Shown: positions 1-64,000 of the stretch, in pieces | How positions within the stretch are numbered: position 1 is the stretch's first letter | Layout: each line of letters starts with the position of its first letter | Notes under the pieces: model-generated | What the model was told of the DNA's origin: nothing | Database searches by the model: none | What the model saw: the letters and a program-made list of their open reading frames with translations, nothing else | Assembly (NCBI RefSeq): GCF_016859285.1 | Contig: NC_053418.1 | Span: forward strand, 19,493,329 to 19,557,328 | Length of the DNA stretch: 64,000 bases | Source: Xiphias gladius | Taxonomy: Eukaryota; Chordata; Actinopteri; Istiophoriformes; Xiphiidae | Direction: 5' to 3' | Program-made: the position numbers and the translations under genes

Positions 1-319
1 TAATGTGATTGCGTTGTGTCGTGTATCATCTGTGTATGTAGTGACGAATTGATAGTATTTCATTTTATGTTCAGTGGGTGTTTTGCCTTAACATTTGCAT
101 TAACTTTGGGTTAACAATTGTCAAGTTGGAAGAAACCTACTGGAAGCAAGAGAAGCCTCCAACAGCTAAGCACAGTTTAATATCAGGTTTAGGGGCACAG
201 TTGACACAGTTATGTCTGCAGACCCTGTCTCTGGCTTGTCTTTACTTGGAAGTGCATGTATCATTTGTCAGTGAAGCACCACAACTAAAGTCACCTTAAT
301 AAGTACTACAGCGGAGAAA

Positions 320-645
320 ATTAGTTGATTAAAAAATTAGTTGACAAAAAAAAAAATCAGTCGGCAACTATATTGATGACCAGTTATTAATTTTTCAAAC
401 AAAAATGCCAAACATTCTCTTGATTCAGGCTCCTCAAATTTGAGAACTTGGTGCTTTTCTTTGTCTTATGTGATAGTGAAATGAATATCTTTGGGTTTTG
501 GCCTGACTGGTTGGACAGAGCAATCAATTTCAAGATTTCACCTTTTTTGTAATGGGCAGTTTTCAGTGATTATTTCATGAAGATTAATTGAGAAAATAAT
601 TGGCAGATTATTCAATAATGAAAATAATTGTTCAACTGTAATCAG
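320..645 (-). repeat. Dispersed teleost repeat, copy 1
   Basis: The block carries recurrent GATTA/TTAGTTGA-like ends, a central segment reading CTTTGTCTTATGTGATAG, and TATCTTTGGGTTTTGG followed by a TGGTTGGACA-like stretch. I recognise this as a very common family in fish genomes, usually bounded by near-palindromic CGATTAATCGATTA-type sequence. A second copy in the opposite orientation lies at 37618-37910 and shares the same internal landmarks as reverse complements. The ends are approximate. Confidence 0.7.
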
Positions 646-3394
646 CAAGGAATATGAAAATGATTACCAGGTCATTATTATTGCGTAATATATAAATATA
701 TACTTTTAAACTAAATAAAGATTTGGACGTTTTTAAGTCTTGTAATTTTCTTTGGAACCACAGAAGATTATAGAATTAAGTTCAACGAATAAAGAATAAA
801 GTGGAGTAAACAGTTGGTCTTATGAGATAGTCTACATGGATAATCTGCACATTTATCAGCTGAATCTGTGAGTCTTGTAGGCAGAGATCTTCCATCTATC
901 TGGTTACAGCCCTGAAAAGTGAACAACAGCAAATAATAAGTATTTGTCCACAACAGAATATGTTGTTCTTTCCTGATTCTCGACTCTTCTCTCAGACAAG
1001 TTACGTTTACTCAAATAATTTTTCAACAAGATTTGTTCTCTGTTACTGGGAAACAGTTGCTCACCAGGTTTGGTTAGGTGTGAAATCTACTGTACATGTC
1101 ACATGGGGGTGGCATGTTTCATTGTCTTTCATAGTGTGTGTTGAGTTAGTAAGTGGGAACTTTTTGGTTATTTGACAGAAACAAACGCAAAGAAATAGCC
1201 GTTGTTACAGTAATCGCTCATCTGGTATATTGTCCTCTCATTTTAGGCTTTTGGACCATGTAGGCAGTGAAGCTGGGCTTTGTCTCTACTACATTATCTA
1301 GAAAGTTTGCAACCCATAACATCCGCGATAGTTGTATTCTGTCTTGTTCTTTGGACAGCATGTTTTGAATTTCACTTTATTACTAAGGATTCAGCTATGA
1401 CTATAATTGATTTTTAAAAGTATTGAAAATTTTGGTATTCAAGTCATCAATTGTGTGTGGCTGTTGAGAAGTTTAAAAAGAGGTTTGCATAAGTTCTGTG
1501 CTTCTTTCTCACAATTCATGAATGCAATTCAAGAGGAAAGGACAAACTTCTTCAGTACGGCCTGTGACGTGTACATACATTAACTCACTTTGAAATACGT
1601 TACACAGTCTTAGTGTCATTTTTAGGGTAGACAGTAAGCAAGATGGCGTCATTCATTTCAGTCAGACAGTCAATAGCTGGCAAGCTAAGCTTCTACCAGC
1701 ACGCACCACCAAACACAAGGTCAAGAGTGGGGTGCTTGACCAGTGAAAAGAGTCTTTTATGGGCTCTGCTGACTGATGCATTCCAGTAGGGCCTTCACAC
1801 TTGCTTGTATGACGTGAGAGGTTTGACTTTGGGGTCATCATCAGAACAATTCCACTTCCCAACATCTTCAACCAGCCCTCTGTCCTCCATGGAATATCCA
1901 GGGTCGAATGATGCAGTATCCCTGTAATGGCATACACATTTGCAGTTTTGGTGAAAAGCCATTGGTTCTTCCAGTCAGTGCATAATGTGTCCAGGATAGA
2001 GAACACTGTTATGTCTTTGTTCTTGCCTACGTGCTTACTTGATGGCAGTGACGTGTAGCCTATTACAGCAAAGATCCGATAGCTCTGTAAAGCAAGTTGA
2101 CCAACTTGCTGATAATGACAGCAAATGTGTAACAGAGCAGTTTGTTAATGCATCCGGGCCTGAAAATGGGCAATGACTGAATATTACCAGTAACCTCTCA
2201 AGTTACTGTGATTCTCTAAAAATCCTATTCCGTAAAAGTAACATATTTACGTATCTCTCAAGTTATTGGTCCGTATTTACTTGTGTAAATAAATGGTTAT
2301 TGGTTAAGTGAATCTTTGGATTCAAGAACTGTGACATGTACATATACTATTTATGAGTGTAAATTATGTTTATCAAATTGTTCAACATATTTAGCATGAA
2401 ATACCAAGCCAATGTTCAGCTGAACTACCCACACCTGCCATCACTAGGCTTAAATTTGTTTTCAGAAAAATTTGGACTTCAGTTTGTGTAACACACAAGT
2501 TTTCTGTCTTCAGCTGTCTTGTGGCTGGGCCTCTGCTATGTCAGCCACTAGTTCTGGGTTCACAGGACCCGACTTACCAATGTTTCTAAATGTGACAGCC
2601 CCTACAGAAATATTTCTGTGTGAAGAAACATCAGAAATGATTCTCACAGTGACTACCATCCTCCCTCTTTCTTGTTCTCTCCCTCTGGTTGCCTGCTACA
2701 TTTTCCCTCTCCCTCTATGAAGAACACTTCACTTGGTGTGTTTGCCAGTTCTCATGAGCAGATGAAGAGACTGACTGCTTTCCTTTGGCTCTTTGTAGAA
2801 GTGTATATAATCTGAATCTATAACATTAAGGACTGTCTTCTGTGTTTTTTTCCAAGCAAATATATCCTTTGGTACATTAAAGCGAAAATCCACCCTAATA
2901 TAGTTACACTTGGTAGGGCTCTAGAAACGAATTCTGCTGTGGTCAGCTCTGTCAAGATGTAGCAAAAAAGAACACTAAAATTTTAATTTATTTTAATTTA
3001 CATTTATATATATGTTTCATAATTAATTGATGGCTGTTTCTAACACTGCAATGTTTATACTTAACTCTTCCATTGGATGTAATGATTTTCTCCCTGACAC
3101 ACCCACCAAATAAGAGCAACATTAAAAAGCTGTTGCTGTGCAACATCGGTTGAAGACCAGTTGTCCAACCAGAGGAAAAAAAAAAAATGGATAATCACTT
3201 CAAATGCATCGCTAATGCTCTCCAAACACCAAATAAATAAAGTAACATTATACATGTCAGTTATCTTCAAATAAAACCACACTGGCCGTGTTTTAGAACT
3301 GTGAAAATGCGACTTCTGTCATGTTCCCTTAAATTTTAGTTATAAATTTGTTTATTGTTACAATGGACACACGCACTGCTGTTGCACATATTTA

Positions 3395-3570
3395 TATTTT
3401 AAGCTTTATTTATTCAGCAGTTTTCATTAAGATCAAGATCTCTTTTACAAGATAGACCTGAGACATATGACATACACTGTACTTCATAATAAGACAAGTC
3501 ACTCACACAAAGCCATCATCACACACACAGACACATTAATTAAAACAATCACAAATAATATTGTAAAGAA
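3395..3570. repeat. Probable dispersed repeat fragment
   Basis: It contains TTTATTTATTCAG followed by ATTAAGATCAAGATCTCTTTT and an AGATAGACCTGAG-like segment. I recognise this signature from a repeat scattered through fish genomes, here followed by A-rich sequence. No coding capacity. Boundaries and family are uncertain. Confidence 0.4.
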
Positions 3571-5459
3571 AATCTTTAATGTCCCTCAGAGGAATGAGTG
3601 TCTTCAGTTTATTTTGCAGTTCATTCTAGTAGTACAGTGCATAGTAGTATATATGAGTCACGTGTGTAGCAGTAGTAGTTTCTACCTGAATTGCGGTTTC
3701 ATCATTCACAATAACTGGAAAGTGATGTGGGTAAACTTAGGAATACTGCATTAGCAAGTGGAACAGTGGTCATAAGGTGTAGGTGCTCGCCCACACTGAC
3801 TCAAAGGGTTAATGGGACATGTACTCAATATGAGAAACTAGTGTTAAGGCAGGCAAGTCATACACTTTTGGTGACTGGTGGGTACATGTCTGACCGGGCT
3901 GCATTGATTCTGAAGTGGTTGTTTTCAGACATGGTGATAACTGCTCTTGCAATAGTAGTAGTAGTAGTCTGACTGTGCAAGGCTGGATCTCCTAATTTTA
4001 GCTTTGGGAGAGCACAGCCTAAGTTTAAATTCAAGCACTCTCTATTAAATTATGTTGCTTTTGTGTTTTAGAAAAGGAATCCCCTACAATTTCAAAGACC
4101 GATATATACATACGTATTGTATTTAATGTGACGTTATAGTGTTCTAATCACATAATCACAGAAAGGTGAGTCACATTAGATGGAGCTGAGTAAGTTCTTT
4201 GGTTATTTTCCATGTTGGCTCACCCAAATGATGACACAGTGGGTGAAACTACTTTCCTGAGCCAAAAGCAACAAAATGTTTTTAGGCATTTGTAATCGGT
4301 TCAAATTCGGATGACTGAAGTTTGTGTTCAAATGATCAATGAAGGCAAAGTCAAGACCGTCAAGACAATAAAAGCACAGAATCTACAGAGAGCCAGCAAA
4401 TCAAAGGAAATCTTGATACCTGAGCCACTAGTGAAACCTGTTGTTTTTTTGTGTTTTTTTTTTTTTTTTTTTTAACTAGCTGTTATTTGACCATGTTGAG
4501 TTTTGTGATTGAGCTGTCAACAAAAGGATCTTCCCCATACATCAGTAGCAATCCCTGGTTGCAAAACGAGGCCCTACATCACACCTTCTCTTTTCCATCT
4601 CATTATTCTACACACCTTTCGTTTCACGCAGCTGCTGCCTCACTCTGCCTGTCAGCAGCAACTGTCCATCATATAGCTTAGATTTCAGGCCATTAGTGCC
4701 ACTTCAATGACAACCTACAGCCAAGCACATTGCCAAGGCAGTGTTTTCTGTCTAATGGATTCTCAAGGCATTCTGATGCTCTGTAGCAACTTATTAAGTC
4801 ATAGACAAGGGTTTGAAATGGGGATAAAAGATTGTATTTTAACTAAGAAGGAACAGGTGTCTTTTTTTCTTTTACCAGAACTATAGATGTGATCTCTATG
4901 TGTGTTTCTTTCAAGAGTGAGGAAAAGTTTGTATTTCATTCTGAAAATTAGGTGCAACTACTGCTGTTACACTAAACCTCATGACATGTTTTGGTGTTGA
5001 TCTCTTACGGGACAGTCAGTGTCCTGGTTTTACCTTTTTGAGTCCCAATATATTATGGTGTCTGTCTGACACTCTGGTTTACTATTTTCCCGATATGCAG
5101 TATAGCAAGTGCATCTGTGTTTGATCGCCAGCCAGGGTCATGTAGTAAAGCAACATAAAGAAGGGACAGCCACTTCTGTTTAGTGATATCCACTTGTAAT
5201 GGGAGCCAGATGTTTTCAGTGATGATGTTAAGTCAATGGTACATGGCTTTGACTGCATACTTGAGAGCAGCAAGGATGAACAGCTTGAGATTGTCTGTGT
5301 GAGTGACGTGAGAGGCACTTGGTTACCTTAAGACATGTGCTGACCTCTAGTCAACCATTATGTAACCGATGACCATCTAAGCATTCAATAATTTCACCTT
5401 TCAGGTAGTCATTTGCCAGTTGTTTATGTCACCTGCCATTTGTCTTTGTGCCATTTCAG

Positions 5460-8400
5460 GATTCCCTTCAAGATTGGACAACCAAAGAAGCAGATTGTCT
5501 CTAAAACTGTAAGTCACTAGACCAAATGTACACTCAATTCCCTCATCGCTCAAAAAGATTTCGTGCAGAAAATTCCAACAAGTGTATGTAGATTTAAAAA
5601 AAACTTGCTTAAATGAGCATTTGTTAAAAAAATTAAAAAAAAAGTGTTTTGGTGAAAGCTTAGGTATAGTAGTTAAGCTTCACAAATGGCATATATAACA
5701 TGAATAGTAATCTAAATAATGTCGTCAGAGTGCCACAAACAAAAGACTCATTGGATGTATTGGATGGATTTGTCTGAGCCATTCAAGCGGGCAGAGGCGG
5801 TTACCTTGAAGTGACAGTCAGTGGGCGTTCTCCTTGCTTTAGAAAACCACTTCCACTGTAATGGGTCTGTGGCCCCGCACTCACTGTCAGACTGGGTTTC
5901 CAGCTTCCTTTGCCATCCTAAGCAAAAACCAGGGAGTGGGTTAGAGGCAGCCCAGTTAGATGATCCACTAGTGACAAAGTGTCAACTGCCTCCCTCAGTG
6001 TTTTAGCCTCTGTGTTTAAATCCAAGAGCCCACAGAACCACAAGACAGGAACCCCTGAGGCCTCTGTTACCTGCTTGACATGTTATAGAGATGTGGTTGG
6101 ACAAACTGTCTTAGCCCTTGTTGACCTTGGGAACTTTATGTATTTCTCCAACTATAATTCCTGAGTTATTGTTTATGCCCCCCAAAAAGTCCCTTTAAAA
6201 AGGATACAACCCATTAACTTTTCAAGTAAAGATAGTGGTATTGAAGATAGTTGAGTAGTAATATGCAAGTTTTGAGACTACAACAACTTATATGCAGCAT
6301 TCATTCAGACTATAAACCCGCAATGGTTGTTGTGTATATGAATTACATTTCAAACTATGTGATTACTTTTTTTATCCATTTTCATTTTTCTTATCATTCT
6401 TCAGATAATGTGGAAATATAAACTGAAATTTAGTCCCCAAATTAGTAACTGACTTAGCTCCTTGAACTTGCATATTCCTCAGGCACTGTGGTCAAAAAGG
6501 GCTATATGATTATTGTGTGTTCATGCCTTGTAATTAATAATTTTTTGTGATTAAACAAATAAAATGAACACACATAAAATAATGAAATCACAGAATTTTG
6601 AATGAAATGCGTTCTTTTCTTAGGTTGAAAGAGACTTCGAGCGTGAATATGACAAACTCCAAAAGTAAGTTTACATTTTGAACTAAGGTTTATAAGCTAG
6701 ATGATTATTAAATACTATTACTAATATACTACTCCTACTATTTTTATTACAGGTTTTATACCTAACTGAAAACTTGCTTTGTGTGTGTTGCCATGTGTAC
6801 TGGAGGGCTATGTATGCATGTGTGTGAAACTTTTTTGTGCTGCCTTCAGTTTGGTGAAAGATGATTTCTACATCCTGTCTGTGCCTGAATAATGCATTTT
6901 CAAATTCTTCTCAGAGGTTTCCTTGTGTCAATATGAATAGATTGTCAACATTTAATGGTAGGTAAAATGAAACAACAGTAGTGGTCTAATGAAAAGTGTT
7001 TTTAAAGAAAACTGAAAGTACAGCATGATAACTTTCTATAACTTCTACTATGATTTACCAGCCTGCTGTTGTGATGTTTCACAAAACTGCCAATGTGGGG
7101 TATATGAGGCAGTCCCCACTTGTATTACTTTGTGATAATGACAATAAGAACTAAAGCTATACTACTGATATAAGTTTTTGTATTAATTATGATAAAACAT
7201 TTATCAGTTAATATGCATACCCTAGTCAAAGAAGCATCTAAGAAGTAAGGAATATGTAATCTTCTCACTGCAATAAAGATGCTGGAATTCTGTAAACATT
7301 GGGAGATCTTTTCACAAATGTATGTATGTGGATCTATGTTTAGGTTCTTGTTGTATATTATACAATAACTGTTTCATTTATACTGTGATTTAATATGTAG
7401 GTAGTTTGGCTTTACATGTTTACAAAGCATTCTGAGAAACTTACACGTTACATCTACACAATTTGCGAATCCCTGCTGTGTTTGGTCACTTTTATTCTCA
7501 ACAATGAACTGTGAAAGGACCCACATTTGAGCTACGGTGGTGTCTGAAATTAGAAATCGGGAAAAAGAGCTTACTTTCCTTTGGCTATTCCTTTCCCCTT
7601 TTTCAGGCTCATCCACTTCTATGTCATCTGCCATGTAGTCTCACTTACTAGATGTAGGATGTGGGTATAAGCCTGCCATTGGCCGCTTGTCTCTTTCTCC
7701 TCCCCTTCTGCTGCCAGCCTGTTACCATTTTCAAAACCCCCTTCGCTACAGGAAACAACGACAACCTCCAAGCTAGGAACTTGAAATTGGCAAGTTTTGA
7801 CTAAGATTTGAATCCTGCAAAACTCACAGTAAACATACGTCTTTTACTGTTTTTTGTGGTATTTTTTTTTTTTTGTAGGGGAATTAGCCATTTTAATTCC
7901 CCACAAAGAAAATGTTCGCCTCCCCGCATGCAAATATTCCACCAAAAAAACAACAATTTTGCCATCTTCTGATCAAAATCTGAAATGTTTCTAAATGGGA
8001 CTTTTTAGATTGCTAGGAGTGCAAATCACTCTATGCGTCCGAGTTGGGTTGTGAATTCTCTGCCATCATTACCACATGGTTGTTGTTAAATTATAAATTT
8101 GTTTCAGCTTGACCTACATTTCATTTTCAATGAGTGAAAGTGACATTGTGTTACTCCTGTCTGTCATGTAGTGCATTCAGAGCAGCAGCCCAGGCCAACA
8201 CGCAAACTCACAAGGTAGACAGCTGTGGTAGTGCTTTTTTTTTTTTTTTTTTTCTCCCCTCCAACACTCAGCCAATCAACCAATGGTGTAACTTCAGCAA
8301 TGGTGTCAGCATTCAGCTGACCAATTGTGTAACTTATCACTTGTCAACTTGTCACTGACATTTGCATTTCAAAGGTTGGCCTCGCTGTTGCAGTTCAGCA

Positions 8401-9136
8401 AAAAGCCTAAACTAAAAAGTAAATGTATCAGCCATTGATGGCTATTACTTAACTAGCTAACTTCAAATTGAGTAACATGATATCAGTGTTTCCATGAACC
8501 AAAAGCGAGAGAGGTTCAGAGCACTTAAGAAACCAAGGCATAAAACTCAGTACATCTGGGCCTTCTCTTACTGTGAGGCAGAGGTTATAGAAACTCCCTG
8601 AGGGCCCAGCAGAATGAGTGGGAGCACCATTTTCCTCTCAGGTTTTGTTGAGTAGGAGGGCCCTTTATGAGGAAGGTGTGGTGCCAATAGACCTTATAGA
8701 TGAGTCAGAGCACCAGGCATGCACAGACATTTAGGTTCTCCACCCTAGAGATCCATATCAACACATCATGGTCTATCCGTGGCATAAATATACTTGGTAG
8801 GCCTAAACCATTATACTTGCTTTTGCAATCTTTCCACCTAACTAAATACATTTTGTGTAATTTGACTTGTGATGTTGCAGTATTGAGAATATTGAATCTA
8901 AAACAACTATAATTGTCTTGTGCACAGTAGCATGCTATTCATAACTTTTTTTTAACATCTACACAACATGTTTGATAAGGAACCCTTAAATTCGTTGTTA
9001 TAAATAATTCTGACCAAAATATGTAGCGAGCTGGCCATTGTGCGGTTGAAAAATAAACTCTCCTGGTGACAAAGTTTGGTGTCACTTAAAAACTTGAAAA
9101 ATTATCTTAAATGACATACAGTTTGAAGCTGGGAAT

Positions 9137-9228
<92 letters not shown>

Positions 9229-12200
9229 GTTGGTCTTTCTATAGTTGTGAGGATACTCATGGATATAATGCATTCCCTAGGCTGTTACCCAAACCTAAAG
9301 GTTTTATTTGTAAGTTTTCTCTGCTGCTGAACGTCATTATTTGCCAGGAGCAGGTGGTGGTGATGAGGGGGATAATGGTCACTTTCCAAAAGCTTCAGCC
9401 ATTGTTGCATTTACAAGACATGAGATTAGAATACGCCCTCCCGGCAGCGCTACTTTTTTCGTTCTCTCATGCTGAATTGAGGGCAGGCTGGATGCTACAT
9501 TGATTGACTGTTGCGAAATAGTATTAGGAGACGGGACGGGGCTAGCTTTTTAGCATGCTTACTTCAGTAGGAGAAAAGAAGTGGTAGAAATGGAAGCAAA
9601 ACAGGAGTTAAAATTAGCATTTCCACGGCTAGAGACAGCTCTTGTCCAGTAAAGGAGCGAAGTTTGATGCTGAACTCGCAAAGTTTCTCCTAGACTGGTA
9701 AGTAAACAGCTGTTAATGCTAACATAGGCTATGAAGCAATATCAAAAACGTACATATGGCACCTATAACCATCACAAATAAATTCCTAACCCTAATTCTA
9801 ACCTTAACCCTAAAACCAAGTGTTCACCCTCAAAAAGCAATATGCAGGTTAAAGTCACCACTGGGATATAAGAACAATTACTCTCCCACACACACAAAGA
9901 AAAACATGCAATTAATATGTGATAGGCTCACTTTTCATTTTGCAGGTTGAATGCAAACTGGCTCACTGACCATCAGTTTATTTACATTTTGGGGGTATCC
10001 AACCAACTATTCAAGATCAACATGTTGTAAGGAGGATGTGAGAAAATTACATTTGGCATGAATTATTCTGATTGATGCACACAAGCCAGGTTGAAGTTCT
10101 AGTGTTAATGTTGCAGTGGCCAGGTTAAATATATTGAAACAAGAGAATTTAAGGTAGTAAATGGGTTTACGCAAGGTTTGTTACAATTTTTTGGTCTTAG
10201 TAGTGATTTACATGGAACTATAGTGCCTGACTTGGTTCTTGTGTGAATGGCAATAATTATTAACCCAAAAGGAAAGTGTTGTGTGAGTGATCAAACATGG
10301 TTGAATACCTGTTCATTATCTATTGTCATACAAAGGGTTTGTTTGTGAAAGTCATTTAAAATGCTGTAGTTTCTTTCCAGTTATCAATAGGCGATGCAGA
10401 TAGATTATCGTGGCTACACAGGCCCAACACTGGGGTACTGGAGCAAGTGCAGCAGCTGTTCCACTAGGCCACTCTATTAGCACCTTTTGGAAAGAGACTC
10501 CAGGCTCACCTGGCACTTATCCAGAATGGCTCTCTCACTGTCAGTGCTGAAAGAGTAGGGAAATGCAACAGAATTGTGCAACACATTTTGAAGTAGGAGG
10601 TACTATCTGGAACATGGATTTCACATGCACAAACAAGCTCTACAAGAACACATCTTGAGTGTACAAGCATTGGTCTCAGAGCATGCTAGTTTGTTTATAT
10701 AGTGAGACGCTTTCACCCACTATCCTGCAAAAACCAATCTCCATGACTGGCAGGGCTTTACTGTTATACTGTTATTTTTCACATCTCATATTGCCTCCTT
10801 TCATTACACTCAAGTGTTAATTGTGTCAGCCAATTTACAAGACACTATTTTAGTTTCAGTTTGTTTTACAGGATGCCCTCTATTAATTCCACTGGCAGTC
10901 AGAATTGCATTCAAAACAAAGTCTAGTTAAAGTTATGTAGTATGATTTCTCAACTGCTTCTGCTTGCTGCCCTCAGAAAGATAGAACTGTTAAAACTGAA
11001 CACACATCAGTATTTCCAGATGTTTATAAAAAGATCAGAAACAATTTTCTAGTTGCAGGTAGGATTCAGAACAGAACTGCAATATGATAGATGCATGAAA
11101 TATTGTCTCTTAGGTCAGCTTTTAAATGCTCTTTCTAAACAAAACAGAAATTAAAATGTTTTCAAAGCAGATTCATTGTCCTGGTCTATATGCACACTAA
11201 AACTGTTTTTATTGAGCAACCTATATTATGAAAACAGGAAGAAGCTTTTAACTCTTAGATACTGAGTAAATCCTGCCTGAAGTATTGATGATAATATTGG
11301 TTATAATGTGAGTAGCATCTGCTGCAATTAGAAATGCCTATTTCAAAATATCCAAATATGGGAAACAGTTACATCTAATTGGTATGAGGGATACAAGAAG
11401 TTACTGTGGAGATTGTTCTGACAGAATGTTTTTATTCCTGTGGTGTGAACAATAAGGGATTAAGTTGCATCATTTACTGCAAAGGACATTTTTGGAACAA
11501 CCTACATTTGGTCTGTGGCGATTCAGTAAAAAATCCTAAACAAACGTCAAGGCAAACAAAAGCATGTAGGGGACAAGTTATGATAGAAAATAATTAATGA
11601 TTTTTATTTATCCTTAGACCCTGCATCCTCAGAGTTTACTAGTCCTTTATTATGAAAACTAACGCAAACTAGAGTATGTGCTCAATAGAGCGCAGACCTC
11701 TGCCAAGGCCAATGTCAAACAGCATACACCAGACTTCAGAGGAGAAAATGGAAATTGATAGTAAATGACCAGGATCTGCCCCAAAAATTTAATGGGTTCT
11801 TCCCTAGCCCATACCCCATCCCTCCACCAAGTTCGGTGGAAATCGGTTCGGTATTTTTTGCGTAATCCTGCTCACATAAACAATCAAACAAACCAACAAA
11901 AAAACAGACACAGGTGGTTACATAGCTTCCTTGGCAGAAGTAGTAAGTGAAATTGCTATAACAGATCACAATCTAAAATCAAAGCTGTTATAGTACAAGT
12001 GCAATCAGACATGGGTTAGTACCACAAAATGTTAAGTTTTCACCATTTTTTATGAGTTGCCCAGGACCCCATTTGCCATTTTGTGACATGTATGAAATGC
12101 CTCTGTCATAATTGTTCTGTATTTGATTCAGAAGTTTAGAAATGGTTGGCATTTGGTTATTTTGCATACAAATTCCTGTGAAGATGCTACACAGGATATT

Positions 12201-15200
12201 TTGATTGATTTTATTATAACAAATCATGCTGCCTTTCACTGATAAATAAATAATTATAACAATAAATAATAATAATTTTGAGGTGCATTATTCTTTTGAA
12301 GCCCTACTCCTGGGCTTTAACATTGTTAACAGCCAGTGTCAGGGCAGCAGAGAACCAGCCAATTTATATTTGGGAATCCCGGAGTAACCTGCTGTTTGTT
12401 TGTTTCCCAGCTGCTGGACAATTTTAAAAAAAACTACCAAAAGTCTGTATTTGGAGGTAACTTACTTCCATTTTTGGTTTTCAGTGTTGAAATAGCCATA
12501 TGTGTGTTACCAGTGTCTTTACATAATGTGACCAGTGGCCATAGTGCCCCCACCAGAAATCCAATGGGATTACACAGCTATTGTCTTCCTAGTTAATATA
12601 ACCCCTCAAAGCAATGATGGAAATGAAACCCTACCACATTCCCTTTTTCATCAAACCAGGAGAAGTGATATGAAAACAGTCTCAAGGGATATTCTAAACC
12701 CCTCATTTGCCTTAATTGATATAATGAATGGTGTGTGTTTTCAGCCTCCATAGTCTGATAATTGCCATTTTTAACACCCATCAATGGAATATGTGCGGTG
12801 GAATGATTGAAGACATTAGTGCTTTTGAGTGCAAATGTAGTTGACAGCAACAAGAAGGATTCCCTGTATTGTTAATTAGCTAACAGATGTTATAATAACA
12901 TTTTATGTGGAATCAGTGAAATGTGTAATTCCTTCTTGAACCACGTTTTTATACACTAATTTGCTTTTCTGGGATTTTGGTTTTGTGCTTTCTTTGTCCA
13001 TGTCAACATGTCTTGACTGAATGGAACAGATTATGAATTATATATAGATTATTATTAAATTGTGATATGGTGTGGACATGGGTAACTTTTTCAACATTTT
13101 TCCCTATTCTGTTTCTGACTAATGCCATTGTTTGTTATACATTTCAGTTCATATTTCCCATTGTTGTCAGTATTACTGATGCTTTACTGTATTACAGGAC
13201 CAAAAGACGGCTGATAATCATTCTTCTTCTTGTCCTACAGGCTGGAGGATCAGACGAAAAAGCTTCACAAGGACATGAAGAAAAGCACTGAGGCTGATTT
13301 AGGTGTGTTCTGCCACCAACCTGTGTGTTACCGCCTGGTGTGCCATTGATCTCCACTTGTTCACGAACATACTTGATGTTGTTTGTCAGGTTTTTTCAGG
13401 GCTACAAAGACGTCCGGTTTTTTATCGTGCTTCAACTCTCTGAACAACTTGACAAATGAGACGAGAGCACAAGCCTCCACCTTAATATTCTTTTATAGGT
13501 TTTTCTAGGTTATCATAGTGTTCGTGTTTTGGATTTATGAGTGTATCTTTTTGTGCAATGTTCAGTTAGGGCTCGATTTGTCTACCATCATCTGCCTTCA
13601 TTTAGTAATGCATTTGTCGGCCACAGAAGCCATATTTACTCTACTTTTTATTTGCTTATTTGTTGGCTTTGGAGTTGTGTATTTGGGAAGTAGCAGTAGA
13701 CATGGCCTGTGGTATGTAGTCAGTTGTGGGGGTGGAGGAGCGGGGATGGATGGTGGAGAGAGAGGCTTCTTCATTTCCTCTCGTTTGTGCTCTGGAATAT
13801 GGATGTCTGCATCATCAAAGTGTCATAGCTGTCAGGCCCTCATTATCATTAATGGTTGCCATCTGTCGCACAGGTCCCGTCTCCACCTACTGCTACTAAA
13901 CAAAGAACTGGACCTACTCTGCATGTCAGCATTACATTTAAGACACTGCTTTCTATATCGGCCATCATTTATCAAGTCAATGGTGGCGATATGCAAAACT
14001 CTATTGAACTTGCAGACAATTAGCTGATAAAGGATGATAATATCTTTTAAAGGGCTGTTGCTGGTCAAAATTCCAATTAGGCTAAGTAAGAAAGTGGTCT
14101 GGGTAACTGTGATTTTCATAATTTGAAATTGTTCATCTTTTGTCAGGCCCAGGTGATTACAAGGGACATGAGTTCAAGTTATTTGCACACTACTAATACA
14201 AATAATAAAATTACTACCCTCAGGTGACCTTTTGATTTCCATGACCTTATAATCGACATGTCTCTCAGTCATGTCAAGCAAGGTCAAATCGAGCAATTTG
14301 TTACTTGTCAAAAACAGAGATGCAGAAATGCCACACCACAATAATTGATTGGTTGAAAATTCGTCTTGAGAGACTCGCACGTGAGTGTGAAAAGAGACCA
14401 ATGACTGTTCCAGATCTTCATGAAGCCCATTTTCACCACAGCCTCTCCTGTCATCTTGTGTCTTCCCAGTACAGCTCATTTATTTTGACAGTGAAGCCAT
14501 AATCTGATATGTGCTCTGTGTCTAAACAAAGTGGCATGAGTGCAAATTAACAGTAATTGGTGCTGTCACTGTAGAAACATTGCAAATATTCTGGGTGCTC
14601 TGGTGAACATTCAGCACGGCAGGCAGCCCCACCACCCCCTCAGATTTTACAATGGGGGCAGCACTGTGCCATTCTACTTTTGCTCTTTATTTCTTTGCCA
14701 AAAACTCACTTTTGAAGACCCTACCACATGCAAACACATATACTGATGAAACACTTAAAGCTTTAGTGTAATCCACAGAACTTGTCCCTATGGTTTAAGA
14801 AAAATTTTAAAAATCTTGCTTTGAATTTGATTAGAATGTGTAGATGAGGACATCTACAGTAAGTTTTAAAAGTATCCTCTGCTTTGTGTATGTGCCTGCC
14901 AGCCATGTCCAAAGCAGCGGTGAAGATCTCTGCAGACCTGCTGAGTAACCCGCTGTGTGAGCAGGACCAGGCCTTCCTGGAGTCCATGACTGCCTTAGAT
15001 ACAGCAATGAGAAGGATGGACTCCTTCAACCAGGAGAAGGTAAGACTTGTTCCCACAGTCTTCCACACTTACAATATTTAGTGTGCTATCTAACTCTTTT
15101 TCTGTCATTTTTTTTTACTTTGTTGTCTTGGCACTTACCATTGGTTTTAGATTAGTATCAGGGGAAATGTCTTTCCTCAGACATACAAAGTAGGCAAATA

Positions 15201-18200
15201 GAGTTTTTGTTGAAAATGCATGTTTTCATATTTGTCAATATTGTACAGTCTGTGGACTGAAAACTATCCGTATGTCTTTCCTTCTGCTGTTTTTGAAAAG
15301 CATCTGTGGCATCATCCTCTATAAGCTCAAGCTACTGGTTATCAGCTGTGGAAATTGATGCATTTGTGACTCACTGGTGTCTAAAATAACAAAATATGCC
15401 CTACCACAAAATTCACTGAAGTTACTCTATTCATAGCCTGTGTACTGGAGAAATAAATTGTATTGCTTGCATTACTTATTGAAATCAACATTTGGCTAAA
15501 TTTCAACACTTTTGTTTTACATTGATGGTTCATACTATATAGTCTTGAAAGGTTGCAGCAAAAAGTTAAACGTTTCCTCCTTCATGCAGAAGAGCAGCTG
15601 CAACCAGCTTGAATTTATAATACTTACAAGACTTTTCAAATCCCTCCAGCAGCAGTACATTTCTCTTGGTAACACTTGGTGAGACAACAAGCAGGGAATC
15701 ACCAAAGTTTCAGACCATGCCAACAGACTCACCTGCGGTCTGCCAGGCAGACCCAAACTGACATTGCCATCCATAAAATATGGACCATCACGTCCTTCGC
15801 CTATTTTTCCTACCTTGTTGTGTTTTTTGTTTTTTGTTTTTTTTGTGTATTTTTATATTTATAGTATTTGTTGGTATGTAGTGTGTTTCTTGTAATGTTT
15901 GTGCTTTTCACTCCTGTATGTTTTGTCCTCAGGGGCAACCGTAGATATGCAGCATTTTTTTTGCAGAACTGTAAGCCATACAGCATACTCTTGCCTGCTC
16001 TCTCATAGCTGTACTTTGTGAAGATCTCTTCTTTGGCTGTCAGGCCTCTTCAGATTATTTGCGGGGTGCACTTCAGTTTTTGATTAGAATCATTGCCACA
16101 GGTAGTTATAATGTGAATCATAGTGGCACCGCATGTGTGCATCCTCAAGGCAGTACGGTGAAGGGTAGACTTTTAAAGAGGGAAAAAATACAGGAGAGAA
16201 CACAGGAGATCACACTAAGGCATATACCGATTGACTTTTTTCCATCTGGGTTTTCTTGACTCATTGCCCTGCTGTTAGGTGTTCTGGGCTTTTCACATTT
16301 GTTGCCTTAAAATATTCCCCTTTCTTTTCACATTCTGTTGTGAACCAGAATGATTTCATAACCCTTTCCACAACAACAATCTAACAAGGTTGAGAAAATA
16401 AATACCTTTTGTAAAAAGTGGATCATTTTATCATTCAATGGTAAAATTGTATTGTAGTATCTCAGAAATGGCACACCATCTAGAAAATGAAAATATTAGG
16501 TTGAGAAGAGTTGATTTATATTTTCTGTGGAACCTCATGAAATGGACTCTGTGTCCATACTACAACCCAAGCTCTCATAGAAGTCTTTTGGAGGTCCTTT
16601 TTTAAAATGAGCAAATTGCCAATCTAAGTAGCGCAAGTTGGTGAATACTTATGGTGAATATTCTCTGTGCATCACAAAGTAAGTTTCAAGGGCACGTATT
16701 TTACGTATTTTAGACGTAATGCCCTGTCAGGAACTTTTTATCTAATTTCATAGAAAACAACTCAAATGTCACACAAAATAAGAAGATTATTGTATTGCAT
16801 ATAAAATATACTTAACGTGTAAGAAGGTGTTTAAGCAACTATATTATAGAAGTCACTTTTGTCTCTTTCCTTTCTTCTTCAGCTTTAACATACCAGTCTT
16901 TCAGACTGGCATTGCTCACAGCTCATCAAATTTTACATGAGCCATTTTGAGTGACCAGACAAAGTAGAATGTGGGTTGGACTGAGCGTGTGGGTTTGTGA
17001 CCCTGGGTGCGTATGTTCCAGGACTTGGCTTGGTTGAGTGCCCAGGAGAGCACTCCTGCCAATTTGACTGTTTTCAGGATAGAGCAAGTTTTACATTCTT
17101 TAGATTTTATACAATATCAAATTTGGGGTTTTTTTCCCATTTACACTGTCTTTGAATTTGGAACTGAAGAAAATGTTTAACTAGTGCTGCCACGCACACT
17201 TGACAGTCAATCAATATGTTGGGTACTCTAAATCCACCTTTTCTTTCCATGTCATTTGAAGACCATAGTTTAAAGGTTGACTCCTCCAGCATCGAAGTCT
17301 TTTCCTTTTTCCTCCTGGTTAAAATTGTAACCTTTTAACTCAGGTCAGGCTCTCCTCAATACCATAAACTCAGTCATCTCTAATTTTAATGATTTTTTAG
17401 TTTCACATTTGAAGTAGTCTCTAGTAGCAAAAGAAGCAACTTGTCCATATAGTGTATAGTAGTGGATCCATTTACTGGCTCCATGTTGTGTATTTTTCCT
17501 GTTTGGCTCTGTGACTGGGATGTGTTTGACAGTGATTCAGCCAGGCACTCTGATTTCAGCATAGTTCCTCACTTGTGGAGGACAACAGCCACCAACTGTA
17601 TTGACGTGGTTGTACTTTTTTTTTTTAACACACTTTGATCAAGAGTGGATTTTGACAGCTAGGTCTCACCTGATTTTCTGTGCACTCTTTCAGTCTTACT
17701 AAATAAAAATCCTTGCCTTAACACAATGTTCAGTTCCAGGTTTGGGCTGGGCTGTGTGGCTACTTTTGTAGAATGTCTTAAAATGAGCTAAAGGCAAAAT
17801 AGTGAGTGTGAGCACTTTTTGGTCAGTCTGCAATGTGGAATATCACCTCAGGTTTGCTAGGTGTTTCAAATCCAGCACAGCTCACCCAAACACTACTCGA
17901 GCTTCTCCCTTCAAGCTGACTGTTGATTCTGACGGCACCAACAGCAAACCCTATTGCTCCAGCAAAACAGACACAAAAGCATCCACCCTTTGCTCTTCTT
18001 CGTGTTGAGACGAGATGTTCTGCCGCAGGGCTCGCAAGTGAGAAAGCCAGCAGATAAAACGTGCAGCGATAATGAAGGCAGCAGTGGCCCAGGTCTGTGT
18101 GTTTATTTCTGGGGCTGAGGAGGGCGCACAGCCCCGGCGGCACACTGCTGCCGAAGCTGAGCCCCAGTGTAGATGGCGGCAGCGCAGTAGAGGATGCTCC

Positions 18201-21200
18201 GTTTGGAGGGATATTGATTTCCTCTGCGATCTGTGTGTATTTTTGGGAGGCCTGTGTGCCGGGATGGCCTCTGCCCCGTGACTCACTGATGGAGACTGCT
18301 GCTTGAGCGCCGGCCTCAGGCTCTGCAGGGCCTCCAAGGAATAGCTCTGCCCCCCCTCTCTGTGGGAAGGGGCAGAGGGTAGAGGGCACCAGCATGCTTA
18401 AGCAAATCTGCCGCTGTTGTTCTCCCTTCTTACTGCATGCTCTCACCTTAGAAGCAGCAGCGCAGCTCAAGTCGAGAAAGGGGGGATGGTGTGAATATGT
18501 AAAACAAAGAAAACGTGAATTCCCATGTACTTATTTGTTATTGGTTCTCTGTTTTCCCCTCAAACCACAATCAACCATTTTGTACTTGGAAATCTGCCCG
18601 TGTGAAGCAGTGAGTGTTGCTGTATGTACTCATAGATGGTCAGGGCATTTTTACAAAGCACAGCTGCGATCTTGCTTCCTTGTTGTTGTGTGATTGACTG
18701 TCCTTTCAATAGTGAGTGAACATATGATTAGTGGAGCTGCTCACTGTTCTCATGCAGCTGTCACTTTACATCTCACTGCTTTAAATTCTCCTTCACTGCT
18801 TTTAGCATTTGCTCTTCACTTGATTCGATTGTCTGGTTAACTTAGCATTCTGTTATGATAGGAGATCTAGTAGTAAAAGTCATTTTGAATCTGCAATGTA
18901 AATGACGCTGGAAACTTTATTAATTGTGCGGCAACTTCTGTCAATGAGACTTGGTGCCGGGGCTGGAGGCCTCAAGATGAGATGTTCATTTACTTCCATT
19001 TAACACCCCCCTTCCCCTCCTTCCCTCCCCTGTCGGTTCTGGCAACCAGAAAGAGAATGCAGGAAAATATAAACTGTTATTGTTAAAATGTTTGTTTGCA
19101 AAGAACTTTCATCTTGTAAGGCAGCCCACCCTCCACAGGATTTGAAATCAGTTGGGCTTTGCTTTCATGTCCGTCCCCTGACAGTTCCATCCTTTTGTAT
19201 CGCAAGCTCAATGAATATTCAGGGGTTTCTCCTCGGGGCTTGTGTACAATAAAAGAGTCAACGTCATGAAAGTTTCTTTGCAAGCCCCCCCCCCCCCTTT
19301 TTTTTTTTTTTTGTTGATGTTTGTGCAGTGGCATTACTTTGCAGCTAATGAGCAAGAGATGTAGAAGCTATTTTATTTCAAGTATAATTTTGATGTAACT
19401 CAATTTGACACTGAGTATCAATTCATAATGTGGCTTCCCTAATTTAGAGGTGCTTATTACTTAACAATTGACATTTAACAATTAAGAACAATTAACAATT
19501 TTTCTTTTTATAACAGGTCAACCAGATCCAGAAGACTGTTATCGATCCTCTGAAAAAGTAAGTGCCCGTCTTGATTTCTCATACTTTTTTGTTACTACTG
19601 TATTTTAGGTTGGCTTTAAATGGTCGCGATACCAGACCAAGGTCATAGTTTTTGTCAATAAGTTTAACATTTGTGTGGTCTAGCAGAAAGGTGGAATTTT
19701 TCACATAGGTCGATACAGTAGACAGAAGAATTTAGATGCATTGCAAATTCACAGGAAAGTATTGTAAAGTTCAGTTCAGTTTAGTTCAGTTTTTTGGCTG
19801 GATGTTCCTGATGTTGTAAAAAGTGTGTTGGGGGAAGTACAGCTGCAGCGCATGACCACAGGAAGGCCTGCAGTGTAGTAATACAGATTGTAAAAATGAA
19901 CTAGGGAGTGAGTGGTGCTGCTGTGGTGGTAGTGTGTCTGGAAGAATGTTTATTTGGTTTTCATTCCTAATACTCGCCCCCATTTGAGAAGGCAGTGAGT
20001 GCTATTCCATTCCTTAAACCTCAATTTTTCTAACATGCGCGCACACTCACTCACACACACACACACACACACAGACACACACACACACACACACACACAG
20101 ACACACACAGACACAGACACACACACACACACAGACACAGACACACACACACAGACACACACAGACACACACATACAGACACACACACACACACACAGTG
20201 TGCACATGCAAAGCAGAGGTACTGAAGGGAGTGGTTGGACTATCCCACCCGTCTTCCGGAGTGCTTGTTAAGGTTTTGCTTCCTCCACTTGGCTCCTCCC
20301 AGGAGATTAAACATATGCTCTGTAAGACTGCATGTGCATATGTTTCTGTTGCAAGTTTATGTTGAACTCTCTCCCCCATAAACTTATCATTTTTTTAAGT
20401 AACTAATGTGAAGAGATTCCTGTATAAAACATGAATAAGTTGGGTCAGTGTCTGTGTGTGAGTGTGTTAATCCCTCTCTTCGTCGTGTGCACTGGTGGCG
20501 GAGCAATGACAGGATGGAATGGTTCTAATTTCCTCTTCCTGGTGGGCGGCAGGCGGACGTGTGGGCAGGCTCAGAATATGGCAAAGGGCCCAGCTTCCTG
20601 GGCCCAGAGCTGTGGATTGGTTGAGGAGGAGAGCTGTCTCAGGACAGTGCACACTCTCACACAAACATACATACAGATACACAAACACCAACCCAGATTT
20701 AGGAGGGGGCACGGTCTCACAAAGATGGTATTTTAGACCATAAAGTCAGGCATTTACATGATTCTGAAATAGAGCAGAGGAAGAAAGTTCATAAACGAGT
20801 TTTAAAGCCAAGCTAAACTGACCTCATCATTAACTTTTTCCCTCCTTAAAAACACAGCACTATTAATTATTAGTTTATCAAAGTGTCTTCTATAGAAAAC
20901 TGAGACACAAAAGCTACTATACTTTAAAGCTTCCATTAAGATTCCATTAGTCCTTCACTAATGAATATTTTTCATTTACTTAGTCTAAAAAATACTCTAT
21001 CAGTGACCTTGTGTCATTGTAAAGAAAATTAGAGAAAGAATGTTAATGTTAATGGAAGACCTTGAATGGATTGTGTGCTTATGTGTGTAGGTATGTGTGT
21101 TCGGTACGTGATTGAAGTGTCCCATGTGTGAATGCTATTTAAGATTTTGGCATCCATCCTTAATATTTAATACGGTAAAATTTACAGTAAACACACGAAA

Positions 21201-24200
21201 AACAGGTACCCCCCACCCCCTACCTCCCGTGTCTCTTTCTCTCTCTTAGGCCCAGATGTGAATTTCTTCCACTCAGTGGGGTCACTGAGTGACATCACTG
21301 TGTTTATGTTAGGGGAGGGGAGTGCGTGGGCATTGAGGAATTTGTATTATCTAGGCCTCCTAACCTAGCCCTTTCTGCTCTGTTGCTGTTTTGGGTGAGA
21401 CAGAAGTCAAGCCTGTTTTGAGACCTCTGCCCTGGGTTGAGCTATGACTGGAAAAGGCCACCTTAACCCCTCTCAATCAGAGGAAGACCTTAACCCTGGA
21501 CCAGGTTGTGAGGCCTAGAACTGACTATTGTATTTGGCCTTAGCTGTTGGTCTGGTGCAGTTTTAGGGTGGGGGCGGCGACTGAATTTGAATTCATTTTG
21601 TTGTTCAATTTTGAATCAAAATGTTTAGTTTTTTTTTTTTTTTTTTTTTGTACCCACAATGTTTTTATGAAGTTATCTATCTTTTTTCCCGTCTTATCTG
21701 GTGTTTCATGTATCCAGGCTGAGTGAGTTGTCTGTGTTTTGATCAACAAAGTGCAAGGCAAGTTGCAGCAGATCAAACTCCTTACGGCTTCTGCTGAGAC
21801 AAAGGGGGTTGAGCTAGCATGTATGTCACACACACACACACGCATTCCCATGGCCCACTGCTCTTAAGCCAGTTATACGATAGGTGGTTATTTTAAATTC
21901 ACAGCAAGCATATATTTGAGCAAAACCTGCCACGTGCTGTAAACTTGTCTGACACTTTTAAGTCTTCCTCTAAGAGTGTGACACATTGGAGGTGGTTTTA
22001 GCACATAAACAATTCCCTTTCCCATATTTTAGTGGTTTGCTGTGTGTGTTTTGCAGTAGTGGGTTATGTGACGGTGATAGTCAAGAGGGACAGCCAGCCT
22101 CCTAGACTGAGGGTGTCTAGACCAGACTTGGGCTTGGCTGACGGGTCAGACTGGCCTGTCTGTGGATTGGCAGCAGCTCATAAACACACTCTCTGGTCCA
22201 GATGCTATTTCCGTCCAGCCAGTTCACCACACCCTGACCTGTCACATGGACAGTGGTGTGCCCTTGGCCCCCGTGCAGCTCTCAACCAGCGTAAGACCTC
22301 ATTCAGGCGAGGCTGACCGCAAATGCAGACCCAGCTGGCTGACCGGTAGTTGTTCAGCCAACGCCAGGACATCAAGGGAAATGTCCGATGTCTGGACAGT
22401 TTTAGACCAAAGTATCATTAAAAACGATGTATAGTCACCTTCAACCGTGGCCATATTCTGTTGCATATTCTCATGTGGGAGCCTTTGACACATCTGTGTC
22501 ACTGTTACTTCTGGACACGGAGAGACCTGAATCTAACAGTGACATATCAGCAGCCAGCATGGAAGAGACAGGAATGAGTTAACAAACAATAGGCTTTGTG
22601 TCTAGCTCTTCCTCCTTCTTACGCACCAGGAGAGCAGTGGCCCATAAGTCTCTCGGTGTGTTGAAACATGGCAGCTGCTGGCAGTGTCGTCCCACTTTAG
22701 AGCAGTACACCATTGTGGTGTGTCATGAGGAAATTTCATCGTTCTGTCAGGTGAAGTATGCAGGTGAGAATGTGATCGGCCATTGTGTCGTCTTGAAGCT
22801 GGTTTGCCTCTGTGTTGTCATCAGCCAATAGGATCGTGCTGGAGAGCAGTCATGCCTAGAGGGCAGTTACATAATCCCTTGGCACTTCAAGTATGTGTAC
22901 ACTGGAGCAGATAGTAGACGTGAGGATCAGCATCCACCCCTGCCATAAACTGGGCCAAAGTGGTATTTTATAAATAGTGGTAGAGCGTGGGCCGTGGGGC
23001 TGGGCTGAACTGAGCTCTGTGATGTCACTCAAATGCTACAAGACCGCTCCTTGCTTAACTTCCTGTCAAAAACAATCCCTGCTTGTCTGAGACTGAGCCT
23101 CATTTCGCATCACTTTCTAATCCCCCCTCCTGCCCTCTGGTAAGGTGCATGGGCAGACACAGCCGTAATCTAGGATTTTCGCAATCAATCCACAGGTTGT
23201 CAGGTTGTCCCTCATCTGCTGCACGGAGCAGGGCAAGGGTTGGCATGGTGAGGAACGTAAATCATGAAGCCCACACATTTTGTGGCTAGTAACACCATAG
23301 GCAGAGACGCACCTAATAAACTATAGTAGTAGTGTGCCAACACACTTGATGAACTGCTTTAAATGAGTCATTCAAAAAAGCTCAATCTCACTCTTCATTA
23401 CAATTGTTTTTATTACTGACTCACATGTAGCAGAAACCTGTGTGAATAATCTTGTGGCCTGCTTTTTGAAAACACTGTCACTGGTTTGTGTTTACATGTT
23501 AGAAAGGCCAAAAAAAACGGTTTTCTTAATTGTCGTCTTGCTTAGTTTGCTTTACTGTTATTTTGTCAAAGACTGCTGGGATTTTAATAACCGCTTTCTG
23601 GTGTCTTATTTTTCATTCATTCTCACTGGTATTATCCGTTGTAAATCCTTTGTCTTTTCTAGAACTAATGAAAAACCGAACATAACTACCTCAGTTTAAA
23701 GAAATAATGTTGGGCATTTACTGCATACTGGATATTAATGCTGCAGAAATTTGAGGATACTTTATCTTGTAGTTCAGATCTTATCGACCATCCTAATATG
23801 TTAACTTTAATTTCTATATTTTTTATTGAATATTACTATGTTGAATATTTACCATATTACAGTATTCTGCTTCCAATTAAAAGCAGCCACAAAACCAGTG
23901 CAACAAGTCCCAGGATGAAGCTCAGACTCCTGTTGCTAAGTTACAGATGAATATTTTCCTATTTTTAGTGCTGAGGACTAGGATTCTCATTGCAAGAATA
24001 TATTTTCGTTCGGAATATGATAATTGTCACAAAATGAATTGTTTCATGCCATTTTGAACTACAGTAATTAGATAATAGATTAGAGGAAGCTTAATGCAGA
24101 GCTGTCCTCAGGGGTTTGAGAGTACCTCTACAATAAGATGTTGAGGAGAGGGATTTTATTAATTCATAATGACTTCTATTAAGATGGGATGCAATGCGTA

Positions 24201-26473
24201 ATGCATGTCAACAAATTTCATAGAGCAAGGGAAGCTGTTTTAATGATTTCTGTCATTTTATTTTCTATGATAATTTTTTTCCTAACCATTTGAGTACTCT
24301 GGTGTGTATGTCTTGGTATTTTGTGTTTCCATGCATGCACACTTGTGCATGTGTTCTGTTTAGTGTCGTACTGTGTGTGTCAGATATGTGTAAGGTTGAC
24401 TGTACCTGTCTTGCAGGTACAGTGGCGTCTTTCCCAGCCTCAACATGGCAGTGAAACGTCGGGAACAGGCACTGCAGGACTACAAACGGCTGCAGTCCAA
24501 AGTGGAGAAGTATGAAGAAAAAGAAAAAACTGGGCCCGTTATGGTCAAACTACATCAGGTACTGTGGTTTAAAGCTTACATTACTGCACATGTTTGTCCA
24601 CTCAAATGCTCCCTCTATCTGCAGAAGAGCAAAGTTCACTTACTCTTACATGTTGTTCATATTGTGAATTGAACGCAATAAGTGGAAAAATACAAATGCT
24701 GACTGGATATGAACAAAAATAGTTGAGCACATGCATACTGTACATGTGCACTCCTTCACCCACGCAAGCTACCAGGCTCTCAAGTAGTGCCTTTTCAAAA
24801 AGGCATTGCTGCGCATCTACAGGCACGTAATTGAGAATTGTAGACACACACATACGCACACACACCATGAGGCCACTACAGAGGCACACACATTCACAGA
24901 TAGCGATGCAGTGCTGCCTATGCTATTGCCTCTAACACGTCCTCACATGGCAAGCCACCCACACACACTGAGAAAAGCACTGTCAGGGGAACAAAGCCTT
25001 GAAAAGGCCCCTACATCCCTGCCCTTTGAATCCCTGTGCACTTAAAGAAATGATCCTGACAAAACACTCGTATGCTACTTAAACTGGCAAGAAAACTAAA
25101 TAAGGTGAAGAGACCATACCATTATGCAGCAGATAAACAATATGCTGTAGTTTGAATATAGCAACCCCCCTTCCCCTTAATAAAAATTCTCACCCTCTCA
25201 CACATATTCATTGTACATTCCATAACTCCATGCCTACAGTAGACTACCCACTAATACATTCACACACAGATCAGTGGTGCTGGAGTCCACTCACAGCCAA
25301 GTCTGCCCACATTACCCACTCCTCCTCACTGTGGTCGTGATTACAGCCTTTTTTTTTTTTTCTTTTTCTTTTTCCTTTTTTTTTTGCACTGCTTCTCTGT
25401 GGGAATTAGGCAAATATCTTTCTGAACAATAAGAAAAAGGACACTAATGACGCCTCAAGTGCTGAATTTACTTACAACTCACTTGTTCCTCTTTGCAGAT
25501 ATTTGTGATTCTCTCATTCTGTAACTCCCTGTAAATTGTGGAAGTATCTTTATTTGTAGTGTATATTATAACATGACCTGACGTGAGTGAAACGAGGGGA
25601 CGTTCTGTAAAGTCAGAACTGATACTGACCATTGGTGGTCTGTTCTTTTGTTTCCTCTCTCACCTCCACACCCCAGGCCAGAGAAGAGCTCCGGCCAGTC
25701 AGGGAAGACTTTGAGGCCAAAAACAAGCAGCTGCTGGACGAGATGCCCAAATTCTACCACAGCCGCATTGACTACTTCCAGCCCAGCTTTGAGGCTCTCA
25801 TTCGGGCGCAGGTTAGTGACCCCCCCCTCCCTGGAGACAACACACAATGAGGTGCTCACGCATGCACGCACACACCCACCCCAAAGTGTGCTGTTACGCC
25901 CTGTGAGCATTGGTTAAACAGTGGATGAAGTGTCTGATGGAAGGGAGTGTATAATCCTAGCAGTCTGTCTCCCTCCACGCTGTCCTAATGTGATTAACCC
26001 CCAATGACGGCCCACACTACTGTGTTTAGCCCAGGAAGGCCTCATCTGTCTGGCTCCACTGCAGCTCTGCAAGCCTTTCTCTAACCTGAAGCTTCTCTTA
26101 AAGCAGCTGAGTGACTCAAGTTAGCGCCACCCTGCCCCCCCTCCCCCACCCCAGACCTGCCTGGCCTTGTCATTTCCTCCTTGGGACAGCCACTGGCACA
26201 CTCCTAATTAGTAAACTAGATTATCCCAGACCTAATGACAATTAAGAAGTTCTATGATGTATTTTGAACTTAAAATTAGCAAACTGAGCAATCAACTATA
26301 ACCATCATAAAATTATTCCACAAATCTAAGCTCAGATCTTTTCTCTTCTGAGGATACATCACATTTTTACCTTTTTGTATGGTGCAAGAGCTCCTATTAC
26401 TGGCGCAAGCTATTTTATTCTATCTAAATTATATATATTGATGTAACTCATGCACATGAATGAGCATTTACAC

Positions 26474-26523
<50 letters not shown>

Positions 26524-28375
26524 CCACACGTGGGTGGTCAGTGGACCAATGGACCTCATCCCCAGCCTTGTTGTATGTGATCGGTTTCATCCTCCACTCC
26601 CTTCTCTCCCAGCCGCTTGTTGCTGCTCAGCTCCCAGTGGCAGCAGAAAAGGCACAAAGGCTGCCTTTGTTGTGAGCCTTCAGCTTCACTACCACAAGTC
26701 CTGTCCAGCGACTGTCAGTGGGACACACAGGCTGACCTGTCCACCTGTACAGATGTTGATGAATTGAGACATTGTCCCGCTATTTTTTTCTCCTCGGTTT
26801 TGAATTCTCTGCTGCATGTATTCATTTTGTAAAAAACACTTAAAAGATTACTTTCTTTGTCTCTTTTTTTCAGTTGATTCTCTTTGTCTCCTGAAACAGT
26901 GGCCACGCAGTGTTTTACAGACTTACTGGATAGAATGCAACTTAAATTATTCATTATTTTTGTAGGCTAAGAGGTCAAAGTGTAACCTCTCTGTATAAAT
27001 ATTAAGCAGCTGGGACTATGTTATGTTAAAATGCCTAGACAGAAGTCATGTAAATTGAAGCTCTGCTTTACCCAAAGGCTCCTTTTCGTATTGTAGGTGG
27101 TCAGAGTTTTGTGAGGCTGCGTTTACTCCTCGTGGTGACTCGACTAATTGGAATAGTAGTTTGTCTTTGCTACAGAAGGCACCCAGACACTGATCTGGTG
27201 TATATTATCATCATTGGTCATATGGACATTTCCGATGGCCTTTTCAACAGGCCACATTTGGTTTAAAAAAAAATATATATCCGTTTTACCCCCACAAACA
27301 GCAGTAACCCAATACTTACAACCCACTCATGTGGTTTAGGTGGCAAATATTGGTATAAACATACAAATGTCTTTCAGACTGAGCACTTAAAAGGTGGTTT
27401 AAAAACTTGACTTTTTTTTTTTTTTCCTTTTGGATGACAGTGTCAAATCTGCTCAGGACAGAGTGAGACAAATTTTATTTCTATATAAGATACAAGATTT
27501 TTCCAACTTGACCTAGGCCTTATTCTGCTGTGACCCTTAGCGAATCAGTAAGCATTTCTCCCACTGGTATCTTGGTTGGTCTTGCTGTTTCAGCCTACAA
27601 TAGGACACATGCAATTTCAAAGAAGCCAACAATGCCCCCTTAAGAGCATGGTATTGTATGCATTGCTGTGTGAATAAATATTGAGATGTGTGTGTGGGTT
27701 TCAAGGGGTTGTATTTCCTAGTACTTTCATTCTCTGCCTACTCTTCTGGAGTCTTGTAATGTGATTAAAGTCTATTAATCATCAAAGCAACTCTCTAGGG
27801 AGCCTGACTCATGAACTAAGGGGAAGAAGCAGGGGTGGGAAGTGTCAAAAAAGCTTTCAGTGAACACTCACTATCTCTTGTTCAGATCGAGAGAGAAAAG
27901 CAGGGTCACTACCCACTGAAGTGCTGGGTTTTTGGGGCTTTGTCGGAGTTGTTTGATATCTGTGGGCTCCCTCTTCTCCTCTCGAATCAGTTCTCATTAG
28001 CGGGGGAAAGATGTATGAGACCAGCAGCTTCGGGCTTTTGTAAGTAAAACCAAGGTTAGATTGTGCGAGTGGAGCAGAGTTTGGACATGAATATTGGAGA
28101 GTTTCCTGAGAGGCATCTAGGAAAGGTCTGTGGATTGACTGTGTAGTCTTTATCAGAGGACAGACAGGACAGGACTATTTTTTTCTGCAATTACAGCTTT
28201 TTTTCCCCTTTTCCCTCCTGTCCCTCAGGTGGTCTATTTCACTGAAATGTACAAGATCTTCAGCGAGTTAACAGACCAGATCGACCAGGCAGGGTTGACT
28301 GATGAGCAGAGGGAGAGGGAGACTGAGGCCAAGCTCAGCGAGTTGCGTGCTCTGTCCATTGTCGCAGACGACTGA
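5460..28375 (+). CDS. bin3: Bridging integrator 3 (BAR-domain protein), 5' partial
   Basis: Coding exons: 5460-5508, 6624-6664, 13241-13302, 14903-15039, 19517-19557, 24417-24558, 25677-25811, 28229-28375. They total 754 nt; eight more bases from a missing first exon would give 253 aa, the usual BIN3 length. The protein begins [16 protein letters not shown], continues through [20 protein letters not shown] and [20 protein letters not shown], and ends [13 protein letters not shown], all matching vertebrate BIN3. It is one BAR domain with long helices and no SH3 or lipid anchor. BIN3, the Rvs161/Hob3 orthologue, binds curved membrane and links to Cdc42 and actin organisation. All junctions are in phase and the stop is TGA at 28373-28375. 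No frameshift or lost residue was seen. Introns reach 6.6 kb. Confidence 0.95.
9141..9223. repeat. (AC)n microsatellite, about 41 units
   Basis: Uninterrupted AC dinucleotides within bin3 intron 3. They produce artificial Thr-His or Cys-Val reading frames on the two strands, which should not be called as genes. Confidence 0.98.
9787..9814 (+). repeat. Degenerate telomere-like CCTAA run
   Basis: About four or five imperfect units of the CCCTAA type (CCTAACCCTAATTCTAACC and on). It is too short and degenerate to be an interstitial telomere of note. Confidence 0.45.
11696..11941. repeat. Short dispersed element with imperfect inverted ends
   Basis: The left end ACCTCTGCCAAGG (11696-11708) and right end CCTTGGCAGAAGT (11929-11941) are reverse complements at 12 of 13 positions. 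The interior has CCATCCCTCCACCAAGTTCG and TTTTTGCGTAATCCTGCTCA, wording I recognise from a repeat abundant in teleost genomes. No open frame of note. It could be a small non-autonomous DNA element or the tail of a retroposon; the sequence alone does not decide. Confidence 0.65.
13303..14902 (+). other. bin3: bin3 intron 4, with an enhancer-like block at 13840-14130
   Basis: No coding exon was recognised. A 169-codon frame (13518-14027) is probably fortuitous. The segment 13840-14130 mixes balanced composition with motifs such as CATTAATGG, GATATGCAAA (octamer-like) and TTAGCTGATAAAGG, which looks more like a conserved non-coding element than random intron. That is an inference from texture only. 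Confidence 0.45.
15040..19516 (+). other. bin3: bin3 intron 5, with a GC-rich block at about 17800-18470
   Basis: Mostly AT-rich intron. The block at about 17800-18470 is markedly richer in G and C and stays open in several frames, the longest 215 codons on the minus strand (17823-18470). None of the translations resembles a known protein. A C-run followed by a T-run sits near 19286-19312. The GC-rich block may be a conserved regulatory island or an unannotated transcript. Confidence 0.45.
20043..20198. repeat. Compound (CA)n/(GACA)n microsatellite
   Basis: CA dinucleotides interrupted at intervals by GACA units over about 155 bp in bin3 intron 6. It generates His-Thr or Cys-Val low-complexity frames on both strands that are not genes. 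Confidence 0.95.
21270..21291. repeat. Small perfect inverted repeat
   Basis: CACTCAGTG, four-base spacer, CACTGAGTG: perfect 9-bp arms in bin3 intron 6. It is short enough to be chance in a window this long. Confidence 0.7.
24559..28228 (+). other. bin3: bin3 introns 7 and 8 (exon 25677-25811 between)
   Basis: Intron 7 (24559-25676) has scattered CA-rich sequence and a T-rich tract near 25351-25385. Intron 8 (25812-28228) has an AC microsatellite (26477-26522), a homeodomain-type cluster around 26203-26255 (CTAATTAG, GATTATCC, ACAATTAAG), a T-run near 27411-27426, and a perfect AP-1 heptamer TGACTCA at 27805-27811. No further exon was seen. Confidence 0.6.
26477..26522. repeat. (AC)n microsatellite
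   Basis: About 22 AC units in bin3 intron 8. Confidence 0.95.
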
Positions 28376-28628
28376 GGGAGGAAAACCGAAAACCGGGAAG
28401 GGCTCCTTTCATGCCTCTCTGAATGGATTGCACTCTTTTCAGGCTCCTCTGCGCAGTTAAAACGGACAGCAATGGCCTTAACCTGATTATCAGTTTGTTT
28501 CCTTTTGCCCCCCCCCATTCCTATTGCACTACACTCCCATGTTTCATTCTCTCTACAAAGACTCTGCAACTCAGAGCAGCTGAAATGCCACATTAACTAA
28601 GCCATCAGCCAAGTGCAACATTATAAGC

Positions 28629-28655
28629 CAATATATATATATATATATATATATA
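28629..28655. repeat. (AT)n microsatellite
   Basis: About 13 AT units within the inferred bin3 3' untranslated region. Confidence 0.9.
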
Positions 28656-29667
28656 CATTTTTTAATTTTTTTTTAGTAAAGGAATCAAACAGCTCTCGTC
28701 AGAACTAATTAACGGGGTTACACTTCTTGGTTTCAGAAATGTCTATAAGCATTTGTTTCTAAAGTAGGAAATGAGCAAGGAAATGTTTTTATTCGTTACA
28801 TCTATGTTACCAACAATCTACCAACTTTGAAACTACCAACTTTGAAATTACAAACACTACAGACTGAATGTTATGTATGGTACTGTAGGTTATCAGCAAG
28901 TAAATGTATTTCTCTAGTTTGGCCTTTGCTGGTTATCTGTGAGTTTAGCTCTGTGCCATGGTGTGTGAGGGCTTTTGACGGGGATTTACAGAGATGATAC
29001 TTGTAACATCCCCTGTGCATAATGTGCCTACATTGTCCTGACTGTGGATGTAACATGTAAACTAACTTGTGTGAAGTTAGATTGTGCCTGTGCAGCGGTG
29101 TAGAAAGATCAACCACTCGGGCTGCGGAGAGAACAAGTTGCCCTTGAAGTTGAATCACTGTCCAAAACAAAGGCTGGTGCTCCCTCTAGTGGAAAATACT
29201 GACCATGACACACAATTTCCTTTTATTCACACCATCCATCCTTTGTTCTATTGTTGGTAGTTCAGTTCATCTGTTAGCAAAGAACCTCACACATTGTTGG
29301 CACTCTAGAGAAAGTCCTTTTTCTGTACCCTGTACACAAGGGTTGGAAGCCAGCCGTTTTTGGTTTTTCTTGATTTTGGACCAAATCATCATACTGTCAT
29401 TGCACTCCTTTGTTTCCACCTTTTATCAGGTACAGCCTCAGTATGACCACCACGCTCTGGTTAATGGGGCTATATGTTAATGTACAAACACTAATTGCTC
29501 CCATATCACGTTACTGGATTTTTTTTGAGGTGTCATACAAAGAAGTTAACTATTTATTCTTTGACAGTCCTGTTTTGATATTGAAATTGAAGCAAATGCA
29601 GAGTCGATTTCCTGTCTTTGTGTCCTGCAACATGAAATCGTTAGAGTTGCCTGTAAAAAAGTGTATT

Positions 29668-29673
29668 AATAAA
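29668..29673 (+). terminator. bin3: Candidate poly(A) signal for bin3 (proximal)
   Basis: AATAAA followed by G/T-rich sequence (AGGTGTTTTTTTTC), a good downstream element. About 1.3 kb after the stop codon. Confidence 0.55.
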
Positions 29674-29937
29674 GGTGTTTTTTTTCTAAATGTGTTTAAG
29701 TTGTAGTAGAGGTAGATTTTTTTTTTTTTTTATCAATAACTAAGTGAATACTTTAAATTTAGTGTTGGGTTTGTTTGTTTTTTAGGTTTTTAATTGTATT
29801 AATAGCACAATCTGTTAAGACAATGTTTTGAGCTCTCATCTCAATGTATAATCAATCATGAAATGAATGAACAGTGAGAATAGCAACCATGTCTACAATC
29901 TGCATTGTTAACCTTAAATTTATCAAGGCAACGATAT

Positions 29938-29943
29938 AATAAA
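29938..29943 (+). terminator. bin3: Candidate poly(A) signal for bin3 (distal)
   Basis: AATAAA in the context ATATAATAAAGTTCGG. It would give a 3' untranslated region of about 1.6 kb and bring bin3 within about 240 bp of the acsl poly(A) signals. Confidence 0.4.
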
Positions 29944-30179
29944 GTTCGGATTTCAACTGCATATTTCTCAGAGCAAAATCTCACAACCCCTGCACTCAGT
30001 CTGAGTTTTTGATTGCCTTGCAGGCAGTCAAACATGATGTACTGTAATCACACAAAAGAGTCATCAGTTGCTAATCTTTATTTCTGTTCAGTTTTGCTTT
30101 ACTGGAATTAGTCAGTAGTGTCCTGTCAACAAATCTCAATATAAGCAGTATGTACAGTACAGCCTTTTTTTTTTTCTCC

Positions 30180-30191
30180 TTTATTTTTATT
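30180..30191 (-). terminator. Candidate poly(A) signals for acsl
   Basis: On the minus strand two AATAAA hexamers fall back to back (complement TTTATT at 30180-30185 and 30186-30191), about 0.7 kb after the acsl stop codon. An A-rich stretch follows on the minus strand. Confidence 0.55.
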
Positions 30192-30908
30192 TACAAATCA
30201 TTCCTGGTTGAAAACATCATTAGTTGTAATGGTTTAACTTCGGGGGAAAGATTACATGCTCCCGCTGGGTTTAATGAAATCCTTCAGAACCAATTAGAAA
30301 AATGCAAGACCATTGAGCTAAGAAAGGCTGTTCATGAAAAGCTTACATCATGGTGACCCATAAACCTTAAAATACAAACCTACAATTAATTCAAGTTGTA
30401 ACAGCCTCACAAGTACAGTGTCCCTTTAAAAAAATCCTTGCTCAGGAAAAGAACAGGGTAGCATACTTAAAATATCTAACTTATTGTGTCTGCAGGTTGC
30501 TTCCTAAAAACTTCGGTGATTCTTCTCTCTACAACTACATAATAATTTACATAACAGTAAAATCTCCCATTGAATCACACAACTGAATTAATGATAATGA
30601 AAACTTATACTGGAACAAAAAAACCGAAAAAATGGTTTGGTCCCATTCTGTGTTATTTTTCATGTGAAGAGTTAATACATTACACACACTGTATGTGCAA
30701 GAGGTGGACGTGAATTCAAACTTCTTTGAAGCAAAATACCAATATTCCAAAATATATCCAATTACATATTTTAGATGAGGCACTGCTGGACGTTTAAGAT
30801 TTTCATCCCCCCCCCCCCTCCCTCAAGGGTCCCTCTCCTTTTTTTTCCCCCCCTTATTGGACACCACTAACCCTTGGGTGCTGTGTGTGAATTACTGAGT
30901 AGAGTCTT
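30192..30908 (-). other. acsl 3' untranslated region (inferred)
   Basis: Lies between the TAA stop and the paired poly(A) signals. Contains a C-rich/T-rich run at about 30810-30852 on the plus strand. No open frame of interest. Confidence 0.55.
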
Positions 30909-33900
30909 TTAAATGGCTGTTGTGCTGTACATGCTTGATATCTGTTCCTGAAAGACTCTGCGGATGTCAGCGCGTCTGCTTTTCAGGGTGGGTGTGAGAA
31001 GGCCATTGGCGACGCTAAACATCTCCGGATGCAAGTGAAGGTCCTTCACCTGAAAGGAGGAAAAGACGCGACACAAAATAACCAGTCGGTACTGGGAGCT
31101 TTGTAGCTTGTAAACTTTAACTGTCAGCAGAGACTGCTCACTTGTTCAAAGGATTTCAGCCCTGCTTCCTTCCCCACGGCTTTCATGTCCTCTAACACTG
31201 CATTCTTTACATCCTGTTGGTAGACAGGATGTACATTTTTTTTAGAATGCATACAGTAGTGTAAAGTAGTGATATTAAAGAGATGTTTCGAAATTTGGAG
31301 ATTTGACATACAGGATTCTGGCACAGCTCTTCATAGGACCCCACAAATCCCCGCTCTTTAGCCCAGTCAACAAACACCTCGAGGTCAGGCACAACTATGC
31401 CTATGAGATAAGACTGGTAACATGAAATACAAGAGAAAATTAAACATTTAAGTCATATCTAGGCAAAAGATTTCTATATAGATCAAATGAATAGGAATCA
31501 TATCGTATCAGCATTGTACCTGTAAACTATCTCCATGCACGAACACCTGGAGCACAGGAACACAACGCGTGTAGACATTTTCTATCTTCTCCGGAGCAAT
31601 GTACTCCCCCTGGGACAACTTGAAGATGTGCTTCTTTCTATCAATGATGCGTAGTGTCCCGTTCTGGCAGAAGAGAAATGTAGCACACACTTTTTCCTCA
31701 CTCGCAGGAAATTAGGTGATTATATGTGTGTCAATCATTGGCTGATTGTTCTGTCTGATCTTACAGGAAGCCACTGGCCTACATCCCCACTGTGCAGCCA
31801 GCCGTCACTGTCCAAGGCCTCAGCCGTCCTCTCTGGGTCCCTCAGGTAGCCTCTAAACACACTGGGGCCACGGATGCAGATCTAATGCAGGACAATGCCA
31901 CGAGAAGTGTCAGCAGGCGGCAAACTGTCTGGTAATATGTACAGTATGATTGCATCTTCAGACTCACCTCTCCCTCTCCATTCTTAGCATAGTAGTTCAT
32001 GTCAGGGATGTCAACCAGCTTCACCATGGCACAGGGTAAAGGAGCACCAACATGACCTGACAGACACAAAAACATACCTGCTGAGGACACGAGTAGCAAG
32101 CATGGGCACAAAAGCACAAGCAACTGAAAGAGCAAAAGTGAAGAATCAGATGGTTTCTTACCTGCGCTCCAGTCTCCCGGCATAGAGAAAGTGCAGCCTG
32201 CAGTGCACTCTGTCTGACCATAACCCTCGAATATCAGACAGCCCAGAGTGGCTCTGAGGAAGGACAGCACCGTGGGGGAGATGGGTGCTGAAGCAGTCAG
32301 GGCAAACCGTAAATTACCTCCCAAACTGGCCTGAAACAGACGTAGTACACGCAGCGTTCATGTAAAGTGGCTCAAACGCAATCGTACTGTGCTTTCATTT
32401 TAACCACTTCCAACCTTGGTCATATTTCCCATCTGCACTGACCATAACAAGCTAGAATCTTTCAGTTCTTGTTTGCCCGTGTGCGCGCTTCTCCAATATC
32501 CTCCCACAGGGCCAATATGCTCTGGGTGATTTTGGCGCTCATTGTTGGAATAGCTGTGCTTCTCTCGTACATTTTGGATACAAATTTGTTATTGTTACAT
32601 CTCTCTATATATCTATATCTATCTATACACATAAATACATACACATACACACACACATATATACATACACACACTATTTGCACGGCTGCTGTTACCGCTG
32701 TGTTAAGTATTACCAAACATAAGTAGTGACAACTGTAAAGTCCTAGATTAACAGAAAATATGTCATTGAAGACTGAATGTGTAGTTAAAGAAAACAAAAA
32801 GATTTTTTTTGTTTTTTGGGGTTGATTTCTGATCCCTGAAGAGGCCAAACATAAGGGTGAGCAAACCATACATGAATGTACAGCACCACAAAGCAATGAG
32901 AGATGTAGTTCTAAAGCAAAGGAACAGCAACAGCATGGGAAGACATGATCCAGGCAGCATTAAAGTGGAGCTTTCAGCAACTGACCTGAATCCTGTTGAA
33001 CACCAGTTTGTCCCACAGACTGTTATTACGTACAACCCCGCTGCTGAGCTCCGCCTGCTTTCTCCTCACAGCGTAGTGAAGCAAAGCCCGTCGCAATGGA
33101 GAGGTCACAGAACCCAGAATCTTTACGGAAATCAGAAAAATCGGACATGAACATAAAACAAGGTTTAAAACATCACTGATCTGAATATATTTGCTGACCT
33201 TGTCATAGATGCGATTGAGTAATCGAGGCACAACGGGAAAGAAGGTAGGTTTGAGAGTTTTAATGTCGTCCATTAGAAGGGAAATGTCCCCTTGGTAGAA
33301 TCCTACTCTGGCCCCATGGCAGAACATAGAGACCTGTGACAGACATAGACTTCATTTTAGGGCTTACACACAAGAAGAAGAAGAAGAAAAAAATAAACGT
33401 CGGAGAAGAGGATCAACTACCTGAATCATCCTCTCAAACATGTGGGCAAGAGGCAGGTATGAGATCGACACATCCTCTTGCTGGATCACAAACGAACCCT
33501 GAGAGAAGACGAGAAATAATATGAGCAAAGCACCAGGGAGAGATAAAGTTCAGGCAGCGGCACACGGTGAAGCCTCGCAGGCAATCATATGCGCTTTACA
33601 GCTTTTTCAACAGCAGTTAGATAGCTGAATCTTCATACCGGGGCAATTAGTTAAAGTACCTCGTTGTGACAGGGGCCATCAAACACCCAATTAATCATAC
33701 CATTAGACACAGCAGGGAGAGGGATAGCTTTGACATACAGAAACACAAGCAGATGGGAACTGATGGATGCTGTGAGGCTGTTCTCAATTAGACAAGGAGG
33801 TGGAAGTGTAGACAGACCTCCAGGATCTTAATGACAGAGGAAGTGTTGGAGGCGATGTTGCCGTGGGTGATCATGGCTCCCTTGGGTTTCCCTGGATAAA

Positions 33901-36900
33901 TAAACAAGACATTATTGCAGTGTTCTGCACAGCAAAGGAAACTACAGCGGTGCCATAGAGAGAGGTTGGTAGTGGGCACTGAAGGACACTTCTCTAATGA
34001 TGTGAGTCAAGGATAATTAGGGAGAGACTTGAGAGATCAGACGATACCTGTGGTTCCACTGGTGAAGCAAACCACGGCCAGATCCTGGGGCTGGGGCGGC
34101 TACAGCAGGCAGCAATAAAATATGAGAATATGACAACGGGCTTCCTCCACTCTTAATTTAAGCCCTGTTTACAAGTGAGTGTTAATGATATCTTATGGGA
34201 CAGGGGCAACGATAAAACTGTAAACCTAGCATTTAGAGGGGGATCAGCTATTTACTGGAACCAGTTTGATGCGGTGATACAGCAGCTGAGAGACCATATA
34301 CTCACCACAGGATCTTTGAGGTTCTGCCTTCCCAGGTCCTAAGATGTGGACAAAGAGGAGTTTTTCATATCAATTTGCACATCAGCATTGATTAAAGGGG
34401 GGAAATTTAAATGACTCTGCATTATAGGGATTTAGTGCTTCCACCCTGCTCACCATGAGCTGCTCCAGTTTCAAAACCTCCACCTCGCAGGTCTTCGCCC
34501 TCTCCACCAAGGCTTCACTGAAATTGTTAAAGAGAACCAGGCAGGACAGCTTCGGAGTTACGCCTTTCTCCTTGTTCTCTAACAGAGACGCTGCCTTCTC
34601 CTCGCGGTCACAGATCACCAGAGAGATCTCCGCTAGGAATTCGCCGTGACACACAGATGGGATAAACTTAACTGATCCCACGCAGGAAAATTTCAAGTGT
34701 CAAAGCAGCAGAAGTAAAAGAACTGATGCATAGGTCAAATTAAATAATTAGAATAATATATACAGTATAAAGTACTATCTACTGCTATCTATCTACTATA
34801 TACAAATGCAGTTTTAAGTACAATATACAGTAATTATGAAAAGTGAGTTAGTACATTTACTCAAGAATTATACTTATATTGCTATTTTCTGCGACTTGAT
34901 TTCTACTTCACTCAGAAACTGTGCATCTGAAAGCTACAGTAACTTGTTACTTTGCAGAGCCAGATTTTCCATTAAAAACATATGAGTTTATAAATTGCAA
35001 CACATTGATAAAAATTGAACCAGTTTTTTATAACCTGTATGGGTTTTATCCCCTTACAAAAAAAGGGTCTATCAGATATTAGCAAAGAGTGATTTTCCCT
35101 CTCAAATTGGGAGATCAAAGTAGGTGAAATAATCCAATTTTAACAAAGAACACAGATTAGAAAAGAGTTTGTTTTTTTAAAAACAAACAAGAATACATAT
35201 ATATCACCCCCATTTTTCTGCAGAACCAGCACGTTTATTTTTTAGTACATATAGCTCATAATATTTCTGTACTTTTACTTAAGTAGGATTGTGAGAGCAG
35301 AAATTTTACTCCTAATGAAGTATGTTTATATGTACTACAAATACAAATTACAAATTCTTGAGCTGAAGTAAAGAGTCTGAGTACTTATTCAGCGGCTGTT
35401 TCCAACACCAAGCATATATAATTCTCTCTTAGATGTGAGTTACAAATACGTACACATTTTGCATGTCTCCCTCAGTCTCCAAAACAATATTCTCGGAGAA
35501 GGGTCACTGTGTATTGACCACGACAATGGTCTTGCATTCTTCAATCATATAATAATATGATATAGGAGGCTGGCAGGCCAATAATAACAACGAGGGTTGC
35601 ATTTTGTGGTGAACTATCGCTTTAAATAATCATAAAATCTCATCAGCTATGTTTTTTTTTTTTATTTCTACAGGAAGGTTTTCTCACCCAGGTTGAGTAT
35701 GTGGACCATGGCCTCCAGCCCCAGTGTGTCGTACAGAGGCACCACCGCCATGGAGTAAGTGTAGCAGGCCAGCTCTGAGATTATCCACTGTGACCAGTAG
35801 AGGGAGACAGAGCAGCACTGTTAGACTCATTTTCCAGTCTTGACTCATTGCTGCGTACTTGTTGAGTCAGATATCTAATCATTAGAGACTTGTGCATTAG
35901 GGTCTACATTACATGCATTTCATATCTACAAAACCACATTAAAAATTAAAAAAAAAAAAACCACCCGCTGTGTAGACTGGTCTGATGGAGCAGAAAATTT
36001 ATTAGGGTCTAGCCAGGAGAAATATCATTTTGAACTATAGGGCTGTTTAGAGGCAACAACGATGTATGACTTAGGAGTTACCCAATCGATGCTAAAGCTC
36101 ACAGGTAACCAGCCAATGTGGGAACAAATTTCACACTAGAAAACAGCGATGAGTTCATACCTCTGGTCTGTTTTGTGCAAATATCCCAACAAACTGCTGC
36201 GGGGTCGGCTGGCAGCCTTTAGCCAACAGCCCGGAGCCCAGCACCCGCGCCTGCTCGGCCACCTGAAGGAGCAAAGACCCAGAGTCAATTGACAGCGACG
36301 CAGAAGAGCTTTGATGACTGGAGGATAAGTGCTAAAATATGCCAGACCTCAGTGTAGGAGATCCACTGGTAGGGCTGGCCCGGCTTCCTGGAGCCGAGGC
36401 ACGGGCCATTTCCTGAAGGACACAAGACAGCGGTTTAAACATATGCAGGATTTACAGCAAGGTGTCTGCGATATCTTTCTTTTTTTAACTAGGGACTGAA
36501 TAATCAGAACTATTACAGTTCTCATGTTAATTAATTAGGTAAACTAATTATAAAACATACTTCATCAGTCTTTATGTGCACTTCAGTGTCATTTATATAA
36601 ATGTGAGTGTATAACATATAAGTTTTACTTTGAAATTTTACCAGTAAATTAATTTTGGTTGTAGAGATGTTCATTTGGTCCATTTGCCCACACACTAACT
36701 GTACCTGGAAACCAGTGCTGTTGCTTGAAATCCTACCAAATGTCAGCTTTGATTACACAATCAAATTTAGGATAAAGTTAAATGAAATGTGTTGTGAAAG
36801 TTTCCACTGTCATCACCTGATATCTTCAGGCCTCTCTGGAACATGTCGTAGGCCGTCCTGGTATCATCGTAGTAAAAATCAAGCAGCGAGTCATCTTTGA

Positions 36901-37274
36901 GAAGAGCCGATCGCCTGCAGCTGGGATCTCCCTACGGCAGACACCACTATCACACACCTTAAAACACTCCTTCGGTAATGACATATGCCCTTTACACAAG
37001 ACTAAAGTGACTGTGATCCACTCACGTTTACAGCTACAGACTGGGCTTGCAGATCACAGGGGGGACGCATGGGTCGCGGACGGGTCGCCAGCCAGTATGC
37101 AGTGAGGGAGGCCAGGGCTCCTAAACCTAGCAGAGAGGAGGGCGACAGAGACAGGGAGGACAGGGAGAAGGAGGACAGGGGCAGAGACGGCAGAAGACTC
37201 CAGAAGTCCTCTGATTCAGAACCTTTGAGTCCCGCGTTGGAGCGAAGTGACCGTAACCACTCCTGGAAATGCAT
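30909..37274 (-). CDS. Long-chain-fatty-acid--CoA ligase, ACSL1/5/6 type
   Basis: Exons in transcript order: 37274-37026, 36931-36817, 36412-36348, 36262-36161, 35787-35688, 34632-34454, 34338-34306, 34099-34048, 33891-33818, 33498-33421, 33333-33199, 33120-32986, 32330-32162, 32056-31968, 31881-31765, 31663-31520, 31413-31312, 31213-31142, 31049-30909; 2151 nt, 716 aa. It activates long-chain fatty acids to acyl-CoA with ATP at ER, mitochondrial outer or peroxisomal membranes. Residues about 45-67 form a hydrophobic anchor followed by [13 protein letters not shown], typical of ACSL1/6. The P-loop is FTSGTTGKPKGAM (293-305), then YGQTECTAG (476-484), [14 protein letters not shown] and [14 protein letters not shown]. 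Oddities: HSGD where relatives have HTGD, TASAP where they have TGAAP, and a Ser/Leu-rich leader. Paralogue identity (acsl1, acsl2-like or acsl6) is unresolved. No disruption seen. Confidence 0.93.
32331..32985 (-). other. acsl intron with CA/TA-rich stretch
   Basis: Intron between the exons 33120-32986 and 32330-32162. Contains an imperfect ATCTATA and ACACATACAC-rich run at about 32600-32675. Nothing else recognised. Confidence 0.75.
33499..33817 (-). other. acsl intron, nothing notable
   Basis: Intron between exons 33891-33818 and 33498-33421. I see no repeat, motif or extra exon in it. Confidence 0.75.
34633..35687 (-). other. acsl intron holding an old dispersed repeat
   Basis: The largest intron between coding exons of this gene, strongly AT-rich. 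Most of it (about 34850-35415) is a degraded dispersed repeat described separately. The remainder shows nothing. Confidence 0.65.
34850..35415. repeat. Degraded dispersed teleost repeat
   Basis: Contains CATCTGAAAGCTACAGTAAC, TTGTTACTTTGCAGA, GTACTTTTACTTAAGTAGGA and GAGTACTTATTCAG. Together these are the hallmark pieces of a repeat family scattered through fish introns, ending near TTCCAACACC. Ends are approximate and the copy is old. Confidence 0.55.
35788..36160 (-). other. acsl intron, nothing notable
   Basis: Intron between exons 36262-36161 and 35787-35688. Contains an A-run at about 35948-35961 and no other feature I can support. Confidence 0.7.
36413..36816 (-). other. acsl intron, nothing notable
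   Basis: AT-rich intron between exons 36931-36817 and 36412-36348. No exon, repeat or motif recognised. Confidence 0.7.
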
Positions 37275-37617
37275 AGCTGAGAGAAGAGGACAGCAAAAAG
37301 AATCCAGTGAAACAGAAGGAAAATACGTGGTGCATTAGCCTCACAAAAGTTTCTTTGTGCTGCAGTTAAAAAAAAAAAAAAAAAAATGACGATAAACCAC
37401 AACGATGAACATGTAGCGAGAGACAGATTCAGTGTCCCAGTGTTCTAATGTGTATCGTTTTTGTGTTATCTTCTGGACTTTTATCTGATAAATTCATTAC
37501 TTTGTTGTCTTTGAATTGCTTTTATCATCCTCTCTTTCCTTTCCTATGATGCACTTTGTAACTTTCTTGAACAGCAGTAGCACTGATTGTGATAGATACT
37601 CATATCTATGACTGCAT

Positions 37618-37910
37618 AATGATTTTTTCATTAATGACTAATCTGGTTATTGTTTTTTCAATCCATTGATTGTTTAGTCTGTAAAAAGGTCCAAGAAAAG
37701 TATTCTCTACCCAACAGTCCAAATTGTAAAGATTTTCAATTAACAATAATATAAAAAAGGGGGAAAAAGCAGCTAATTTTCACATTTTAGAAGCTGGAAC
37801 CAGCAAATATTTGACAATTTTTTCGATAAATGACTTAGTGTAAAGGATTAGTTGATCAAAACTGATGCCAATTAATTTTCTGTTGATCAGCTAATTCATT
37901 AATTTACTTA
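37618..37910 (+). repeat. Dispersed teleost repeat, copy 2
   Basis: Carries CCAACAGTCCAAATTGTAAA, a central AAAGCAGCTAATTTTCACAT, AGAAGCTGGAACCAGCAAAT and a terminal TTAATTTTCTGTTGATCAGC. The same landmarks occur reverse-complemented in 320-645. The family is one I recognise as very abundant in fish genomes. Confidence 0.75.
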
Positions 37911-37924
37911 TCATTACAGAACTA

Positions 37925-38722
37925 CTTTTATCAGTAAAAAATGTCCAGTAACCTCCAATAACCTTAAATGGTACAAAGGTAAGTGGTCAATTTCATAGAA
38001 AACAGGCCTTTTTCAGGGATTAAGAAAGTGTTTAACTTACAGCTTTCCTGCAGCAATGGAAGTAAATGAAGCCTTGAAAGTTAATGCAAACAATTCCCAC
38101 AGGACCCCCAACTTTTGTTAGCTACTTATAAAGCCGCTGTCTGTTCAAAGGCAGTGTTGGAACAAACTGGGTTTCTACACCCTCTGATGCATTATTAGGC
38201 CAATACTATACTGCAGGAAGTAGTGCATTATATTGCTATCAGAGTGGTGAGAAAAAGGCAAGTAACAAAGGAAGACAGACTGGTTGGTCAGAGGTTCATC
38301 CTATAGCAAGATGATGGCCCAGAACATTAGAGGAAAAGAACTAGACAGTGGCTTCATATGATGGAAGAGCAGCAGAGTCTCCAGACTTAAACCCCAAGAA
38401 GGTGAAAGCAAAGCAACGTGCAAGTGCAACACATTCATGGGAACTTGGGCAACAGTGTCAGGATGAATTTTCTAAACAATGTTTAATTTCCATTGTAGAA
38501 AGAACAGCAGGAGTGCATTTGGCTGCTGAATGAGTCAAAAATTTAGATTCAAATTTAGGATTTAAGATTCCATGCTTCCTTTTCTTTAAAAAAAAAACAA
38601 ACTTTGTTATTTATTTGTGCTACACTTTAATTTCAGAAACACAGAGACATTTCGCAATGTCAATTTCAGTAACAACTGGAAAAATCGAGTTGTTCTAAAA
38701 CCTTTGACCAGTAGTGTATGTT
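37925..38722 (+). mobile_element. Tc1/mariner-like DNA transposon fossil
   Basis: Contains the degenerate C-terminal end of a Tc1-type transposase (38348-38533) and ends in AAACCTTTGACCAGTAGTGT (38698-38717), the typical right end of fish Tc1-like elements. Upstream, TTGGAACAAACTGGGTTTCT and the part encoding an ILQQDxxPxH-like remnant near 38300 fit the same family. No left inverted repeat was identified and the start is a guess. It is truncated and inactive. Confidence 0.7.
38348..38533 (+). pseudogene. Degenerate Tc1-like transposase C-terminus
   Basis: The frame includes SPDLNP, the motif around the second catalytic Asp region of Tc1 transposases, then KAKQRASATHSWELGQQC and CLISIVERTAGV, which align to the family's C-terminal tail. 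A block after SPDLNP is missing and the end is altered, so this is a decayed remnant. Confidence 0.75.
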
Positions 38723-41700
38723 TATATAATATATTTAGATTTCGCTAATACCAATGAGCAGCTCTGGTTTAATGCATTTTAAAATAGGAGGATAGATTTG
38801 ATTTCACTACAAGTTATTCAATTGTAAATACATTATTTCAGAATTTTCTATTCAATAAAATAAACTCACTAAAACTGTATCAAAACAAATTGATCATTTT
38901 CCCACTAAATGAGTAAAATCACTAACGAGGTTTCCAGTGATTTACCTGTAAACATCCCCCTGACTCACAGTAAACTCTTATCATGCACACACACTCTACC
39001 TTTAACACAGAATGAAACAAAAACAAACAGACAAAGGTCATTAAAAACTTTATTCCACTCCTGAAACTGTAAAATACCAGTCTGATGAGTCTGGTTAAAA
39101 GACTGAATCACACTGGCTCACAGGCTTGGCACCGCACACAGAGAGAGAAGAAGAGAAGAAAAGGCCTGAGCCGTGTACAGGGGAGGGTGGTGGGTGGGAG
39201 GAGTGGAGAGACACCAGGAAGTAACAACCATTGGCTTAACAGAAACAGGCACCGGGGTTACTCTCAGGCATGTTGTGCCACTCTTTCATCCAACAGGGAG
39301 CGAGAAACTCGGGGTACGTACAGTAGCGAGGGGCTGGTGGTGAGATAGGGTGAGGGGGAGGACCGGGTAAATCCACCCCCATGCGTCCCTGCCAGAGACT
39401 TTATTGTTCATATCAAAACTGAATGAAAAAGGGACAAACAGGGAGGCGAAAGGCAATTTGAGAACGATGTACAGCCTCAAAACAAAGTCCGACAGTGTTC
39501 ACTCACGTGCAAACTGTAAAACTGCACGTCTCCCTGAAACTGCTCATTTAACCCCCACTGACAAACCAAGGAATTCACCTCACTGAATAAATCTCTCCTT
39601 TCCCACATTCACTCCCCTCCCCAAACACCCCTCAACCTCTCACCCACTTTCTCCCCCAGTACCCAATAGGAGAGGGGATAAGGAGTGATATCATACCCCT
39701 CCCTCCCCTTTAACCGGGCCCATCCTGCGCTGCTTCCCTTCCATACGTGGGCAAAGCGATGCCACACGTCTTCAATGGATTTCTAAGCTACTCTAAGCAT
39801 CAATTTATGTGAATTAAAGCTGCTCACTTACCACTTTACACCTGCCAGAATAACAAAGCAGCTTGTGATCCCCTTGGGTCCTTTCACTGGGTAAATAAAT
39901 GGAAAGCAAAACGCTTTATGACATGTCACACATCCAAAAAATAAACGACAGTCCGCTGCAAAGAGAACCTCCAGTAGCCCCCTTCTGTCTCTCGACACCG
40001 CTCCCTCCTCTCTCACTCCCATTCATAATGGCTATTGTCAAGGCCCAGACAGGGACCATTGTGCTCCCAGCTTTTACTCCCTGGAAGCCGTGAGAGAAAG
40101 GAAAATGGCACACACATGTGAAAATATACTGGGGGGACACAAGCACCAATGCACTTTCACAGCCTGTGCCCATCCCTGCTGGGGGGGGGCTGGGTGTTCC
40201 AGCAGTTCGCGCCTGAATTTATATTAATAGGTCTGACTGCATAACAGGACACACATGACAGAGATGTGTTTGTGAGGGATCACGCAACATCAAGTGGAGT
40301 GTGGAGAAGATTAAATTTATGTTTGGTGCAAATGATGTAAATATGGAAATAAACTGATGTCCTGCTAAGGGCATGCAGAGAAAATGCCATAAAAAAGCAG
40401 AACGCAGGTTCACAGGTGGACAGCAGACATGTAACATGTTACATGCCTGAGGCAGTCTGCACCTCTGTTTACATTTACTGCTGCTGACATGTAGAGACAG
40501 AGCTGAGGGCACAGAAAATATTCAGAACTACAGTATAATCTGTGATGAAAACAAGGGAGCAACACGGGATGTGGAACGAGCACGAACAGAAACCAAAGAA
40601 CTGGTTTTGGGAAAGATCTGGCAATATAATCAGTTTTAACTCTAGATTTAATGAAACTGAACTGCCAGACATTATATGTGCGCTGCACTTTGGATGCATT
40701 AAAAGGCAAAGAGCCTCGCATAAAGGGAACAACTACAGGTGAAAAATTAGTGACATTAAAAATGGGAGATTAAAGAATGAATGAATGTTCTGCATTTTAT
40801 TTTTAAAAGTATTAATGGTAAAAGAGCGACCTCGTCTGGGGTAAAATCGGGGCTTAAATGTATAATTTGAGAGTTGATGTAGAGTTAATGTTTTGCATTA
40901 ATGAAGGTAGTTAAGGTAACTTCACCATAAGCTTTTGGTATGTCTTGGGTACAGTAAGAAGTACAATGTCAGTTGTCAGGAATATATTTTGGCAACATCA
41001 TTAACACAGTCAGGTAGAGTCTACTTGTATTAACAAATAAAAAGGAGCCAGTGCAGGGAATATAAAAGTGGACGAAAAGTGAACTCAGCTTCTTGCTCTA
41101 TTTAAAACTCTGGCAGCCAGAATCTGTTCAAGTTTTAAATGATTTTTTAAGGCTTTTTGGTCAAACGACAGAGCCGTCAAGGCTGTTTCAACAAATGTAC
41201 GCAGAATTTTTCTTCTTTTCACAGGCAGACAGAGAAGGACTGACATTAGTGATGTTCTTCAAGTGAGAGGGTGAAGTTTTCGCCATCTTCCTGTTAAATT
41301 AAACTTAGAATTCAGATCTAGTCTACTAGTAGCGCCAGAGTTGAGTAATATTCTTCCCCACAAAGCCAAGATCTCACACAGAATAAGTCCCTGAATGAGA
41401 AAAAGCTCTATACAGTAGCCTACAGGGCCTCTGTGTTGATGGGAGCAATGCTGGGGAATGCTTCCCCCTGACCCAGAAAACTACAGGAGGCGATGGGGGG
41501 GGGCAGTTTATGGCAGAGAGAGGGGATAGCGTTTTGTACCCAGACCAGCAGCAATGAACTTTGCACACTTTCCATGTGCCCAGATAACTGAATGGTCTGA
41601 TCAAGGGGAGATGAGGAGAGAGTTGGGGGGAGGGGGGACACGTGAGGCTGGCCGGGCAGCGGGGGGAAACCAGCAAGAGAGAAAGAGTGAAACTCGGGGG

Positions 41701-42904
41701 TGTTTTCCGGCTGTGATTCCCAAATGAAGCGTGAAGAACACAGACACACACTTGGTCACAGTGACGTTCTTTCTTGTCAAGGAGGAAGGAGGCGGAGAAT
41801 AAATGAGAAAGACCACGCATCCTGCACGTAGAAAGCACCTTCACTTTCCACAGGTCGGTCATGAGTCTCCCATGGTCCCAAACTCACTTGAAACCAATCA
41901 GGATTCTCACAGGCAAAGCAATATTTGTGCATTTTTTTCCCTCATTTTCAGATTCATAAGACTAGGTAGCTCCAGGTTCAAACATCATTATGCAATGGTA
42001 ATCTTCCACTATTTAGCTTTTCGGGCACCCCTTCTCACAGGTCACTGTTTGAATCAGTTTCTGTGCTCCAGGGCAGATCATCCAGCCCTGCAAGGGCTGG
42101 GCACCCAAGCCTCAGCTGCCATACTGTTCTCTGTAACTGTCAAACACTCACAGAAAATTTCCGGAGAGCTGGCATTTGGCCATGTGGACAACTTCATACA
42201 TGTTGCACGCCCCAAAATACCTAGACAATGCAGGTTAAAACAAGACCTGGGCAAGACAAACACAAAGCAGAGCCGGCACAAGATGAGGACATCAGACAAG
42301 AAGAATGTCAGAAAACCTACATTTCAGGGCTGAAACACTCTCCAACCACAATTATCCCCAGCTTAGACCAGGGACAAAATTCCACAACACTGTGCTTAAG
42401 TTGACAGTTACACATGCAGTAAGTGCACCCACTTCTTTGAAAGAATTTGAAAGCACACTGCAAAAATATCTATAGAACTTGAGGTGTCTGCACCATATAG
42501 TAATGGTACAGAGACTACCCCTACTACCCTGCAGTAGGAGAGAAGCACCATGAGGTCAAAATAAGTTAAAGCCTCAGTTGAGCAAAGGCAAACTTCACAG
42601 AAGAAACCCCACATAGAGGAGCCGTTGTAGGTGCGAATCACTTCCCTCGATCTCATCACTGCATCCCTGAGAGACAAAAGTGATTTTTTTTTTTTTTTTT
42701 TTTTTTTTAACTCCATGCAACAGTGTGTTCACGGGATGATGATTCATCTTCACTGTGCTCCTCAGACTTCAACAACCCCTCAGCCCGGTAGCCTGGAAAC
42801 TCAGCGGGCTGCAGTCAAACTTTTCTCATTTTTAGACCGGATTTGAGCTGAACAGACGGGGGGGAAAAATCCCAGTGAACAAAGAAAGACCAAGCGGGGC
42901 TCAC

Positions 42905-43120
42905 CTTAGTAAAACGCAGATCTCCAATTTTTCCTCAGACTGCGCTCTTCGGTGACTACTTCAGTAGCAGAGCCATCGAATTCTGCCCAATCGCCAAGCC
43001 AGAGACAATACATATCCATATCCTGTCAGAAACCTTCAAAATAAAACCACGAGTTATGGCAGCAGCGTGCGCATCCAAGTTAAGTTTGAGATTTCAAGCG
43101 GAGAAGTTCACCTAGAAGAC
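42905..43120 (-). other. Candidate non-coding first exon of acsl
   Basis: On the minus strand the sequence TTTTACTAAG is followed at 42904 by GTGAGC, a strong splice donor. Joined to the acceptor ending at 37277 it would give a two-exon 5' leader, the usual arrangement for ACSL1-type genes. Upstream at 43560-43690 sit a CRE and an ISRE-like site. The exon contains a 37-codon upstream frame (42906-43019) that stops two bases before the donor. The start of the exon is not defined. Confidence 0.35.
42906..43019 (-). other. Short upstream ORF, 37 codons
   Basis: ATG at 43019-43017 opens a frame beginning MDMYCLWLGDWAEF and ending with TAA at 42908-42906, immediately before a GTGAGC donor. I recognise no family. 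It may be an upstream ORF that tunes acsl translation, or chance. Confidence 0.3.
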
Positions 43121-43724
43121 TGAAAAAAGAGAATAATTAGGTTATTTCATTCCATAATTACTTCACAGGTCATTTCAAACGTTATAGCAAAAAAAAGGAA
43201 CTTAAGGAGGGAAAAGAACTGACATTTAGAGGGAAAAAATATAATAAAACAAAACAGGCTATATATTGCAAATTAGATGGGTTGTTTTTTTTTTGTTTGC
43301 CCATTTGGTATTTCCTCCTTTCCATTTGTCATTTACTTTTTAACTACAAGGCAAAACAATTATGAAGCATCCTTTTGTCAAGCCACACCATGCAATATCA
43401 CACTTTGTCACATTCCGTGTAACAAATATAGTCTGTTCTCGATATGCTGGCAAGGTAACAATAATTTAAAACAATGTAATTCAGTTACTTTATTTTGAAG
43501 ATAAAATCACATAGCTTCCTGTAATTGTTTTCTCCCTTTCTGCGGCTTGACGCTTTTCTACAAGAGTGCGCCGACTCTGACGTCACCCCTTAATTGTATG
43601 CATGTATTTGAGGGAGAGATCAAATACTGACAGAATAACTGAACAATCCCCCCAAAAAAGTAAAACTCGCGTTGAGGTTTCAGTTTCAAGAGAAAGGCAG
43701 AGACCACCTGATGCAGCTTATTTG
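43121..43724 (-). promoter_or_regulatory. Interval between prkg-like 3' end and acsl 5' end; putative acsl promoter
   Basis: No gene recognised. A perfect palindromic CRE, TGACGTCA, lies at 43578-43585 and an ISRE-type GAAACTGAAACC (minus strand) at 43676-43687. Both are upstream of the candidate acsl first exon and downstream of the prkg-like poly(A) signal. No TATA box is evident at a defined distance. Promoter assignment is inferred from position. Confidence 0.4.
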
Positions 43725-43730
43725 TTTATT
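43725..43730 (-). terminator. Candidate poly(A) signal for the prkg-like gene
   Basis: Minus-strand AATAAA (complement TTTATT), 281 bp after the stop codon. Confidence 0.55.
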
Positions 43731-44010
43731 GAGTTACATTCAACTGCAGTAACATCACTGAACTGTTTATAAATCTATAGAGGTTCTACATCAAAGACAG
43801 TCTCAGCTCAACACAGTAGGCAGCCTGGTTCATTTATCAGGCAATATCTGCAACCACTGATACTGTGGGAAAAAAAATCTTGTCTGAAAATACAATTAAT
43901 TCTTGATGGCAGTAAGACTGAGAGCAGTCAATTATTTATGAGGACTAAACCTGAAAGCCATGAAGTGTTGTCTGGCAGGCTTTTTTCTCCTCAGGTCGCA
44001 GCGGACAGCT

Positions 44011-47000
44011 TCAGAAATCATCCCAGTTTGTGCACAGCTCCACCAAGTCCTCAGTGTAATGGCCACATGCACTGCTGTCCAAGGGATGCTTGACCTGAAA
44101 TACAGTGTAAGAGGAAAAAAAAAAATCTAGTACTAATCTAGTATCTAGCACTACTCGAGTTACCATAAAACAAAAAAAAATATTCCAAACTCAAAGTGTC
44201 TTACTTTGGGAACAACTGGTGGGTTTAATGTTCTTTTACAAAGTCCATCCCAGTTGAATCCTTCAAACCATCTGAATAAAAACAGAGCATCACAACCTAT
44301 AAAACCATGTTTTGCAAGCACTGGCCTCAGTGTTTTTCTCCAGTGCAATAAATCTGTCGCCTTACTTGTGCTTCTGAATGTCCTTGGCCTCATTTCTCAG
44401 ACTGCCCACTCTCTCTGAGGGATTGCTCCTTGGTGATGGAGAGCGAAAGAGAACACACTAATAAATAAACTGTGAATTAATAATCAGATTACCACCAAAA
44501 GGTGGTGTCACAGCACAGGTTGTGTCCAATAAACCTGCATCATTTCTTAATTTGCTCCTATCTGTTTCATTGTGTTGAGGCTGGAAGAGGGGAAATATAT
44601 TACACAAAGGTGGATGGATGGAGGATGGTTTTTATGTCAGAAAAGGGGCAACAAATTAACTAGAAAATTGTAATCAACTTTATAATAATAATTCATGATG
44701 TCTAGCAGGTCATAACTACAACACCTGCACAGTTTCTTTATGAAACTGGAGGCACTTTTGCTGATGTTTTTCGGGAAGTCGATCTGATCGATGCCACGAA
44801 TGGTTGCAGTGAGAATCTTCATCGGGTCAGAGCCGCTGAATGGGAGCCTGGAGAGGAAGACAAGAACCCATCTCTATCACCTTAATCTACAACTCAAGAA
44901 TTGAGCCTAAGAAGCCCTGCTGGGCTGCACAGAACTGTAAAACTTACCCACCACTCAGCAGTTCAAACACAAAAACCCCCAGTGACCAGAAGTCTGTAGA
45001 TACACTGTGGCCTTTGTTCAAGATGATCTCAGGTGCCATATAGCCCAGTGTACCGCAGAATGTCCAGGTTTTCTTACCAACCTCAACCTTCTTTAGACAT
45101 CTGGAGCCAATCTACAAAACGAAGATATCAGTACATTTACGGTTACCTTTGGTAGAATTCAACAGAATACTCAAAATGTGGACTTAGGTTTGTAACCAAT
45201 TGTAGCACCAGTTTTGCATAACCATGCTCATCCAGAACAACATTTTCAGGCTTGACGTCTCTATAGATGACGCCTCCACGGTGAAGAAAGGTCAAGGCCT
45301 CAACAACACAAGCCGTGTAGAACCTGCTGCTGCATTCGTCCAAATGTCCTCTGAAACAGTGTGCAGAAGTGCTGATTGAAACATCACAGCCAACACTACA
45401 AATGTGTGATGCAGACAGATGTAAAACATCAGACCCTGGTCAGTCTTAAAACTGAACTGTGATGAAAGGTTGGCTAAAAACACAGTGGTAGCATTTTAAA
45501 TATTTTATCAGTGATGGCAAAAAGTGCCTTGAATCTTAATTTCCTTTAGTCCAAAAATACTTACTTATCTTTAAGTAGACTACATAAATCCCCACCAAGA
45601 CAAGCCTCTGTCAAAATGTACAGGCACTCAGGGGCTCTAAAGGTTTTATGTAGCCTGTGATTGATACAAATACAAGAACATGTTAAAGATCTTTTTTTTA
45701 GTCATTAACACATTATGTAATCAAACAAATCCTAATTAGATAACTGTTAAAAAAACAAAACAAAAAAAGAAACAAGCAACAAAAAGACACCTGACTAGGA
45801 ATGGACAATGTGCCTCCATTAGGATGTGCAATTCTCTCAGGATGTGCTCTCGTTGACCGTTGCTGAGGATCAGCTTCTTCTTAAGGACCCTCATGGCAAA
45901 AAGACACTTGATGTTGGTCTTTACTTGTACCTGACAGGGTTGAAAATCAATACATTACATTAGAGAAACATGGAATCTCCAGTAGGCAGCAGCACAGTGA
46001 TCACATGGTAAGAGCAACCCTTACCAGGTCTACGTGACCAAACTCCCCAGCTGCTAGAGTGCAAATAATGTGGAAATCACTTAAGGTGGAAGATGAGAGG
46101 AGTGTACAATCCTCGTCTGGCCTGCTCACAAGGAAAACCAGGGTGAGATGATATCTTGTGTTTTCTGTGGGTGCAAATAACATGTAAATGCTTATAGAAA
46201 TTATTATTTTAATGCTGCTCACTCGACTTTGTATTCATGACTTTGCTGCACCTCATGACTGCCGTCAAATACCAGCCCATCGATGATGTCTTTGAAGGTC
46301 CTGAAACACAGAAGCATGTGAATATTCTCCAAATCTCTCGATAAGCACAACAATTCATGACCAAATTAGAGTGTAGTGCAGCGACCGAAACAGGTACGTT
46401 TTGCATGCAGGTCATTTTCTAATCACAAAGCATCCACTTACTGTCTGTCTATTACCAAGCATGTAACTGCCCCAGCAGCGACCACATTCACCGTCCGAAT
46501 GTCCTCTCTAAAGACAGAGTCAAGAAAGTACAACAAGAAAATCATAATGTCATTCAATGCAAAGCACACAATTTAAAAAGAAAATCATTGATACCTTGCA
46601 GGCACAAATGTCCCTTTTTACCATCATGTGCTGTTTTCATAAAAGCTGCTGAAAACTATGCATAATTTCTTTTACAGCATCTTCTGAAAGTGCATCATTT
46701 CCTTCCTCTTACCCCAGCAGAGCTTTTTCTCCAAACCAATGTTTCTCAGAGAGCTTAGAAAGGACTATCTGCTCTTCTTGCCCTGGCTTCTTTTCCGTCA
46801 CTTTCACCTGGCAAATCCAAGGTAGAGAGGTAATGAAAAAGAGGTGGTGCTGGAGAGTAAAGTAGAAAAAAGCTGCAAAGTCAGTTATCGCCATCATAAA
46901 ACAATTTTTAAAGCTGCGCTGACATTTTGTTCTCCACACTCCAAATCTTTTACTCTGAAAGCCTCATTTCATCTGTGCAGCAAGCAAAGAGCATAAAACT

Positions 47001-50000
47001 TTACCTGGCCTTTGCTAATGATATAAAAGGTGTCTCCCGTGGCCCCTTGTCGAATAATGTAGTCTCCCTCAGTGTAGTGTGTCTATGGAAGACAAATGAC
47101 AGACGAGCAAACAGTGGAAAGTCATTTTGTGGGAAGCATTCACCTGCTTATTAACTGATGCAACACGAAGGAAGCTGAAAGTAGGAAATGCAGGGGGACC
47201 ATCCGTAAACAAGCATGTTTACACACATTCCCTCTGTCTGTATGCATAATCTATTGGCTGGTTTCTGTTCGCAAAACAAGTGACGGCTACAAAATACCGC
47301 GCTTCAGATTTTGAGAACTTCATCTGTACCTCCTCCATGAGATCAGATATTTTCATGATGACATCCTCTGGCAATGACTGCAGGAAGGGAACGCTGTAGA
47401 CACACACAGGTTTGCAAAAGGGTTTGATGTCATTTTTCCACCTTTTCTAGGTTCTTAAGCATATCAGAAACGTGTCATAGGAATGTTGATATTTTGATAA
47501 GTGTTAAAGGCCTAAATGCAGCACTGTGTTTGTGCTTGCAAGCAACATGACCCTGGTGATATTGTGTGGAAGGCATTAGAGTACAAAGCAACTTTCTGGC
47601 CTGTTCCGTATCAAATCAAGTGTATCTTTCTGCTGTTCACCTGCTAAGCAGTCCCATTGAATGAGAAAGGCTGGTGAGACCACTCTGTATAAGTGTGGCC
47701 TGGTAGCTCTTGCAGTCAATAACCCACAGCTTGCTGTCCGTTTGTGCTGCAGATCAAAAGACAGAGAAAGTGATAGGTTTGTGAAAGGTTGTGTCACTGA
47801 CATTGGAGCTCAGGTAGAGCATAATCAAGAAGCAGGTATTGAAACAGCTTTGTAATGAATGTGGATGTACAATGAAGGATCATCAGCTACAGCCTGGACA
47901 GTAGACAGAAAGCAGGTCCGGACTGCATTATAAATGCTTAGCAAGTAGAATAAATAGAAGCATTACTCCTCATTTTCCTTACAAAGGACTTTGAATATGA
48001 ATCAAATCTGGTTTCCTTAGCCATAATTACCCTCTTTCCTTATAATAGAGCTTGAAAGAGTTGTTGTAATGACTCATATTGATTGGTTCAATGAATCTTC
48101 GTGCAAATGGAAGTAGATGTCCTCTAGATCATCTCATTAGATCCAGCATCTGATAATTTGGTACAGCCGTGATATCTTCCCCATTTGGATATACCCCATC
48201 AGTTTTCACTTTAGCACCATATGACACTTCAAGGCCATTGCTTTTTACGTGCTTCTGAATCCTGTTCAGAGTATTTTTAAAAAGTGAAATTCTAGTCTAA
48301 AAGGAAGATTTTCTGACATTTTCTTCACTATATGCTTTGCCACCATCAACTTCAATGACCTGATGATGACACCCTGCCATCACCTGCATTCCTATCAGTG
48401 TCACAATGAAAGAGACCACAAAGCAAAAACCTTACTGACGGTCTCAGATGGCAACAATGGATTAAAAAAAAAAGTAATTTCAGGTCAGGAAGGAGATAAA
48501 CACAAGGGGCCCTGAAGAAAGCCACAGCGAAGGGCTGACAGAAATGGACACGGAACAAAGGACAACAGACTGAGACATGAGCTGAGCATTGCTATCGGAG
48601 AGCAATCATATAGTGTCAACTGGTCACCAGATAAAGAAAGCAGTATAAAGGGAATGAGATGCTTAGGGACCAAACAAGGCAAATAAACAGATTTTTCAAC
48701 TTAAACTGATTCTGGCTTTTTTCCACACACTATTTATCTGTGAAACCTGGTCAGATGCATGAAGCAATGGCTGAGAAAGTTATCTCACACGACTCTGTGA
48801 TCAGATGCGGGAGGGAAATAATTGCATGCTTTCTAATTTCTAAGGAATATCTCAAATTCTTAAACCAGAAAGGTATATATGACAGGTTATGGTCCAGCAC
48901 AGAGAAGAGTGAACTGAATGCCAACTATCTCTGAAAACGTTATTTGTAAATGTTTGTAAAAATTCGGTTAATGCATGCTGGGTTGCAGGGGGGAGATATG
49001 GCAGACAGACAGCTGGGTTATGCGATAAAGCAGAAAACCCTTTAAAATACCCACATCTCTGAGAAAATATTTTGAAGCTGTAGTGTTGTCTTAGATCTCA
49101 AAAGGTCTTTGATTTTTATGTTCCACAGACATCTTCTGTGTAAGACCACTGCTAGGAAATCTGCCCGCTTGTGACAAATCTCTTAAAGAACAATTATTCA
49201 TTAACCCCCCCCCCAAAAAAAAAAAAATTAATCTCAGTAAAACTCCATCAATGTTTTGGTGTGACAGTGATATCTGTATGCAGATATAAAACCCAGAAGC
49301 CAACACCAGGCTTTGATACCTGAGACAGAGTAGGTGTGGGTGCAGTTGTAGAGGAGAGCCAGCTCTCCAAACACGTCTTCTGGCTCAATTGTGAGCAGCT
49401 TCAGTCCGTCTCTTGTCACCTCCATCCTCCCTTCTGTTAACAAACACACAGTCAGTTAAGAAATATAGCATGTACGCACACAATACATAGAGTCGTACAT
49501 GCATGTGTTTTTGCATCAGAAAATGAACGGGGACTGTCAAGAACCGTTCACTGCCTGAGATGTACTGCCTGAACAACAGATACGCCATCACTTCTGAGCC
49601 AGGCCAGGCCACCACCTCACTGGTTAGGATGAGGTGAGAAAAATAGGGCGCAGCCACACTCCATTAGCTGTCACATTACAAATGCAACCAAGATTCCTGA
49701 GGACAATCAAGCACGGATGAACTCTGCAACCAAAGAAAAACAGAAACTCTTCGCTCTAGTCCATTCAGGCTGAAGTTGACATTTCAATACAAAACATCAA
49801 TGGAGGTCACTTGTTATTCCACCAAGTGCCTCCTCTTTCCTTGCTCAAGCAAGAAAGCAGGCAATTGTGAGCCAGCAGTAAGAAAACTGATATACAAAGA
49901 TATGATAAAATATATCATTTCATCGGACTGCTCTTAAGCCCCTGTCATCTCAAGGAAGTGTGAATAAATATCCTCAGGTATGATTAATGTCAGCAGTTGT

Positions 50001-50821
50001 GAGAAAAAAATGAATTACCTTCTAAAACATAAGCATGACCCCCGCTGGTCCCCTCCTGAATGACATAGCAGCCTTGATTGATGGTGGTGGGATACATGCA
50101 GGCTATGAGGGCTCGGATTTCTCGTTCGTCAAGGTTCTTCAACAAGTCATTTTTCAAAAATGCTGCCTGAATCAGCCTCTGAGACCTGAGGGCATGAAGG
50201 CGGGATACTGATGAAACATTTAAGGGCACGTTATTATATGCCTTGAGTGCAGTGTCACAGGCTACAGTGTTATAAAATGAGTAGAGAAACACATTGATTC
50301 TGAGTCATGAGGAAAGCAGATGGGTGAGCTTTGAACATTTGAGAAACCAACTTTTCAGTTAGAGCAGGTGGGAGCTGAGGGAACACTGAGTGCTCTTACT
50401 CCTGGCTTTTGTCAAAGCTTCTTTGTGAAACCATGGCGAGAGTCACCGGGTCCAGACTGAAGGGGTCAGAAATGACTGTCTTCCTTTTGGCTCTCTGCCT
50501 GTCCTCAAGTTGAGCTGAGCAAGCTACAGAATAAAAAAACCCCACAATAAGTCAGAATTTTAGCTCAGGTTTAGGGCTTGTGCTACCTGTTGATGCTTTA
50601 AAATATGACAAAAAAGTAGCATGTTCTGCACCTGCACTGACTGCAGAGGGTCCTGGGAGGCAGACGGTGGCTCTGTAGCGATCCAGTTCTTCCTGTAGTC
50701 TCCGAATAAGTTCATCTTTTGTGTCCAACTCCAGCTCTAACTCATCTATAAGTGTGTCCCTCTGGCGAAGCTCCTCAATCTTTAGTTGCAGGGCAAACTG
50801 GAGGTCCCGAAGTGTACCCAT
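44011..50821 (-). CDS. cGMP-dependent protein kinase I-like, predicted pseudokinase
   Basis: Exons: 50821-50632, 50523-50400, 50185-50019, 49433-49320, 47746-47641, 47393-47330, 47082-47005, 46807-46713, 46507-46442, 46300-46223, 46121-46025, 45930-45791, 45654-45565, 45350-45209, 45111-44948, 44847-44725, 44428-44366, 44271-44205, 44094-44011; 2052 nt, 683 aa versus about 686 for PKG I-beta. Domains: I-beta-type leucine zipper (1-55, [12 protein letters not shown]), autoinhibitory segment (74-84), CNB-A (about 105-225), CNB-B (about 235-345), kinase (about 376-635), tail ending NWDDF. Relatives phosphorylate Ser/Thr when cGMP rises. Here the glycine loop is LAAGEFGHV, the beta-3 Lys is Arg407, and DFG is Gly519-Ser520-Arg521. 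The YRDVKPEN loop, alpha-C Glu426 and APE persist. CNB-A has His193 for Arg; CNB-B keeps Arg317-Thr318. It may be a fish prkg paralogue (prkg3-like). Confidence 0.92.
47747..49319 (-). other. prkg-like intron 4
   Basis: 1.6-kb intron, AT-rich, with short C-run/A-run sequence at about 49206-49227. Frames of about 65 codons are not coding. Nothing else recognised. Confidence 0.75.
49434..50018 (-). other. prkg-like intron 3
   Basis: A 90-codon minus frame overlaps it (49385-49657), but that frame has no kinase or cyclic-nucleotide similarity and runs into exon 4 from the intron. No repeat recognised. Confidence 0.7.
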
Positions 50822-51110
50822 TACCTGCAAACACCAGGTGTCAAAATACAGCAAAACATATCTCCTTCTACGCACAAACATACACATAGTGTACATACAC
50901 AAAGAGAGTGGGTGCAACTACAGCTAATCTCAAAGCTTGACAGTTCTTCTCTAATTAATGTGCATATTTTCCTGTGATTATTTAAATTAATATTAATAAT
51001 ATAAAGGAGAATCACTAAGGGCTAATGGCTTTGGCTTGGATTCATTCAATAGCATACATGGGAGAGTATGTTGTATGCTTCTGTATTAATATCCCAGTTA
51101 TTACTTAATA

Positions 51111-51171
51111 TAGATAGATAGATAGATGGATAGATAGATAGATGCATAGATAGATAGATAGATAGATAGAG

Positions 51172-51238
<67 letters not shown>

Positions 51239-51240
51239 GA
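51111..51240. repeat. (GATA)n tetranucleotide repeat
   Basis: About 30 units of GATA/ATAG with occasional TGGA, TGCA and GAGA variants. Minus-strand translation gives an artificial Ser-Ile-Tyr-Leu frame. Confidence 0.95.
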
Positions 51241-51766
51241 GGCTTATTGCCACTTGCTTGATGACATTATTTTTCAGGAGGCTGAATGGGGAGCTGCTCA
51301 AGTCTAATCCAATGACACAGTTTCCCATGCAATAAAACAGACTATAACCTTACTTTGCACCATGAGCTTGCAGTCCTTCTTGCAATGCATGATTTGATTT
51401 CCAAGGGTAGCATACATGTGCAAATGCATTATAGTCACAGTATGTTTATGCAGTCCATTTTCCCATTGGTCTTTCTCTCCCACATTTTAATGAAAAAACA
51501 ATTCAAGGACACTTGACGCATATACGAGGAAATAAAGGACAAAAAAGTAGAAGTGCTGTGGTAATGCAAGAGATAAAACACCTCTGAAAAAAAGGCCCTA
51601 TCAACTCATTTTTGAATCACATGCACTTTAAGTCCCAACAGAAATAAAATCTAGATTTTTTTTTTCATTTTGGGTCGCAGGCGCGCCCGCAGCCACACGC
51701 AGCGATAACAGCCTTTACAAAACCAGAATGAATTGTTAAAATCTGACAAACGCGATTTATATTTCC

Positions 51767-51812
51767 AACAGACTGTTTGTAAACACAGATCTGTGTTTAC
51801 AAACAGTCTGTT
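51767..51812. repeat. Perfect 46-bp palindrome
   Basis: The left arm AACAGACTGTTTGTAAACAC and the three bases AGA are followed without spacer by their exact reverse complement. The centre is AGATCT. Each arm contains TGTAAACA or its complement TGTTTACA, the core forkhead-type motif. It lies about 0.95 kb upstream of the prkg-like start codon and 1.3 kb from ubl4a. Confidence 0.97.
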
Positions 51813-51865
51813 AGTCCTGCAAAAGAGAATGCCTTACTGTACTTCACAGCACACACAAAGATCAC

Positions 51866-52190
51866 CTACATGTAGATTGTCGGGCGTTGTGGAAGTCTCT
51901 CTCGCATGTCCTGAGGAGGGTCGCTCCGGTTTGGCTGCAGACAGTCCATTCGACAGGTGCAGATCTCCTCTGTCACCACCCTAGTGAGAGATGCTCCGCT
52001 ATCGCTCGGGGCTGGCCAGGGCTGGGCACACACGGCAGGCAATCACATGACCGAGACAGTGGAGACCGTCCGGGAGGGTGTGATGAGAAATGCATGGACT
52101 GGATCCCAACTGGGTCAGAGGGTCCTCAGAGCATTTCCGAGAGCTGGGGATTTAGGTTGGGTGTGCGGCACTCTGAGCTCTGAACATTAA
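51866..52190 (-). promoter_or_regulatory. Candidate first exon and promoter of the prkg-like gene
   Basis: A GC-richer stretch on the minus strand ends in CTACATGTAG followed by GTGATC, a plausible donor that could join to the acceptor before the ATG. There is no decisive core promoter element. Plus-strand frames of 77-98 codons here look fortuitous. Confidence 0.3.
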
Positions 52191-52500
52191 TCATTTTATT
52201 CCGTCATTCCATTAATCATCATTTTAGTCTGGCTGTGTGCATTGATCAGACTGCAAAGGGGCCTATCCTGGTTAACGGCCGCAGCCTAAAGTGTGACTTT
52301 CTCAGGAAGTTTAATATAAACGCATAGAAATGCAAAAATAATGACTCAATTGTGTTGGGGCAACAATGACAGTGTTTTCACATGGAAATGTTTTGTAACT
52401 AGCTGTGATTATAAGCTATTGTCAAACTGACTGATTGCTTAATAATGACTGTAAATATTTAGACGGAAAATTAAGCCATAGGCCCATATCTCTGTTCAGC

Positions 52501-52566
<66 letters not shown>

Positions 52567-52900
52567 ACAAATACATATTGTAGGCTAGACAGACGGCCTA
52601 TGTCAAGTTTATAGGCCCATAGGCTGTTTAAGACCAAAGAAAAATCAAAATGCAACTTTGTAAATTTGTGATAATAATGATAATATTGCTAATAACGTCG
52701 CAATGATTTCACTTGTGTTTTTAAACGTTGCCCCTTATCACTTATAGATTCATCTTAATTTCTAGTTTTAATATTTAATTATATGGCAGGATTATTCGTA
52801 GTACAACGGGAAGAATAATTTGCCATGTCTTTCTTTTTTGGGTGAGATTATCCTCCACAGAGATCAGCCCTCAGTGGCCATACCACAATGCTGCCAGTGG
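52191..52900. other. Interval between prkg-like and ubl4a
   Basis: AT-rich, with one CA microsatellite (52502-52561). No exon recognised. Confidence 0.65.
52502..52561. repeat. (CA)n microsatellite, about 30 units
   Basis: Uninterrupted CA dinucleotides between the divergent prkg-like and ubl4a genes. Confidence 0.97.
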
Positions 52901-53090
52901 GTGGCAGTAGTGTCACCTGAGAGCCGCAGCAGGTTGGCCTCAGCTGCCGGAGAAGAAGATGGGCCGTTGACAAGAGGACAGGAGTCGGCTATCTTGAGCT
53001 AGCAAAGTAACGTTACTTGGGTAGAGTTTGTCGTTTAATCCTTAAACATATTTGTTGTTTGATTGTGTTTTGTTCAGGGTGTCATCGAAA
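52901..53090 (+). promoter_or_regulatory. ubl4a: ubl4a 5' leader and proximal promoter (inferred)
   Basis: GC-richer sequence directly upstream of the ATG. TTTTGTTCAG at 53069-53078 could be an acceptor for a short 5' intron, with GGTAGAGT near 53020 as a possible donor, or the leader may be unspliced. The transcription start is not determinable from sequence. Confidence 0.35.
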
Positions 53091-54745
53091 ATGATTCTTA
53101 CCGTGAAACCGCTTCAAGGAAAAGAATGCAGTGTACAGGTAAGTTAAGAATCCCAGAGCCAGCTAACTGCTATTGGTTAACTCCCTGACGCTAGCTTAAA
53201 TCGCAGCATTAGCCTTTACAGGGAGCCTAGCTGGTTAGCGGTGGTCATGTCACATGCCGAGCTTCGATTGAGTGAAGCAACCACACATATTCCGCGTGAG
53301 TCGAAATTATGATTATTGAATGTAAACCTTTCCGCCCAGTGTAGCTTGAATTGAGCTTTTGCACAGACACATCGTCGCCCAGGTATGAATTGACGTTACT
53401 GTAGGTAGCCTGCTAGTCTCAGCCCAGGCAGGATACTGCTACGTTATCAGACTTTCTCTCGTCCTCTCTCTCCTCTAACATGCGTTACCACTTTCACACA
53501 CAGAGGCTGAGTGGGAGCTCTGTCAGTCCTTATATGGTGGTACTTGTAAGAGAAAGAGAGAAGACACCAGGCCAACGAGTCCACGAAGCAGCATCCTGGG
53601 GATGAGGTTTTGGTTAGGCCGGCACAGCAGTATAACTAACTACCTTACAAGTCACTAGCATTATCTGTTCTGCTCTCAACAGTCTGCGACCTCAGTTTCA
53701 CACTGTAGACTAGTCCAAGCCCCAGTGTGTGCCTCTCCTATTTTTAAGTGATAACGTTACTTTATGAGGCACCAACGAGTGCTATAACTGGCCACATATG
53801 TATAGAAACTCGCACAGCTCCCTGAGTAAAGGAGATGTATGAACATAATCAGCGTAGTATGTGAGTGTAGGAACTACTTTTTAATATGATCAGTGTACTT
53901 ACTGCTTTAGTCTTTTGTGTGCAGTTATTTAAAAAATAATACTATTGATGTCTAGCACAGACAGTGACAAGCAATCTAAAGCATGTGATAATGTTTATCA
54001 AAGGGGGAAGACTAGACTAAATTTTGTCTTCAGTGGAAGATAAATTATTTTAAAATCTTCTTTTAATCTGAGTCAGTGATTAAGATCATACCATAGTTCT
54101 CCTAGCTCTGCTCTGAAAGATAAAAAAAAAAACAAGTACCTGCCCAAACTGTTAGCATGCCTGTTATCAGGTATGTCTGCAGTGCTTATGGGATAAATAC
54201 TACCACTGAAGGCCACTGGTTGTTTTTATTCGAAGAATATGAAGAGTTTACCAAAGTAGAGGTGCATTTGTCAACTGTTTGTGTGTGGGTGGGTGAATGC
54301 CCCGTTAATCGTTGGTTACTCTTCAGCTAAACTGAATGAGAAGCTGCTTGCCAGCTGTATTTTGATCATGTAGTGTGATTACATCATCATGTTGTTGATC
54401 TTCCAGGTGACAGAAGATGAAAAAGTCTCCACAGTGAAGGAACTTGTGTCAGAACGTCTCAACATTCCAGCAAACCAGCAGCGGTTGCTCTATAAAGGGA
54501 AAGCGCTTGCAGGTAGATCTGCCTACAGTCTAGTGATTCATAACCTTTGTACATTACTGTAATTGCTTGATCCATCAATCTATTTTCTACGTGAATCAAA
54601 TGTTTAATTTTTTGCTGATCGCATACTATACTGCTTTCCTCAGATGAACACAGACTGAGTGATTACTCCATTGGGCCAGAGGCTAAATTGAATCTGGTTA
54701 TCCGTCCAGTGGCGGAGAGGACTGGAGCTTCAGGGATGGCTGCTG

Positions 54746-54781
<36 letters not shown>

Positions 54782-56188
54782 CACATGGAGGAGTGTGGCA
54801 GAATGTGTCCACTATACTTGCTAGACACTTCAGTCCAGCAGATGCAGCAAAAGTCCATGAACAGCTTATTAAGGTATTTCATTGCAGCATCTTTGCTCCT
54901 AGGCATTGTAATCTGATTTTTGCTCCTAGGCATTGTAATCTGATCAAAGCTAACTTTGTGGTCGTCCGTTTTGAGATGTGGATACGTGCAGTTGCTGAAC
55001 AGTAGAATATTCAACAATTAGTGGAGGCTGGAAACTGAAAATGTTAATGAGCAATGCATCAAATGCAGCTTGAAAGGGCTTTGGCCTATTTATGAATGGT
55101 TAATGAACGTGTGGATGTGAGGGCAAGATAATTTGATATTTATTGGAAATTTGAGAATAATTACATTTGCCAATATTTTTCAGCTGACAAATGATCTGTT
55201 GCGTCTTGTTCTGTTACTATAAATACTACACGTACATTTAGAGACTGGATCCTCTCAAGCCCTCATTTTTAGTTGTAATACATCACAGCAGGCCAACAAG
55301 AACCATTTAATTTCAGTGTCTGATCCAAGTATAATGTCATTCACCAGATATTTCATTTGAGGGGTCGATCTATCACTGGACAGGGCCAGAAGAAGAACAC
55401 AATTTGAAGAACCCACTGCAAGGTGTAAATAAAGAAAGCTGCCAGCCAACATAAAATTGTACAATGTGCAAGTGCTTTTTATGGGCCATTTAAAGTTATA
55501 TGGATATCTCCCATTAAAAGTTGTCCTATCACGTACTGAAACAAAACCTCACAACTCATACTGTTTACCACTTGTATTTGTAATTTGGCAGTTTCATTGC
55601 AACTTCTGGTGATCAACTGGGAAATCTTTGACTTACCAAGTTAGTTAGAGCCTCCCATTAATACACTATTAGTTGGGTCTCTATGAGACTAAACCTTCTC
55701 ATTTTGGAAGGAGGCGCAGGCTGAGGGATCCAGTTCCTAAATTAGGACGCATCACAGACTCAACGGGTTGGTTAATGTGACCGTCCTGTCTGCAGTTTAC
55801 CTGACCTCAAATTGTTAAAATACTTCACTTTTGTTGGAATTTTTAGCTGCCAATATGTCACTTTACTTGGTTTGGCTTCAGATCTGCATTACTAAACAAA
55901 CTAGAATAAACAATCTAAAAAGTTAGACATTCCGGATGGTCATCCTTCCTATCCTCCATGCTTCATTAAGAATAGAGCAATATCCCCACACACATAACAT
56001 GGTTAAAATAAATTCAGAAGATGGATAATATTTTTTTCTACCTGCTGTTTCTCAATATTTTTATTTTGTTTTCCTTCAAGGACTATGAACGTTCACTTCG
56101 ACAACTTAGTCTTGATGACATTGAGCGCTTAGCAGGAAGACTCCTTCACCCAGACGGCGAGGGCATGGACACCTCATACATGGACTAA
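53091..56188 (+). CDS. ubl4a: Ubiquitin-like protein 4A
   Basis: Exons 53091-53138, 54407-54512, 54644-54873, 56081-56188; 492 nt, 163 aa. Residues 1-74 are the ubiquitin-like fold (MILTVKPLQGKECSVQ, then QQRLLYKGKALADEHRLSDY and KLNLVIRP); the C-terminal helical part is VWQNVSTILARHFSPADAAK to DDIERLAGRLLHP. UBL4A (GdX, yeast Get5) sits in the cytosolic BAG6 complex. Its UBL recruits SGTA and its C-terminal region binds BAG6, passing tail-anchored proteins towards the ER insertion pathway or quality control. The start has A at -3. An 11-residue polyserine encoded by a pure AGC run sits in the linker, an expansion I do not know from mammalian UBL4A. The rest is well conserved with no disruption. 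Confidence 0.96.
53139..54406 (+). other. ubl4a: ubl4a intron 1, with a CArG box
   Basis: 1.27-kb first intron. CCTTATATGG at 53528-53537 is a perfect serum-response (SRF) CArG box, close enough to the start to act as a regulatory element. No exon recognised. Confidence 0.6.
54748..54780 (+). repeat. ubl4a: (AGC)11 coding trinucleotide repeat
   Basis: Eleven uninterrupted AGC codons in ubl4a exon 3, encoding Ser11 between the UBL fold and the C-terminal helices. Pure repeats of this kind are usually length-polymorphic. Confidence 0.97.
54874..56080 (+). other. ubl4a: ubl4a intron 3
   Basis: 1.2-kb intron beginning with a 27-bp tandem duplication (54892-54944). The rest shows nothing recognisable. 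Confidence 0.75.
54892..54944. repeat. ubl4a: 27-bp tandem duplication
   Basis: Two copies of TTTGCTCCTAGGCATTGTAA plus six or seven bases, period 27, just inside ubl4a intron 3. Each copy contains a CTCCTAGG that looks like a weak splice acceptor. Confidence 0.95.
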
Positions 56189-56281
56189 GAATGCCTAGTT
56201 GGAAGTTGCTTGTTGTGATTGTCTTTCGAGAGGCGCTCAGTGCCCTAGATGCAGACAGTGTTTAGAGTGTGAGGCATGGAA

Positions 56282-56287
56282 AATAAA
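56282..56287 (+). terminator. ubl4a: Poly(A) signal for ubl4a
   Basis: AATAAA 94 bp after the stop codon, with GTGTCAGTTTTCTTG downstream. Longer alternatives up to about 56715 are possible. Confidence 0.6.
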
Positions 56288-57762
56288 GTGTCAGTTTTCT
56301 TGCAGAGAGCCCCTGGTGTGTGCCTAATCAGTGGCTGAGTGAACACGGATAACACTGACTGTTTCAGCAATAGGGCTTTCTTATCCACGACCAAATCTTG
56401 GATAAGAAAACTTTGCCACTTTGAATTGGTCCTAGTCAGTGACGTTGCAGTCATGACACAAGACCTGATCACATAATATTTGTATACAAAGGAATCCATT
56501 TATGCTGTTTGTTTCACATGATCTCTGGCTGCTACAACTTCCAGGGGACACTAACTTCTACTGGAGGGTATTTATTAGTAATGTCTGTGTTGGATGAGGT
56601 TTTCTGTTAATCATCCGTGCAAAGGTAAAACATGTTTTATCCAATAACTAACTGATGGTCATTGTATGATTTGTAAATATCATGTTTATATATATACAGA
56701 CATTAAAACACAGAAAAAAAGACTGATGTTTTATGTTTCCTCTTGTGTTGTGTGCTGATATTTTAAATGAAGTGATGAAGGTTGACTGGGAAGGGGTTAC
56801 GTTTATTTTAGATCATAAAAAGTAGAAGTGGTTAGATAGAAAAATGAGAAGGGATGTTGGTTTCAAGAGACTTCGCAAGGCAGGACCAAACGATGCCTCG
56901 TTTACATGTCGACCAATCAGGAGAAGGGAACACTCGTGATTCATATTTTATGACCAATCGAAATGATCTAGAGTAATGCGGGTACCGCCTATGTTGGAAA
57001 CTGACGATTATCTCGTTTGCTGCTAATTTAAGATCGCAGTTTGCGTAAAATGCAATGTTTTTAACGCTGGCCTTTTTTTCCCCTACAAAGTATGAAGGAC
57101 AGACACGTTTGATAAGGAGGGATATTTTGTGTCGACCACTGGTAAGGTCAGAGTGAAGCATCGGTGGTTCCAGCCGCTAAAATAGCGTTAGCCCAAAGCC
57201 AGCACTTCTCTCTCACTTCCTGCCTTTAGCAGCTAGCTCAGCTTCAGCTAGCTATCATTATCTGATATTACTGAGCCTTTCGGCCTGAGCTGCTACATCA
57301 TTTGTTGCCAGGTAACTTTGACGGTAGGTCAGTGTCGAGACTGATAACTGATAGCCAATTGAAATCCTACTTTAGCGTACAACCTGGGAGGATTAGTCAC
57401 AGTGGTGGTCTAACTGATGCTTGGGCGTTACACCCCTTTCATCAGGACCACTCTTCCCTTCGGAGAAACAATACTGTCTTCCTAGTGGAATAACTTCAGG
57501 TTTTTTTTTGTTTTTTTGTCAACTGGAGTCGCAGTTATTCAACACAGTGTTCTGTTTTCGTTGGAGTAGGTTGCAGCCAACTTCATTCTCATTGGGCTTT
57601 TGGGAATTCCATTTTGTTAGCTAGCGTTACTTTAAAAAAAAAAGTTTTTCTACTTTTAGTGTCATTCAGCATCATCTGTTTGATTTTGCTATCCTTTCCC
57701 TCTGTCCATTCATTTTTGTCCTGTCGTACTAATTTAGTAAGTGTGCCAAGTTTATTGGAAGG
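56288..57762 (+). other. ubl4a to dnm1l interval and dnm1l 5' leader
   Basis: No coding exon recognised. A 109-codon minus frame (56832-57161) has no known similarity. The stretch 57170-57310 is a plausible dnm1l promoter and first exon: it includes an ETS-type CACTTCCTGC near 57214 and a possible donor GCCAG-GTAACT at 57311. The segment just before the ATG is preceded by CTAATTTAG, a possible acceptor near 57736. Confidence 0.45.

Positions 57763-64000
<6,238 letters not shown>

Follow-up and report, generated by a model that had tools for sequence, protein, structure and literature searches.

The 64,000-nucleotide stretch of the Xiphias gladius genome analysed here (the window) holds on its minus strand, from an ATG at 50821 to a stop codon ending at 44011, a full-length PKG I-type gene, the product of which is, as a well-supported prediction, a pseudokinase. 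We tentatively favour, at somewhat less than an even chance, the reading that this protein is a fish PKG I-type paralogue that would lack phosphotransfer activity, would be largely uncoupled from cGMP, keeps a PKG Ibeta-type leucine zipper and may act through protein binding as a decoy or scaffold. The coding model comprises 19 exons and 2052 bases, which give 683 codons and a stop with 0 internal stops, and GT donors (18/18) and AG acceptors (18/18) flank all 18 introns; the uninterrupted frame of the initial annotation is thereby reproduced with 36/36 splice dinucleotides. Stops, frameshifts, lost splice sites and lost introns, the marks of a processed or decaying pseudogene, were not found in the gene, the exons of which are as follows.

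Exon 1, 50632..50821, minus strand: PKG Ibeta-type leucine zipper, residues 1-63, with L or I at seven heptad positions
Exon 2, 50400..50523, minus strand: auto-inhibitory segment RAKRKTVIS (human RTKRQAIS), with Thr79 at the pseudosubstrate target position
Exon 3, 50019..50185, minus strand: start of CNB-A
Exon 4, 49320..49433, minus strand: CNB-A and phosphate-binding cassette; Arg192 is His193
Exon 5, 47641..47746, minus strand: end of CNB-A and interdomain helix
Exon 6, 47330..47393, minus strand: start of CNB-B
Exon 7, 47005..47082, minus strand: CNB-B
Exon 8, 46713..46807, minus strand: CNB-B; cGMP-selective Arg is Ser298
Exon 9, 46442..46507, minus strand: CNB-B phosphate-binding cassette; Arg317 and Thr318 retained
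Exon 10, 46223..46300, minus strand: CNB-B C-helix; lid Tyr351 is Gln353, alignment-dependent (near the 1-residue gap)
Exon 11, 46025..46121, minus strand: linker and glycine loop LAAGEFGHV
Exon 12, 45791..45930, minus strand: kinase N-lobe; beta-3 Lys405 is Arg407, alpha-C Glu426 retained
Exon 13, 45565..45654, minus strand: kinase hinge region
Exon 14, 45209..45350, minus strand: catalytic loop YRDVKPEN retained (Asp501, Lys503, Asn506)
Exon 15, 44948..45111, minus strand: DFG is Gly519-Ser520-Arg521 and GTPEY is GTLGY; activation-loop Thr534 and APE retained
Exon 16, 44725..44847, minus strand: kinase C-lobe
Exon 17, 44366..44428, minus strand: kinase C-lobe, NPSER motif
Exon 18, 44205..44271, minus strand: end of C-lobe and start of tail
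Exon 19, 44011..44094, minus strand: C-terminal tail and stop; human PKG I NFDSF not retained

The predicted protein is collinear with human PKG Ibeta from the zipper to the tail, as had been proposed before, with 307/600 aligned residues identical (51.2%) and a single 1-residue gap; phmmer matches residues 73-673 to human PKG Ibeta (7LV3) with E = 2.2e-209, and the N-terminal 90 residues resemble the PKG Ibeta zipper 3NMD with E = 1e-18, both values being far beyond chance. Zipper, auto-inhibitory segment, CNB-A, CNB-B, AGC kinase and tail follow each other in the human order, and judged by this collinear full architecture the protein is by descent a member of the PKG I family. By function, it would appear to fall outside the family at its cGMP-contact residues as well as at its catalytic lysine and DFG motif. 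In contrast to human PKG Ibeta, the catalytic Lys, the DFG motif, the phosphate Arg of CNB-A, the selective Arg of CNB-B and the lid Tyr are replaced, a Thr occupies the place of the pseudosubstrate Ala and the tail motif NFDSF is missing. A third PKG1-type gene, prkg1l (ZDB-GENE-140422-2), is described for zebrafish beside prkg1a and prkg1b in a table of PMC12498267, and the locus may be its orthologue. The material is one assembly of one genome, and the state observed could be species- or individual-specific.

Vertebrate pseudokinases such as TRIB, NRBP, STRADA and IRAK3 keep the kinase fold and have lost at least one of the Lys, the HRD Asp and the DFG Asp, both of which features they share with the predicted protein; to our knowledge, none of them belongs to PKG. 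In the main text of the pseudokinase catalogue review PMC7586955, ‘PKG’ and ‘cGMP’ have 0 occurrences each, and a described vertebrate PKG pseudokinase was not among the listed matches in the open-licence literature, in agreement with the initial annotation, which knew of none, with the proviso that the locus may already be catalogued as prkg1l.

Within the kinase domain, the beta-3 Lys405 is replaced by Arg407 (FAMRVL from 404), DFG by GSR from 519, the first glycine of the loop by Ala384 (LAAGEFG from 383) and GTPEY by GTLGY from 537, in agreement with the residues and numbering reported initially, including LAAGEFGHV. The gap-free block of 17 residues reported around the DFG position holds if counted from Leu517 through Trp533, while 12 residues separate Leu517 from KKTW. 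Two of the three hallmark residues (2/3), the beta-3 Lys and the DFG Asp, are thus replaced, HRD Asp501 is retained and the kinase domain is otherwise kept; together with the changes of the entire DFG, the first loop glycine and GTPEY, this supports the loss of catalysis that had been predicted. Further retained are Lys503, Asn506, alpha-C Glu426, APE and activation-loop Thr534, the Pfam Pkinase score is 188.6 bits, and the protein keeps 13/16 listed fold and catalysis invariants, 9/11 listed C-domain contacts, 5/6 CNB-A contacts and 4/4 CNB-B hinge residues. As so much of the kinase and its contacts is retained, the protein may still bind nucleotide to some extent, be weakly active or show some R:C docking. 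A comparison of 195 kinase sites gives 68 at which human PKG I, PKA and the apicomplexan-type PKG 9p74 agree, and 54/68 are kept here; all invariant sites within 519-523 (4/4) are among the 14 lost, with p = 1.2e-3 under random loss in a test of clustering that was picked after the data were seen.

Pfam recognises two CNB domains. In CNB-A, the phosphate-binding Arg192 is replaced by His193 and Leu154 by His155, so that 3/5 listed cGMP contacts are retained; in CNB-B, with 6/8 retained, the cGMP-selective Arg, presumably numbered Arg297 in human PKG I, is Ser298 and the lid Tyr351 is Gln353. The CNB folds thus appear to be kept and key cGMP contacts not. The claim that the dimerisation and cGMP modules are kept therefore stands for the zipper and the two recognised CNB domains, and does not stand for the key contacts at His193, Ser298 and Gln353, the roles of which are those given in PMC9417419. 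CNB-B, 60.9% identical to human PKG Ibeta, retains the phosphate Arg (human Arg316, here Arg317) and Thr318, and with 6/8 contacts kept it may still be a cyclic-nucleotide binder, though perhaps one that does not prefer cGMP. For human PKG I, PMC9417419 describes the substitutions R177Q/R192Q as lowering the affinity for cGMP by a factor of more than 10^5 and causing constitutive activation, as the phosphate cassette closes without cGMP. Since His is not Gln, the effect of R192Q could apply to His193 by analogy only.

The zipper, 40/52 identical (77%) to that of PKG Ibeta in the crystal structure 3NMD, is the best-kept segment, the other measured segments being 28.6 to 63.3% identical, and it retains the heptad L/I residues as well as Asp26/Glu31, which we take to bind IRAG and TFII-I in PKG Ibeta. 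The Pfam PKcGMP_CC score is 30.8 bits, below the cut-off of 35. The high identity, measured against PKG Ibeta alone, may merely reflect the low tolerance of coiled coils to change. Binding of IRAG1 by acidic zipper residues is described in PMC10298018. The auto-inhibitory segment retains 4/10 listed residues, with Thr79 for the pseudosubstrate target Ala, and the pocket for the residue after the target, as defined from PMC9417419, is changed at 2/3 positions (Pro537 to Leu539, Tyr582 to Leu584). In the decoy or scaffold reading, the zipper would allow homodimers or pairing with PKG I, or would let the protein fill sites at which PKG Ibeta docks, IRAG for example, and the protein would be in a mostly open, cGMP-independent shape.

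An artefact of gene model or assembly, with a true transcript that encodes Lys and DFG, could be suspected from the weak-looking exon 14 donor, the resemblance of the exon 15 acceptor region to V-D-F-G codons and the single assembly, and of 186 ways to join exons 14 and 15, a set that combines GT or GC donors with AG acceptors, sets a minimum intron length of 30 bases and includes the unspliced form, 37 stay open into KKTWTFCG. However, 0/186 choices yield DFG, so the junction that would have overturned the initial annotation is absent from this set, and other isoforms, possible at this junction, would have DFG in none. A GAY-TTY-GGN string is absent from the minus strand at 43900-51000, tblastn across the whole window found no second or mutually exclusive DFG exon, and every match with E < 1 of human PKG Ibeta (the 7LV3 part) and the zipper to the window lies on the modelled exons. 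As, in addition, Arg407, which replaces the Lys, is encoded in the middle of its exon and the CNB and auto-inhibitory changes are independent of the junction, an artefact is the least probable of the explanations, and highly improbable. Scarcely more probable is a still-active kinase of unusual chemistry, taking its lysine from elsewhere (WNK-like) or working Mg-independently (CASK-like): Asp501, Lys503, Asn506, Glu426 and Thr534 would be in its favour, but the 14-residue stretch of the glycine loop and following strand contains no lysine, and WNK and CASK each retain one of beta-3 Lys and DFG, whereas here the Lys and the entire DFG are both replaced.

Early decay, with a recent loss of catalysis and a frame still unbroken, is unlikely, yet deserves more weight; losses occur at several functional sites simultaneously, and a vertebrate PKG I gene would be expected to share more than 51.2% of 600 residues with the human protein, fish PKG I orthologues being presumably far closer to it. 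Against decay, a neutral model of simple form, in which the transition and indel rates are assumed (one indel per 8 substitutions), lets frame and splice sites survive intact with probability 0.17, 0.028 and 8e-4 at 0.5%, 1% and 2% divergence, 54/68 deeply invariant kinase sites are retained, and the replacement of several adjoining codons at 518-523 would have needed time, a very recent loss being still compatible with this. Somewhat less probable than decay is the role that the initial annotation had proposed, a cGMP sink or a dominant partner of PKG I, here taken as a protein with normal cGMP binding that would poison active PKG I as a dominant-negative subunit of mixed dimers. The kept zipper, the two CNB stretches seen by Pfam and Arg317/Thr318 would suit it, but with key contacts replaced in both CNB-A and CNB-B a sink is unlikely. 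The dominant partner is weakened as well: heterodimers of kinase-dead and active PKG Ibeta are reported in PMC9417419 to be auto-inhibited mainly in cis and activated by cGMP, with modest effects in trans only of the dead chain's auto-inhibitory segment, so that a dead chain would be expected to halve the catalytic sites and not to silence its partner, and simple dominant poisoning is not expected.

PKG I is among the main effectors through which NO/cGMP acts in muscle, vessel and neuron, and what it does beyond catalysis is difficult to tell apart from catalysis itself. If the favoured decoy or scaffold reading is true, nature would have provided a PKG that keeps its zipper but has neither the catalytic nor the normal cGMP-binding residues, in which the targeting function would stand alone, and fish studies that treat all PKG1-type genes as cGMP-activated kinases would be complicated. 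A bolder extension, doubtful but somewhat more probable than decay, is that a conserved fish PKG I lineage has become a cGMP-independent pseudokinase with only PKG Ibeta targeting left; the CNB-A change, akin to an aneurysm-associated mutation, would be its normal state, the pseudosubstrate would be a phosphorylation site, perhaps written by active PKG in mixed dimers, and NO/cGMP signalling would be tuned at zipper-anchored sites.

Scans of the 64,000 nucleotides for tRNA and Rfam families gave 0 matches; viral contigs gave 2 pattern matches and bacterial and archaeal genome contigs 14, with 0 relatives in either, both collections being without bearing on fish. We considered whether GSR had arisen through a two-base loss at the start of exon 15; no AG is seen by eye just upstream, so it would not by itself provide a spliceable DFG exon. 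Also by eye, the exon 15 acceptor region reads GTAG|ATTGGC, approximating V-D-F-G codons minus two bases, and the weak-looking exon 14 donor reads CTG|GTGCTA.

The PKG I-like gene of the initial annotation was borne out by the spliced translation of its 19 exons, which gives an uninterrupted frame of 683 codons plus stop with GT at 18/18 donors and AG at 18/18 acceptors (36/36 splice dinucleotides), intron lengths between 94 and 1573 bases, and Arg407 and the Gly-Ser-Arg triplet in place. AATAAA signals begin 281 and 517 bases past the stop.

50821 (ATG) to 44011 (end of stop), minus strand: PKG I-like gene, 19 exons

The motif tttgcag/gtaATG (50822-50832, minus strand) preceding the start is a possible splice acceptor, so that a noncoding upstream exon may exist. 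A long GATA/ATAG tetranucleotide tract lies at 51110-51240, about 300 bases upstream of the start codon.

Two cyclic-nucleotide-binding (CNB) stretches and a protein kinase domain pass their Pfam cut-offs, whereas the PKG coiled coil falls short (30.8 bits, cut-off 35). Among solved structures the best match is human PKG Ibeta (7LV3, E = 2.2e-209), with 307 of 600 aligned residues identical over residues 73-673 and a single one-residue gap. For the first 90 residues, the one distinct PDB match with E up to 0.01 is the PKG Ibeta zipper (3NMD), identical at 40/52 positions to a crystallised construct that may carry engineered residues. Identity to human PKG Ibeta amounts to 10/35 in the auto-inhibitory segment and linker, 49/113 in CNB-A, 70/115 in CNB-B, 36/78 in the kinase N-lobe, 113/181 in the C-lobe, 31/49 in the kinase stretch 497-545 and 19/37 in the tail; conservation is therefore highest in the zipper and lowest in the auto-inhibitory segment.

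In the kinase domain, the beta-3 lysine is replaced by Arg407, DFG by Gly519-Ser520-Arg521, the first loop glycine by Ala384 and GTPEY by GTLGY; alpha-C Glu426, HRD Asp501, Lys503, Asn506, activation-loop Thr534 and APE are retained. At positions which we take, by PKA numbering, to define each class, the residue is that of human PKG I in 14/23 ATP/Mg contacts, 5/8 catalytic-spine residues, 3/5 regulatory-spine residues (Ser replaces the DFG Phe, and Leu a Met) and 13/16 fold/catalysis invariants, the missing three being DFG. Among 195 kinase sites examined in alignments from HMMER outputs, 68 carry the same residue in human PKG I, the apicomplexan-type PKG 9p74 (presumably from Plasmodium) and PKA, and 54 of the 68 are kept. 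The 14 changes, several of them mild, are G384A, K407R, K446R, D447A, E462D, R468K, Y491F, L502V, D519G, F520S, G521R, A523L, P539L and Y566F. None of the four invariant sites within 519-523 survives (1.2e-3 under random placement, in a test picked after viewing the data). We read the pattern as a loss aimed at the nucleotide site, the rest of the kinase domain being held together.

An alternative junction restoring DFG had been named at the outset as evidence against lost catalysis; none of 186 splice choices at the exon 14/15 junction, where DFG would lie, gives it. The open frame is kept in 37/186 choices, so that other isoforms are possible. GAY-TTY-GGN is absent from the minus strand at 43900-51000, and the tblastn hits of human PKG I with E < 1 in the whole window all fall on modelled exons. 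With Arg407, GSR519-521 and no splice rescue, the initial pseudokinase call is well founded, and the protein is very probably a pseudokinase, as judged from its sequence. By eye, the exon 15 acceptor GTAG/ATTGGC (45102-45120, minus strand) resembles V-D-F-G codons minus two bases, so that a shifted splice site may have accompanied the loss of DFG.

The cGMP sites are altered as well. The CNB-A phosphate-cassette Arg192 is His193, the selective arginine of CNB-B, which we number Arg297 by assumption, is Ser298, and the CNB-B lid Tyr351 is Gln353, an alignment-dependent assignment near the one-residue gap; CNB-B Arg317 and Thr318 are retained. According to passages of PMC9417419, the cassette arginine is common to all CNBs, the base-region arginine in CNB-B of PKG I picks cGMP over cAMP and Tyr351 caps cGMP. 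The same source describes human R177Q (Ialpha; R192Q in Ibeta) as lowering CNB-A cGMP affinity >10^5-fold and as constitutively activating, the cassette closing without cGMP. By analogy we infer, and only infer because histidine is not glutamine, that His193 could act likewise. With the equivalents of Arg192, Arg297 and Tyr351 replaced, the cGMP sink initially proposed is not favoured.

KRKTVI stands, in gap-free alignment, for human KRQAIS, the pseudosubstrate with Ala in the target position (passage in PMC9417419); Thr79 occupies that position and is plausibly a phosphorylation site. Using inter-domain residue lists from sections 6 and 8 of PMC9417419, the auto-inhibitory one including some added neighbouring positions, we found retained 4/10 auto-inhibitory residues, 9/11 kinase-side contacts (Pro537 and Tyr582, both in the pocket next to the target, are lost), 5/6 CNB-A docking residues, 1/5 linker and CNB-B helix residues, 1/2 at the activation-loop tip, 10/16 in the 610-625 loop and 4/4 in the CNB-B hinge. 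The docking surfaces are therefore just partly eroded, mainly at the auto-inhibitory segment and linker.

The zipper carries Leu or Ile at seven heptad positions and retains Asp26 and Glu31, the heptad list and a partner-binding role of these two residues being our assumption. According to passages of PMC10298018, IRAG1 contacts acidic zipper residues of PKGIbeta and recruits the enzyme to the ER. Section 10 of PMC9417419 describes PKG Ibeta heterodimers of a kinase-dead and an active chain: the active chain is inhibited mainly in cis, cGMP activates it and trans effects are modest; a dead chain is therefore not a strong poison, and the dominant-partner mechanism of the initial annotation is not favoured. 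The protein more plausibly competes for zipper partners than poisons the active chain. The best reading of the sequence, still a tentative one, is that the protein would serve as a decoy or scaffold directed by its zipper and uncoupled from cGMP. Under assumed rates, an unselected copy keeps frame and splice sites with P = 0.17 at 0.5% neutral divergence, 0.028 at 1% and 8e-4 at 2%, so that a long-dead gene is very unlikely. Early decay, in which catalysis was lost very recently and the frame is not yet broken, is compatible with these figures but a less likely reading than the decoy or scaffold.

Open-licence literature on PRKG1/prkg1l, pseudokinases and fish, covered by title, opening of the abstract or passage for the papers listed, yielded no PKG pseudokinase, which is weak evidence of absence; in the one paper matching pseudokinase, PRKG1 and zebrafish, the pseudokinase passages concern guanylyl cyclases. 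A table in a 2025 review (PMC12498267) lists zebrafish prkg1a, prkg1b, prkg1l and prkg2, so that a third PKG1-type fish gene is already catalogued, and the PKG I-like gene may be this prkg1l. By ORF reading, the gene order is bin3-like (+), acsl-like (-), PKG I-like (-), ubl4a-like (+) and dnm1l-like (+), and the four neighbours are usable for synteny in fish genomes.

24400-28372, plus strand: exons which we take to be BIN3-like; Pfam match in 0/2 pieces tested
31210-37334, minus strand: long-chain acyl-CoA synthetase-like (acsl-like) exons, presumably including 37005-37334; AMP-binding in 2/3 pieces tested
54619-55002, plus strand: ubl4a-like gene; Tugs domain (Pfam)
59273-62018, plus strand: dnm1l-like (DNM1L) gene pieces; dynamin domains in 3/3 pieces tested, one under cut-off

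AMP-binding was found at 31845-32357 and, just below cut-off, at 32977-33351; a PDB search with one acsl-like piece gave no match. The best-matching PDB proteins were dynamin-1-like for a dnm1l-like piece (E = 4.2e-54) and ubiquitin-like protein 4A for the ubl4a-like gene (E = 6.4e-13), which has a serine run between its ubiquitin-like and Tugs parts.
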